A program made the position numbers and the translations under genes. A stretch of DNA of 64,000 nt, taken from positions 124,001-188,000 of the forward strand of contig AP026158.1 of the NCBI GenBank assembly GCA_030295235.1. Reading direction: 5' to 3'. The notes under the pieces were generated by a model that had not been told where the DNA came from, did not search any database, and was given only the letters and a program-made list of their open reading frames with translations. The stretch is from Fistulifera solaris. Its lineage: Eukaryota > Bacillariophyta > Bacillariophyceae > Naviculales > Stauroneidaceae. Positions 1 to 64,000 of the stretch are shown here, in pieces; the first letter of the stretch is position 1; the number at the start of each line of letters is the position of its first letter.

Positions 1-2
1 TT

Positions 3-245
3 TTTGGAAATAACGGACCGAGGAATGATGATGAGGTCAATTGGCTTTATGGTGACGGTTTCTTTATTCAAATGTGTCAAAGGGATCTCCAGCATGAGCC
101 AGTGAATCTGTTACCGTCTCTAGTAGGTGAAATTTTGACCCAAAGTGCCAGTAACGACTTTCGGCGTTCCGCGCTTGTGGTGGCAACGCATGGGGGTGCT
201 CTCTGTGCGTTAGTACAAGATTCGTTGTATTTGTCCGAGCCCTAG
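3..245 (+). CDS. C-terminal end of an unidentified protein (5' end outside the window)
   Basis: An open frame runs in from the left edge for about 80 codons and stops with TAG at 243-245. The visible residues are a normal mix (it ends ...VVATHGGALCALVQDSL) with no low complexity, and no domain is recognised. The gene converges on the arrestin-like gene, leaving about 250 bp between the two stops, which fits a real 3' end in this compact genome. It could be chance coding, but 80 stop-free codons with balanced composition make a gene end more likely. No function is proposed. Confidence 0.5.
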   Translation, partial: FGNNGPRNDDEVNWLYGDGFFIQMCQRDLQHEPVNLLPSLVGEILTQSASNDFRRSALVVATHGGALCALVQDSLYLSEP

Positions 246-498
246 AAAGCTCACCACCATAACGCCTTACTCTAGAGAGCGAGTTTCGTTATCATTCAAA
301 CACAAAAAATACGTTTATTATAGGCAGAAAGTATTTTAGAATTATTGGTCGCCTTTCTAGAAACTGCTGTCTAACTAGGTCTTAGAATGAACGCTGACTC
401 TATTCTTTGTGACCCTACTATTTCGACGAGTGGAACTAGTCCAAGAATTGCAACAAAAGGCTCCGATTCGTGTACGATCGTTATCTTTGCGGTCTCTT

Positions 499-1549
499 TT
501 ACTCTGCATCGTGTCCCCGAACCAGATACACCGGATGCGATAACCGCGGGTTGGTAGTCCGATCCGTAGCGGTTTGAGCAATCACCACCAACGAATGCTC
601 GACCCGTAGTATATTCCCTGACGGATACGATTCACAAGTGATATTGTCGTCGGGAATAGTCAGAAACACTGTCGTTGGAGGAGCCATGACAGCTCCCGGA
701 TTCCCCGACAACCATTCTCGTCGTCCATTGACTTCCAAAGTGGCATCCGCGATCGTCCGTTCCGTTTTGTGCTCAATTTTGTCGCTTCCAACCGACTTCC
801 AGATTATCGTTTCCATTAAACGTACCACAAAATCTTTCAAATCGACTTGACTGCAATTCTCGCCTTGCAAGGTAATTTTAATGGTCGATCCGGTCGTTAC
901 AACGTCCGAAGGTGTACTCCAACCCCAATGAAGGATACCGCGCGGAAACACGACATTGGTGAGAATGTTAACTTTCCGAGGTGTCAAGGCAACGCTCTGT
1001 CCGGGGGGGAATGCAACGTGCGGCTTGTAAATGCAGCGGAACCGTCTCGTGAAAAAGCACTTGGCCTTGTGTAGATATAGCGCGGGCCGTGATTTGATAC
1101 GCAATTTCAAATGTTTGATGTGTCGTAGTGAAATGAAAACTACTGGGTAGAGAAGACGGCAATTCCCAGGCAAAGGGATATTCGTACGACAATTCGTTCT
1201 CCTCTTTCTCGATTTCTAGATCCTTTTCTTCGTTTGATGGTGCGTCCGATTTGTGAGCAAAGGAGTGAAGCGTGTAGGGAAATTTAACAAGAATCTCTTT
1301 TTCGATACGTTGCCTCGTAACAGGATGCAAATTGCCTTCCGTAACGGTTTCTGTCTCATTCGACGTAACTTGTTCGTATCCTAACAATTCGAGTTCAAGG
1401 CGACAGATGCTTTTTGACTCCTTCTCTGGCGTCCAGCTCACACATCCTTGAATCAATTGACCTGCCGTGCAGTGAGTATTTTCAACTTGCAAATGCATGG
1501 ATGACATTTTTCCGCTTGCGTTTACTTGTAGACTTTCATTCAAGTTCAA
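499..1549 (-). CDS. Arrestin-fold protein (arrestin domain-containing family), one apparent frameshift
   Basis: The first part (1549 down to about 1010) reads like an arrestin N domain: a buried-strand start MHLQVENTHCTAGQLIQG, then a LELELLGYEQV strand typical of alpha-arrestins. The second part, in another frame down to 499, carries arrestin C-like strands (VNILTNVVFPRG, IKITLQGENCS, HSLVVIAQT, PVYLVRG). The two frames join at a run of seven G (1003-1009, C on the coding strand); one base fewer gives a continuous protein of about 350 residues. Alpha-arrestins are cytosolic adaptors for membrane-protein trafficking and ubiquitination. No PPxY motif is seen, so a ubiquitin-ligase adaptor role is not supported. 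The start may be 1549 or the Met at 1507. The break is probably an assembly error, but a decaying gene cannot be excluded. Confidence 0.7.
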
Positions 1550-2184
1550 ATGAAAACGAAAATGAATACGATTGCGAGCTTTTCATTACCAGGTACCAGG
1601 TACGTACTGGTACTTTGTAATCCAGATGATTCATTCTCGTGTAATAAGGTTGTAACAGAGAGACACAACCACGGATCAAAATTATTAGCGTCAAGAAGTA
1701 CTCCGGGAGTACTGAGTAGCGGAAGGACGCAATAGCTCGTGACTTTGAAAGAGGGAAAATTATTCCGTCAATTCTGACTTTCTCCTTAGCTCTCTAGGTG
1801 TCCTGACTTAAATAACGTACCGTAGCTTTTTCTGTCACGTTTCCGAAATTATCAAAAAAACAGGTGGTACCGGTATTCACTGATCTCACATTATTTGGCG
1901 GCAATAACGCCAGAGTCACGCTACATAGATCTCATTCCCCTCTTTCTTTCGAATCACGCGGCAAAGAAACTATAACACAGGATCTCAAACAATGACGTTA
2001 TGACTTTACAACCGCGGCACGAACTATCTCGCAACAGTATGTGATGTTCTTACTGCGTGCAATTATCGAAATTTCCATACCCACGCGATTATAGCCAAGA
2101 GCTTACGTTTGCAATTTCTTGTTTTGTTTCGCGGAGTGCACACAATTGTTTCGCATATTCATTCTGTTACGAGTTTACTCAAAC
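1550..2184. other. Divergent intergenic region between arrestin-like and carbonic-anhydrase-like genes
   Basis: No gene is seen. It holds a dense block of GTAC-containing motifs at 1587-1620, with overlapping ACCAGGTACC and GTACTGGTACTTTGTA; the latter is the reverse complement of a motif at 58393. A second GGTACCGGTA lies near 1865. A TGACGT hexamer at 1993-1998 is about 190 bp upstream of the carbonic-anhydrase-like start. Confidence 0.6.
1993..1998 (+). promoter_or_regulatory. TGACGT hexamer, CCRE-like, upstream of the carbonic-anhydrase-like gene
   Basis: TGACGT is the core of the CO2/cAMP-responsive elements described in promoters of diatom carbonic anhydrase genes. Here it lies about 190 bp before the start codon of an alpha-CA-like gene. 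A hexamer occurs often by chance, so this rests on position only. Confidence 0.25.
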
Positions 2185-3813
2185 ATGAAAAACTTCTTGA
2201 TAGCTTTGATCGTTTTGGCATGTTGGATAGGCAGCGCTATTGCCACGGATGCTGCCAATTTAGATCGTTTCAACTACGAGACAACCGTCCAAGCGAACGG
2301 TCAGAATGACTATGGCCCCCAAGATTGGGGGCGCGTTCAATGCCTCGACAAGGACGTTTGCTTGGGCTACCCAGATTCCTTTGATGAAGCTATCGGTTGG
2401 TCCTATCGCGAAAATTCGTGTCGTTGGTGCCCTCCCGGAAGTCGCGATTGTGGTGTGCATCACCAAAGTCCCATAAACCTCTATCGTCAAGTCACTCAAA
2501 CCAGTGATCCCTTGTACAACAAATGCATTGATGGACACAAGATGATCTTCTTTGATGGAACGTGTAGCTGGGATGATTTGGTGCGACAAAATGCGTTCTC
2601 GATCGAACGCCACGCACTCAAAATCATCCAACCCACCGAGCTCATGCCAGATGGAAGATATCGCATTGCGTGTCGAGATCCATCCATTGGACGTCGTTTC
2701 CCCCGATTGGATTACGCCAAAGGCTTTTCGCATTGGTGGCATTTAAGTCATACGGATTTGCACGTGCCTTCGGAACACACACAAAATGGAAAACGATACG
2801 ATGGTGAATTGCAGATGTATCAATTTTACTCTGTGTCTGGCTTAGAAGCGGGCGTCAACAATGAGGTAAGTCTGATGAGGTTTGTGCGTTTAGTTTGTAT
2901 GCTTCCCAACACCAGACTAACGAGTCTTATGCCTTCCCACACCAATATAGATGGGAACTGTCTCAGTCTTTCTGCAAGCCTACGACGATAGCCCTGATTA
3001 CGACATGTTAAATCGTGTCATTTGTCAATGGCGAGAGGTCGAAGAACAAACGCGTAGGGGCTGTGGGTTGCCCAGCGTCAGTGCCCCATACGACGGTTGT
3101 CACTCGTCCAGACGACAACTCCGCGCAACATCCTCCAGCGCTAACACAACGTTGCCGTCCAAGCCAATGTCGGTACACGATATTATATTGCATAATTATC
3201 TGAATCCCGACGACACAAAGATCATGGTGATGGAGGACGACGATATTACCGAGCCCAGCGATCAAGATGACATGAAGTGGGCCATCTTTGTCCAGCAGCA
3301 GGAAGAGGCGGAACACCAGAATCATCGTCGTCAATTGACGAATCATCATCACGTCCGTCCTTGGCACAACTACTGGCCTCTCGTTGGCGTCCAGACAGAG
3401 TATTATTACCGATACGGTGGCACCCAAACGGTCCCTCCCTGCTACGGTCGATTTGTGCGGGGCAACAATCGCGCCCAAACCAACAATTGGCGCGTCATGA
3501 AAGATCCGATTCGTATTTCCAAGAGACAATTGGCTGAATTGCACCGCTTGTTGCGCGAGCGTATTGCTCCCCCGGTGATCCTTTGGTGGCTTGTCAAGCC
3601 GATACGGCCGCCAAAGTCGATCCAGTCACCGGCTTTGTCGATGTAGCACGGCCTTTACAAGGCAATCAAAAAGCTCACCACATGGTGTATTGTGAATGCG
3701 AGAACTGGGGCAGTCAGTGGCAAGCCGATCAGGAGTGGTGTCGTACGTATCGCAACGACAAGGATGCTCGTTTGTTTCAGCATCCTTACAACTTTTATAC
3801 CGATGGGTTTTAG
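2185..3813 (+). CDS. Secreted alpha-carbonic-anhydrase-like protein, one intron and one apparent frameshift
   Basis: The start at 2185 gives a clear signal peptide (MKNFLIALIVLACWIGSAIA). Exon 1 ends at 2865; an 85-bp GT-AG intron (2866-2950) joins in phase 0. Alpha-CA landmarks are HHQSPINL, a His-rich FSHWWHL segment, PSEHTQNGKRYDGELQM and, near the C-terminus, GTQTVPPCYG followed by NWRVMKDPIRISKRQL. The canonical third zinc ligand (ELH in animal CAs) appears as ELQ, and the first two His are not in plain HxH spacing, so hydration of CO2 is doubtful; a CA-related protein is as likely. A run of five C at 3569-3573 seems one base short; with six, the frame continues to the stop at 3811. About 515 residues, with an acidic/His-rich insertion mid-domain. 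It enters the secretory pathway; no plastid F at +1 is evident. Confidence 0.75.
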
Positions 3814-4565
3814 ATGTTGTCCAGTAAAATCGCAGTGAATTTTATAGTAAGAAAAATACATGTTTTTCTTTCCCATCGTTGCTTGTGCGTGAAAGTGTGT
3901 TTGCAATATTCCGCCAGTCATCATTTGCTCCGTCGCCTCATTTATTTGCGCGCGAACCCGATCGGCCCACTCAGCAAAGAATATACGCCTCCCTGGCAAA
4001 ATAACGCATGAACCCCCCGTTTTCCAGCGTTTCGTTTGCGCCGATTGCCCAAACTTGTGTCGAGCATTATCGGTCGTTCCCTTTTGCTTTTCCCTCGACA
4101 TTGCTGTAGATTTGTTGCAAGGCTGCTGGCTTATTTGAAGCAGAAGCAAATGAATGCATTCTTATTCTATTGTTGTTATTATTTAATATTACGTAGTATA
4201 TGTTAGGGCAATTCGACATTCGACAACGAAAAAAAAACGCGGCTGACTTCGTCGTCATGACTGAAATCAAGTCGTGATAATGTCTTGCAGCACTTGGGAT
4301 GTACAGTATACGTACGGAAGAGAAGGTCCGCAATGCAGTTAGAGTTATAATAAAAACAAATGACCTTCGTAAGGAAGCAAAAACGACAATCGTTAGTGAG
4401 CATGAACTCGTACTCATGATTTAGCTTCAACACTTGCGATCCAGCAAAAATAAATAATATACCTCTCGACAAAGAGCTTTCGATAAAAATATTCAAGGCA
4501 TATGCCACTTCGAATTTTATTCAACCGTGATCTGTTTTAAAACAGGAAAGGAGTTGTCTTCTTTC
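3814..4565. other. Intergenic region between two convergent gene ends
   Basis: Both neighbours end here. AT-rich stretches near 4165-4210 and 4330-4460 may hold polyadenylation signals. One copy of the recurrent TCATGACTGA motif is at 4255-4264. No gene is seen. Confidence 0.5.
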
Positions 4566-5846
4566 TTATAAGCGGGTTCCCTTTCCTTTTCCATACACTC
4601 CCTCTTTTCCAGGCCGTGAACTTCCCTTTCCGGACACAGAAGAACTCCCTTTGCCGTAAGTTGCACCACCTTTTCCCAAACCACTATCTATTCCATTGCC
4701 TTTTCCCAAACCACTACCTTTACCAGAATTGTTACTTTTTCTTGAACTGGCTTTTTTCGGAACTGCTGCCTTTCCCCGAAATGCCTTTGCCGGAACTCCT
4801 ACCGTTGCCCGCACTACCCTTGCCGGACGGTTGGTGGCTCTTTTGGATTTCTTGCGGTATTCCGCCTCGTACAAATGGGTTGGAGAATCCGACATGGACG
4901 GTGTGTAGGTTGACGGTACAACCGTGGAGGTGGTTACGAATGGAATGGTGGGCTCTAAAGTGGGAACATCCGATGGCATTTCAGATAAGAGGGTGGGTAC
5001 CGATGAAGGCATGGTCGTAGGTATGGTTGTGACAGCCGGAACTGGTGTGACCAGTTTCGTGGGTGTTTCAGACGACACTAGGGTGGGTACTTCTGAACTA
5101 GCCACTACTGCAGTTGGAAGAATTGTTTCAGTTGCTTGGAACAGTGTTGGTAAATTCGTGGGCCGTGACGATGGTGGTGATGATACGGTGGGCACAGTCG
5201 TCGTTGGCTTGGTCGTTGTGAGTTCGATCGTTGTCGGTACCATCGTCATCGGCGGTGTCGTTGCATTACTGATTACTTCTTGTAAGCATAAATTATGAAA
5301 CGTCCATCCCATGGAAAGTGACCGAATCAAAATTGTGACCGTATTATTAGGGATGTTCGTCAAATTCAAGGACGTGGTGACGGGATGGAAGCTATTCCAG
5401 TCTTCTGTGACCGCCAACGAATCGACCGTCGCATAAATTTCTTGCGTCTCATAATCTTCGACGCGAAAACTCCCCTCGCCGAGTGGACTCGTGATACTCA
5501 TAGTCAAATTGTAAATTGTGGTGGTGGTGGTGTTATTATTATTGAGCGGAATCGAATACGCCAACCAATCGCCTTCATCCAACCATCCAATATGGTTGCA
5601 ATCGATGACAATGCCTTTAGATTGCATGAAATTACTGGCATTAAAAAAGACTTGACATTGACTGTGATTGTATTCATTTGTAGGCAAATTGTAGTCATCG
5701 ACGGCATCAGGTTGAAACATATCCGGAGTGACGAGTTTGAGTGTCACACCATTCTTTTCGACGTATTCGAGATTCCGACGGACTTGTTGTGCCCGAATTG
5801 GAGAAAGGAGGAGGAGGAGAAGGAACCAGGGCAGTGATCTCGACAT
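4566..5846 (-). CDS. Secreted CBM6-like protein with PT-rich linker and silaffin-like K/S/G tail
   Basis: Protein of 426 residues with signal peptide (MSRSLPWFLLLLLLSPIRAQ). Residues about 65-195 form one carbohydrate-binding-module-6-like beta sandwich: GWLDEGDWLAYSIPL, SITSPLGEGSFRVEDYET and SLSMGWTFHNLCL match the GW(I/L)D.GDW, SP.G.G and .GW(N/T). landmarks. Then comes a long Ser/Thr/Pro/Val linker (about 200-330) suited to O-glycosylation. A strongly basic C-terminal part follows with many KxxK and GKG steps (KKASSRKSNNSGKG, GLGKGNG, YGKGSSS), like silaffins and other silica-associated proteins. CBM6 modules bind beta-glucan or xylan-type chains. Inference: a wall protein tethering polysaccharide to silica. 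It is the first of three CBM6-like genes on this strand within 6.4 kb. The reading frame is intact. Confidence 0.8.
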   Translation of the reverse strand: MSRSLPWFLLLLLLSPIRAQQVRRNLEYVEKNGVTLKLVTPDMFQPDAVDDYNLPTNEYNHSQCQVFFNASNFMQSKGIVIDCNHIGWLDEGDWLAYSIPLNNNNTTTTTIYNLTMSITSPLGEGSFRVEDYETQEIYATVDSLAVTEDWNSFHPVTTSLNLTNIPNNTVTILIRSLSMGWTFHNLCLQEVISNATTPPMTMVPTTIELTTTKPTTTVPTVSSPPSSRPTNLPTLFQATETILPTAVVASSEVPTLVSSETPTKLVTPVPAVTTIPTTMPSSVPTLLSEMPSDVPTLEPTIPFVTTSTVVPSTYTPSMSDSPTHLYEAEYRKKSKRATNRPARVVRATVGVPAKAFRGKAAVPKKASSRKSNNSGKGSGLGKGNGIDSGLGKGGATYGKGSSSVSGKGSSRPGKEGVYGKGKGTRL

Positions 5847-6390
5847 CGTCGTGTATGTGCTGTGTGCAGTTGCTTATGACATAATAATAATAGGAGTATC
5901 TGAAGAAGGTTTCCGAGAGACGATGATGTGTTGTTGGGCTTCCTGTCTTTTTTTTGTTCTGTTTGTAGTGGATTTTCGTTTGCTAGAAAAAGTCCCGAAA
6001 ATTCAAAATTTTGGATGAAACGCGGTATGACGAAATGTCAATCTTTACGAGCTCCTCTCCGATGCGACGGGTGACGAACGCACCACACACGTTAGTGCCC
6101 AAGAAAAAAAAAAGTGAACGCGAGGAGCGACAATAATCATACAAATTATTACTACCTGGTACTACGTAGCAAAGGAACGACAAAACGACAATGATAATAA
6201 AAGAGAAAAAAGACCTTCATCTTTCTCATTTGACCATTTGCTTCCGATTATCATTCTAGTTATGCAAGATGAGATGACTGCAAGGAGGAATATTCAGATT
6301 GAAAGCCTTCCTTTGAGGAGAAGAACAAGAAGAAGAAGAACAAGAAGGGAAAGGAAACGGCGACACGAGTATTCTTCCTCTTTTGTAATC
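5847..6390. other. Divergent promoter region between the CBM6-like gene and the helicase
   Basis: About 540 bp with no convincing gene. ACTACCTGGTACTACGTAG at 6151-6169 belongs to the recurrent GTAC motif class. The purine-rich stretch 6280-6365 is open in the helicase frame but precedes the signal peptide and is treated as leader. Confidence 0.5.
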
Positions 6391-7929
6391 ATGAAGAAAC
6401 ACTCCAATTTACTTTCCTTTCTTGTATCATTCTTTGCTTTCTTCATCCTTCTAGCACCTTTATCGACAACAAACTCCTTTCTTTTGACAACCAAAAACAC
6501 TCGACCCCTTCCATTCTTCATCGCTAGCATCTACCAAAGTGACGGCGCCTTGGATCAAACAGATACTTTATTGCAGCGTTATCAATACCAATTACCCTCT
6601 TGGTTATTACAACGATGTCAGGATTTGGGTTATATACATCCCACACGCATTCAAATAGCCGCTCTCGATGTTTTATTGCTAGACGAACACAAACCCGATG
6701 TCGTGATACAAGCCGAAACGGGTAGTGGCAAAACCTTGTGTTATTTGTTACCTACACTGGCAGCGATCGATCCCACGCGATCGACAGTGCAAGCCATCCT
6801 GGTGGTACCGACCCGAGAATTGGGACTCCAAGTCGCCAAAGTCGCGAAACGTCTCGTCGCGGCTTCTCCCCACAAAATCTATATCATGAGTGTGTTGCAG
6901 GGCAGTCAGAATCGTCGACAACGGGCTTGGGCCTGGGCAGAACCACCGCAAGTTGTGATTGGAACACCGGAAGAATTGTCAAAAATGGTTCAATTGGGTG
7001 GTATCAAACGTTACAATAGTATTGAAATGGTCGTCGTCGATGAAGTTGATGCTTGTTTGTTGAACAATGCCGGGAGTTTGCAACTAGCGGCCTCGCCATT
7101 GCACGAATTGTTATCGAAACAATTGAGTGCGACATTTTTAGACAAAGACGAAGTTGAAGATACAATGGGAGCTTTGTCGTCGACTCGTCCCAAACGACGA
7201 TTGCACGCCCGGCAAACGATCTTGTGCTCTGCTACCATTCCTCAACACAAACATTTTATCAAACAATGTGTCCAGAATCGATGGACGACGACTGAACCCG
7301 TTTTGGTGGCGCTACAAACGGGAGAGCAATTGTTACCACCGACCTTGGAACATGTGTATATGGTATGTCGTCCCGAAACCAAATTGGCGGCGTTGAAACG
7401 ATTTTTTCGCAAATTGTTATCCTCTCCGGTGCCTTTTAAAGTACTGGTGTTTGCCGAAGAACAACGGCCTTTGGAAGAAATGGCACTAGCGTTGGCGTGG
7501 GAAGCAGAACACGGTGTGTATTGGCAAGAATCCACGGCGAAAGCAGTGCAAGACAATCCAACAGACAAACCGATTCAGGCGATCACGGCAGTGTTGCGCT
7601 ATCAAGATAATCTGACGCAGCGTGCGGCAGCGATGGATGCCTTCACAAGATCGGACGACGACATTGTGCGTGTTCTCTTTTCCACCGATTTGGCAGCACG
7701 AGGTTTAGATGTCGCCAATGTCACGCACGTCATTCATTTCGATTTACCTCCGGATGCCGATACGTACGTTCATCGCGCGGGGCGTACAGGACGACTGGGT
7801 CGTTCAGGACAAGTTCTCAGTTTCGTGGCGCCGGAACAAGAATTTGTGTTGAATCGTTTGGCGAACAAACTGTCGCTCGACTTGCGATGCGTTGCGCGAC
7901 AAAAGAAGGCGACATCCAAAGCAAATTAA
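6391..7929 (+). CDS. Plastid-targeted DEAD-box-type RNA helicase with a DEVD motif II
   Basis: Superfamily 2 RNA helicase of 512 residues from the Met at 6391. This start is preferred over an upstream in-frame one at 6238 because it begins a signal peptide ending LSTTNS followed by F, the bipartite plastid signal of diatoms. Motifs in order: Q-motif-like PTRIQIAAL, motif I AETGSGKT, Ia VPTRELGLQ, GTPEEL, motif II DEVD rather than DEAD, motif III SAT, IV-like FKVLVFAEE, V STDLAARGLDVANVTHVIHF and VI HRAGRTGRLG. All residues needed for ATP hydrolysis are present. Likely role: RNA unwinding in plastid rRNA maturation or translation. The frame is intact, unlike many neighbours. The closest partner organelle could be the mitochondrion if the signal peptide reading is wrong. 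Confidence 0.85.
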   Translation: MKKHSNLLSFLVSFFAFFILLAPLSTTNSFLLTTKNTRPLPFFIASIYQSDGALDQTDTLLQRYQYQLPSWLLQRCQDLGYIHPTRIQIAALDVLLLDEHKPDVVIQAETGSGKTLCYLLPTLAAIDPTRSTVQAILVVPTRELGLQVAKVAKRLVAASPHKIYIMSVLQGSQNRRQRAWAWAEPPQVVIGTPEELSKMVQLGGIKRYNSIEMVVVDEVDACLLNNAGSLQLAASPLHELLSKQLSATFLDKDEVEDTMGALSSTRPKRRLHARQTILCSATIPQHKHFIKQCVQNRWTTTEPVLVALQTGEQLLPPTLEHVYMVCRPETKLAALKRFFRKLLSSPVPFKVLVFAEEQRPLEEMALALAWEAEHGVYWQESTAKAVQDNPTDKPIQAITAVLRYQDNLTQRAAAMDAFTRSDDDIVRVLFSTDLAARGLDVANVTHVIHFDLPPDADTYVHRAGRTGRLGRSGQVLSFVAPEQEFVLNRLANKLSLDLRCVARQKKATSKAN

Positions 7930-8028
7930 AAAAGATACAATAAAGTTGATTTATGTATTACATCATATCATTGAATAAATTGGTTTATTACGAGACACAG
8001 GGCAGCGACTAGTCAGCAGATTTTTGAA

Positions 8029-9356
8029 CTAAGTCCAAAACCACGTGTCTGGATTCGAATCTGATCGAACGGGTGAAGACTGTGTCATTTCCTTGTCTCG
8101 TTGTTGTTGTTGTTGCTGAACTTCCGAGCGAGACACGACCGGCGCTGCTTGTTCTCGGGGTGCCCATGTGGGTGGCCTAACGGGAGCACGTGTCGGTTGT
8201 GCCAAGCGAGTGGTGGTCGGTGACAGCGTTGGCAGCAACGTTGGTCGAGCGCTTGGCTTGGACACGGGTGATCGTGTCGGTGTTCCGGTGGGGACTGGTG
8301 TTGCCAGCGTAGTTGGCCTATCGCTAGGTGCTTGCGAGGGATTGGCACTGGTCTTGATTTCTAGTAGCTCGAAGGATAACCACAGCATGTTCCAACCTTC
8401 TTGGACTGGTACGAGCCGCAACGTCAGGGCACCGCCGGGGAATTGCACAACATTACTGATAGTTTCCCAAATTTGCCAGTCTCCTGTTTTGGGGAATGAC
8501 GAAATTTTGCATAGATTTGCATGGTTTCATTGTTCATTATTTGAAAGGCACCCTGCCCCTCTGGACTCGATATCCGTGCTTTGAAATCATACGTTTCCGA
8601 ATACGGCAATTGAATGTTGTATATCACATAATCGGATGGATCCAACCATCCTATGTTCTCCAATCCCTCGGACGATGTTTGCAATTCAGCTCCGTGTAGA
8701 AGGACAAAGTTATCTGCCGCAATCATCGTAAAGTAATTGGGAGGAATCGTAGTAGTCTCCGTTGGAATGGCAGGAGCGAACATTGGTGCATTGACCGTGG
8801 TTTTTCCAAACTCGTTTTCTGATCGTGTCGGATCAAGCGGCTGGAATGAAAAATCCTTCAAATTCCAGCCACCTTGCAACGATCGAATTTCCAAGGGTAC
8901 ATCACCGGTAGGTAATTCCACTGTCACACGGATGGCTTGCCAGCGATTATTATTCCCGACAGAAGGTATACTAAAAATGGTCGCATATTTGGTGCGGGTT
9001 TCCGCATTCCCCACGACAAAGGATCCAGCACCAAAGGGACTAAAAACATTCAATTCCATAACATACCATCCGGCGACCGGTATATGCACATCGTATCGCA
9101 ACCAATCGTCCGCATCCAACGATCCAACGTAATCGGCTCCTTCTACCGTATCAACGCCGTACATGGATATATAATCGGTTCCATGAATAATAAAGATGTT
9201 GCTCGAATTGTGGCTATTCATGAGATACCACATGTTCGATCCACGCGTTTGCACGGACGTAGCATTGTGTGATGACAACGATAGTATTATTAGAAAGAGA
9301 GGCAAAGCCAGGATACGACTACATGGTCTGATAGAGCGTTTCTTCATCATCATCAT
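8029..9356 (-). CDS. Secreted protein with two CBM6-like domains, one apparent frameshift
   Basis: Starts with a poly-Met/basic leader and signal peptide (LALPLFLIILSLSSHNATS). The first CBM6-like domain has GSLDADDWLRYDVHIP, NVFSPFGAGSFVVG and SLQGGWNLKDFSF. A Thr/Pro linker leads to a second with GWLDPSDYVIYNIQLP and RISSPEGQGAFQI, which continues in another frame as LTLRLVPVQEGWNMLWLSFE. The shift falls at a T4 run (A on the coding strand) at 8505-8508; one extra base restores a protein that aligns through the domain with the neighbour at 9895-10941. A Pro/Thr/Arg-rich tail with a short Gln run ends at 8029. Without the correction the protein would stop in the second domain. Extracellular glycan binding is inferred; no catalytic domain is present. 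Confidence 0.75.
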
Positions 9357-9894
9357 CTTTGACGTTGAGATTCATTAGGGAATTTCGAAATGCGATCTAT
9401 GGGCGGAATGAATGGTGTTTGTTCTCCACTTTCATTGGAGATGATGAGAATTTTCATGGGACTTTCGTTTGTTGTATACCCTGCAGAATACGGGGAGTAC
9501 ATTACGAGACAATTTGCACTAGACGCAAACATAGCTCTTATCATAGTTCATTACAAAGTAGTCAGTTGACATTTTACGAGAAAACAAAGAATGTACAGGT
9601 TCCACGACCACAGACAATACGATAATACGATGTGCGTATTTCGCCTTCGCAATTTCTGACGCCACGATGTCACGCATCATTTTCATCACATACAAAGTAC
9701 ATCATCACTCCAAGTGACGGGAAAGGTTGAGAATGAAAAATAGGAAAAAGGGCTAAGGTCGCCAAAACTGCAAGGTAAACTAATGATCGCAATAATTACT
9801 CTAGCTCAGCTGCTATGCAACTTGAGTACAAAGTAGTAGGTTTTTGTCCATTACTCCTTATGTTACAGGAGCCAATATTCGAAAAGAATGTAGA
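9357..9894. other. Intergenic region between tandem CBM6-like genes
   Basis: About 540 bp, presumably the promoter of the gene ending at 8029. It contains two TACAAAGTA copies (9691-9699 and 9827-9835). No gene is seen. Confidence 0.5.
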
Positions 9895-10941
9895 TTAGTT
9901 CGCATCATTGAACAAAACAACGGGAGTGGAAACATCAATCAATGGCTCTAGTTGCAGCTCGAGTACGATCCACAACAAATTCCATCCGTGCGATAGAGCT
10001 CGTATTTCCAATGATAAGTCACCAGCTGGTAAATCAACGCTTGTTGTGATAGTTGCCCATGTTTGGAAGCTGCCGGTGGACGGTAGCTCGGTCACTGTAG
10101 CGTAGACTTCACCGCTGACTTGGTTGCGGATTTGAAAGGCCCCAATTCCTTCCGGACTCGCAATCCGAGCTTTGAACAAAAAGACGCCTCGTACGGGTAG
10201 ACTTAGTTGATAAGCGACATGATCACCACGATCAATCCAATAGAGATTTTTGAGACCCTCAATCGAGTCTTGTACTAGCATGCCTTGCATTTCACTGTAG
10301 GTAGCCGACGCAATCATGGTACGATAGGGTTGATTCGTCAGGTCACCTTGGCGAGCAGTATTGGTTCGGGTTATATTAACAAGGGGATTGACAGAAGGAG
10401 CAGCGTTTGTGGAATTGTTGAGGACAGGAGGTAGACCTGACGTAGCATCAATTTGTGCAACAGAAAGCCATTGGAGGCCCCAACCTTCCGCAACAACTTG
10501 CAAGGTTAATAGTACAAGACCTTTCGGCAAGGTTAGTTCAACTTTTACAGAGGTAAATTCGTCCCGAGCGGTCGCCATCGGCACTGTATTCGCACTCGCG
10601 TACACTTCATTCGTTACGCGGTTGACCACTTGGAAAGCGCCTTCTCCCAGTGGACTCGAAAGGCGAACCTCTAGCAAATACTGCCCAGCTTCCGGTAAAT
10701 CCAGGGCATATGCAACCCAGTCGCCTTTATTAAACCAGAATAATCCATTCGTCGCATCCTTCACAATCGCTCCATTCTTTTCGATGAAACTCGACGCTGG
10801 TATTCTCTTTTCGAACTTCTTGACACCATTTTCTGCCTGCAAAGTCCGCGCGCCCCGAAGTGTTGAGCGGCTTATTCTATCGGCCTTTGTGATGAAGAGA
10901 TAAAGTAAAAGAGAAAGAGTACTTGTTTTGAAAGATCTCAT
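9895..10941 (-). CDS. Secreted protein with two CBM6-like domains
   Basis: Protein of 348 residues with an N-terminal signal peptide (STLSLLLYLFITKADR). The first CBM6-like domain (about 40-165) has LFWFNKGDWVAYALDLP, VRLSSPLGEGAFQVV and VAEGWGLQWLSV. The second (about 205-335) has LYWIDRGDHVAYQLSLP, ARIASPEGIGAFQI and LSHGWNLLWIVLE. The Asp/Trp and Gly-Trp-Asn landmarks of CBM6 are kept. It lacks the long PT-rich region of its two paralogues and has no GPI or membrane segment, so it is probably soluble in the wall or exopolymer. The frame is intact. Three related genes on one strand with the helicase inserted between them suggest local duplication. Confidence 0.8.
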   Translation of the reverse strand: MRSFKTSTLSLLLYLFITKADRISRSTLRGARTLQAENGVKKFEKRIPASSFIEKNGAIVKDATNGLFWFNKGDWVAYALDLPEAGQYLLEVRLSSPLGEGAFQVVNRVTNEVYASANTVPMATARDEFTSVKVELTLPKGLVLLTLQVVAEGWGLQWLSVAQIDATSGLPPVLNNSTNAAPSVNPLVNITRTNTARQGDLTNQPYRTMIASATYSEMQGMLVQDSIEGLKNLYWIDRGDHVAYQLSLPVRGVFLFKARIASPEGIGAFQIRNQVSGEVYATVTELPSTGSFQTWATITTSVDLPAGDLSLEIRALSHGWNLLWIVLELQLEPLIDVSTPVVLFNDAN

Positions 10942-11844
10942 GGTGATTTTTGTGTGATATGAGTTTCATGTCAAACGTATTCAAACGCGTCCTGCGGCCG
11001 ACGATTTGCCGATTGACATCTCGATTCAGGCAACGCGATTGGGTGGCCCAATCCATGTGAGAGTATCTTGCAGTTATTTTTGTACTGAAAAAGAATGAGA
11101 TCAAACATCAAACGCATCCAAGACATATTGGCTACATATAAGCTTAGATAAAAAATGAAAACAAAGTCTGATTAACCTAACTTCAGTAGTAAGTTGGAAG
11201 AAAATGTTTTGGGCAAATCCACCCGTACTATACAGCCCCATCTTTCTGCACTATAAAGTACGCGATGAAGCCTCAAGTGACGAAATTACTACTAGTCTGA
11301 CAAATTTTATAACTGAATTGATGGAATTCACGCCTACCGGACACCCGACAGGCGAGCAAAGTAAAAATCGTGGACGCGCATTTCTGCAATTCTGCACCCC
11401 GTTCACTTTTTTTGTCACAAGCCACGAGGTCGGATTCATTGCCGACCTTTCTCGCTTCTAGCGTTGATTATTATTTCTAAGCTTTGTCTTCATGAGATTG
11501 TGTCTCCTTAATGCTTTCTTTGTTAAACGGGCAAGTTGAAAGTTAGAAAAACTAACCTAGCCTATGATGCTTATCACATGAGTAGTGTTTCATACTAGCA
11601 AGTCGCGAGTCGTAAGCAGTTGATTTGAATCTAATCGTAGTCAACAGTAAGCAGCTTGCCAATTATGTTGCAGACAATTCTTTTGAGACATGGTACGTAT
11701 CGACCCTTCAGCTGCTCTCAACTTGACCTTCTCCAGCAGTTCAGCAAAGACCCGATAAAGGAGGGCAGTATCCAACAACCGTCAAACAAGTTATCCCATT
11801 CTTTATACCAGCAGACTACTTTGTTATGTTTCGACAACACCAAG
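10942..11844. other. Intergenic region, about 900 bp, no gene recognised
   Basis: It lies upstream of the CBM6-like gene and downstream of VPS37. A stretch at 11204-11461 is open on the plus strand (85 codons) but has no recognisable domain and no conserved-looking composition. I see no repeat or RNA gene. Confidence 0.4.
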
Positions 11845-12999
11845 TTATAGACTTCCTTCTAGCAGTTCTAGTTTCGCCGCTCGAACGTGATGCAATCTAC
11901 GCACTTCCAAAAACTTCGCCAAAAAGTCATCCACATTGCCTTGCTGATCAATCCAGTTATCAGCGAACTGTTCCGATTGATCAAACGCCTCTTTCTTTGC
12001 TTTGATCAAATCCTTAATGACTTTCTTCGAATCCACCGGACGGTATAACTGATCCTGTTGTTGCTCCAACGTTCGGAATGTGGCAACTTTTTCTCGTAGT
12101 TGTTGTTGAAGTTCGGTCGCTCTTTCGTACAAGCCATGCAGTTCACTTTTCTTTTCCCAATTTTGGCGCGCCAATGTTGCATTCTCATCCACGACGGATG
12201 TTACCATGGTCACTAGCGTTTTCACCGAATCTAGTTTGTTACAAAATGCTTGAAATTCCAATTCATCCGACAACAACGCGTCCAACTGTTCCCGATCCAA
12301 CCTTTCCAATTCCGGAAATTCTGTCGGTACGGCGGGCATTTCGACGTGGGTTTCATGGAGCAGGGACGAGTAAGAAGGAGGTTCCTCTTCCATGGGTTGT
12401 ATCGTCGTGGAAGACGTCGAAGACGAACTGCGCACACGATTTTGTTGATTCCGTTCCAGGGTCGGATCGGTAATTCTATGCAGGATCGGTGGATGCGTTT
12501 GCAATTCTTGTATAACGTGATGAACGGCTTGTCCCAACAAGAGCCGAGAATCGCGCCAGGCGGTTTCCGATTGGAGGGGAGCAAAACCTGTAATGCAGCC
12601 CTGCCGATCCACCCACGGGTGGGTCACTTCAACACCGTGAAGTATCATTTGAGGGACACGACTTTCATTGAAATGAACGCGTAAAACAAAGGTATCCCCG
12701 TTCACGCATCGAAAGAATGTGTGGAAGGTTTCATTGCCTGTCGACGAAAGTGAGTCTGTTATTTATTTTTTGTTTTCGTTCGTTGGATGCCTCGCACACT
12801 TACCCGGACCAACAACCTTCGTACTGGGCTTTAAGATTGCGTCTTCTAAATACGAATCGAGATGCTGTGCGTGCGTGTATTCGGAAGGAGGTCGTATCGT
12901 CCCCTGAATCGATTGTGCTGTGACGACGGTCGTGCGTTGCCCTGGATAACGCATCCGGTTGGTCGTCGCGGCACCATTGCTGCTGTTCCATTGAAACAT
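11845..12999 (-). CDS. VPS37: ESCRT-I subunit VPS37 (Mod(r) domain), one intron
   Basis: The C-terminal half, from FPELERLDREQLDALLSDE to the end (HHVRAAKLELLEG), is a typical Mod(r)/VPS37 helical domain with the ..LL.DE..F..F.... signature and long amphipathic helices. The N-terminal half reads PQMILHGVEVTHPWVDRQG, like the UEV-type region of VPS37A. Exon 1 runs 12999-12804 from MFQWNSSNG. A 66-bp GT-AG intron (12803-12738; donor GTAAGT) joins in phase 1 to exon 2. A further upstream in-frame Met at 13089 would add a hydrophobic leader unlike VPS37 and was not used. VPS37 bridges TSG101/VPS23 and VPS28 in ESCRT-I, sorting ubiquitinated cargo into multivesicular bodies. About 362 residues; frame intact. 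Confidence 0.88.
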
Positions 13000-13648
13000 A
13001 TTTTTGTAGCGTTTTATAAACAGAGAGAGAGAGAGAGCTGGTTCTATGAATAAGGTAAATGAGATCACAATCACAACGAAGAATGACAACGGTGATTCTG
13101 CGGTCGTATTGCTTGCGCTTCGAACTTTCGAACCGCCGGAACATTCGGTTCGTGCAACGGCCGAAGTGCAGGCCGTTAACGACTGCCTTCAATCAGTCCC
13201 GAACGTGCATTGTTTTGAGCCAATCTGCTGCCTTATCAACGTTCCTTTGGGCAAACTTCTTATGCTTAATTTGTCTGAAATAGATTGCTACTCCTTATGA
13301 TGTTTTAGCAGCATTTTCATTGCACGCAGCATTTCAAAAACGGACGCAAATGCTTGCCTATCTTTGTTATTTTAGGGATAGGGCTCATCGCCAGCCGGTA
13401 CGGTGCCGCGAAACTGAACCTGTGATACCAAAATGTCGTTTCGTTGCTTGAGTAGGACTAAACAGTAAGCAGTCTTTTCAGAAGACTTTTTACAGATAGT
13501 TGTTCAGCGGACACGCGCGGTGCGCATCTCATTTATGCCGCAACCGACACGCGGTCACCAGCAGTCACAACATCAAGATGATCTTCGATGGCTAGATTTG
13601 CTGATGATGATTCTTTCATTCATTCGCTAAAGCAGCCATCAGAGAAAA
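13000..13648. other. Divergent promoter region between VPS37 and an acidic unknown gene
   Basis: About 650 bp. Open frames on the plus strand at 13046-13300 mirror the VPS37 leader and have no domain. A GA-rich run lies at 13021-13038. No RNA gene or repeat is seen. Confidence 0.4.
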
Positions 13649-13844
13649 TTGGCAATAACAACAGCACCCTTTCTAGCCATGAGTCTCCCAGAACAGTTAA
13701 ATATTCATTCTTTGTTTCAATCGATGACCCTATTTGAGGGTAGTGCCGACAACGAATATGCAAGTTGCGGCGAACATGTCCCTGATCTAGTTTGGTCCAA
13801 TCTCACTGAAAGTAATAGTGGCTTGGATGTTCACTTGCATGTAC

Positions 13845-13885
<41 letters not shown>

Positions 13886-15071
13886 GAGAGTAACATATCC
13901 GTTGATACCTCGTTAGATGACTCGTGCTCGGAGTCGCATTATGAATTACGTCTCAAGGCAACGCAGAAATTGATCAGTAATAATCGCGTGATTACTGGAA
14001 GAATCGAAGAAACGCTCGACAATCGCTCACCCTCGATGGAAGAAAAGACGTTCTCTCCGATCGAAGCCCCGGTCAGAGATCCTGTTCCGGACCCAATGGT
14101 CAGAACGTGCTTCGATTCCGTACACCTCTTGTCGCCGACCTATTTTGCTTATCCGGAACAAGAACAAAAGCCATCCACTACGACGTTATCACCTGTCAAT
14201 CAAGAAAAGCCTTCCACCTTATCTTCCATGATACATCCCATGAGTTTGGCGAGTTTGGCCCTTGTCACCCCTTAGTGGTCCAGCCGGTTCCGTGATCACA
14301 AGTGACACGCCCCGGACGGTGAAAACCATTCGTAGTTTGATACGAAAGGAAGAAAGTAATATTCGACAACACCCTCGACTCCAATCGGCTTTTAAATCAT
14401 CGGTGTTCAACGAAAGCATCGAGTATTACTTATCAACAGGAAAACAGGGGATGAGTCCGCATCTTCGGAGACAGAGCCGGAAACTACTTCCGGAAGATCT
14501 GACGAAACGCATGAGTGACGAAGAATCGACTACGTCAAAACAAAACTGCCGGTCGCGTTTATTCGATAGCAACAACGAACCGACACGCTCGCTCCATCTT
14601 GCACCAGATTCTCAAAGTACTCTCAGTATCCTGCTACTGGAATGCCATCAAAAAGTATTTGAAATCGTAGCGGTAGATTACGTTACGGCGGAAACGACCG
14701 TGGGGGATGTATTATGTCGGGCTCGATCTCAGGCAACGGATCCTAGACTGTCGCGTCAAACCTACATCAGTCTCTGCAATTCGGTCAACGAAATGGCGGC
14801 TATGATGCTGCCGGTCCATCTTATGATGGATATGGAACAATCTAGAGAAAAGAGAGAACGAAAACAGAGAGAACCGACGTTAAAGAAATATGACCGTTTG
14901 GAAGCCGCTCGTAAAAGCTGTGACGACCTGGGCCGACTGCTTGTGGCTGTTCCAGAGGGCTCTAGTGCAGAAATGGTCCGTGAAGTACAGAAAACACTAT
15001 GGTGTCATCCACGAGTCCAACGGTGGTGGCGGAAAGAAAACCGATACTCGGGAAAGAGGGAGAATCGATAG
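13649..15071 (+). CDS. Hypothetical acidic protein with poly-Asp run, one apparent frameshift
   Basis: Two open segments (13649-14275 and about 14262-15071) make one protein of about 473 residues. The N-terminal part is low complexity with a run of 12 Asp encoded by a GAT repeat. The C-terminal part is ordered: RTVKTIRSLIRKEESNIRQH, then SILLLECHQKVFEIVAVDY followed by TTVGDVLCRARSQA, which resembles a ubiquitin-like or Ras-associating fold in spacing, then a Met-rich helix (NEMAAMMLPVHLMM) and a basic tail. Diatoms hold many such cytosolic proteins of unknown role. The segments join at a C4 run (14268-14271) that appears one base too long. The start could be the second Met, MSLPEQL, at 13679. 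No function is proposed. Confidence 0.6.
13845..13883 (+). repeat. (GAT)n microsatellite coding poly-Asp
   Basis: About 13 tandem GAT/ATG triplets inside the acidic unknown gene. A matching ATC tract and other trinucleotide tracts occur at 16951, 45009, 59081, 60746 and 62795. Confidence 0.9.
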
Positions 15072-15296
15072 GTAGACTCTTGAAACATAATGCGTCCGCT
15101 CGACCGAGATTCTTTGGCTACGACGACGCTTCACGTTGTCTCGTTGCTACACCGTAGAGCAGCGCATGCTTATTTTTTTAAGAATATAGATGTATTATGA
15201 AACGCTACAAAGCTAATATATAAAAGTAATCACATAGGTAATGTCGAAATCATGCGGTGTAGAAGGTACATTCAAATGCACTCGAGCTGCTGCAAG

Positions 15297-16274
15297 TTAG
15301 CGAAAGTAATGCTGACTCTCCTTGGGCGAGAATGCGGAAGAACTCTGACCCAATTGAATGGTCTTGACAGGAGAAAAGAAAGGATTCTCGACCATGACAC
15401 GTTCGATGCGCGATTTGGGAGAGAGTTTGCGCTGGACGGGCACCGCCAATTTTTTACGCGGTGTAATCGGGATGGTCATATTAGCATCGGGATTGAAACG
15501 GACGCGCTTCCCAGCGGGTGAGTTCAATGGCGTCCCCGACATAAAATTCTTCTTATCATCTCCATACTTGCCACGTTTCGAAGATTCCGCGCCGTCTAGA
15601 TCCATCGAGAGTAGGAAGTCGATCGTCGACTCAATCAATCCGGCGCAGGGTTCACTCTCAGTCCAGGGAATAGGATCAAAATCGGAAGGCTCCCCGACAC
15701 GCGCCAGAGAACTATTCTTCTTCAAACAGGCAACAGGGGCAGGAGCTCCCATGAGCGTCGGAGACGGTGTGATCGAGTTGAGGTGACACTGTCGCTGACG
15801 TGGGATCGTCTGAATACCCTGACTGAGCGTCAAGCAATTCAACTCTTCTTCAATATCCTCTTCTTCCTCCTCTTCGTCCAGACGACTTGTAGGCTGCATG
15901 AGCTCGACAATGGGAATCGCGGGGGTGTAGGCAGGAGGCTTGCCATGGGAAGAGTCATCAAGCGACTTAAAGTCCGACACGTTCGGGTTGTGAGTGGTTT
16001 CTTCCGCCTTTACCGCAGAAAAAAAGTCCTCGTAGCTGTACGGTCCTGGCTTGTATGTCGAAACTCCCGTCGCGGAATCCGTGGTTTCCCAGAACGTCGC
16101 GACTTGGCGCACCAACTCAATCGGCTGCGGAGTCGATTCCTTGGATTCGGTAAGGAGAACACGACGTTTCTTGATCGGTTTACGATCCTCGGCGATGACA
16201 GGAGCACCCGACGGCGGGAGCGTCTCGTCTTGGGTGACCTTGGTCGGCGTTTTCGGGGCTGGTTCGATGTTCAT
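15297..16274 (-). CDS. Hypothetical nuclear-type protein with a PP1-docking RVxF motif and many SP/TP sites
   Basis: Protein of 325 residues, largely disordered, with a single intact frame. It has a basic cluster RKPIKKRRVLL that could be a nuclear signal and an acidic run (DEEEEEEDIEEEL). Numerous proline-directed sites (KTPTK, SPTL, TPLNSPAG, TPRKK, SPKSR, SPVK, SPKE) are the pattern of CDK/MAPK substrates. SPAGKRVRFNPDA contains RVRF, which fits the protein phosphatase 1 docking consensus [RK]VxF. It is transcribed away from a cyclin gene 760 bp off, so a cell-cycle role is suggested by motif and context only. No catalytic domain is seen. Name and role remain unknown. Confidence 0.65.
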   Translation of the reverse strand: MNIEPAPKTPTKVTQDETLPPSGAPVIAEDRKPIKKRRVLLTESKESTPQPIELVRQVATFWETTDSATGVSTYKPGPYSYEDFFSAVKAEETTHNPNVSDFKSLDDSSHGKPPAYTPAIPIVELMQPTSRLDEEEEEEDIEEELNCLTLSQGIQTIPRQRQCHLNSITPSPTLMGAPAPVACLKKNSSLARVGEPSDFDPIPWTESEPCAGLIESTIDFLLSMDLDGAESSKRGKYGDDKKNFMSGTPLNSPAGKRVRFNPDANMTIPITPRKKLAVPVQRKLSPKSRIERVMVENPFFSPVKTIQLGQSSSAFSPKESQHYFR

Positions 16275-17034
16275 CGTCGCAAAATGTCAAGTAGGTGCGC
16301 GTGTGCAAAATGTAGAAGTGATTGAAAGCGCGAGAGTGTGCAATGAACGATTTTTTAGGATAGCAATGAGCTTCTCGTTAGGAGAAAAGCTATTATGTGC
16401 TTGAATGGGAAATGGGAAATGTGTTGTGATGGGTTCTCGCGAAAATAAGGCGCGAGACGTTTCTTTTCCGCAGAACCGGGAAAGTGGGAACGTTGTGCCG
16501 CTTAACTTTCTGAAGCATATTTTGTAGAGTACAAAGTGGGAGACGAACGCTAGAAACACAAACGTGACTCAATCTGTTGTTGACTTACGTCTGACCGGTA
16601 CATTGTTCAATGTCGCAGTTCGTGGGGGTTCGCGTGTTGTTTCATTTTCTACTCATCGCGAATAGGTGCGCTTGACACTCAACATTATTGGCGTTCGCTC
16701 TTACATAGTGGCTGTATTCTGGAAAACGGTTGTTAAGACTGCGACATAAGACGATTAACATTGTTGTACCCGGGACCGAACCAAGCGATAGGCGAGCGTC
16801 AACTATTTTTGCCATCATTCTTGTGATGACCCAAAATTGAGTCGCGGAAGAGGCTTCTCTCTATCTTCCAACAGTTGCTTCCCAACTGGGTTTCTCGGGT
16901 TTTCCGGCAAGGCAAACCCTTTTCACGAAGCCACACTTTTGACGCTTCCCATCATCATCATCATCATCATCATCATCATTTTCACTCGAAACGAACGTCC
17001 TCTGCTCAAGAACCTCGCATAAGGTGAAGCAATC
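16275..17034. other. Divergent promoter region of the RVxF protein and cyclin
   Basis: 760 bp. It includes TACAAAGTG near 16529 and an (ATC)n tract at 16951-16980 close to the cyclin start. No gene is supported. Confidence 0.5.
16951..16980 (+). repeat. (ATC)n microsatellite upstream of the cyclin
   Basis: About ten ATC triplets roughly 55 bp before the cyclin start codon, in the presumed 5' leader. Confidence 0.9.
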
Positions 17035-17826
17035 ATGCATTATAATAATACACCAATGAATCGAACTAGCATGGACCAAGTCATAGACACGATCCACGCA
17101 CTGCGTCGACAAGAAGAGCACTATTTTGAAGCGTGTTCCTATCACTATCCGCCACGCGGTGTCGATTGGGAATGTCGCCAGAAAATGGCAGCGTGGTGCT
17201 CTCAAGTGATCCAATTTTGTGATCTTTCGCATGAAACAGCCGAGACGGCCATGGTTTTATTGGATTGTTTTCTCGCATCCCGTGGGGGCGAATCGGCGCG
17301 GACGTGTCGCGATCGGTATCGTTTGGCTTGCATGGCGTGTTTATATGCCTCGATTAAAAATACGGAAACACAAGCTTTGCATTCGAATACATTCAGTGAA
17401 TTGAGTCAAGGGGCCTATTCTGTCAAAGATCTAGAGAACATGGAATTGTCGATACTAACTTGTTTGAATTGGAGAGTCAATCCGCCCACGGCGATGGCGT
17501 TTGTGAGAGAAATGATGCATTTACTACCTCTAGAATTTGATCGAGAAAAGAAACGAGACATCTATGATTTGGCGGTTTTACAAACCGAACGCGGATTCGG
17601 TGCGGTGGTAGCATCGCCTTCGGTGGCAGCGTATGCGGCTTTGATGAACTCGATCGACATTGTTTTCAAAGACACTCACTGCTTGGCGTATATTGAGAAA
17701 ATGATGGCCGATCTACTGAAATTAGACGGTACATCGGATGAGTTGCGAGGCGTTCAGGCGAGCTTGTTTCACTCTTCTTCCCAAGCGTATCACATTCGTC
17801 TCGTCGGGCCGATACATCGAAGGTGA
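17035..17826 (+). CDS. Cyclin (diatom-type, single cyclin box)
   Basis: Protein of 263 residues. The cyclin N-box lies at about 40-150: RQKMAAWCSQVIQFCDLSHE, then TAMVLLDCFLASR, CRDRYRLACMACLYASIK and the helix-5 region DLENMELSILTCLNWRVNPP, all typical spacing and hydrophobic pattern. The usual cyclin A/B MRxILVDW signature is replaced by ECRQKMAAWC, as in the expanded diatom-specific cyclins. A C-terminal region VASPSVAAYAALMNSID is consistent with a second box. It would bind and activate a CDK, probably at a nutrient- or light-regulated checkpoint as proposed for diatom-specific cyclins. No destruction box or PEST is obvious. The gene has no intron and is intact. A nearby in-frame Met at residue 8 or 13 could also be the start. 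Confidence 0.85.
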   Translation: MHYNNTPMNRTSMDQVIDTIHALRRQEEHYFEACSYHYPPRGVDWECRQKMAAWCSQVIQFCDLSHETAETAMVLLDCFLASRGGESARTCRDRYRLACMACLYASIKNTETQALHSNTFSELSQGAYSVKDLENMELSILTCLNWRVNPPTAMAFVREMMHLLPLEFDREKKRDIYDLAVLQTERGFGAVVASPSVAAYAALMNSIDIVFKDTHCLAYIEKMMADLLKLDGTSDELRGVQASLFHSSSQAYHIRLVGPIHRR

Positions 17827-18129
17827 CGACCGACACAACAATAAGTCTGCAAGTCTATCTGGCTTTCACTCGCCTCGCTCTGTTTCCGAATAACCATTCA
17901 AGACGTGACTGGGCACCCGAAACGTATCCCATTGTTCGAAACAACAGTTTCCGCCCAAGAACAAAAACTTCGAGACTTTGCTATGACCATATCTCGCAAC
18001 TTTATTAGCTTTCCCGAAGCTCTTATTACCGCTATGAATGCGCTAATTGTTAGATACTGTTGATAATGATAGATATTATAAGTAAAGGAGTCTCTTCTAG
18101 AGAGTTTTTTCACCTATAAAGCTTTTCTT
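17827..18129. other. Intergenic region between convergent cyclin and MAPR-like gene ends
   Basis: About 300 bp, AT-rich toward 18050-18130, where the two transcripts probably terminate. Nothing else is seen. Confidence 0.4.
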
Positions 18130-18567
18130 TTACATAATGCAGCATCCTTTTTTCAATTGTTCTTTTTCTTCGTCCGTCAGTTCGGGCCAACTCTCGTAAT
18201 CTTCATCCCATTTGTCGAGTCGACCGCACACCGGATACTTCGTATCATAATACTCGGACCAATTCTTGGCTGAACTGTACATCTTCTCGTCCAACTTGAC
18301 AAACTTATCGAGCCACTTGTCGCCGGTGACGTGCGCCCCGATCGTCAACGTCATATCGTGACCGGCGTATTCTTTGTAAGCACCTTCGGGGCCGTAACTG
18401 TTGGCGGCGGCCGTAACATCGTAGATTTTTCCAAACAAACAGAGACAGCGACGATCGGGATTGTTGCAGTGATACTGATTCAATTCTTCCAACGAAATGG
18501 TACCGAGTTGTTCGACTTCCGGCAATTCGCCTTTGCCGGAAATCAGGGAAAGTGGATTGGGCATCAT
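18130..18567 (-). CDS. Cytochrome-b5-like (MAPR-type) heme-binding protein with C-terminal CaaX box
   Basis: From the Met at 18567 (MMPNPLSLISGKGELPEVEQ) the protein has 145 residues. The core GTISLEELNQYH, CLFGKIYDVTAAANSYGPEG, AYKEYAGHDMTLTIG is the membrane-associated progesterone receptor (MAPR) version of the cytochrome b5 fold, in which a Tyr rather than the two b5 His usually ligates heme. The Cys-Asn-Asn insertion before the domain core is unusual. Family members normally carry an N-terminal membrane helix; here none is evident from this start. Instead the protein ends KKGCCIM, a CaaX motif with terminal Met, which predicts farnesylation. An in-frame extension to 18753 exists but reads like leader. 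Likely a membrane-anchored heme-binding factor for P450 or sterol metabolism. Confidence 0.75.
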   Translation of the reverse strand: MMPNPLSLISGKGELPEVEQLGTISLEELNQYHCNNPDRRCLCLFGKIYDVTAAANSYGPEGAYKEYAGHDMTLTIGAHVTGDKWLDKFVKLDEKMYSSAKNWSEYYDTKYPVCGRLDKWDEDYESWPELTDEEKEQLKKGCCIM

Positions 18568-19117
18568 CTTGACAAGAAAAGGAGGGCTACAATTATTACT
18601 TAGTTGTGAGAGAAGAGACCGCCACAAATAGATATCTTTACAAAAAGGTTCTCCGCTTTGTAGGTGAGATTGAAGGTGATTTTTGTTGGGTCTGTTCTTT
18701 GGTTCTTTGCATCTTCGTCGAGGCGAAATTGCGGTCATTCGAATTCCGTCCAATACAGCCGAACCAGTGCGATAGTCAGCCGTCGTGATTCGTGACTTAA
18801 TCTAAGACCCCTGTCGCCAAAAAAGTTAACGTACCGGGAGTTGGTGAACGTATTTCGTTGCATATCTACAATGAGGAGAATCAATGAAATCCGACTACAG
18901 ACAGGATGCCACCGGATCAACTAATTTAGCTGCATGGCTACGGGTGAGTCATCGACACGACATGATGGTTCAAAGCGCTCTGTAGCAATCAGAATACCGT
19001 GAAACCGTTGAGCGAACTATGTGAATGAGAATGTGGACGCTAAATCTCCTAAATTGTTTTAGAACACTTTGGTCCTGGAGTTATGAGTAGATCAATTTGT
19101 TCTGCGTCGTGAAAGTT
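18568..19117. other. Intergenic region, no gene recognised
   Basis: About 550 bp between the MAPR-like gene and the end of the RRxS-repeat gene. Part (18568-18753) is open in the MAPR frame but lacks domain features. Nothing else is supported. Confidence 0.4.
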
Positions 19118-20932
19118 TCAGGAAACATGCATCTCATTTTGGCCTGCTCGTAGATTCGTCATTGTAAGGAATTTGGATAGGCTGGTGTTACTGCCATTTC
19201 TTCGAAGGTCACCTTCATTTCTTTTCTGGTTGCGATTCGCTCTAGTATCATCATGCCTAGAAGAAGCCAGGTCAATTAGCTTGAGATCGCTCTGGGTCCT
19301 TTCAGCGAGTGGCATTTTACTCTTCTCAGCCCCATCGACGATGAAAACGTCCATAATACTGGCTTTTCGAATATTATCTCCTTTATTCTTGTCGCTTCGA
19401 GTACTTTGTAGGTAGTCACGATCGCTCCAGTATTGGTCTGCGGAAAGATGTGGATTAACGTGACTTCTTCGATGAGCAGGCTTCACGTCGCCGTCGTCGT
19501 CGTCAGGACAGTTCCTTCTGCTTCGCCGCTGTCCCTTTACTTCATCATCGCCAAGTAGTAAAGCATTTGTACTTTTACTTTTTCGAATAGTTCCACCGTC
19601 TACTTTCTTGTCTTCGTTTTGTCGAAACTCATCCTCCGCATCAGATAATCTTGGATTGCTATGCGTCCTGCGAGGAGCAGGCTTCGCGTCGCCGTCGTCG
19701 TCGTCAGAACAGTTCCTTCTGCTTCGCCGCTGTCTCTTTACTTCATCATCGCCAAGTAGTAAAGCATTTGCACTTTTACTTTTTCGAATAGTTCTACCGT
19801 CTACTTTCTTGTCTTCGTTTTGTCGAAACTCATCCTCCCCATCGGATAACCTTGGATTGCTGTGCGTCCGGCGAGGAGCAGGCTTCACATTGAAATTGCC
19901 GTCAGAACCGTTCCATGGACTTCGCCGCGGTCTCCCTTCTTCCTCATCATCCACGAGTAAAGCATTCAAACTGCGGCTTTTTCGGATTTTTGTTTTGTTT
20001 TGCAGCTCTGAGACTAGAGGACTAGTCTCACTTAATTCTTTCGGATGTCTTTCACAACAGACCAAGTCGGACCAAAAGTTTGACCGTCCGTTGTCGTGGT
20101 GTTTCTCGCTCTGTCCGCTTCCGTGGTCCATCCATGTCATGGACGCCTTTGAAAATTTTTTTCTCATGGTTATCACCAAGTGACCAAGCATGCGAAAATA
20201 AAGACTGGGATGACCGATTTAAGGTTTGGACCTTCTGCCACAATAGGGGTGACCACTCGTTTTGTTGAGGTGAACATTCAACGACAACATGTGTTGCGGT
20301 AGGTGCAACGACTTGTCCTATCTTGGAACTGTTCCAGTTTGGATCCGCATGAAGTATTTCATCATTCAAGTAAGAATTGGCTCCCAGGCTTCCTCGGCGT
20401 TGTGCAGCTCCCGAGCGTCCTCCTGGGACCAGCTCTTTCATCGAAGACGAATGTCCAAGGCTTTTCCGGCGTTGACACGTATTGAAAATAAATGCATCAG
20501 CAGAGTCATTCGCTGAAGAAGAATCAAAAGGGCATTTTCAAAGCTAGCAAGGCGTTGGCGATGCTGACTTCCAAGGACTATGTCGCAGGTAGAAAGCGTA
20601 CTTCCCAAACTTGCACGGCGTTTGGCGGCTCCAGATAGTACGGGTTGTTGCTTCAAACTTTTCAAGTCATTGAAATGATGCTGCTTGTTAGTGGCATACT
20701 TTTCTCTGGTTCTGTGTGATCGGGTATTTCGATGTGCGCGTGGATTATTGTTTCTACGTCTTTGTTTAAGATGGAGTGATGATTTTGTTGATGAGCCGTG
20801 TCTAAGGTCATTTGTCTCGCTGTTCTCGACGAATCGATGATTATCATCGTAGCTATCCGACAAGGACGATGTTGAGGCAGTGAGTAAGGAAGTTTCGTCG
20901 CTGTTGCAGTTTGCACGTTCGACGTCTCGCAT
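19118..20932 (-). CDS. Hypothetical protein with repeated RRxS phosphosite motifs and 67-residue repeats; two apparent frameshifts
   Basis: Three overlapping frames form one protein of about 605 residues. The N-terminal half has spaced sites KRRASLGS, QRRKSLGHSS and QRRGSLGAN. The C-terminal half has tandem ~67-residue repeats, each with a KSxS.NALL..D box (RKSRSLNALLVDD, RKSKSANALLLGD, RKSKSTNALLLGD, then RKASIMDVFIVDG) and an RRTHSNPRLSD box. These are basophilic-kinase (PKA/CaMK-like) and possible 14-3-3 sites. No folded domain or membrane segment is seen. The frames join at A4 20526-20529 (one base short) and T7 20156-20162 (one base long). Between them lies a more unique stretch including EWSPLLWQKVQTLNRSSQ. 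Probably a multisite phosphorylated regulator or scaffold; the role is unknown. Confidence 0.6.
19470..19990 (-). repeat. ~201-bp tandem coding repeat, about 2.5 copies
   Basis: The block starting GTTCCTTCTGCTTCGCCGCT at 19511 recurs at 19712 (201 bp on) and, more diverged, at 19910. Each copy codes the KSxSxNALL and RRTHSNPRLSD boxes of the surrounding gene. Confidence 0.85.
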
Positions 20933-21523
20933 TATTCCTTTCTGTTGGTGAAACGGTGTCGCCGTCTTATCAACTTTGCTCCCTTTTCATTCATTGCAGA
21001 TTATGAATCAAACACTCTGATTGAGGTTCGTGTCCAAAACGATGCACACGGCTTCTTTTTGGGGAGAGAAACGAGAAAAGGGGTGATTAGTAATTAGTGA
21101 TGATGTGATGTCACAGAAAATGCAGTCGAATTCCTTCCCATAGTTCCTCCCTTTCTTCGCTGCAAAATATAGAGTACATAGTACCGGGGTAAAACTTGTA
21201 GTAGTAGTCTGACACTGACTGTACCAGGTACGGTACCGAGACAGCGGAGATCCATATCACAAAGAACGGGTCCGCTTTTATCGGAAAGGGTTAACCTAGC
21301 CTTATCTCTAATGGTTATGAATTCGTTTTTGTGTTTCCTTGCAAACGTTAGCCCTACACAATTTATTTTGGGTTTTAAGTGTTAGAGGTGTGTGTGCTAT
21401 CTCGCGTGCTATCGCGTTTATACTGGGTATAATGTCTTCAACGTACCATCATTGCCTTACTTCTTCTTGTTTACTTACTCTCTCTTTCGAAGAAGAAGAA
21501 GAGACACTTTTCAATACTGAGAA
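20933..21523. other. Divergent intergenic region
   Basis: About 590 bp. A GTAC-motif block (GTACCGGGG, GTACCAGGTACGGTACCG) lies at 21181-21238. No gene is seen. Confidence 0.5.
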
Positions 21524-21903
21524 ATGGCCGAAAAGAGTGACGAAGAATACGCGGCGGCCTTGACCCGCGAATTGCAAGACCTGCAAGAACAACTGGCGAC
21601 GCTCCGACACGAACGTGATCAACGCAAACAAACCGTGCGGCAATTGCGGACGGAACAACTATTTTGCTGCGACAAAAAGACCAACGAGGAAAGTACCGTG
21701 ATTTGTGTCAACAACAAGATGTTTTGGTGCAACAATTAGAAGAAAAGAAACGACAAAAGAAGAAGGCGTTGCAACAGCTGGTGCGAGAGAAATCGGGTCA
21801 TTCGAAAGAAGATGAACAGGATGTTTCGGAAATCACGTTCCAGTGTGGTGTGGATGATACGGATATAGACGTGGAAGAATTCATGAAAGAGATCGACAAT
21901 TGA
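21524..21903 (+). CDS. Small coiled-coil protein, one apparent frameshift
   Basis: MAEKSDEEYAAALTRELQDL opens a long charged coiled coil that continues after a frame change as LLRQKDQRGKYRDLCQQQDV and LVQQLEEKKRQKKKALQQLV. It ends in an acidic tail (DDTDIDVEEFMKEIDN). One extra T in the T4 run at 21662-21665 gives a continuous ~126-residue protein. Size and layout resemble small adaptor subunits of tethering or chromosome complexes, but no family is recognised. The acidic C-terminus with a hydrophobic EEFMKEI end could be a docking peptide. There is no signal peptide or membrane segment. Confidence 0.6.
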
Positions 21904-22766
21904 AGTGTGAAGGGTGCAGGAATAAATGGAATGGGGCAGTGCGGTGTTTGCTCGGAAAAGGAACAAACTAGATCTTGTGTGCATGAAAAATGCCTATCTA
22001 GTCGGTTCACAACTTCTTTTGGTGAGGGGTGCTAAGGTGCGTTTTGATTCCGGGCACCCATTTGATCCAAAAGACGACAGGAATTTCCTCCGATTCACGC
22101 GTACGCTTGAGTCAAAATAGGAGCAACTTCTTGATTGATTCGAAGAACGTATAGAACCGAATACAGCTACGGCTATTATGTCAACAGAGAGAACCGAGAG
22201 TTGTTCGGGTTGTCCCTTCGCATCAGCTAACCTTGTCACGCTTCAGATTGTAGTATATCGGAGAAATGTTATTACAACTAATGTACCTCTCGCCTCAAAA
22301 TGAATCGATACTTATTTTTCGTTCCAATCATACATCAGCATGTCGCATTCCCGCAAAAAATCCAGACCTCATGACTCATGACTGAATACCAAGACTTTCG
22401 GGCTACGTTGTGAAAATTGGACGTGGTCGATCTGTGAAGATAATCGACACCAATGCTATCGGTGCTTTATCGCATATTCATTCATCATTGAAACACCAAA
22501 GGTAACACGATCCATCACATCGTTCATTCGAGAAACGATTAACGTTTGATTTCCAGTCTTGTCTAAAACAGACTACACTTCAGGACTATAGTGAAATCTG
22601 ACGTCAAAGTCGTCGGCACTCGGCACAAAACTTGGCAACAAAAATCGCGAGGTGCAAAAAGTGGAGAATCAATAGAAGCATGTTTGATTCATAAAGATAC
22701 TTATGCATCTATCCTGTTTCCGGACCTGGCGCTCTTTGTGAACCTAAGAAAGATTTTCTCTTCGAT
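21904..22766. other. Intergenic region upstream of the SEC14-like gene
   Basis: About 860 bp with no gene. It holds overlapping TGACTCA (22372-22378) and TCATGACTGA (22376-22385) motifs and a palindromic TGACGTCA at 22599-22606. Confidence 0.5.
22599..22606 (+). promoter_or_regulatory. Palindromic CRE (TGACGTCA) upstream of the SEC14-like gene
   Basis: A perfect bZIP/CREB-type palindrome about 160 bp before the start codon at 22767. A second perfect copy sits about 170 bp before the first SDR gene. Confidence 0.35.
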
Positions 22767-23661
22767 TTGAAGAAAACCCAAACAAAAACATTGTCACACA
22801 CACAGAGAGACGTGTCGTCCGATGACATGACATCGGAATCATCATCTAGCTTTCAGGAAGTTGCTGCGTCATGGGAATTGAGTGACGTCGAACAAAAAGA
22901 ACTTGTTGATTTGCAACAACGGCTGCACGATGTTTTACACTGTCCTCTCACCCGATGGCGCGATTTAGTGCGTTTTTTACGAGCCCGTCCGGGAAATGTG
23001 ACAGCTGCCGAAACCATGTTTCGTCAAATGGTCCAGTGGCGGACCGTCCACCAAGTCGATACTATCTTGTCAACGTACACTCCACCCCCCGGAAATGGTA
23101 CGCTATTATCCCGGTGCTTTGTTGGAAGGTTTTGATCGGGAGGGTGATCCAATCTTTGTGTCTCGTTTGGGTGTCACCGATGGTGTAGGCTTGCTGCAAC
23201 GTTACGGAAAAGACGAAATGATTCGACACGCGATTTGGATACGAGAATTAGTGGTACAGAAAGTGAAAGAAGTCGAAGAGAAACGGGGACGTCCCGTACG
23301 GAGAATTTGTCTGGTAGAAGATTTGCACGGCTTGAGCTTGAAAACGCACGGCCAGCGTGCTCTGGTCTCCGTGTATGGAGAAATCATGCGACTCGATCAA
23401 GACAATTATCCCGAAACCGCAAAAAAGTTACTAATCGTCCGTGCCCCTACTTTGTTTCGTATGATTTGGTCCATGGCCCGGCACTTTTTCGATCCTGGAG
23501 TCGTAAGGAAAATGGTGTTTTGTGGTGTCAGTGATTACCGAACTGTACTGGATCAGTATGTGGAGTTAGAGGTTTTACCCGAAGAAATTGTGTCGGGGGT
23601 AGGGCATGGTAAAGCTGTGGTAGGTATGCCATCCAATTTTTCGGGAGGTCGACTGCCATGA
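22767..23661 (+). CDS. CRAL-TRIO (SEC14-type) lipid-transfer protein, one apparent frameshift
   Basis: About 298 residues. The N-terminal CRAL-TRIO-N part has WRDLVRFLRARPGNVTAAET and MVQWRTVHQVDTIL. The lipid-binding domain then runs MVRYYPGALLEGFDREGDPI, CLVEDLHGLSLKTHG, RLDQDNYPETAKKLLIVRAP and TLFRMIWSMARHFFDPGVVR, with the conserved D..NYPE and P..F...W......D landmarks. SEC14 proteins exchange phosphatidylinositol with another ligand and support phosphoinositide synthesis. The two parts join at a C6 run (23085-23090) that seems one base too long. The N-terminus (DDMTSESSSSFQE) is disordered. It lacks GOLD or membrane segments, so a soluble cytosolic protein is expected. Confidence 0.8.
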
Positions 23662-24260
23662 TATAGAGAGAATGAATGAATAGAGTAGAAGTGGGCGTGA
23701 GAAGTTGGGAATAGGGATAACGTTACCGGTGGAGCTATCGTTTCTTTCTTCTTGTTGTAGGTTTCATCAATTCGTCGAGCGCGGAACGCCATCTTGCCCA
23801 GGCCAAGGTTCAGAAAAAAAAAGTGCGAAAAGGCCAGATGAATTGTAGCAGTCTCCGAAAGATCCATTCTTGGATCTTAAAAGAATACTAGAAATGAGTT
23901 ATATCAAAGTCTATTGATTTGTATCTTCAACATTACTTAGACTATGGTCGCTCATTGATTCGTTTCGCCGTGGGTGTACAGATTATAGATACGAAAATGG
24001 CGTATGCTGTTTTCACCTTTTCAGAAAATCTGGGCGTTTGCTGTTTGCACATACCCAGAAAATCTGAAAATGTTTACCGGTGCGTTGTAGGTGCAAGAAG
24101 TGCGCGCGATGGATGATTGATGGCAAAATCTTTGTTTATTGTCATGATGGCATTCATTATTCTATCCGTCTTTATTCTCACACATCCTATTATCTATTTC
24201 GAAAAAGTCGATCGATTACGTGCTACGATAATATTCATTAACAAATAATAGAATGCACAC
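23662..24260. other. Intergenic region upstream of the repeat gene
   Basis: About 600 bp. Contains a short direct repeat around 24021-24070 (CAGAAAATCTG recurs as CCAGAAAATCTGAAAAT). No gene is supported. Confidence 0.4.
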
Positions 24261-27200
24261 ATGACCGGAAGGACAGCCTTTTATACCTCTCTGTGGATAT
24301 CTTCTTTGCTTTCTTGGCCATTGGTGGCGTTTACTACCCCTCGCCCTCCTTGCCAGCCACGTACGACACCAACGTCCATGGCCCCCAATTTCATCGAAAG
24401 TATCCGCCAAACTCTTTTCGGAACCGAGAAAGAGATTCTTCTAAAAGACTTTCCGGTGCCGGATTCGGAAGCGGTACGACGAACACTTTCTCTCATCGCC
24501 GTCCATCCGCAACCAAAAGAGAACCAGAAAACAAAGAAGAACAATATCTTCCTCAAAAACATACAACAATGGTGGAACCAACAGTTACCCGCACGCGATG
24601 TCATTTTGCAAAAGATGTGGAAATTCTCAGTGCGGAGGAATACCTTTCCTTACGTCGGGAATTGCGACCCGATTTTCAAATTCCGAGCAACAATCCACCC
24701 ATCACTGTCGATGTCGAAGAAGAAGCTATCCAACAAGCAGAGATAAACCAGGATGTAATTCGACCAAAATCGGATTCCACACCATCTACCAATTTCGATT
24801 CATTCACCAAGGATCCACCACAGGTGATTCTCACGGAAACCGTTCCACAGACGACTCCAGCTATTGGGAATATGGATGCATTTCGTCCGCAAAACGATCC
24901 TACGACTGTACGTCCGATCTCCTTAGCGACAATTCTGGAAACACAATCGAATCAGCCCGGAAGGTCAACGTCACAGACGTCGTACTTGCAATCGTTGGAG
25001 GTTGCCGTATCTCGTCCGGAGGGAACTTCGCGACAGTTTACCTATTTGGAAAGTCTAGATGCATCCTTGGGCAGCCGCGTCTCTCAGGTACCACGTCGAC
25101 AAGTGTTGTTGGAAGAACCGTGGGTCACTGTCAGTGAATCAAGCAATTTAGACGGGGCAATGATGAAAGAGGAGTCGCTTGAAACGCTTCAAGTCTCATT
25201 TGTTGAGTTACCAAAGCCATCCGTTCCATCGGAAGTAACGACACGGACATCGCGGTCGTACTTGGAATCTTTGGATGTTGCCGTATCTCGTCCGGAGGGA
25301 ACTTTGCGACAATTGTCGTATTTAGAAGGCTTGGATGATTTGGATGCATCGGAATCTTTTGCCGGCCGCATGTCTCAAATTCCTCGTCAACAAGAGGCGG
25401 TGATTAAAGCAATGTCGACCCAACAGGGTTGGGGGACCAGAAAGGAGACCAAATGTTTGCTCGAAGAACCACGGGTCACTTCGAGTGATTCAAACTATTT
25501 GGACGGGGCAATGTTGAGAGAGGAGTCGCTGGAATCGCTTCCACCAGAAAAAGTACAAGAAAGTGTGCAATACTCACTGCCACGAGAGGTCGAAGAATTA
25601 TATGATGCTATCAATACTAACACTGATAATGATATCCGAAACCAACTCGATCAAGGCGGCACATCTGAGTTGACGCAGGACGATACACTCGCAGAAATAG
25701 ACCCAATTGCCTATGGAGTTTCAACACAGCAAGAATCGCTGTTCGCGATGGGCGAATCTGCCGCCGATTCTTACTATTCACAAAGCTCAACAATCAGCAC
25801 GGAAGAAACTGCCGCCAATGAATCCCGTTTCGGTTATCAAACAGAGTCTGCCAATCCAAATATACCACGAAGAGCATCTTTCTCGCCCGTTCGGTCAACT
25901 GTAAAAGACTACAACTCAACCAGTTCCAGCCCGTATCTCGCGTCGCTAAGAGGATTGAAAAACCGTCCATTCCAGTATGAAAAGGAACCAATTACTGATA
26001 CATGGAAGTCTAAGAAATCGTTTGAAGCGACAACTATCGGATCATTTTCACCCGTTCGTGCTTCTATCAAGAATGTAAATTCCACAAGCTCCAGTCCATA
26101 TCTTGATACTTTACGTGGGCAAGTAATTGCGCCATTCGATTTCAAAGCAGCAACGTTTGCTGCATCAGCGAAAAGATGAATCCGTAACGCCCAATAAAGA
26201 TGCCACTCCGCTGGCGGCTGTCACTCCGAATCAATCTGCAACACAAGAATCATTTGCGGATGACAAGTTGTGGTCAGCGCAACCCACAAAAGCTTCCTTC
26301 GCCCCCGTACGCCCAGGAGTTAAAAACGTCGATGCTACAAGTTCTAGTCTCTATCTCACTGCTTTGCGAGAAACAACGACACCACAGCCTCGCATGAAAT
26401 CAATAAAACCGAAAGTGACAGTCAATACGCAAGCAAATCTGTTACCAACTGTAGGATTAAAAGACGAGAATAAACGACCTCGACCCATGGGTGCATCCTT
26501 TTCGCCAGTGCGGTCTTCAATTAAAAAGATGAACTCAAAAAGTTCCAGTCCGTATCTCGACGCACTGAAAGGACGGACAATGAAGTCCTTCGAAGCGATG
26601 CCTGTCACTCCGCTCCCTGCAAATACCATATCAAAGTCCCCAACGCGTCCTCCCGGTGCTTCCTTCTCGCCTGTTCGCTCGACAATAAAGAATGTTGACT
26701 CGACCGGTTCCAGTCCGTATCTTGCCACGCTCAAAGGACGAACAATGGCATCATTCGAATCCTTGTATGGTGCCAACCCAACTTCGGACGAACCATTCAT
26801 GTCATCGGCAACAGAGACAGAACCATCTCGACCCATGGGTGCATCCTTTTGCCAGTGCGGTCTTCAATTAAAAAGATGAACTCAAAAGTTCCAGTCCGTA
26901 TCTCGACGCACTGAAAGGACGGACAATGAAGTCCTTCGAAGCGATGCCTGTCACTCCGCTCCCTGCAAATACCATATCAAAGTCCCCAACGCGTCCTCCC
27001 GGTGCTTCCTTCTCGCCTGTTCGCTCGACAGTAAAGAATGTTGACTCGACCGGTTCCAGTCCGTATCTTGCCACGCTCAAAGGACGAACAATGGCATCAT
27101 TCGAATCCTTGTATGGTGCCAACCCAACTTCGGACGAACCATTCATGTCATCGGCAACAGAGACAGAACCATCTCGACCCATGGGTGCATCCTTTTCGCC

Positions 27201-30200
27201 AGTGCGGTCTTCAATTAAAAAGATGAACTCAAAAAGTTCCAGTCCGTATCTCGACGCACTGAAAGGACGGACAATGAAGTCCTTCGAAGCGATGCCTGTC
27301 ACTCCGCTCCCTGCAAATACCATATCAAAGTCCCCAACGCGTCCTCCCGGTGCTTCCTTCTCGCCTGTTCGCTCGACAATAAAGAATGTTGACTCGACCG
27401 GTTCCAGTCCGTATCTTGCCACGCTCAAAGGACGAACAATTGCATCATTCGAATCCTTGTATGGTGCCAACCCAACTTCGGACGAACCATTCATGTCATC
27501 GGCAACAGAGACAGAACCAGCTCGACCCATGGGTGCATCCTTTTGCCAGTGCGGTCTTCAATTAAAAAGATGAACTCAAAAAGTTCCAGTCCGTATCTCG
27601 ACGCACTGAAAGGACGGACAATGAAGTCCTTCGAAGCGATGCCTGTCACTCCGCTCTCTGCAAATACCATATCAAAGTCCCCAACGCGTCCTCCCGGTGC
27701 TTCCTTCTCGCCTGTTCGCTCGACAATAAAGAATGTTGACTCGACCGGTTCCAGTCCGTATCTTGCCACGCTCAAAGGACGAACAATTGCATCATTCGAA
27801 TCCTTGTATGGTGCCAACCCAACTTCGGACGAACCATTCATGTCATCGGCAACAGAGACAGAACCAGCTCGACCCATGGGTGCATCCTTTTCGCCAGTGC
27901 GGTCTTCAATTAAAAAGATGAACTCAAAAAGTTCCAGTCCGTATCTCGACGCACTGAAAGGACGGACAATGAAGTCCTTCGAAGCGATGCCTGTCACTCC
28001 GCTCTCTGCAAATACCATATCAAAGTCCCTAACACGTCCTCCCGGTGCTTCCTTCTCGCCTGTTCGCTCGACAATAAAGAATGTTGACTCGACCGGTTCC
28101 AGTCCGTATCTTGCCACGCTCAAAGGACGAACAATTGCATCATTCGAATCCTTGTATGGTGCCAACCCAACTTCGGACGAACCATTCATGTCATCGGCAA
28201 CAGAGACAGAACCAGCTCGACCCATGGGTGCATCCTTTTCGCCAGTGCGGTCTTCAATTAAAAAGATGAACTCAAAAGTTCCAGTCCGTATCTCGACGCA
28301 CTGAAAGGACGGACAATGAAGTCCTTCGAAGCGATGCCTGTCACTCCGCTCTCTGCAAATACCATATCAAAGTCCCTAACGCGTCCTCCCGGTGCTTCCT
28401 TCTCGCCTGTTCGCTCGACAATAAAGAATGTTGACTCGACCGGTTCCAGTCCGTATCTTGCCACGCTCAAAGGACGAACAATGGCATCATTCGAATCCTT
28501 GTATGGTGCCAACCCAACTTCGGACGAACCATTCATGTCATCGGCAACAGAGACAGAACCAGCTCGACCCATGGGTGCATCCTTTTCGCCAGTGCGGTCT
28601 TCAATTAAAAGATGAACTCAAAAGTTCCAGTCCGTTTCTCGACGCACTGAAAGGACGGTCAATGAAGTCCTTCGAAGCGATGCCTGTCACTCCGCTCCCT
28701 GCAAATACCATATCAAAGTCCCCAACGCGTCCTCCCGGTGCTTCCTTCTCGCCTGTTCGCTCGACAATAAAGAATGTTGACTCGACCGGTTCCAGTCCGT
28801 ATCTTGCCACGCTCAAAGGACGAACAATGGCATCATTCGAATCCTTGTATGGTGCCAACCCAACTTCGGACGAACCATTCATGTCATCGGCAACAGAGAC
28901 AGAACCAGCTCGACCCATGGGTGCATCCTTTTCGCCAGTGCGGTCTTCAATTAAAAGATGAACTCAAAAGTTCCAGTCCGTATCTCGACGCACTGAAAGG
29001 ACGGACAATGAAGTCCTTCGAAGCGATGCCTGTCACTCCGCTCTCTGCAAATACCATATCAAAGTCCCTAACACGTCCTCCCGGTGCTTCCTTCTCGCCT
29101 GTTCGCTCGACAATAAAGAATGTTGACTCGACCGGTTCCAGTCCGTATCTTGCCACGCTCAAAGGACGAACAATGGCATCATTCGAATCCTTGTATGGTG
29201 CCAACCCAACTTCGGACGAACCATTCATGTCATCGGCAACAGAGACAGAACCATCTCGACCCATGGGTGCATCCTTTTCGCCAGTGCGGTCTTCAATTAA
29301 AAAGATGAACTCAAAAGTTCCAGTCCGTATCTCGACGCACTGAAAGGACGGACAATGAAGTCCTTCGAAGCGATGCCTGTCACTCCGCTCCCTGCAAATA
29401 CCATATCAAAGACCCCAACTCGTCCTCCCGGTGCTTCCTTCTTTTCTGTTTGTTCCAGCCCATATTTCGATGGGCTTAACGGTATTTCAACGAAATCATT
29501 TGAAGCGATGCCTGTCACTTCGGTTCCTGTAGATGCAGCAACAACAACAACACCAGCAAAAGCCATACATTCCCTTGCTTCCTTCTCCTCAGTCCATTCC
29601 TCGATGAAAAAATTTGATTCGACCGGTACTACTCCCTTCCTTGATGCGGTGAAGGGGCTTACCATGCCATCCGTCGGTCGTGAAGGATCATCTGTTTCAC
29701 TATCACGCCAAACAATCAACACGTCTCAACAGTCGGCTGATTTGCACAAGTACAGCTCAAATTCTGAAAAACAAGAACTTCGCAGTACAGATCAATCATC
29801 TACAATCAATGAGACTAGCAAACCCTGTTCTGTGGTTTTGACGAACCTGTCAGGCAATCGCCCCACACCAGAGAGTGAGGATTTCCGCGGGTTGTCCAGT
29901 TTAGAATATAAGGAGAATAATCAACCCGCTTCCCAGGACTTGAAAATTTGGCTAAATGAAGCTCGCAAGCACGCACCATTGCTTCAAGCAGGTCCTGATA
30001 AACCCGATTTGAAAAATAGAGTTCCAATGATGTCGTCGCCTATAGCGGGTCCGTACCTCGACAAGCTTACCTCGTCACCTCGTCAGGAATCACCCAAGCC
30101 ACAGGGTAGCTCTAAGGTTCACAAAACGAGCCGATGGTTGCCTAGAAACGGTGGAGGCCCCGACGCAGCTGACTTGAAACATAAAGTACTGATGTCTTCA

Positions 30201-30242
30201 TCTTCATCGAACCCTTACTTGGATAGCTTACAGCAAGACTGA
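24261..30242 (+). CDS. Plastid-targeted, disordered tandem-repeat protein; candidate Rubisco linker of the pyrenoid
   Basis: About 1995 residues if apparent single-base indels are allowed for. The start at 24261 gives a signal peptide ending SWPLVA followed by FTTPRPPCQ, the diatom plastid signal. Residues about 40-610 are Ser/Thr/Glu/Gln-rich with SYLQSLEVA, TYLESLDAS and SYLESLDVA motifs. From 25860 comes the basic motif ASFSPVR.xIKN.NSTSSSPYLxxLRG, then eight and a half 116-residue repeats (26487-29440). Each repeat holds two ~58-residue halves built on GASFSPVRSSIKKMNSKSSS-PYLDALKGRT. The protein ends NPYLDSLQQD. No folded domain is seen. Known Rubisco linkers (EPYC1, PYCO1) share plastid targeting, disorder, basic charge and evenly spaced binding motifs, but not this sequence. 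Frames change at A4 runs 24610 and 26171 and at short runs inside the array; total loss in the array is a multiple of three. Confidence 0.7.
26487..29440 (+). repeat. Tandem array of 348-bp coding repeats, 8.5 copies
   Basis: Copies start at the ATG of CCCATGGGTGCATCC at 26487, 26835, 27181, 27529, 27876, 28224, 28571, 28917 and 29263 (last one about half). Spacing is 348 bp or 346-347 where one or two bases are missing, always at TTTTCGCC, AATTAAAAAG or CTCAAAAAGTT. Otherwise the copies differ by only a few substitutions (for example CCATCTCG/CCAGCTCG, CTCCCTGC/CTCTCTGC), so they are recent or homogenised. Each unit contains two related ~58-codon halves, showing an older internal duplication. 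The minus strand is also open through much of the array, a side effect of the periodicity. Confidence 0.95.
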
Positions 30243-30345
30243 ATGTGACCGACGAAGGCTACAATAGGGTTGTTAAAACGACCACTTTGTGGAACGATCA
30301 TGTACCAAAGGAAAGTCGAACTATTTCGCCACAAGTTACTCTAGT

Positions 30346-33300
30346 CTATGGCTTCTGTTTCGTAAGCATTTGTTTTGTATACTCCCATATCGTGATTGCA
30401 CCGGTGACGTGGACGTTCAGACTGCGAATTATACCGAACTGCGGTATTTCGACACATTCGTCCACAGCGTGGAGGTATTGAATTGGAATGCCTTCTTTTC
30501 CTTGCCAAGTAGAAGGACTGTCGGTCGATCGGGAAAGGAAAAATTGGATAGTTGGACGCTCGTTGAAGTCTGTTCAATGCCAAGAATGAAAAATCCTTCT
30601 TCTCGTTTCTTCGTCAACCATTTTAGTAGATTCTGTCAATGTTCACGTGCAAAATAAAATTAGACTGTGACACGATAGAATCGCGAGAAGACATACATAT
30701 CAACAAAAGACATCTCATTGTTTAATCGATATCCATCAAATGGCAATCGGAACAGATCTTGGTAATTTATAAAATAATCACGGATGTTGGGACAATAGCA
30801 GCAAAGAATACCTTTGACTCACCTTCTCTTTACATTCTTCGACGGTAATCCAGTCTCCAGCTCCAACACTAATACTCTTAAAATTATCCATTTTCGCAAC
30901 TTTCTTGTCAGGGATGACTAGGGAATCTACCCCAAATATTTCCGACGTTCGAGCTAATCCTCCTAGATTGGGCACTTTATCGATGAGACTAGCGCACACA
31001 ATCAAGTTTTGTTTCGTACGGCCGGCAGCTGTTCGAAGCCGGCGTTCAGCAAAGCTTTCGAGAGCCAAATTCAACGCGTCCAAAGGAATAATTTTCCGCT
31101 GAAAATTCACGGCGTCACAGACAGCGGTAGCGCTATTTTGCAAATCAATTGGTTCGTCTTCTTTTTCCTGCAATAGCTTCCATGTCGGCGCGTCACCGCC
31201 ACGAGACTCCTCATAAACCATTTGAAGCCCCTCTTTGATAACTTCAACTAAATGATTGGGAAAAGCTTCACCGCCTTCATCCACGGGAATGTCCAATATA
31301 CCTCTGACAGTGCATACTTCATTGACATGGTATTGGTTGAAAAAATCAACCTGCTTGGACCGTAAACGCTTCATTTCGGCGTTCTCATCCAAATGTTTGT
31401 ATATGGTCCTGAGATACCAAATGTTGTCAAAATTGTCTTCCACGCAAGTCACGTCAATTCTAAGCGGAATTAATTCGTAAACAAGTAACTGAGCAATTGC
31501 CCGGCTGAACCCTTGAGTGCTGCTGAGCCATGGTATGACCCCTGAAATGAGTGAATCCAACGTATTACTCGTGGAATCTGATGTTATAGCAGGCAAAAAC
31601 TCTACCTTGTGCCTTCCAACAACCAAGTTACCAGTAATTATCATAAATGAAGAAATCGTTTGCAGAGATAGAGCATGCCTTGTAATGTTGCTCACCAAAG
31701 AGTCTACGAAAAGCTGAGGGAAACGTCTCGCGCATTGAATGGCCAGAATTTCTATGAAGTACCGGATTTGTCCGTGAAGTGTCTCTTCAAGAGCCTCAAA
31801 GATACGATCACGCACAACTTCCACAAGAGACGGCGTCAAAAACTTAGATAGAACACATAATGCCTGCCATCCCCTCATCTTTGTGCAATATTCGGGACTG
31901 CCAATCATCACCATACTTGTAGTTTTCTTTGATCCTTTCTTCGCAGAAGGGCGCACTGCATCAAGCAATCGTATGACCAAGGGACTGATTAATGAAGTTG
32001 CCACATTCTCGGGTAGCTCTTGGTTTTCAGTCAACTCCGCAAAGAATGTAAGAAGGATCCCTCTGGTGACACTCTGATCGTGAGCAGTCACCGGAAGTCC
32101 AATACCCGTTTCTCCGGGAAATAACGGATTTTTCGTCGTATGAGATACAGCATCTTCTACAGCATCGTCTTTTTGTAAAAGCAGCTTTTCGAGATCATCC
32201 AAGTAAGGAATAGCAGCAAGCCCTTGGTTTCTTGCACTTTCTGTCCTCAGCCAGCCAACGACCGCGTAGGCCAACACAGTCCTGCTTATGAAAGACTTTT
32301 TTGTACCAGCCATTTCAATTAATTCACGAAACGTTGAGCGGATAGGGGTGGCAGTATTTTTGTTGTCCAGCAGCCTGGTGTACTCGTCCAGCATTAAATC
32401 AGATCTGAAAACAAGACGGCAAATTCCATCCAACATTTGTAGACTTTCTTTAGCAGTCTTGCATTCAGCCGTGACTTTAAGGAGAGTCTTAATCACCGAG
32501 CTCAAGCAATTTATATGCTGCTCTCCACCTTTACCGATAGTCAAAAGATATTTGCCGGCAGGAATAACACAGTCGAAAAGAAGGGTGATTGCCTCAGCAG
32601 GAGTGGCTTCAATGTCTTCGGCGGCAACAGAGAATAGTTTCTCCGAGGCGATTCGACGCTCGTCGTCATTCGTCGAAGCAGAGGCAAGGATAGAAAACAA
32701 GCACGACAAAGCACCCCACCGTGCAAAGTGAAACAAAGACCTGCAAGCTTGCTTGTCGTCTCTCGAAGGTATTCTGATTGGATTGAAATCCATTACAAGC
32801 AAAGCGTTCACTGCAGAAAGAGCTTGGGGTGTGTTTATTTCTACTCCGGCTAATAGGGCCCCATACAAAAGACAAAGCCCTTGCAATGTTTTCACGTCGG
32901 CCTTTCTGACGCCGACCAGAAGAGGCAAGTTTTTGTCAGCTATTGACGCGTTACCGCTCGAGAGAGCCATGCTGGACGGAAACGCTTTATGAATTATGCG
33001 AAATTGACGAATCAGCCCCGAGTAGGTCTGGGAAAGAATCCGTGCATTCCCTGACCGAAAGCTTCCTTCTCGGGTAACATCCTGGCCATCCTGCGCTATA
33101 AGCCCAATAATGTGGTGGTGAATAAAGTCAAAACCATTGGTGAGAACGCGCTCAACATTTGAAGGGGGTGGCATCATTTGATTGGCAGAGTCGACAACCA
33201 AGTCTCCGTTTCCCATTCCTGAAAGCAATTGTGCTTGACAGCCATATTCTAGCAACAGTAAAGCTCGAGCGACTCTATCAGCCATTGACCACGACGGAGT

Positions 33301-35337
33301 TGCTATTGCGACAGGTGCGTGGTTTATTCCTTTGTTAATGGCTGGCCATAACAGCTCACTTGATGTACTAGTTGATTCAGTTGCAGCCGAGGTTGCCAGA
33401 AAGCAAAATGAGACGGCCGCTTTAGCAGTCACTTTGTCCAAAGCCGAAGTACCAATCTTCGGATTCCATGATTCCTGTTGTGTTGACGAAAGAAGCATTC
33501 CATCTACAAAAGCCGTTGCAATAGGACCACCGGCACCAGCAGCCCATCCAGGTTTCTCTGAATTCAATCCTGTTTGAATCCATTCTCTCAATGCCGTATT
33601 ATCTTCGTCAACGAGAGGATAGAGACCAAGTACCGCTAAAATACTTTGAGGTGAAAGTGCTTGTTCCGCGACGGTATGATGCAGCACAACCGCGAAGTTT
33701 TCTAAGAGAGAGTCTTTGTACTTTTGCGCCACTGATCCCGAAGAGAACAGACTCTCAAAAGCAGTCGCAACATTCACCAAAACTTGTTGCTCAACAGGAA
33801 ACTTGACACCGCTCTTCGCCATGGCCGACGCCGAACATTCCAACAACTGAACTACCGTCTTGTGGTGCATCTGACACACCACCGCGTTGGACAATAGTCG
33901 CGACAGGAATTGTCCGCGAACTTTAGAATTGTCTAGCGTCAAAATGTATTCGTACAAAAAGTCGTGCATCATCTCCGCCATATCTTCGGCAGAATTCTTC
34001 TTTTGCCATCCTCTTCCATGTGCATAGTAAGACCTACCGAATCTGATAAAGAATCGTAAGACTGAAGGATAACATCAAATAGAAAGTCCGGATTAATACT
34101 GGCCAAAGGCGCACCCTTTTGTGGCGCCTGTCGGATGATCCCGCTTCACCGCGAAACAACCGGTACAAGGTGAGTTTGCGGACGACGGGTAAATCCGGCG
34201 AGACCAGAATGCGGGCCAACAAAAGAAACGTCCAACGAAACGAAACGCCGGGGGCATAGCCTTGTATGCCTCATTGTGACTCGCTTCCGCGAACAATTCT
34301 TGCACCGAACCCCAAATCTGATCCATTAAATGCGGTTCTTGTTCCATTTCCGCCGTTTCGAAGCATGCTACATACTTGTACCACGATTTATGGGAATGTT
34401 GCTCTTCCATGACACGCAGTAAATACAATCCCCGTCGTCGCAACAATTGCGAGTGCGATTCTTGTAGTGTCGTTTCCGCAGCGGCCTTACGTCGTAGGCC
34501 CGTATGTTTCATCGGCGTGACGTTTTGACAACCTTGTTGTAAGCATTGATAAATGAGTTCCCATACTTTGGCTTGTGTCCAAAGCGATGTACCCTCTTGT
34601 TGTGAGAGGAGGACCGGAAATAGTATACAAAGAACCGACGTGATCACCAAGAGTGATCGCGGAGATGAATCGGCCTCGTACAGCTCCCACATCAACTGTT
34701 CTACCGGTTCGCAATTCTTCGGCAACAATAAAGGAAGTAAGGAATGAATGATGGGACCCATCAAGGCCGCTCGTTCGGTATCATCGGTCACTCGGACGGC
34801 CTGTTGGACACCTCCCTTCAAGAGATCGAGACCCATGGTAGGACGTTGGAGTCGTTGCACCACGAGACACAGATTCTTCCATGGCTGATGAGAGTCTTGG
34901 ATCCGAATCGTTTCGTCGGTTTGCGTAATTTGCGGGGGCAAGGGAATCGTCTCGTCGTGTGCAACAACAACAACAACATCGAGTAACGCATCCAGTAATT
35001 CGTAAGATTCCTTCCAGCAAACCGACAAGATCATCGAGAAAGCATTGTTTTGACTGTTATGGTGTTGATGCCAAAAGACGAGTAACAGGAACAATTTGTG
35101 CGAATGAGTGTTCGTTTTCTTTCGGTTATTCCAAATGGAATTCACCCAGGAGCGATCTTCTTCATCAAAACCTTCAAAAAACGACACAATGTTGGTCGTC
35201 GTCGTCGTCGTCACGACTTTATTGTGTGACGACGACGAAACCTGCAACAAACATTGCAAGGCCGGAACGAGGGCTTTGAGTGACAGACTCTGCAACAGCG
35301 GTTCCACGGATTGAAAAAGTGATTGCAATTTCGTCAT
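30346..35337 (-). CDS. TARBP1/Trm3-type tRNA (guanosine-18 2'-O) methyltransferase, one intron, four apparent frameshifts
   Basis: About 1600 residues. Most is a helical-repeat region (starting [20 protein letters not shown]) as in TARBP1. The C-terminal SPOUT domain has motif 1 [20 protein letters not shown], then after a 190-bp intron (30822-30633, donor GTGAGT) [14 protein letters not shown] and motif 2 PTVLLLGKE. The frame then changes into [15 protein letters not shown] and motif 3 [17 protein letters not shown], ending [13 protein letters not shown] at 30346. SPOUT enzymes fold a trefoil knot that binds SAM; this family methylates G18 in the tRNA D-loop. Apparent indels lie at G5 34250-34254, C3 34140-34142, T4 34001-34004 and T4 30496-30499. 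Without these the knot would be lost. It is close to the usual length for the family and probably acts in the cytosol. Confidence 0.85.
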
Positions 35338-35811
35338 ACTCGACGCCTATTCCTTGTATCTGTGTGTCAAACAAATGGATGCTTTTCTGGTTGCATCTTA
35401 TCAGGATCTTCCTCGTTTGTCGTCACATTTTCGCGTTTCATCGTTGCAGTTCCATTACGGAGTTTTTTTTCTTGGTCGGCGTTACTATCCGCACATATGG
35501 CCAGACGAGGAGTCCTGGCATCTGGTAGTCTCCAAAAGTAGCTTGTTTACCATAGGCCCCGACTATACCACGACTAAATTCCAGTCATGAAGCATGCACG
35601 ATCGTCCCGTTTGTTTTCCTAGTAGGAAAAAAGTAAAATACGAGGCGCCATGGAAGTCCGTACAAGTAGTCGTTTCAATGCAATTACCTTTTACTATGCA
35701 ACCAGACACGGTAGCACTCGAATGAACACACAGCAATGCTACTGTCTCGTCAATTCATTTCGAGACGATCGGAACAACAGATCCTAAAATTGTCATTCAA
35801 ACTTTTATCCA
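35338..35811. other. Intergenic region, no gene recognised
   Basis: About 470 bp upstream of the methyltransferase gene and downstream of TVP23. A stretch at 35354-35590 is open on the plus strand but shows no domain. Confidence 0.4.
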
Positions 35812-36561
35812 TTATACATACGTAGCACTACTACTACTACTACTAGTACTACTTTGCACTCCCGTCAACATCGACAAGACGTTATGACGCATCATGGCCA
35901 TGGCCCCTTGTTGAGCTCCTTGTTGCATCATGCGTTCGAACCGCGCTTTTTGATCGGTACTGCACTTATAGTAGCCATACACATTCGCACCGGCCAACGC
36001 CAAGGCCAATCCATCCACCAACAACCATTCCCAATGAAACGATATCAAGGCCATGATAAAAAAGACACCCCACGTGAGGGGTGTGGCATATAACACGGTC
36101 CAAAAGACATTCTTATCAAAGGGATTGACTTGATAGCGTGGTCGTCCCCCCTGCTGTTGATATTGTTCGGCACTTTCAAAGATCCACGTTGTCGTATCAT
36201 TTTCAACTTTATTCCACCATCGTAATCCAACTAACAATCGTCCCGTGACATTTTTGACGACCCAAAAATCGGCCGCCAACAATAAAATGCAAACGACGGA
36301 CCAGGTAATGAAAGCACCTTCACTTTTGCCAATGAACCAATTCGCAAACAAATACAAGAGAACGGCGGCCGCTTTGAAGAGAATGTGGAAAATAATGACG
36401 ATAGGATGGGATGATTGTGACAATTGATTCAAGACAGAATCGACCATGTTGTTGGGTTGGGCGGTGCTTACGGGCAAAGGAGCATCGTGACCGGCGGGAG
36501 AAAAAGTACCGTCAGGATTTTGTACATGGAATTGCAAGTCGTGGGAATTATTATGGTTCAT
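35812..36561 (-). CDS. TVP23: TVP23-family Golgi membrane protein
   Basis: Protein of 249 residues. The family core is clear: SSHPIVIIFHILFKAAAVLL, ADFWVVKNVTGRLLVGLRWW, NPFDKNVFWTVLYATPLTWG, with four hydrophobic segments (about 50-75, 83-103, 155-175, 178-200). TVP23/FAM18 proteins work with YIPF partners in late-Golgi vesicle traffic; a YIPF gene lies 24 kb away in the same window. The N-terminus (about 45 residues) and a Ser-rich C-terminus encoded partly by a TAC/AGT tract near 35828-35848 are outside the conserved core. Frame intact, no intron. Confidence 0.9.
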   Translation of the reverse strand: MNHNNSHDLQFHVQNPDGTFSPAGHDAPLPVSTAQPNNMVDSVLNQLSQSSHPIVIIFHILFKAAAVLLYLFANWFIGKSEGAFITWSVVCILLLAADFWVVKNVTGRLLVGLRWWNKVENDTTTWIFESAEQYQQQGGRPRYQVNPFDKNVFWTVLYATPLTWGVFFIMALISFHWEWLLVDGLALALAGANVYGYYKCSTDQKARFERMMQQGAQQGAMAMMRHNVLSMLTGVQSSTSSSSSSATYV

Positions 36562-37081
36562 TCTTCTTGTTTGTTCTGTATATATGAACTATTTCTTGTT
36601 GAAATTAGAACGAAGGAAAGAGATTGAAAAGGAAATGGGCAGTTACGAATGAATAAACGGCACCCAAATAGCACACGCCAAGGCACACGCGCGCCTTGTT
36701 GCGGCAGAGGCTGAGGGTCGTATGTGCTTTTGTGTACTACAGTTTCGGACTCAACAGTCACGAGCAGGATGACTTTCGCGCGAGCCAGCCTTCCGTTGAA
36801 GTCATTTCTTCTACTATTTGCGCTGAGTGTGAAAGTCACCTCCATTCACTCTGTGTGAAACTGTAAGCGTCCATTCAACGGACTCCGCCCTCCGCAGTCA
36901 CTCGTTTCGTTTTTTTTGTTGCATCTCCTCTGTCATTTCGGCTCTGTTGCAGGAGAAGGAAGTATAGAGCAGGTCATTCATCTCTTTATTGATACCGTTG
37001 TCTCTAAAATAACAGTATTCTTCTTCGATTCCTTTTAAAAGAGAGAACTCAACTACACTCACAAACAAACAAACAAACAAA
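36562..37081. other. Divergent promoter region between TVP23 and the kinesin
   Basis: About 520 bp. Ends in an AAAC-type tract (37063-37082) that abuts the kinesin start codon. No gene is seen. Confidence 0.5.
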
Positions 37082-40000
37082 ATGCCCTCCGCATTTCCCG
37101 CCACCGTCGCCGAACGGGAAGCCGAATTGATTGCGCTGCAATCGGCGTTTGATGAATACATTGCGAGTAGTCGGGAATTGGAAGAAGAACTAGATGCCGA
37201 ATTGGCCAAGATGCGTAAGTACTATTGAAAAGCAAAGGAAAGGAAAGCAAAGCAAAGGAAGAGTGACAGTTCGGTTCCTCTCTTTTCGAAGCATCACAAT
37301 CATTCATTTTTATGATTCATTCATTATTATTTGTTTCGAATGACTGCCATGATGAACTCACTCACTCACACATACTATCTATCTTTCCTACCCCGCAGAA
37401 GAAAAACTGGCGGAATCGACGGCTGCCAATGCCGCCTTATCGGCGCAACTCGAAAATATTTCTCCGCAATTGGCCAGTCTCGAGCAAGCGCTCACGGAAA
37501 GTCGTTCGAAATTACGAGAAGAACAAAAATTGCGTCGCGCCGCGGAGAATGCACAAGACGAAGCCGATCAACGCGTCCGCGAATTGGAACAAAGTTTGCA
37601 ACAGGCGCGGGAAGAATGTGATGATGTGCACGAAGAATTGGCCTTTCGAGAAAATGAATTGGAAGAAATGAAATTGGAATTGGAAGTCGAGAAGCAGCAG
37701 TTGATCAATGAATTGGCGGCGGCGCGGTCGTCCGCACCTACCGAAGTGACCGAGGCCGCGGATGAGAATTACACAAAAAAATTAGAAGAAGAATTGGAAT
37801 TAGTGACGGAACAATTGATTGATATGGAGAAACGTCTTTCCGAGGCGGAAGCGGATGTCGCCAACAAGCAGGCACAATTGGAGCGTCTGCAAGCTGAAGG
37901 TCGTCGGGAAGAAGATGAAGATTTGATCCGTACGTTGCAGACCGAAAATGCGGATCGACTGGAAACCGAAGAACGACTCCGGAACGAAATCTCCGTCCTT
38001 AAAGAAGAACTCGCTCTTTCGAAAGAAGAAGTGGCCTTGCAACAAGAAGAATTGCACGCGGCGGAAGAAGATTACAAGGCCACGACCATGGCTCTAGAAG
38101 AAGAACGCATGAAACACAAGGAAGAAGTCACACGATTGGGTATGCGCATCAAAGAAGCCGAAATGGCCACCACTAGTACTTTGGGAGAAGCTGCCATGGT
38201 GGCGACGACGGTCCAATCGGCCAATGAGGAGAACGCACAGCTTAAGGATGAACTTATATCTTTAGAGGCGGCCTTGGCCAACGCCAAGAAAGACTATGAG
38301 ACTGTCATGGAAGAATTAGAAGCCGTCAACGCACGCTTTGATGAAGCCCGGGAGGAAGCTCGTCGTGAGGGAGAAGAAATGGCACGGGAAAATCTCCGTA
38401 ACGAGCAAAAGAGTGACTCGTCACATGAACTACAGGAAGCGAGAGCACAACTGGATAAATTAATACAGGAGAATAAATTACTTCAAGAAAAGGTAGATGC
38501 GGCCGAAGTGGCACTGGCGGCTGCCAGTGATCGGGAAGGTGGTGATGCTGCAGGCGGTGGCAGTGAAGTCGTCAAGCAGTTGCAGGCTCAATTGGCGCGT
38601 TCCAAAGAAGAGTTGGTGCGCAAAAACAAAGAAATTTCCGAATTGTCTGAAATGACCGAGCAGCGTCTCAGTAAAGCAGAGGAGAATGTCGTTCAGTTGG
38701 AGAGTCAATTGAGAGCCACTAAGGCGAGTTTGGCTGAAGCGGAAGCTCGTATCATTGTTCTCAAGCGCGAAAAGGAACGAGCCGAAAACGTCATTCCTCC
38801 TCAATCGCCTCGTAGAGCAAAGGAGGTGATAGAGGGTGGCCCGTCACCGCCGACACTCAACGCAATGAGGTCTCGTTCGCGAAGCCCTTCCGCACCGGTC
38901 CGAGAGGAATTAGAAGATATGGAGGATGCCCCAACTCCCAGCAAAGGACGCCACCGGGCTCGTTCGAGCTCGCCCTCGTCTGTCATGCGCTTGGAGTTTC
39001 AGCTGGCAGAACAGAAAACAAAGTATGCCGAATTGGAAAAGGCACACAATGAGCTGCTGGATCAGAAGCGCATGAGTGAAGTCAGACTCAAGCGCATGGA
39101 AGAAGACTTACGCTTCCTTCGTAAACAAGTGTTTGAAAAGGATGGCGCGACCGTCACGCAGATGACACGTTTGAGTTCGCTCGCGAGTAGTCAGAAGGAC
39201 ACAGGACTAGGCGATGACAATGAAATGGGTCGTGTCAACGAGATCATTGAATCTCGTGATGTCAAAGCCATGGCGGCTGAGTTGATCAACCTAGAAAAGA
39301 AATGCAACAGTCAGCGTCTCTACAATGCCGAACTTCTCAGCAAAATGCTTCATTTGCAAGGTAATATTCAGGTTTATTGCCGTGTCAGGCCCATGTCGCT
39401 GGCTGAAATTGAAAAGGGATACAAGAGTGCCGTAGAGGCTCTGAGCGAAAACGAAGTGGGATGCTTCGACAGCCGTACTAACAAATGGAAAAGTTTCGCA
39501 TTTGATAGAGTTTGGGGACCGGATCAATCTCAGCAAAGTGTTTTCCAAGACGTGGAACCTTTGGCATTAAGTGTGGTGGATGGTTTTAATGCTTGTATTT
39601 TTGCGTAAGTAAATAGCTCGCGAGCGGTTGTTGTTGAAGACGCATCTAACTTTATTGATTTTAATTGGTAGCTATGGTCAGACTGGTAGTGGTAAGACCT
39701 TTACCATGGAAGGTGTAAGGGAGAACGGCCAATTTGGTATTAGCTACCGAACTATCCAGAAAATTTTTCACCTATTGAACCTCCGCGCTCAGCAGCAACG
39801 GGCGGCTGAGATGTTTGTTGGACAAGAAGCAGAAGACGACCCGGCAAAGGAAGTTTCATTTCAGTTCACAATCGAAGTCGGCATGTTGGAAATTTACAAT
39901 GATGAAATTTACGATTTGTTGGGAACTGCGGGTGCGTCGATGGCGGAGAAAAAGGAAGGCGCCATGAAAGCTGGAGGAAAGAGTTCATTGGATATTCGAC

Positions 40001-41328
40001 GCACTCCAGAAGGACGTATCGAAGTGCCCAACTTGACCAAGGAGAAAGTGAATTCCATTGAGGAGGTTATGGATTTGTTGAAGAGAGGTAACTCCAATCG
40101 CGCTACAGCAGCCACCGACATGAACACACACAGTAGTCGATCGCACATGGTGTTGATGGTAGACGTGAAATCTGGTCTTGACGATGCTCAGAGCAACAAT
40201 GGTACTTTGTACTTGGTCGATCTTGCTGGATCTGAGCGCGTACGAAAATCCAATGTAGAAGGAGATCAACTAAAGGAAGCTGGGTTTATTAACAAGAGTC
40301 TTTCCGCTCTCGGAAATGTGATGGAAGCTTTGGACAGAAAAGCTTCACACGTACCGTATCGCGATAGCAAGCTTACGTACATGCTACAGGATTCTCTTGG
40401 AGGCAATTCACGAACCATGATGGTTGTCGCTATTAATCCAGTTGACAATTCGTTTGATGAGTCTATCCATGCACTTCAATTTGCGACTCGTGTAAGACGC
40501 ATTCAAATCGGTTCGGCACAACGTAATGTCACCTCAAAGAACCTTGAAGAGACAGTGAAATCTCTCACGGAGGAAATGAGGGCGCTCACACGTGCTAAGG
40601 AGCGATCCGAGAGCCAGCTTCTTTCCCTGAAGCGCGATAACACTCGCGTCCAAGAAAAGCTACAGAACCTCAACAAATCAAAGCAGCAGAGCCGCTCCGA
40701 CAGTAAGACTCTTGAAGTGCTCCGCAAGAACAACGACGACATGGCCCAGCGATGGCAGAAGGAAAAAGCAGCTCGAGAAGAGATGGCAGAAGAATTGGAA
40801 AATGCTCGAAAAGAAATGAGGGCATTGAAGCAAAAGCTCAGCAAAGCTGAAATGAAAGTGGATAACTTTGAAAAAACGCTTGAAGTGAAAGAGCACGAGC
40901 TTGAAGTGGCGAGTAAGCAGCTCAGGGAGCAGCGCAGCAGTACCTCTGCGGCAACTGCTCGTGCGCGGCGCGACATGGTCCTCCGAAAACCGCCCGGTAC
41001 TGTATCGAAAACGTCTGTTGCATCAGCTTTGTCGTCCAAACCAACAACTCCGTCTCACATGAGCGCCGCATCAAGTGGTGCAACCGACGTCCGGGCGAAA
41101 GTTTTGACTCTCCTCCAAAAGCACGATCCAGTCAAGGCCGATCGAATTGATATCATCATGGAGAAATTTGCTGGCAAAGAGGATTTACTGCTAGAGAAGA
41201 TGACTCAAAGGTATGAGGGTAGTGCAGCGTCGAGCGTCCTTGACCGAAACAAGCTCTCCGTGCAGCGGCATCAGGAACGGATGCAACGCATTAGGGAAAA
41301 GCAAAACGCAAATAATTCTGGATCCTAG
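37082..41328 (+). CDS. Kinesin-14-like motor with NudE-like N-terminal coiled coil, two introns
   Basis: Exons 37082-37214, 37399-39604 and 39672-41328 (introns 184 and 67 bp, GT-AG) give 1331 residues in an intact frame. Residues 1-130 (SSRELEEELDAELAKMQEKL, ENELEEMKLELEVEKQQLI) resemble the NudE/NDEL1 coiled coil. A long coiled coil follows. The motor starts LQGNIQVYCRVRP, preceded by a helical neck as in minus-end kinesin-14, with P-loop AYGQTGSGKT formed across intron 2, switch I NTHSSRSH, switch II DLAGSER, then NKSLSALGNVMEAL and HVPYRDSKLTYML. About 280 residues follow the motor: more coiled coil and a conserved-looking tail (VRAKVLTLLQKHDPVKADRI). Kinesin-14s cross-link and focus spindle microtubules. 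A motor that is not C-terminal is unusual for that class. Confidence 0.88.
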
Positions 41329-41770
41329 TTTAGCTTTAACAACGGAAAGCGTGTTGTATTTCTTATGTCATAGTCGACCTGGCACTTCAATTCTTGTTGT
41401 TGTTGTACTCCGTATTTTTTTGAAACTTATCGTTGTTGTTGATGGACTTTATTATTATTTGATGACGACTACCTGGTATTCAAGGGAATGCGACGCGATT
41501 AATTCCGACTCGAACTGATTTCAGTCCCGCTTCAAACTATGCGTCCTTTCTGCTAGTCACTGGCCTCTTTCAACGAAAAAATGTATGTATTGTACGAAGA
41601 AACAAATGCAGAAATGTAAGCGAGTTTAAGTCAAAGTTTGACAAAGAGTCACGCAATTGCAGTCAAACAAGAGTCGTACCCGGCTCATTGATTGGTAGAA
41701 CATATAATTAGGACAGCGCGTAATAATGCAACTATATGTAACTTAACTCTCCACAACCCTTTTGAGTAGA
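41329..41770. other. Intergenic region between convergent gene ends
   Basis: About 440 bp, AT-rich, with ACTACCTGGTATTC near 41469. No gene is seen. Confidence 0.4.
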
Positions 41771-43141
41771 TTACCCACTAGCCTGCTTCAATTGTTGCTT
41801 AAAGGTTTGTACTGCTAAGATTTGGCTGGCCATCGGTGTGCGGACAAAATCACCATAGTGGGCTTGCCAATTGTGGTTTTTCTTGAGCTGGTCAGCTTTT
41901 TTGGGGCGTCCGTATTCATCACTCTCCACAACGCGAGCATGCTGGGCTTTCACAAAGTGGTCAAAGTAGTGTCTGTACAAAGCGTCATCGTGATTCACTC
42001 CCAACAAATTGTCCAACGTGGTTTTAGTGAAGGGGACACTCTCATTGATAGCATCCAAATCTTCTGGGTTGGAAGCCGCTATCAATGAGCAAATCAGCCA
42101 GAAGCCCTTAGTAAAGGGCAAGGCCATTCCCCTGATCACGCAAGACTTCCGCAGCCTCGTTAGCAAAGTCATCACAAGCAGAGCAATACGGAACCACCTC
42201 TTCGATGTTGTTCATCCATTCTACTTCGACGTCGGTGTTAGAACAGATCAAAAATGTCATTGGGTTCTGCGCTGGATTCTGGCGATTGAACAAGAGTCTA
42301 GTAATCCCTTCCTCAGCGAGAAGACCCCCTTGGGTGTACCGTCGCAAAAGAGATAACGCGCAATGCTTCGATTCGCCCCCATTGCAAAAGACTCTTGCAG
42401 TTTTTCAAACACCGGCGTGCCTCCCATGGGCATTCTATGAAAGGCAGCATCAATTCGACGATGCGCGTCAACCAAAAACGACTTTGGATCCCGACCTTGT
42501 CTCTTCAACACGACCCGATCTGGGCGATTAAGAAAACAAACTTGAATTTCCTGAAATGGAACGTACGCCAAGATGTCCAGCATCTCCTTCAACCGAGCTT
42601 GTGCTTCTTGCCAGCGTGTTTGCGTCTGTTTCGTGGCCGTCACTGCATCCGATAAAAGCGTCATCAAGCCGCTGTCATCAACAATGAATTCCAAGCAGTC
42701 AAATTCACTCAACATCATGAGTTTGTTCATCAATCCCATCGGAACTTCGTATTTATCCTATACACTTCCAAGTTCATCGACCATAGTATCCGGTTGCATC
42801 CCAGCTTCCATGCATATTTCCGGTTCTTGCATCATTTCAACTGTAGCGTTCACGCTTTCACTAGAAGCAAATATCTTTCCGCCCCACGCAACGCTTGCTT
42901 CATTGAGGGCTTCATGATCTTCCATGTTCGTGACGACAGGCAGAGCTACGTTAGCGTTCGCTAGCGTGGTCGCCGGCTTTCCCTCCGTGGCTTCTTTCCA
43001 ATAGTTGTACGCAGGGTTCAACTTCATGACACCATCCATACGAATGTACTTTTTCGGGGGCGATTCGGGAGGATTGCTTGTCGCCCACGGAGAAGGATAT
43101 TGAAGAGCTTGTGGAGCTTGCGAGAAGGAATGGCATATCAT
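41771..43141 (-). CDS. vWA-like protein, interrupted by one in-frame stop and two apparent frameshifts
   Basis: Four open segments in order make one protein of about 456 residues. The first is disordered (QYPSPWATSNPPESPPKKYI). After an in-frame TAG (42758-42760) the text continues in the same frame as MGLMNKLMMLSEFDCLEFIV followed by DDSG, the start of a von Willebrand A fold. Later strands include QVCFLNRPD and NPMTFLICSNTDVEVEWMN. The metal site DxSxS appears as DDSGL, so one Ser ligand is missing. Frame changes fall at C5 42325-42329 (short) and C4 42130-42133 (long). It resembles intracellular vWA proteins common in stramenopiles, whose role is unclear. The stop is not in a homopolymer, so a true pseudogene is possible here; an unseen intron is the other option. 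Confidence 0.55.
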
Positions 43142-43667
43142 CTTTTCGTTGCTTTGAATATGCTATGCGGGGTAACGAAAAAGTGTTGTTTTCGTTAAAA
43201 ACGGATGAGGTTTGGTGTTTGGTGTCATGATTTCATGTAGACTGACTACCAGTACAGTATCCCAGAGTGTCGTGTGCTTCCGAATGGCCTGCCGTGGACC
43301 TGCTAGGAGCTAGGAGCCAGCTGGTACTGGAAAAGATCGCGGCAGAATTGCCAATCTAGGATCCGAAATCCAAGGCTTGTCCATACTCCATTCACCATTC
43401 ACCCAACATAGGGAAAATGACAAGATCAGAATCTTTTGGATTCTCATTATTTCTCATGCTACCTGGTACCGGTACCGGTACCATACCAGTACCAGATTCC
43501 ACCGCGTCATGTCCCATTGGACAGACACCAATCGGTACTGTAGAGTGAAACGTTTTCGCCCAAGATCTAAGGTCCTTGTTTCCTTCGACTCTAGACATCG
43601 CCTAATTTGCTTCTCTACCACTCAATGGCCGGCCTCTTCACGTCACCATCATCAACCCGTATCCTTT
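43142..43667. other. Intergenic region with GGTACC palindrome block
   Basis: About 525 bp. Contains ACCTGGTACC followed by two overlapping GGTACC steps and a mirrored TACCAGTACCAG at 43461-43495. No gene is seen on either strand. Confidence 0.5.
43461..43495. repeat. GGTACC tandem palindrome block
   Basis: GGTACC occurs three times back to back, flanked by CCTG and by CATACCAGTACCAG. It is the densest copy of a motif found in many intergenic regions of this window and can fold back on itself. Confidence 0.8.
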
Positions 43668-43985
43668 CTATTTGTTTCTGAAAGAAACCGCCGTCGCCGC
43701 TTCATTTTTTCCTTCGAAATGTTCGACATCAGACGAGATCTTCTTCAAATATTCATTCTCCCTTTTGATTACTTCCTTTGCCGAATATATGCCCAGGCCA
43801 GCGCCAGGAATGAACGATGCCGCTAAAAACAAACCACATGAGAATACACCTTTCGCGTTATGTTGTTTTATAGAATACTCATGCGCGTCTTCATGAGAAG
43901 CGTCCAACAAAGATTCCATGTTGTTGACGGAAACAATTGTGTAACCTTCGTCTTCCCGCGGCAAGCCGGCACATCTTTGATTCAC
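43668..43985 (-). pseudogene. N-terminal fragment of a SET-domain protein
   Basis: 105 codons. SCGLFLAASFIPGAGLGIYS closely parallels SCGLYLAESAIPNSGLGMFT of the SET-type gene at 45666-47541, and both continue with an AK.... charged stretch and (D/E)(V/I)E.FE. The fragment stops before the catalytic core and has no signal peptide, although its neighbour has one. The next 5' bases hold no recognisable extension. It is best read as a truncated paralogue left by local duplication. It could instead be a short expressed protein, since its frame is open. Confidence 0.6.
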
Positions 43986-44615
43986 CCAATAGACCGAATC
44001 ATACTGAGAAGGAATGTCTCATTTTTCATTATTCACGCTATTAGCCCTTTCAACTTTGTTGTTATTGGTGATACCTTTAGTGGTGCGAATTGCGTACCTG
44101 GTACGGAGGATACTTTCACGTCAAATCTTTACTATGGCGTAAAGTGAAGGCATGACGACTTTCGACCCGACTTGATTGTCAGTCCCAGGACCCGGAAATG
44201 TCAACCCGTATAAAAAAAACCAACTTTCTTGCTTTTGAGTGGATGTGCGAGGTAAGAAATAACGTATTGTTCTTCTTGACAATGGGAATGATGAGTTGAA
44301 AGGCAAAAATTATAATTATAATGGAGTAACGAGTAACGAACGCAGATCAAACTACTTTCGGACGCTCGTTGTCCTCAACAGAGAAATGCAGTGGACAAAG
44401 AAAATTTATATTACAACTGACAAGGAACATCGAAAACTGACAAGGAACATCGAAAACTGACATCCGCCATCTTACGTGTTGGAACATCACTGTGGATCGA
44501 TCATAGCAGGGATTCCGTCAATCCAACTTTCGCAGCGAATCACACTCAAAAGCAACGTGGCAAACGACTACCACAAAATACAAAGGAAATTTGTAAACTT
44601 TTCCTCATAGAGTTG
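43986..44615. other. Intergenic region with a 20-bp tandem duplication
   Basis: About 630 bp. Holds GTACCTGGTAC at 44094-44104 and two perfect 20-bp units at 44417-44456. No gene is seen. Confidence 0.5.
44417..44456 (+). repeat. 20-bp perfect tandem duplication
   Basis: CTGACAAGGAACATCGAAAA occurs twice head to tail, then starts a third time (CTGACAT). It lies in intergenic DNA. Confidence 0.95.
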
Positions 44616-45007
44616 TTAGTCACAGGCATAGCACTCTGTAATCGAACCATTTTCGCTACTGTCTCGGATAGGACCTTTTCCCAACAACGGAGTGCTCGTC
44701 GGGTTGAAATTAGCGGGACAATTGAAGGCCTTCGTCGCATCATAAAGAATCAGACATTCGCCTACTGTAAATTCCAACCCAATCGCGTCGATGGCGTTCG
44801 AAGCCGCTTTCTGACATTCTTCCAAAGAAATCAAAGCCGCGTTCGAGCAGTACGGGTATTCTTCCTGACTCTCATCGAGGCAAAGTCCAGGACCAACCAA
44901 GCTTGTACATCGGTTGATGAAAGTTGTTGGCTCCTTCTTATTGTCGCACAAAAATAAGTGGCGTGAAAACATCGGTTGAGCCGTCCCGATGGTCGAACCT
45001 GCTTCAA

Positions 45008-45040
<33 letters not shown>

Positions 45041-45068
45041 CGGAAAACACGCATTGAGACGAGATCAA
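44616..45068 (-). CDS. Small secreted Cys-containing protein with a poly-valine signal peptide
   Basis: Protein of 150 residues. It begins MISSQCVFS followed by 11 Val and FEAGS; the hydrophobic core of the predicted signal peptide is encoded by a GTT repeat (CAA on the plus strand, 45009-45041). The mature part has about ten Cys in spaced pairs (LFLCDN, NRCTSL, GLCLDE, PYCSN, EECQKA, GECLIL, FNCPAN, TECYACD), which suggests disulfides. It lacks a C-terminal hydrophobic tail, so it is probably secreted rather than GPI-anchored. No family is recognised. The microsatellite could vary between haplotypes without breaking the frame. Confidence 0.6.
45009..45041. repeat. (CAA)n microsatellite coding a poly-Val signal core on the minus strand
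   Basis: About 11 CAA triplets. Read on the minus strand they are GTT codons in the signal peptide of the secreted protein gene. Confidence 0.9.
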
Positions 45069-45665
45069 GAAAAATGCAAAAGTTGCGTCTTGTTAAAAAG
45101 TCAACTGACCAAAAATGAAAGAAAGAAGAAAGCAAGTACGACATAACATCATGGGGTTTAAGTGTTTCACAGGAAAACAGATTGTCGACACCAAATAATA
45201 GGAGATGCGGAGTAGAACGATTTTTTTTTATAAAAATGAAAAAGCGAAAAAGTGGACTGCTCGTGGCGCTGGGCTGTTTTTGTTATTACAAAGCACGTAG
45301 TATTTGTGCTTCCGGCGTGCAGTGTGCAGTTCTTCTTCAAGAGCTCTGAGCAGTTTTTGCATTTAAGATCTCTTTTGGACTTCACGGTCGATTGTCTATT
45401 GTACATGCATAAAAGAAACAGAGAAAAGCTATTTTTGAGTTTTATTTAACCCCATCGACCATGGACCAATAATAAAATATGAAGTAGAAAACTCGGAACT
45501 CTGTTTACCGGCAACGGTACTTGTACCTCTATTATTTCTATTCAATACCAGGTACATCGTACCCTACAATTTTGACAGCTCTTTCAATAAACCGCGGGGG
45601 TCTACATTCCTCTCCTACTCGTTCGTTAGGAAGAAATAATCACTACAACGAAATCGGTGAGATTA
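45069..45665. other. Intergenic region with GTAC motifs
   Basis: About 600 bp. GGTACTTGTACC and ACCAGGTACATCGTACC lie within 45515-45563. No gene is seen. Confidence 0.5.
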
Positions 45666-47541
45666 TTATTTGCGGATAAAAATATCGCGCCAAGCTTCTG
45701 GAACCATGCTGTCGGGCAAAGCCATCTCGTGTCGGAACGCTGATCGAAGGAACATATCGGATGTGTACATGACATCAAAATACTGAATTGCCTCTCGTCG
45801 AATATTCTTCACACGCCATGTTTGGTTTTCTTCTTTGATAACTACATCGTACAGGTCATTGTTGTGTTTCTTCACCACGAAACACTCGTGAAGGTCATTC
45901 ACATCAAATACTTCCTCGGTAGAGGGTGCCCAGGTGATGGCGGTTGTGGCACCTTCTTCACCCGCGTCATCAAAGGGTAATTCTACGAAACAGCCCAACA
46001 AAACGTTTTCGTAGGATGGATCTTTCTCCATCTCCGAATCCAGCAGCAGCGGCTCATTACGGGCATTTCGATCCGCCGCCGAAATGTAACTCTCAGCAGG
46101 GGGCTGCCATTCGCTAACATAAGTCTGCCAAGCCTTTTCCCATTCGTCACCATAGTCCAAAAACACTTCCTCACCGGCTTCAATATCCCGCGTGGCCACA
46201 ATCTCCATTATCAAGCCCGCATACTTTTCCACATCCAAATCGGCTGGGCTTCGGTCGAGCCAATCCTTGCGATGATTGGCGTGGTTTGACCATCTCAATT
46301 CGGCGTTCTTCAATGTTTGGTTGTGATTGAGATAGTTGACAGCTGGCGAATACGGGTAAAGGAGCAGCGAGCTTTGCGGATGTCCGAAACAATAATTCAG
46401 GAGGAGCTGCGAACCAATTCGAAATACTTGATCTTCTTCCTCTTCGTCGTCATTGTCAGATTTGGCAACTGCACGAAGTTCGTATACTCTCCATTTGGTA
46501 GCGACGGAGCTGAACGACAGGCAAAGGCGCGATCACGGACCCTTTTCGCGAGACGTCGCGTCGCGAACGCGCCACGACCCGCCTGTCGAATTGTGGACAT
46601 TCCTGGACGAATGTTGTCGAGACACATCCCATTCTCTTCCAACCATTCTTTCGTCTTGACTCTTCCCGGCAACAGAGTCTTCGCCGCTCCCTCATCGAGT
46701 GCTTTGGGGACGTCACGAACATCGTCGGGGAGAGCATTCTTCATCCGGGGTTCTAGTTTCACAGCAAATTGTAGTAGCTCGTACATTTCGCGTCCAATTT
46801 TCGACTGATAGTCACTATCCATGATCTCGTAATACTTTTGAGTACTTCATTTGCGTGTTTCCAGTGACGAGACAGAGGTATATCTCCAATATATTTACGA
46901 CGATCCCGAAACCACGTATCACCATACTCGACAAAGAGTTCCGCCCCCGCTTCAATATCACCATCGGCCACAAAGTGCACATCGTGAAAATGCGTCGAAG
47001 CCCCCGTACCAGGATCTTTTGTGCGATGCAAATCCGCGACCCGCTGCGGGGGTCGTTGAATGGCATTCACCAAACCGGGATGACTGTTGGCCAACATGCC
47101 CAAGCCCGGAATGACACTGCTGACTTCTTCCGCTTCGAATTCCGCCAGGGCATTGCTGGGGGACCAGTAATAACTATCGAGCAGCCACGAAGGAGTTCCT
47201 TTGTTGTTGGATCTTGACAAAAATTGTCGACGGAGTCTCATATTTTCTTCGAAATCTTCAATGTTACAAACAATCTCACCGTAGAAAATGCGTTCGTTGT
47301 GTGAAATGGGTTTGGCCGTAAACATCCCCAAACCCGAATTGGGAATGGCTGATTCGGCTAAATAGAGACCGCACGAGGAATTGTCTTCTTGTGTTGATGG
47401 TTCGGTGGAAACCGTCCCATCAACATTGACGGTGTATTCCGCAGAAGGATTGTTGTCGGCGCTTTGGCTCTCCGACGAGAGCGCCCCCGACAAACTGATC
47501 AATAGTAGCACGGAGGAGAAACGACTAGTCCTCAGCCGCAT
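45666..47541 (-). CDS. SET-domain-type protein with signal peptide and two SET-like halves; three apparent frameshifts
   Basis: About 625 residues. It opens with a signal-peptide-like MRLRTSRFSSVLLLISLSGA. The first SET-like half has CGLYLAESAIPNSGLGMFTA (the G.G.F/Y start), ...HFHDVHFVADGDIEAGAEL and FVEYGDTWF. The second half has RQAGRGAFATRRLAKGSVI, YSPAVNYLNHNQ, KNAELRWSNH, IVATRDIEAGEEVFLDYGDE. Both show the NH.. and (E/D)YG closing motifs of SET methyltransferases, although the NHS/C signature is relaxed. Frame changes fall at T4 46836-46839, T4 46543-46546 and T3 46494-46496. An ER-directed SET protein is odd; the leader may be a membrane anchor or the substrate may be extracellular. 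It is followed by a C-terminal region of unknown type. Lysine methyltransferase activity is not assured. Confidence 0.65.
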
Positions 47542-47979
47542 TGTAACCAGTTAAGAGAATAGTCGGGTTGGTTGATAAATTTTTGTAACGAATGAATGGC
47601 TTGTGCGATGAGAAGTGAGCATGTGAACGCGATTGTTTTGGAGATTATTCTGCATAGAGCCGTTAGCGATGATGATTCCTAACACTAGCTGACCTTATAG
47701 ACAAATATCATAGCATGACTGAATTTATATAGCAGAAAACATCATCTATTAGGCACTCACATATACGGGTTTTTAAGTCGTACCGGTTTCTTTTGCTTAA
47801 GTCTGAAAGCGGATGCTACTATTGTCGTCACACTAAGTCACAAGAATGATTGTGGACGTTTTTTCTGCCGTGCACGGGACTCACCTCGCCACAATTGGGC
47901 GCATCCTTCCATTCATTACCATCAATACATTCGTTAGCTTTCTTCAGAAGCGCAAAGTCCGGCAACAATACATACCATC
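47542..47979. other. Divergent promoter region
   Basis: About 440 bp between the SET gene and the Cys-rich cluster. One GCATGACTGA is at 47713-47722. No gene is seen. Confidence 0.5.
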
Positions 47980-48822
47980 ATGAAACTTCTTGTGTTATCC
48001 TTATTGATTAGCAGCTCGGCTGCCGCGCAATTACAAACGCAACAGCAACCCAGCAGTCGTCCGCGTTGGGGGCGTCAACTCCACCAGGCGCTACCGCTCC
48101 AACGACAGCTCCGAGACGATGGCTGCACCTTTGATAAACTCATGAACCAAACGTGTCATTTATGGGAATTTTGTGTGGATTTGACGTTTGATTCCAACGT
48201 TGAAGTCCGATGTGGTGGTAACATTGATGCCGATTGGTACATTTTTATGGACGCGGAAGAAGTGTGTTACAACGATCTTCCAGAAGAACTGGCTCAATCG
48301 ACTGGATCATTGAACTATTGTTCTAGGGAGCAGGGCTATTTGAATTTCACGAAAAGTGCTTTGGTGTACTCGGAAGTGACAGAAATTATCACGGCTCCCG
48401 TCCAAGGGACACTTCACGAAGTTTATCGAATTTCGGAATGCGACAGCAGTCCCGCCGATTACTACTTCGGACGGGCGTTCTGCAATGATCCTTGTCCCTA
48501 TCTAATGAATGTAGGAGGGATAAGTTGCAACGGAGTTTGTCAAGAATGTTCCGATGGAAGGATGGTTCTCAATTGTGCCGACATTAGCCCAGGTCTCGTC
48601 GAACGATGCGATGCTTCCGACAACATGTACATCTATCAAGAATACTTCAACTTCTTCCAAGAAAAGATTCTGCTGGAAGAACAGCGTATTTCGGAAGAAG
48701 AGAACACCTCGGAAGAAACGGAATCAAGCGAAGTGGCCGACGAGGCATCAACAGCAACAGTAAGAACAAAATCGTGGATGATGATTTCGGTGGTCATCGC
48801 CGGATTTGCTCTTTGTTGCTGA
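47980..48822 (+). CDS. Secreted Cys-rich protein, member 1 of a tandem family (probable GPI anchor)
   Basis: Protein of 280 residues with signal peptide (MKLLVLSLLISSSAAAQ). The mature domain starts CTFDKLMNQTCHLWEFC and shares with the genes at 51457 and 52898 an ordered Cys pattern: CxFDxx...C...(E)FC, YCSRE.GY.NFTK, (V/I)TAPVQ, PCPYLMNVGGISCNGVCQEC, SDG..VLNCADISPGLVERC. An acidic Glu/Ser stretch and a C-terminal hydrophobic segment (MISVVIAGFALCC) fit a GPI signal. No known family is recognised; cell-surface adhesion or recognition is a guess. Frame intact, no intron. Confidence 0.7.
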   Translation: MKLLVLSLLISSSAAAQLQTQQQPSSRPRWGRQLHQALPLQRQLRDDGCTFDKLMNQTCHLWEFCVDLTFDSNVEVRCGGNIDADWYIFMDAEEVCYNDLPEELAQSTGSLNYCSREQGYLNFTKSALVYSEVTEIITAPVQGTLHEVYRISECDSSPADYYFGRAFCNDPCPYLMNVGGISCNGVCQECSDGRMVLNCADISPGLVERCDASDNMYIYQEYFNFFQEKILLEEQRISEEENTSEETESSEVADEASTATVRTKSWMMISVVIAGFALCC

Positions 48823-49082
48823 AAGGTGATGTTCTGTATCGATTCCGATGTATTGCAATTATATAATAGTCTACTTAGGCCCCCAGGGTCACTACTTTTT
48901 GTCTGGCTCTTAGTATGCAGTCCCTTTAGCTTAAGTCCGCAAAAGGCATAAGGTGGAATTTTGGTTGATGCTACGCTACAAATCTATCAAAGATTACTTG
49001 CCACTACATCATTCTTGAACGAAAAGGTCACAACTCCTTGCTTACCGCGTTACTTCCTAATGTCTGTTGCCAAAGAAATAAA

Positions 49083-49424
49083 ATGAAGGTTTCATACTTG
49101 TCCATGGTACTCTCCCTGTCTATGGGTGCCTCAATCCGGCACCAACACAGCAAAGGGCTGACTCGTAAACTGGAAGAAAATTTGTCGACGATTTTGCCAG
49201 GTACTCCAGTGCCTACGACTGCGCCCACAACGGCATTACCGACGATCTTGCCTGCCATTGTTGATACTGGAATGCCAACGATTTTTCCTACCATCGTGGA
49301 CACAGGGCCTCCCACGACGGAAGATGACTTCCAAACCGAGGGTCCTACGCCAATCGTATCGTCAGGGTCACTTGTTTGCGATAGTGCACGAGCTGCCATT
49401 GCTATTGTCGCCGTTCTTTTTTAA
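49083..49424 (+). CDS. Small secreted PT-rich protein (probable GPI anchor)
   Basis: 113 residues from the Met at 49083 (MKVSYLSMVLSLSMGASIR, signal peptide). The body is Pro/Thr/Ile/Val-rich with a repeated (L/F)P(A/T)IVDTG(M/P)P step, suited to O-glycosylation, and ends with a short hydrophobic tail (ARAAIAIVAVLF) like a GPI signal. It shares the PAIVDT element with the gene at 50184. An upstream in-frame Met at 49038 does not start a signal peptide. No folded domain is present. Confidence 0.6.
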   Translation: MKVSYLSMVLSLSMGASIRHQHSKGLTRKLEENLSTILPGTPVPTTAPTTALPTILPAIVDTGMPTIFPTIVDTGPPTTEDDFQTEGPTPIVSSGSLVCDSARAAIAIVAVLF

Positions 49425-50183
49425 GCTTAACGGTACGAACGGAGCATAATGGTTGATATATGTAGAGTCTTATATTCATCGAAGCCAATTCCTTCTTGTT
49501 GTCGTCGCGTTCACTGTGCGAAGGTAGAGATCGTCGTAGCGTTCACTGCGCAAAGAAATAGCTCGTCTCATGTAGGGTAGTGCTAGCGATCGAACTGCTT
49601 TGCTTATAATAAACCCTCGAAACATTACCACCAGGATCAGCAATTGAGTTGCGCATCCCGGCAATAACTCCGGCGACCATTTTTCGGACGAAAAGCCAGT
49701 CACATGTTCACTTTTCTATCAAATGACGAACTCATTTCGGGTGCATGTACCTTTAAGAATGTAATTTTTCCTTATCTGGTAGTTTCCAAAACATAGTTGC
49801 CTGGCGATGTCCTGTGCCCTCTACCCGTAAGCATAGTTGCCTTGCGATTTCCTGTGCCCTCTTTCCGTAATCATACCATAATATTATTATGAGCTCGCCC
49901 CGACCGACAAAGTCACGTTTCACGTAGATTCAGCCGATGCATTTCATCGTCTTGTTGCGGCAGGACATTGGCTGTGCATTAGATAAAAACCATAAAACGA
50001 GAAGTTTGGTGATTTCCGGCACTCCGAGTCGATGGTATGTCACGTCTTGCTTTTTGGAACAGGGTATTCTCATCTTGAATGAAAGGAAGGCGACAAGAAG
50101 ACTCCTTTTGTTTCTCTCACAAAGGAATCCATTCCGTATTCGCGACTTTTGCACATACTTTTCGAACACAATAAACCAAAACC
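49425..50183. other. Intergenic region with a 40-bp tandem duplication
   Basis: About 760 bp. Contains two imperfect 40-bp units at 49792-49871. Open stretches at 49476-49703 (minus) and 49937-50248 (plus) show no domain. No gene is supported. Confidence 0.5.
49792..49871 (+). repeat. 40-bp imperfect tandem duplication
   Basis: The unit CATAGTTGCCTGGCGATGTC... at 49792 recurs at 49832 as CATAGTTGCCTTGCGATTTC..., both continuing CTGTGCCCTCT and ending CCGTAA. About four to five differences separate the two. Confidence 0.9.
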
Positions 50184-50636
50184 ATGAAGACAGCACTCGC
50201 ATCAATTTTGTTTCTCGCCATGAGCGCACAGGGCCATTTCATCCATGATGATTCACGTGATTTACAAGATAACGTCACCGATGCTACTCCTACGATCGTT
50301 CCAGCGATTGTTGATACGGCGGAGCCTACCGTGTCTCCCACTGTCGCCCCCGATCCCACTGTCGCACCCACGGCACAAGACACTCCGGAACCGACGATTG
50401 CTCCCAATATTCCTCCCACCGTTCCTCCCACGGTGACACCAACCATTGCCCCCACCACACCGGCTCCTACCGTAGCGCCGACGGTGGCACCAACCGTCGC
50501 ACCGACGGCCATTGAAGTGACGATTGAAGTGAATGGAACCGAAGTACCGGCGCCGGCTCCGACGTCAGGATCGTCTTGGGTTGACGGAGTGCAGCCATTT
50601 TTGGTTCTCTTGGGCGTTACCGTCTTGTTTCTTTAA
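50184..50636 (+). CDS. Secreted PTxAP-repeat protein (probable GPI anchor)
   Basis: 150 residues. Signal peptide MKTALASILFLAMSAQG, then an array of PT(V/I)AP units (PTVAPDPTVAPTAQD, PAPTVAPTVAPTVAPT), a short EVTIEVNGTEV strand-like piece and a hydrophobic C-terminus (VQPFLVLLGVTVLFL) that fits GPI attachment. Such mucin-like rods form stalks of wall or adhesive proteins. It belongs with the five same-strand secreted genes at 47980-53698. The frame is intact. The start is chosen because the Met begins the signal peptide. Confidence 0.65.
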   Translation: MKTALASILFLAMSAQGHFIHDDSRDLQDNVTDATPTIVPAIVDTAEPTVSPTVAPDPTVAPTAQDTPEPTIAPNIPPTVPPTVTPTIAPTTPAPTVAPTVAPTVAPTAIEVTIEVNGTEVPAPAPTSGSSWVDGVQPFLVLLGVTVLFL

Positions 50637-51456
50637 AGACAACGATGGTAGATTGTGCGGATCGACATTTTTTCTCCAGGGAAAACGCAATGAACCAAAA
50701 AGACGTTTGCTCTGACTGGTCCCCAACACTTCGGAGTCTCTCTTGGCTGTTATAGAAAATTGAGTCTTGTTTGTGTATCGTATCTTTCATCAAAATCTTT
50801 TCAAAATTGAATTGTTAGACAGCATTTCGTCTTTATTACCGCAAACGCGCAATGTTATGACTCTGGCTGGGGGTATTTTGGCACTCTCGTCGTCCACGCC
50901 GTGTTACCAGGTATTGTTTTGCACAAATAATAATACTCCATTTTGAAATGGGGAGTGGTTGACAGACGAAAATGAAGCGCGTAACGTACAGAATGTAAAC
51001 AACCAGTTCGACACCAAGGGGGGACCGAGCTCCCACTTGCGGGGAGGACGCAACAAAGCAAAGATCTTTCTACAGCATGCTCATCGCTACTACTTTGTAT
51101 AACGTAGATATTATATTATACTGATATTTATTCCTAATTCCTAATTTCAAGGTTTGTTATAGCCTGTTTGTTCGGACCGTCCCGGCGATTATCGTTAGCT
51201 CGCAATAAGGTTAATGTCAGTCATCAAACGCTGCCACGGTCATTTGATCATGCTACACTGCAACCTAGTCATAACCTATTCTATAGAACCAAGTGTAGTG
51301 CGCGTTTCACTTTTTGGCGCACCGTTCGTTCGATCCAAGAAGCTCGTAAGAGATGCGAGCAACAAGATGCCGCCAAAAGCCATTCTCTGTGAATCGGAAA
51401 ACTTGAATAAAATTCATTGTAAAAGTAATCTATTCATTTCGCTTAGAACAAAAAAG
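50637..51456. other. Intergenic region, no gene recognised
   Basis: About 820 bp. Contains ACCAGGTATTG near 50908 and CTACTTTGTATAACGTAG near 51089. An open frame from 51214 leads into the next gene but lacks signal features before 51457. Confidence 0.4.
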
Positions 51457-52428
51457 ATGAAAGCTGTTACTCTCGTTCCCCTCCTGACGGCTCTTGCGCG
51501 AGAAGCACAATCGCAGTCACTTATGAAACCCACATTGCCGTCGGCACGCCGACTCGGTCGTCGTGCCTTACAAAACAGCAGTGCCTTGTGCACGTTCGAT
51601 GCCTTCATTGCAGGTGACTGTTCCTACGAAGAATTTTGTCTTCCGACCGAACCCAACAGCGCCGTGTCTTGTCAGGGTCTCCCGACTTCGACGTGGACGG
51701 TCGAATTAATTTACTTTGAATTGTGTTACGATGACTTTGATGACTTGGAAGGTGACTTGTACAACGCGTCGATTCCTCTCCCACCCGATGGATACTGCTC
51801 TACCGAGCGGGGGCTTTTCACTTTTACACAAGACGTCTTGACCAGCGTTTCGTTGAATCACACAATTACAGCGCCCTTTCAAAGTGCCGTTTTGGAAGAT
51901 TACAATGTCGTGGCGTGTCCCGACAGTGAGTTGCCCGATTTTGTGTTTGGAATAAACTATTGCTACGATGGTTGTCCACTTATGGCGTCGATCGATGGTA
52001 CCACTTGTACGGGAGAGTGTACCGTTTGTTCCGATGGTGTAGGATTGCTCAATTGCAGCAATCTGGATCCGACCTTTGTGTATGAATGCTCACCCGACTT
52101 CACCGCTGATGATATTTATCAAGAACTCTTGTCTTACTTGGGAAAGGAAGAGGAAACACCGAACGCAGTTCCGGTGACGTCGCCTGTCGAAACTCCAGTG
52201 ACATCGCCTGTCGAAACACCTATTGCAACTCCGGCCGATACTTCTGCGGGAACGCCGGTCGCAGAACCTCCCGCGGTGTCACCAACGACCAGTGAAGAAG
52301 GAGAAGAACCCATCGCACCCGTCAGTCCTTCCAATACTACCAATAATACCTCATCGTCGTCGGCGGGAATGAGTGGTGGATTTGCTGTTGCGTTGGCCTT
52401 TGCCGGGTACTCCTTGTTGGTCTACTGA
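51457..52428 (+). CDS. Secreted Cys-rich protein, member 2 of the tandem family (PT-rich stalk, probable GPI anchor)
   Basis: 323 residues from the Met at 51457 (MKAVTLVPLLTALAREAQS). The Cys domain follows the same plan as members 1 and 3: CTFDAFIAGDCSYEEFCL, LCYDDFDDLEGDLYN, YCSTERGLFTFTQDVL, ITAPFQSAVLEDYNVVACPD, YCYDGCPLMASIDGTTCTGE and CSDGVGLLNCSNLDPTFVYE. Two TSPVETPV units, further Pro/Thr steps and SNTTNNTSSSS form a stalk. It ends in a hydrophobic tail (GGFAVALAFAGYSLLVY) typical of a GPI signal. An in-frame 5' extension to 51214 is not used because it would bury the signal peptide. Function unknown. Confidence 0.7.
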   Translation: MKAVTLVPLLTALAREAQSQSLMKPTLPSARRLGRRALQNSSALCTFDAFIAGDCSYEEFCLPTEPNSAVSCQGLPTSTWTVELIYFELCYDDFDDLEGDLYNASIPLPPDGYCSTERGLFTFTQDVLTSVSLNHTITAPFQSAVLEDYNVVACPDSELPDFVFGINYCYDGCPLMASIDGTTCTGECTVCSDGVGLLNCSNLDPTFVYECSPDFTADDIYQELLSYLGKEEETPNAVPVTSPVETPVTSPVETPIATPADTSAGTPVAEPPAVSPTTSEEGEEPIAPVSPSNTTNNTSSSSAGMSGGFAVALAFAGYSLLVY

Positions 52429-52897
52429 TGAAATAAAAAAAACAACAACCACAACTAAATTGTTTCAATTCAAAGCTACCCTTCTAGTCCGTTTAACAAA
52501 AGCTAATAGCTTCAGTCGCCATGCACCCCCCTCAGTCGTTGATTATAGTTTTCCATGATTTTAGCACAGCAAGTCGACTATATCCCTAAAGCGTATGTTG
52601 AAATTGACCACGATTGGTTTTCAGTCACGATGTCGAAACTCCAACCAAAAACATTCTATCCTCCAAAACCAGTCATTATTTCCGTTGCAGCTCATAAATG
52701 TCGGTTGATTGGATAAGTCGCTAAGTCAAAAACATGGTCATTCGCCATTCGTACATTCCACATCCAACGAGAAGCCGTGGAAACGTGCTACCACTTTACA
52801 AGTACTGTACGCCTCGAACCGCATCTCGATCGCATCCGCAAACAACGAAGCAAGCAGCACCATTCCATTATCATCTTCTTTCTTTTATAGACCAATC
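52429..52897. other. Intergenic region within the Cys-rich cluster
   Basis: About 470 bp. No gene, repeat or motif block stands out. An in-frame extension of the next gene begins at 52709 but lacks a signal peptide. Confidence 0.4.
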
Positions 52898-53698
52898 ATG
52901 AATTTCCTTACTCTTATCACGGCACTACCAGTGATTGTTGGTGCCTTGGATGAATCCACGAGTTTTTTGTACGACAAGGCGTATCGCCGACATTTTCGAT
53001 TGCTACAACGACAACAACATCATCACGTCGTTCGCAAACTTGAAGTGTGTGACTTTTTTACTGCCTTGCAACTCAATTGTTCGATCGAAGAATTTTGCGC
53101 CATTCTCAATGACGACGAAGATGTTTCGACATACGAATGTGGTGGTGATCTGGAAGGTGCCGGAACGTTCTATTATCGAGTCGAAGATCCTTTGAGATGT
53201 TACGAAAGTTTTCAAGACGAAAATGGCACCATCGTCGAAGATGTGCCTCTCGAGGGCGCCGCGTATTGTTCCCGAATGATAGGATATTTCAATTTCACGG
53301 GAGATTTACTCACCGTATCCAATGTGACAGAGGAAGTCACCGCTCCGGACGAATTACAAGGCGTTGTGCGTTTAGTGTTACCGGTTGCGGCCTGTACTAT
53401 GGACGAATCGGACTTCTTTATCAATCAGCCCTATTGCATTGGGAAATGTCCGGATGTGATCGAAATCAATGGCGTCCAATGTGAAGGCGATTGCGTGGAA
53501 TGTGACGACGGCTCTCGTCTACCGAATTGTGGGAATATTGATGCAAGTTTAGTGGGGGATTGCGCGGCACCGGAATGGGAGGACGATGATTTTACCGAAG
53601 AATTTCTAGTTTACTTCAACAAGACGAATACGGGCTCGTCAGCCGTGGCACAGGGCGCGTTAATTGGTGTCTTGCTGTCATTCGTGGCGTTCTTTTAA
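52898..53698 (+). CDS. Secreted Cys-rich protein, member 3 of the tandem family (probable GPI anchor)
   Basis: 266 residues from the Met at 52898 (MNFLTLITALPVIVGALDE). It keeps the family plan: VCDFFTALQLNCSIEEFCAI, YECGG, YCSRMIGYFNFTGDLL, EVTAPDELQGVVRLVLPVA, YCIGKCPDVIEINGVQCEGD and CDDGSRLPNCGNIDASLVGD. The tail AQGALIGVLLSFVAFF suggests a GPI signal. There is no PT stalk. The three members are clearly homologous yet diverged, so the duplication is not recent. A His/Gln-rich segment (RQQHHHVVRKLE) follows the signal peptide. Confidence 0.7.
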   Translation: MNFLTLITALPVIVGALDESTSFLYDKAYRRHFRLLQRQQHHHVVRKLEVCDFFTALQLNCSIEEFCAILNDDEDVSTYECGGDLEGAGTFYYRVEDPLRCYESFQDENGTIVEDVPLEGAAYCSRMIGYFNFTGDLLTVSNVTEEVTAPDELQGVVRLVLPVAACTMDESDFFINQPYCIGKCPDVIEINGVQCEGDCVECDDGSRLPNCGNIDASLVGDCAAPEWEDDDFTEEFLVYFNKTNTGSSAVAQGALIGVLLSFVAFF

Positions 53699-54306
53699 AA
53701 TGATCTGTCGTTGATTGCGATTGTGACTTCAATTCTTCGAGATAAGGTGGCAAGTACGGAGATCAATTACGAAATAGGGTCGAGCCTTTCATTTCTTTTG
53801 CACAATAATATGTCACGCCCATTTTTTCTGAATTGTCAACCTACTCCGTTTATAAGACTATGTCTTATTTTCTTCAGCATAATTTGAAAGAATTTTTCAT
53901 TGCTTTTCATTCATCGACAATTTCTGTCGAGTTTGTATAGCAATTAGGTCTGCTCGTGTACCTCAGGGCGCCCAAATGAACAAAGAGAGGTTATTTTTGA
54001 GTGTCAACGGAAACTAGGATTAGTGGGTAGAAATCAAATGACGTACAATATTACATCGGTATAAGTACCGTTTGTTACGCACTATAGCATTGAAAGTGGT
54101 GCGATGATCCACGTCAGTCTCCGTGATACACGGAGTAAACACAGTCAATTCACGATTTGCCGAAGAGAGCTTTTTTCATCCTCACAAAAAAAAAACTCAC
54201 AACAATATCACAACCTTTCTCGTGGTCATCCATCGGGCTCTTGTTGACTCCCTCTCTCGAACTTGTTTTCTTCCACAATCGATTTTCTTTTTTACCAAAA
54301 AATACA
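53699..54306. other. Intergenic region, no gene recognised
   Basis: About 610 bp. An open frame from 54123 covers part of it but has no recognised start context. No repeat is seen. Confidence 0.4.
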
Positions 54307-54731
54307 ATGTGCTTTCCGGATCAAAAAGCGTCGACGAACGCCCCTCGCGCTCCGTCAACAAACGACGCAAAGTCTCGTTCGCTCCCGCCATTTTGGTCCA
54401 CGAAACTGACACCTCATCGGAGACGTGGTATCAAGCGGTGGATTACTCGACATTTGAACGCGAACGTCGTGAAACGATCGTCGCTTTGTCGACCGAAGAC
54501 CGTTGCCGCCCGCGGGGGCTGGAAGGGACGCGACAAGAAATTATGGATCGTAAACGAAAATCCTTGCAGTGCAAGAAAGCCGTACTGGAACAACAAGAAT
54601 TACAAAAATCGTTGGGATACTTCAATCCGGAATTGTTGGAAGAAACGTACAGGAAATTTTCAGACGAAGCGGCACACTGTGCGAGACAACGGGCGATGAG
54701 TCTGGAACAAGAATCATCATCGCCATGCTAG
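54307..54731 (+). CDS. Small RGLE-motif protein with a KVSF PP1-docking-like motif, one apparent frameshift
   Basis: From the ATG at 54307 (MCFPDQK) the frame changes at an A5 run (54323-54327; one base short) into SVDERPSRSVNKRRKVSFAP, giving about 142 residues. The second part has TSSETWYQAVDYSTFERERR, CRPRGLEGTRQEIMDRKRKS and EEIL-type helices (KSLGYFNPELLEETYRKFS). CRxRGLE with the flanking helices recurs in many unannotated diatom proteins. RKVSF fits the [RK]VxF docking consensus of protein phosphatase 1. An alternative is that the frame open from 54123 is the whole gene. Role unknown; nuclear or cytosolic. Confidence 0.6.
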
Positions 54732-55199
54732 TGTTTTTAGAATGAATATATAGAGAGAGATAAAATTCGCACAACTCACACAGAATAGTCTCGTGGCACA
54801 GGTTTTTCCCGAATCTGCCATTTTGTAAATTGAATGATGACTGACCTGAGGAACTGGAAAGACTTTTCTAATTATGACCATAGAGGAACTCACTACTACA
54901 GCTCTACCACTTTCTTTTGTCACTTTATTCTTTTGAAATGTTCTAGAGATAACATTTAATCTCATTTTAAGCGAGCTAAGGTAATGCGATGACATTGACG
55001 CTCTTCTTACAATCCGGTCATGAATGACGTCACATAGATGTTCGGAGGAGAGCTTCGTCGAAACATCATGCAGTCGTGAATCGGTCGCGTTCTCGATCTC
55101 AAGTTTTTTAGTAGTATTATTTCATATTGTTGCCGCTCTTATTGCCTCTTCATTACATTGATTCATTCTCGACTCTCATTCAGTTGACATTTAGCATTA
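54732..55199. other. Promoter region of the first SDR gene
   Basis: About 470 bp. Contains a perfect TGACGTCA at 55026-55033. No gene is seen. Confidence 0.5.
55026..55033 (+). promoter_or_regulatory. Palindromic CRE (TGACGTCA) upstream of SDR gene 1
   Basis: Perfect bZIP palindrome about 170 bp before the start at 55200, matching the position of a copy before the SEC14-like gene. Confidence 0.35.
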
Positions 55200-56030
55200 A
55201 TGTTAGTTATTACACCCCTCGAAGGACGCGTCGCGGTCGTGACGGGAAGTAACAAAGGCATTGGGTATTTCATTGCTCTGCAATTGGGGTTGTCGGGCTT
55301 GTTTCAACACATTTGTCTCGCGTGTCGCGATCTCCAACGCACTATAGAAGCCGTCGAATCATTGAAACAGCAATTACCTCCCGAAGTACAAGTGTCGAGT
55401 GCTCCCTTGCTGTTGGGAGACATTGCAAGTCACCAAACATTGGCGCAAACGTTGCAAGAACGCTATGGCAAAATCGATGTCCTCGTCAACAATGCCGCCA
55501 TGGCGTACAAACAAGCGGATCCGACACCGTTTCGTGAACAATGTAGTCCTACACTGAACGTCAATTTCCGTGGTTCCTGTGATTTGACCGAACAATTGTT
55601 GCCTCTTCTCAGAAAAGGCACCGACGCACGCATCGTCAATGTTGCCAGCATGTCGGGACGACTCGGACAAGTTTCATCGGAAAGACAAGCCCAGTTTGCA
55701 GCCGACGATTTGACCATGGAACAATTACATGCCCTGATGGATGAATTCGAACACGATGTTCTGGCGGGACATCATCGCGAAAAGGGATGGAGCAATTCGA
55801 ATTACGGAATGAGTAAATTGGCGGTGATTGCCGCCACCAAAGTTTGGGCTCGCCAAGAACCTTCCATCAAGGTCAATTGCTGTTGTCCGGGATATTGTAA
55901 GACGGATATGACCAGTCAGAAAGGATTGCGGGATCCGGCGGACGGAGCGAAGAATGCAGTATTGCCGGCGACTATGGAGCATCCCCCGACGGGAGAATTC
56001 TTTGCCGATTACAAAGTAGCGAGTTGGTAA
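55200..56030 (+). CDS. Carbonyl-reductase-type short-chain dehydrogenase, tandem copy 1
   Basis: 276 residues, CBR1-like. Cofactor loop TGSNKGIG, then VLVNNAAMAY, catalytic Ser in RIVNVASMSGR, the YxxxK pair in NYGMSKLAVIAAT and a C-terminal NCCCPGYCKTDMTS matching the CBR1 CCPGWVRTDM region. All catalytic residues are present, so NADPH-dependent reduction of aldehydes, ketones or quinones is expected in the cytosol. An insert between Ser and Tyr (DLTMEQLHALMDEFEHDVLA) is typical of the CBR group. It is the first of three head-to-tail copies over 4.4 kb. Start chosen at 55200 because GRVAVVTG follows closely, as in copy 2. Confidence 0.88.
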   Translation: MLVITPLEGRVAVVTGSNKGIGYFIALQLGLSGLFQHICLACRDLQRTIEAVESLKQQLPPEVQVSSAPLLLGDIASHQTLAQTLQERYGKIDVLVNNAAMAYKQADPTPFREQCSPTLNVNFRGSCDLTEQLLPLLRKGTDARIVNVASMSGRLGQVSSERQAQFAADDLTMEQLHALMDEFEHDVLAGHHREKGWSNSNYGMSKLAVIAATKVWARQEPSIKVNCCCPGYCKTDMTSQKGLRDPADGAKNAVLPATMEHPPTGEFFADYKVASW

Positions 56031-56671
56031 GAACCAGAGCACCAAAAACACAAAAATATATGTGGTTAGTTAGAGTGTAATTATGTTCTTCGTTCCTTAA
56101 TGTTAGACCTCATCGGACTGTGCTTTTATCACGACACACTCTCTCCAGGACTCAGCCCCTTTGCATCGTGATTGCGAAAGCTCTGTGGAATGCCATGTGG
56201 AGGAGATAACAATAAACCTTTGTGTGGCTGTCATCGCAAACTGAAGTATTCCATAGTTAGCTGCGATATTTCTAGCCCCCGGAGTAGTTTTTTTGCAATG
56301 TTCGATGTGTAGCCGAACGACTCCTTCTTCAATAGCCGTTGGGGTCTCGAAAGAGTTCTGCTGTATATCTGTGCTTGCACGCCTTTTGACAACCGGAGTT
56401 CTCGTTCTCTACCGAACCATTCGCAAAACAAAGAGGGTCGAAACGCTATTTTTCTGTACGCTCACGAGTGACATCGGGTGATTTCATGATTCTCATGGAA
56501 TCATATCTACGACGTAAGAACAATCGGTGAACCTCGAAAATGGAGAAGCCGTCGTGTAAAGTGATCGCCCTATTCGTGCGTGCACCACTTTTTCTCACAA
56601 AATTTCATTTTCTTTTTGAAAATTGAACGATCCATTTTTACAAAACAAACAAACAAACAGATTATCACCAT
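56031..56671. other. Intergenic region between SDR copies 1 and 2
   Basis: About 640 bp. An ACAAACAAACAAACAAAC leader tract (56642-56659) lies just before the next start codon. No gene is seen. Confidence 0.5.
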
Positions 56672-57490
56672 ATGTCGAACAAAGGACGCGTTGCGGTAGT
56701 CACCGGCGGTGACAAGGGAATCGGATACCACATTGCGCTGCAATTGGGATCCTCCGGTCTGTTCGAGCACATCTGCATCACGTGTCAAGATCACAATCAG
56801 GCACAATCGGTCGTCGATGAATTGCAAAACCAAATGCCCACGGGTGTGAACGTTTGTTGCAGTGAATTGGTGTTGGGAGACACGATGAGTATGGCCGGAT
56901 TCGCGAAAATGGTGGAAGAGCGCTACAGCAAGATTGATGTTTTGGTGAACAATGCTGGCATGGCGTTCACGCATTCGGATCCCACGCCCCTTGAAGATCA
57001 GTGCAAAACCACCATGAACATTAACTTTCGCGGAACGTGCGAATTGACGGAGAAGTTGTTGCCCTTGCTCCGTCAAGGAACAGATCCTCGTCTCATCAAT
57101 GTGATCAGTGCGGAAGGTCGTCTCAGTCAGCTATCCGAAGATCGTCAAATGCAATTTACCGACGATAACTTGACCATGGATCAGTTGTACAGTCTCGTGG
57201 ATGAATACGAACGCGATGTGTTGGCCCGCAATCATTTGGAGAAGGGCTGGGGCAATTCGTGTTACGGCATGAGCAAATTGGCCTTGATTGCGGCCACGAA
57301 AGTGTGGGCCCACCAGGAACCAGGCATCAAAGTCGATTGTTGTGATCCGGGCTATTGCAAGACGGATATGACCCATATGAAAGGCGAACGTGATCCGGCG
57401 GATGGTGCCAAGTGCATCGTAATGCCCGCGACCATGGCGAATCCTCCGACTGGTCAGATCTTTTCGGATTACATGATTGCCAGCTGGTAA
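56672..57490 (+). CDS. Carbonyl-reductase-type short-chain dehydrogenase, tandem copy 2
   Basis: 272 residues. TGGDKGIG, VLVNNAGMAF, RLINVISAEGR, CYGMSKLALIAAT and DCCDPGYCKTDMTH show a complete CBR-type active site. It is about as close to copy 1 as to copy 3 by eye and shares with copy 3 the DCCDPGYC and NINFRGTC steps. Starts MSNKGRVAVVTGG with the Met at 56672. Cytosolic reductase, probably of reactive carbonyls. Frame intact. Confidence 0.88.
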   Translation: MSNKGRVAVVTGGDKGIGYHIALQLGSSGLFEHICITCQDHNQAQSVVDELQNQMPTGVNVCCSELVLGDTMSMAGFAKMVEERYSKIDVLVNNAGMAFTHSDPTPLEDQCKTTMNINFRGTCELTEKLLPLLRQGTDPRLINVISAEGRLSQLSEDRQMQFTDDNLTMDQLYSLVDEYERDVLARNHLEKGWGNSCYGMSKLALIAATKVWAHQEPGIKVDCCDPGYCKTDMTHMKGERDPADGAKCIVMPATMANPPTGQIFSDYMIASW

Positions 57491-58737
57491 AAAAGTCGGG
57501 GATGAAAACAGGTGCATATTCGTATAGACATATATATGTAGTCCATGGAGGAACTGGAAATGGATATGTATGACATTGCATTTGGAAAAAGTCGCTTCAA
57601 AATTCATTCTTTATAAATAAAAATTCGATTTCCTTTGAAAGGCAGTTTCTTGTTTGATTGTAGAAGGCTTGGGCGGGGGCTTCGTCCGTCGAGCAAATGA
57701 TACTTTGTTAGTTGTTTCGTCTTTCATGATACGGTAGAAGTACTTTGTATGCTACTTGGTATTTGTTGAAATGGAAAAAAAAGACACTAGAAACAAGGTA
57801 ACATGTGTATGGTGTTTGCTCTTTGCCTCGCTCTCGCATTTGTCATCGTCGTCGTCGTGGATGCGGGGGACTTTCGGCCTACTTCATGACTGAAGAATGA
57901 TGCAGTCGAGGCGAAATACGAACAACACATTCTAGCGCGCTATGTATTAGTCCAAGAAGCAGTCACGAGAAAAGCGCCCCCGACCAATTGAAAAACAGTA
58001 ATTTAAAGGCAAACTACGATATTTGTCTTGAAGATAATTATCCAGAGAGGTAATGCTTACGCTGCTGCATTTTATATTATCATGTACGAGATGTGAAATG
58101 CGGAACGGAAGCAGAGACTTGTCATGGCAGTTGCGAAACCTCAAAACGTCTACTCCTTTCTTCAATGATGAAACCTTAGTACTGGTAGATACGGAGACGA
58201 AGGATTCTCTCGACAAACAATGACCGATGTGTGCATGTCATTACGTGTTAACATAGATTCATGACTGAGATTCAGTCGTGGGTTCATTTCGTGTACATGA
58301 ACTGACTATGGTAATTGGCGAAAGCCAGAAGATTTTGCAAAGGATCCAAAAAAAATGAGAGGGGGTGCATTGCATTCAAAATAAGCATGAATACAAAGTA
58401 CCGGTACTTCTATTTCATCCAACTAGGCACGAGTTCCATTCGAGATATTCAAATTCTTTTGAAAACTTTTATTCCTAGCCGGATGGGAAAAAAAGAAATT
58501 CATTCGCCGCGAAGAACCAAAATAATGAGATCGCGAACGCTTTCCCTTTCTTTTTTCCAAAGAAAAATCGTCGAACTTCGAAATGATTGAGATTCTGTTC
58601 TCCTGCTTTCCATTGATTTGACAACGCAAAGGATAACCTCACAATTTCCTAAAGCTTCTCACAAAAATACGATTGATGGGTATTTCATTGATTCGAGAGC
58701 AATGGATCACAAGAACAAGAAACAAAAAAGAACCACC
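57491..58737. other. Intergenic region between SDR copies 2 and 3, about 1.2 kb
   Basis: No gene is supported. It holds two TCATGACTGA copies (57884-57893, 58259-58268), the second followed by an inverted TCAGTCGTG, and a TACAAAGTACCGGTACTT element at 58393-58410. An open stretch at 57947-58216 on the minus strand has no domain. Confidence 0.5.
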
Positions 58738-59610
58738 ATGTCGTCGTCGTCGTCCTCGCCGCAAACCAAAATTCTCATGTCCAGTAACGAACGCGTCGCC
58801 GTCATTACGGGTGGTGAAAAGGGGATCGGCTACAATATTGCGGTGCAATTGGGACAATCGGGTCTCTTCCAGCATATTTGTGTCACTTGTCGTGATGAGA
58901 GTCAAGTCGAATCGACGGTAAATTCGTTAAAAGAGAAACTATCGCCCGATATCAAAATCTGCTGCAGCCCGATGGAGTTGGGCGACACGAGAAGTCACGA
59001 AGATCTAGCCACGACCTTGAAAACTCTGTACGGGAAGATTGATGTCCTTGTCAACAATGCGGGTATGGCGTACGATGTAGATGATGATGATGATGATGAT
59101 TCGACGCCCGAGGAAGAACAGTGCAGCAATACGTTGAACATTAACTTTCGCGGAACGTGCAGTTTAACGGAAGAATTGCTGCCGTTGTTGCGTCAAGGCT
59201 CGGACCCTCGTATCATCAATGTCGTCAGTGAACAAGGACATCTCAAGCAACTTTCGAAAGAACGTCAGAAACAGTTCACGGCGGATGACTTGACGATGGA
59301 GAAGTTGTTTGATTTGATGGAAGAATACGAGAATGACGTTCAAGAGGGGAATCATTTGGACAAGGGATGGGGCAAATCGTTCTATGGGATGGCCGATTTG
59401 GCCTTGGTGGCCGCCTCGCAAGTTTGGGCCCACAATGAACCCGACATTACCGTCGATTGCTGCGATCCAGGCTATTGTCAGACGGATATGACCCACCAAA
59501 AGGGAAATCGTGATCCGGCGGAAGGTGCCAAGTGTGTGGTGAAGCCGGCAACTATGGAGAATCCGCCTACAGGGGCATTTTATGCCAATAATGAGATTGC
59601 AAGCTGGTAA
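58738..59610 (+). CDS. Carbonyl-reductase-like SDR, tandem copy 3, catalytic Lys replaced
   Basis: 290 residues from the Met at 58738 (MSSSSSSPQTK); a Met at 58777 aligns with copy 2. The NADP loop TGGEKGIG and VLVNNAGMAY are kept. The catalytic YxxxK pair reads FYGMADLALVAAS, so the Lys is Asp, and the Ser segment is NVVSEQGHL. The C-terminal region DCCDPGYCQTDMTH has Gln where the others have Lys. A DDDDDDD run encoded by GAT repeats sits after AYDV. The fold and cofactor site look sound but normal reduction is unlikely; a regulatory or binding role, or changed chemistry, is inferred. An in-frame extension to 58618 is possible and would be disordered. Confidence 0.82.
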   Translation: MSSSSSSPQTKILMSSNERVAVITGGEKGIGYNIAVQLGQSGLFQHICVTCRDESQVESTVNSLKEKLSPDIKICCSPMELGDTRSHEDLATTLKTLYGKIDVLVNNAGMAYDVDDDDDDDSTPEEEQCSNTLNINFRGTCSLTEELLPLLRQGSDPRIINVVSEQGHLKQLSKERQKQFTADDLTMEKLFDLMEEYENDVQEGNHLDKGWGKSFYGMADLALVAASQVWAHNEPDITVDCCDPGYCQTDMTHQKGNRDPAEGAKCVVKPATMENPPTGAFYANNEIASW

Positions 59611-59768
59611 AAAAAGCAATCGTCCATTATCAATAGTCCGGCCATCCGGCTCTACGAATGCATAAGAAATACGTACATAATGTATAATCTTTTCTATGGT
59701 TCAGCAATTGTGTGTAGATTATGTGAAAGACGATTATTAGATCGATTGAGCATTGTTTCCGTTATAGA

Positions 59769-60745
59769 CTATATAGTGACCTTACTTTTTCGTAGACGTG
59801 TAAAGGAGAATTTGAGAACACACATAAAGATGAAATGCGTGACGGGAAAGGCCAATACAAAGGTAGCCGCTTTGCCGGCATCCTGTTGCAACAACGGATT
59901 GGCCAAATTGCGCAACACGAAACATCCCGACATGAGTGTCGCGAGCATCAGCAGTATCCACTGCATCAGAGACCACCACGGCATCCAGAGCAAACTTGTG
60001 ATTGCCACATAAGGTACCAAACAATATCCATAACAACAAATCCACATAACCCAGGGTACTTTCGTCATGCCCATGCAAATGGTCGCCAACCAAAAGAAGG
60101 TGGGCAATCCGAACGCAAAAGTGGCCACGACACTGAGTGCGTGAATCAAATGCGTGAGATCGTATTCCATGGCTTGAAAGTCTCCTGCTGCGGAGGATGG
60201 ATTCGTCGTATTGGTCGTAGTAGACGAATGATGATGTTGGTTCGTAGTAAACTGTTTCCAGTGATCAAAATAGAGCAACATGTTACTCGTCACGGCCAAC
60301 GTAAATACCAACGTACAGGCAATCCACAAGGGTCCATACAAATCGGGACCTTTGCGCAAAATGGGTGTTTCCTGATTGTTATCGGTGTCGGACGTTTCGG
60401 ACGTGACAACGACATTCCGATCATCCCCCAAGGTATCGACGCGGAAATAATCGGGCAAATGAAAAAACAACAAGGCCGCCTTGAGTCGTCCAGCGACATC
60501 AGACGTATCGACATCAAAGTAAATTTGATAAGTATCCAAGCGGATACAATTGAGACAGCCAGCGAAGGAAAAGAAAGATGAAGCGGGCGTTTGGTTGTTG
60601 TAGTTGTGAGGAGCCGCATTTTGATCCATCGTTCCGGACAAGTACTGGACGTTGCCTTGGGGTGGTGGTGGTTGTTGCATACCATAAGGCTGTTGCTGCT
60701 GCATATTGTATAACTGTTGTGGTTGTTGCTGCATATTATTATAAG

Positions 60746-60776
<31 letters not shown>

Positions 60777-60875
60777 TTGTTGCTGCGGCGCTGGCTGGGC
60801 ACGAAAGGGATTCGGAGCAAACGGATCGTCTTCTTCGTCGTAATTACTATTCATACCGTACGAGGATTGCATCAT
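59769..60875 (-). CDS. YIPF1/2-type Yip1-domain Golgi membrane protein with Gln-rich N-terminus
   Basis: 368 residues from the Met at 60875 (MMQSSYGMNSNYDEEDDPFA). A Gln-rich N-terminus (poly-Gln run coded by CTG/TTG on the plus strand) is followed by FFSFAGCLNCIRLDTYQIYF, DVAGRLKAALLFFHLPDYFR and a PDLYGPLWIACTLVFTLAVT entry, the typical YIPF order, then about five membrane segments. Yip1-family proteins bind Rab GTPases and organise ER-Golgi transport; TVP23 in this window is a known partner type. An in-frame upstream extension to 61094 lacks family features and was left out. Frame intact. Confidence 0.85.
60746..60786. repeat. (CTG/TTG)n tract coding poly-Gln on the minus strand
   Basis: About 13 triplets, CTG then TTG, read as CAG/CAA (Gln) in the YIPF gene. 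Confidence 0.9.
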
Positions 60876-61319
60876 CTTGTTTGTTGCAATTTTAAAAGAT
60901 AAGAAGAACTTGAAACGCTTGCAAGAGAATGGAATGGAAAAAATGAAAATAGGATAAAAAACAGTTCGTCCTCTCAATGCTTTGTTGCAGCTTGCAGAGC
61001 ATTTGCGCGTGTCGTCGTCGTTGCCGGATGCGGCGAAAATATAAATAATAGAGCGTCTTCCTAACGTCTGAGTGTCGTCCGTCAATGACTCCACTCATGA
61101 CACAAGACAAAAGACTCACGACTCCCTCGACAGACTTTTTTGCACCTCATCGTCCACGTCAAATGTTTGTGTTGGCACTTACTAGTAGTGGCACACGTAC
61201 CAAAGCACGGACTGACTCGGCATCTCCTACAACGATGTTGGAGACACTCCATTTTTTGAAAAATTCTACTCCGGAGTATAACAAATCACCATCATTATTT
61301 CATTCACAACAAGGCCATT
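60876..61319. other. Divergent promoter region
   Basis: About 440 bp between the YIPF gene and the lumen-protein gene. No motif block or extra gene is supported. Confidence 0.4.
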
Positions 61320-61930
61320 ATGCGCGTTGTATTGCTCTTGTGGCTCTCCTGCTACTCGTGGGCTTGGAATAATCCAATTCTAACACGACGTGCGTGGGCT
61401 ACTTTCACAGCCAGTAGTAGTAGTGGTAGTTTGTTTCTGCCCCTCGCGGCCTCAGCAGCCACAACACCCCCAGTATTACTACTGGACGAATTGAAAGAAT
61501 GCAAAATCAAATTAGAACCCATTCCGGAAATGTTGGAACAAATGGAATGGGATAAAGTTCGATCCATTCTCAAGGTACCACCCGTGAACAAATTATGGAA
61601 TCTCGGTGATGTAAGTATTTTTTGTTGTTGTTATTGTAGTAGTAGTGTAATCCCAACCCACCCACTCCCACTCACCTTTATCTTTTGAAAAAGTCCCAAA
61701 ATACCGTCGTCCAATTGGCCAAACAAGCCGGTAGTATTGAATTGTTGGAACTCAAAGATGATTTGGCGTTGACGTTGCAATTGTGTGATCAATACACGTA
61801 CAACAATGCCTTTGTTTACTTCCAACCGGGCAATGGCAAATACAATATTAAAGAACCACAACAATTGGCCCGGAAAGCGATGCAACAAATTCAAGAGATT
61901 GTGGATTTGGTGGAAACCGATGGGTCTTGA
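61320..61930 (+). CDS. Predicted thylakoid-lumen helical protein (PsbQ/Psb31-like candidate), one intron
   Basis: Exons 61320-61610 and 61694-61930 with an 83-bp intron give 175 residues. The leader is tripartite: signal peptide MRVVLLLWLSCYSWA with W at +1, a short transit part with RR (ILTRRAWATF), then a hydrophobic stretch ending LFLPLAASAA, as in Tat-type lumen signals. The mature ~120 residues are mostly helix (LLLDELKECKIKLEPIPEML, QNTVVQLAKQAGSIELLELK, AMQQIQEIVDLVE), consistent with a four-helix bundle like extrinsic photosystem II subunits. The family link is by architecture, not by recognised motif. The neighbour CtpA also acts in the lumen. Confidence 0.65.
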
Positions 61931-62503
61931 AAATTCTCGTCAAAGACATATCAACCCCGAAAGGTTGAACGAACGAAGGCAGTCACGATCACTGTCTTGT
62001 CGTTGTATCTGGCAAGGCTGTAACTTTGTTTTGCTGGGTTTATAGAAATCTTGGTCTTGAAATGAAGTAAAACACAAAAGAATAATGAAAGAATTATCGA
62101 CCTAATACCATGCTACTCCGTAATCCGTAGTCCGTAATAAATTATAGGGTACTTGTACCAGGTATCTTGTATAGGGTTCAAGATTCTTCTCATTTATTTG
62201 GTTTTTGGTTCGTACTACGTACGTACGTAGATCGTTCCGAGTTCCAAGCTGACGTCTCCCATGGAAATTCGGATCCTCTCGGGAATGCTGAGTCCCGGTA
62301 GACAGTGACACAAGGAGTAGAGTCGCCGTAGCGTCGTTTTTTTGTTCTGTTTTTCGGTTCTGTTCGGCCGAAACTCATTTTCTCGTTTTTGAGCGAACCG
62401 TGACAATAGCAGTGAGAAGCTTTTGCCTCATTCTATTCTTCTACTTCTTGTTTTTCACACCTCTTTTGCTTCCATTCATTGAATCATTCCCTTTTCCTTT
62501 ATA
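61931..62503. other. Intergenic region with GTAC motifs upstream of the CtpA-type gene
   Basis: About 570 bp. GTACTTGTACCAGGTATC near 62150 and a GTACTACGTACGTACGTAG run at 62212-62230 belong to the recurrent GTAC class. No gene is seen. Confidence 0.5.
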
Positions 62504-64000
62504 ATGTTCAAGTTGATTACTCTACTACGAGTGTTAAGTGTGTTGATTGTTTCGCTGGAACCAGTGTCGACGTTTCCGACGCAACATCGACGACACGGAA
62601 TTCTTCCAAATAATAACGTAAGAAAAGGAACCAACGATTTCCTTTTACTACAGTAAGTTCGCTCTCATGTTTCGAAGAATACGCTCTGGTATGATTGTCT
62701 CACCTTTGTTTTTTATTTATATATATATATATGACGACGCCAGACCTTGGACGACACGGCTGCAGAATTCGAACGACAATGACCACGACAACGAATCATC
62801 ATCATCATCATCATCATCACCGCTTCCCATATTACGATTCTCCAACATCACACTATCGACGACGAAACAATACTTAACGACAACCTGGAATGACCGCATT
62901 GTACCGACGTGGGATCGCGTCAAAGTATCCGTCTTTTCCTTTGGTGCTGGTTTAGTCTTTGCCACGTTTGCGCTCTTTGTCCCCATTTGGACTTCCACGC
63001 CTTTCAGCGACAACAAACTCTTTCAACCCGTCACCTTGTTTGAAACCATTTTGAGTGATTTGGAAACCACCTACGTGGATCCCGTCGATACACAACAATT
63101 GTTTCAAACCGGTATTCAAGCCATGTTGCAATCCTTGGATCCCTATACGGAATTTGAAGCCAATAAGGAAGAAGCACAGAATGTTATGGAATCAATTGAT
63201 GGAAAGTATGGAGGAGTCGGATTGGTTATTGCGGGCACGACCAAGTCGGGGGCGGCGGCGGCGGCTACCTCGAACAGTGGCGCAGACACCCAATCAGCCG
63301 ATGATGTCGTACGGGATGTCAGCAGTACTACGGTGGGGACTTCTTTATTACAAGACGACGACGACGACGAAATGGACGAAGACGAGGATGAATTTGATTA
63401 TCAAGTGCGTCAACAAGAAAAACGGCGTTACGAACAAGCTGCTGCGAAAGGAATTCGCGTCGTGAAAGCGTTTGAAGGATACGCGTTCGATTATGGCCTA
63501 CGACCCGGGGATCGATTATTAGCGGTCGATGATCAAATTTTAGACGATAAGACGGTCGAACAAGTCCGCAACGTCCTCCGTGGAACACCAGGGAGTCCCG
63601 TGACGATTCAATTCCAACGAGATGGTGTCGAAGGAATTCAAACCGTCACCATGCCACGACAAGTCGTCCGTATCAATGATGTCAAGTTGGCGACCTTACT
63701 GCATCCGAACGACAATGACCCATCGGTGGGTTACATTCGCGTCAGTGCCTTTTCGAGTGACACAGGCGCCGAGGTCCGTCAAGCCATCTTGAACTTGCAA
63801 CGGGCGGTGGAAGACGCCTCGCACGGCGAGCGCACTTTGGAAAACTTGATTTTGGATTTGCGCGGCAATCCGGGAGGCTTGTTGACGTCAGCTGTCGATG
63901 TGTGCTCGTTGTTTGCTCCCAAGGGGAGTGACATTGTCAGTGCCAAAGGACGGGGCTTTCCGGGTATTTTGTACCGCAGTCGCGTGGATCCCCTCGTCGA
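62504..64000 (+). CDS. CtpA-type C-terminal processing peptidase (S41), plastid targeted; runs off the right edge
   Basis: Exon 1 (62504-62652) codes MFKLITLLRVLSVLIVSLEP and then VSTFPTQHRR, a signal peptide with F at +1. A 91-bp intron (62653-62743) leads to exon 2, which has a Ser run coded by TCA repeats, one hydrophobic segment (VFSFGAGLVFATFALF) and the S41 N-domain (ETTYVDPVDTQ, QSLDPYTEFEANKEE). The PDZ domain follows (YGGVGLVI, then GIRVVKAFEGYAFDYGLRPG), then LILDLRGNPGGLLTSAVDVC. Between YGGVGLVI and GIRVVKAF lies an extra acidic stretch of about 70 residues with QDDDDDEMDEDEDEFD. Catalytic Ser and Lys lie beyond the window. CtpA cleaves the D1 precursor tail, needed for the Mn cluster of photosystem II; another lumen substrate is possible. 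Confidence 0.85.

Follow-up and report, generated by a model that had tools for sequence, protein, structure and literature searches.

A candidate plastid sticker-and-spacer protein with repeated bipartite modules in apparently nuclear DNA of a diatom-like alga

We describe a candidate gene at 24261-30242 on the plus strand of a DNA window (the whole stretch of 64,000 nucleotides that was analysed), which appears to be a nuclear gene of a diatom-like alga and would encode a plastid-imported, intrinsically disordered sticker-and-spacer protein. According to the model that we propose, about two dozen bipartite modules, each composed of a basic, aromatic SFSPVR half and an SSPYLxxL[KR]G half that may form a mini-helix, would follow an acidic N-terminal body and be carried by a basic chain at a spacing of 55-61 residues. 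The putative client is Rubisco: the PYLxxL mini-helix together with the positive charges flanking it would dock weakly on a site that is repeated on the L8S8 holoenzyme, and one chain could bridge several Rubiscos and condense them by phase separation to form the pyrenoid matrix, in the manner of EPYC1 and PYCO1. We regard the wider reading, a plastid sticker-and-spacer scaffold, as probable, and put forward the narrower one, a Rubisco linker that works like EPYC1 and PYCO1 and is a member of neither family, tentatively and at somewhat less than an even chance; both weights are judgements and not computed values. If the candidate is a linker, its 28-residue module provides a searchable pattern for pyrenoid proteins in other diatoms.

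Genomic setting and reading frames of the candidate gene

The window appears to derive from the nuclear genome of a diatom or a related alga, with the assignment to a diatom based on the presequences and the gene content. Its GC content lies between 42 and 49% (2-kb steps), and the genes around the candidate are eukaryotic, namely those for CRAL-TRIO, DEAD helicase, cyclin, DUF846, carbonic anhydrase, kinesin, Yip1 and Mod(r) proteins; a SpoU-type methylase also occurs in the window, with a score below its curated cut-off. A tRNA search of the window gave no match, and neither did a promoter and terminator scan of 23600-24300, which used a bacterial consensus not made for this organism.

Several further features were recorded along the window. 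At 2119-3646, about 21 kb from the candidate, lies the gene for a signal-peptide-bearing carbonic anhydrase of eukaryotic type (PF00194), which either occupies two frames or is interrupted by an intron; as the gap leaves room for an intron, the split was rejected as proof of an assembly error. The DEAD-box helicase at 6391-7929 carries a plastid-type presequence (TTNS^FLL, by eye), and the N terminus of a 122-residue ORF at 61320-61685, for which Pfam returned no match, resembles a plastid presequence with W at +1 (SYSWA^WNN, by eye). Three similar minus-strand ORFs at 4566-10941 begin in the manner of signal peptides and contain recurrent segments resembling GDW.AY (by eye), a row of three similar cysteine-containing ORFs with signal-peptide-like starts occupies 47980-53698, and three similar adjoining ORFs of the short-chain dehydrogenase type, a Pfam assignment made on the first only, lie at 55200-59610. 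A 201-bp tandem repeat of 2.1-2.5 copies (19470-19966) sits within the minus-strand ORF 19118-20191, which is basic-looking, contains RKSKS..ALLLGDDEV units and had no match in Pfam.

The earlier note on this DNA had described 24261-30242 as encoding one protein. In this assembly the region is not a single open frame: the frame is broken near 24500, near 26170 and within the array. Frame 2 is open to 26179 and frame 0 from 26127 to 26879, after which the frames alternate through the array. An acidic body of 453 residues, predicted to be disordered (24482-25840, plus strand, as are all segments of the gene), carries four [ST]YLxxL motifs at 24983, 25043, 25259 and 25319. It is followed at 25868-26378 by three diverged 28-residue modules (25874-25957, 26039-26122 and 26292-26375), with the frame change near 26170 falling in this segment; an intron at 26170 was considered and judged, by eye, to be too short. 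The tandem array proper (26479-29442) consists of 8.5 units of about 348 bp, each combining a module a (SSPYLDALKG) and a module b (SSPYLATLKG). A C-terminal tail of 295 residues in a single frame (29355-30242, from the ORF list) completes the gene, with degenerate modules at 29463 and 29637, a PYLDKL at 30054 and a final PYLDSLQQD preceding the stop.

The frame breaks in the array are most simply read as homopolymer errors left unpolished because the units are almost identical. Anchored array units are spaced by 348, 346, 348, 347, 348, 347, 346 and 346 bp, so that the length of 348 bp is kept in three of the eight complete units and lost in five. All nine single-base length differences, a count that leaves out the shortened second half of unit 9, fall at three columns at or beside T or A runs, namely column 23 (2/9 units), column 43 (2/9) and column 57 (5/9). 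Eight of nine substituted columns amongst the recent 348-bp units alter the amino acid (translated by hand), with two inside modules, and the recent array copies therefore show no sign of purifying selection. This, together with the five units that have lost their length, speaks for a decaying gene, in which the frame breaks are real, the array has expanded without constraint and no full-length protein is made. We nevertheless consider real decay improbable, given that the length differences are confined to three columns at or beside A or T runs, that an ordinary neighbour is broken in the same way and that the 295-residue tail past the array stays open with conserved motifs. The neighbour in question, a CRAL-TRIO lipid-binding gene at 22767-23661, is distributed over two frames with continuous domain order; its N-terminal domain reaches 21.4 bits against a curated cut-off of 23, and the main domain lies in another frame, at a distance of 94 bases. 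The split resembles the presumed assembly indels of the array.

Long ORFs of up to 244 residues also run antisense through the array (26868-29264, minus strand), and in three array units the codon score is 0.11-0.13 on the reverse strand as opposed to 0.00-0.01 in sense. An antisense gene was rejected because in four segments the same antisense frame meets stops where the sense strand has none (16 in the acidic body, one in the first modules, two in 26178-26840 and seven in the tail), and because pN/pS is lowest in the sense frame, at 0.30 versus 0.41.

The repeated module, its copies and its predicted structure

In the alignment of the copies, conservation extends over a bipartite module of 28 residues, ASFSPVRSxIKxVxSTSSSPYLxxL[KR]G, with about equal conservation of its halves SFSPVR and SPYLxxL. 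The SSPYLxxLKG motif that had previously been proposed as the sticker is present, but makes up only half of the unit. Between 25934 and 29637 we counted 22 SPYL-type modules in any plus-strand frame, a few of them with variant letters (e.g. SSLYL, SSPFL and TTPFLDAV); with two C-terminal PYLDxL copies (30054 and 30216) and four N-terminal [ST]YLxxL copies (24983-25319) this amounts to 28 YLxxL-type motifs, leaving aside an imperfect YLDGA at 25496, and bears out the earlier estimate of roughly two dozen. Seven stop-free pieces totalling 1617 residues, which exclude the presequence and the frame-broken parts and so do not stand for the whole gene, contain 20 YLxxL-like motifs, whereas 2000 shuffles gave 0.47 on average and never more than 3. 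The pattern [SGNTPQ][SPT]YL..L is found 21 times inside the gene (plus strand) versus three times elsewhere (six frames), where the matches sit in open stretches of 45, 41 and 33 residues.

As to the spacing, the even interval of about 58 residues claimed at first is found in the array pieces, where 55 and 61 residues alternate (mean 58), but does not extend beyond them: successive motifs are separated by 20, 72 and 20 residues in the acidic body, by 55 and 67 upstream of the array and by 58, 139 and 54 within the tail. The YLxxL core appears in three sequence settings: the acidic body has it as [ST]YLxxL, the repeats as SPYLxxL and the C terminus as [GN]PYLDxL. Its codons differ amongst the three, which argues that the core is conserved and did not arise by recent copying alone. 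The presence of this core in both acidic and basic settings could also mean two clients, and all the sequence evidence is neutral with regard to the client. The candidate might then be a plastid sticker-and-spacer scaffold serving something other than Rubisco, be it as a tether between the matrix and the protein shell or the thylakoid or as an organiser of another stromal enzyme; motif-bearing Chlamydomonas proteins besides EPYC1 are proposed to tether the matrix to tubules and sheath. We take such a client seriously while thinking it unlikely, since at least 20 copies at a spacing close to that of EPYC1 suit a bulk network linker, whereas a tether would be expected to need few motifs. Rubisco is kept as the putative client.

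Six diverged modules were compared codon by codon in the sense frame, giving a pooled pS of 0.776, a pN of 0.233 and a ratio of 0.30, values that come from 15 non-independent pairs of six copies picked as diverged and in frame. The same ratio is 0.41 in the mirror antisense frame and 1.23-2.25 in the remaining four frames, and the differences at codon positions 1, 2 and 3 number 125, 76 and 278. Synonymous change in these six modules is near saturation with few amino-acid changes, and purifying selection on the diverged module copies is supported.

The repeat pieces (pI 8.1-10.1) and the tail (pI 9.1) are basic, as had been described for the repeat body, but the roughly 450 residues ahead of the repeats are acidic, with a pI of 4.5 and a net charge of -33 for 24482-25840. 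The fraction of Q+N, 0.033-0.106 by segment, speaks against a prion-like domain. In agreement with the earlier note, the chain is predicted to be largely disordered, as suggested by its composition and by the AlphaFold2 models of two pieces: the stop-free array stretch 27543-28301, run with five other gene pieces, has a mean pLDDT of 47.8, and 24293-26176, run as a single sequence, one of 36.6. The array model contains predicted helices at residues 17-23, 72-78, 133-139, 188-195 and 201-205, which cover four of four PYLxxLK motifs, with the fifth helix (201-205) lying off the motif; the 10-residue blocks holding the four motif helices have low pLDDT values of 46-60. The single-sequence model has helices at 114-123 and 431-454 only, and none of its six YLxxL motifs is helical. 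Formation of a mini-helix on the PYLxxL motifs is suggested by one of the two models.

Presequence, predicted targeting and possible joining to the repeats

An ATG at 24261 in frame 0 opens the candidate in the ORF list with MTGRTAFYTSLWISSLLSWPLVA^FTTPRPP. The start ATG and the presequence at 24261-24500 (plus strand, frame 0), as delimited by the ORF list, codon log-odds and the +1 rule, give MTGRTAFYTSLWISSLLSWPLVA^FTTPRPPCQPRTTPTSMAPNFIES..., and the full frame-0 reading from 24261 is MTGRTAFYTSLWISSLLSWPLVAFTTPRPPCQPRTTPTSMAPNFIES. We read 24261-24500 as an ER signal peptide followed by a plastid transit peptide with F at +1 (SWPLVA^FTTPR), the cleavage site VA^F being placed by eye. The high-confidence class of ASAFind requires one of F, Y, W and L as the first residue (+1) behind the signal peptide, and periplastidic proteins are described as having no phenylalanine or similar residue at this position (PMC12136025). 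The VA^F of the candidate conforms to this rule, as judged by eye, and in terms of anatomy and +1 residue the plastid presequence noted earlier (SWPLVA, then F) holds up, while its joining to the repeats is possible only.

A crude six-frame rule of a signal peptide plus an aromatic residue matches 18 of 525 ATG tails in the window and is therefore weak by itself; on the reversed window it matches 6 of 86. With so loose a rule, a signal peptide assigned by eye and an S+T+P content of 34-41% in the repeat pieces and the tail, the candidate could also be a secretory-route protein that ends up outside the stroma, either in the cell wall, in silica or as an adhesive with Ser/Lys-rich repeats, or a periplastidic protein. 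This we judge to be improbable, because F at +1 marks plastid proteins and is absent from periplastidic ones (PMC12136025), and because F or W at +1 was read by eye in three of the 11 signal-peptide-like ORFs in the window, one of them the candidate. The candidate would be imported into the plastid, with the stroma as its presumed destination.

When codon log-odds are trained on the remaining ORFs of the window (7396 codons), frame 0 is preferred in the scoring windows starting at 24351-24441 and frame 2 from the one starting at 24471 onward; over 24261-24500 as a whole, the score per codon is 0.02 for frame 0 and -0.08 for frame 2. In the three scoring windows starting at 24261-24321, frame 2 scores higher than frame 0 and is also stop-free, and codon usage alone is for this reason no proof of the presequence. 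The point at which frame 0 gives way to frame 2 was placed at approximately 24470-24546 (plus strand) by the codon log-odds and a GT-AG script, and can be a one-base assembly error or a nearby intron. The script found 62 GT-AG pairs bridging frames 0 and 2, and VA^FTT is kept in 49 of the 59 pairs of at least 50 bases that it printed; as it took the presequence as exon 1 beforehand, this result denotes possibility only, and the presequence exon is possibly joined to the repeats.

The first frame-2 ATG after 24293 is located at 24569, downstream of the frame change, and translation from this internal start, with a separate presequence exon, would produce a nuclear or cytosolic phosphoprotein whose SP.R motifs are cell-cycle kinase sites. 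The count of [ST]P.[KR], 41 inside the gene (plus strand, any frame) versus 123 in the rest of the six-frame window, is in line with such a product. The frame-2 coding signal, however, begins about 90 bases before the ATG at 24569 and abuts the frame-0 signal, and joining is possible by those 49 of 59 listed pairs, albeit from a script that presumed a joined exon 1; the internal start consequently has a very slim chance in our estimation. For the plastid protein that we favour, the conserved SP.R sites beside each sticker are compatible with control by phosphorylation, and they could equally be kinase sites of another protein type; for Chlamydomonas, a kinase, KEY1, is the subject of a 2026 paper.

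Relatives and comparison with known Rubisco linkers

A viral contig collection queried with the array protein, the module alignment and the acidic body, and a prokaryote genome collection queried with the array protein and the acidic body, yielded no confirmed relative. Two ordinary neighbours from the window likewise had no match in the viral contigs, and the missing relatives say little because the collections consist of viral contigs and prokaryote genomes only. Five gene pieces had no Pfam match above the gathering cut-off, the array piece had none amongst PDB chains with phmmer, the array model had none in the PDB with Foldseek, and a PDB query built from the published PYCO1 motifs retrieved no chain. 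The titles and abstract beginnings of the open-licence literature, a scope that lies outside the 2024 Cell papers on the diatom pyrenoid, contained no report of such a protein, and a search for YLxxL-type strings returned no pyrenoid title among the matches listed; the novelty of the linker candidate is provisional. PYCO1 is the sole diatom Rubisco linker named in the portions of the literature examined: a May 2026 review, in its accessible part, gives PYCO1 as the diatom linker and names no other, and the excerpted PYCO1 study reports that BLAST found no homologues in other algae (PMC10288592).

A base rate for linkers is available from the FLIPPer screen, which looks for disordered proteins whose structured elements recur every 20-120 residues and returned 13 proteins in Chlorella, one of them common to a Rubisco co-IP (PMC11570498). 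Since 13 proteins had the features and one was common to the co-IP, linker anatomy alone confers a modest probability, and it is the presequence, the spacing and the copy number that raise this base rate to the weights given above for the Rubisco linker and the scaffold. The array spacing of 55/61 residues is within the range of 20-120 and one tail gap measures 139. The likeness to CsLinker of Chlorella and the FLIPPer class, a disordered chain with repeated elements 20-120 residues apart, is one of criteria; CsLinker was confirmed by co-IP, whereas the candidate is known here from sequence alone.

As judged by the defining motifs, the candidate is outside both the PYCO1 and the EPYC1 family, in line with the earlier note, which had its motif down as neither the KWSPR type of PYCO1 nor the EPYC1 helix. 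The Rubisco-binding motif of EPYC1 has the form [DN]W[RK]xx[LIVA]; in this form it occurs zero times inside the gene. Inside the gene (plus strand, any frame) there is also no KWSP or WSP corresponding to the small-subunit sticker of PYCO1 (KWSPR/Q) and no GTGYNP, GYNP or YNP corresponding to its tyrosine motif, nor does the gene contain a W.SMN corresponding to the large-subunit helix (EWxSMN). A linker with another sticker would mean that fast-changing, unrelated proteins build diatom pyrenoids. More specifically, the candidate could be an independently evolved second linker of Form ID (red-type) Rubisco, with more than 20 bipartite stickers (PYLxxLKG plus FSPVR) and an acidic N-terminal YLxxL domain, a proposal that we hold to be rather doubtful. 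If it were true, PYLxxLKG would be an EPYC1-like amphipathic mini-helix and FSPVR a PYCO1-like aromatic-Ser-Pro-Arg element, unrelated linkers would build diatom pyrenoids and one alga would unite both known sticker principles.

EPYC1 is described as having four 60-residue repeats (PMC6265248) and five evenly spaced helical stickers. The candidate resembles it in its disordered, positively charged chain with short, evenly spaced helical stickers, the helices here being predicted in one model, and in its repeat length (mean 58 versus 60 residues). It differs in carrying about two dozen stickers instead of five and in the sticker being bipartite and devoid of Trp, and EPYC1 works with green-lineage Rubisco. 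PYCO1 of Phaeodactylum tricornutum has six repeats of about 80 residues, a pI of 10.03 and W and Y stickers, with the Trp and Ser of KWSPR holding the sticker tetrad (PMC10288592). PYCO1 and the candidate have in common tandem repeats, a pI near 10 (up to 10.1 in the repeat pieces of the candidate), a plastid presequence assigned under one rule (with ASAFind in the case of PYCO1) and two aromatic motifs per repeat, W and Y in PYCO1 and F and Y in the candidate, whose FSPVR recalls KWSPR by motif letters alone. The candidate departs from PYCO1 in its shorter repeat (58 versus about 80 residues), in having many more repeats and in a Q+N content of 3-11%, which is not prion-like by that proxy. 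Its acidic N-terminal body is without counterpart in the excerpted descriptions of EPYC1 and PYCO1, and by analogy the candidate may still work like them.
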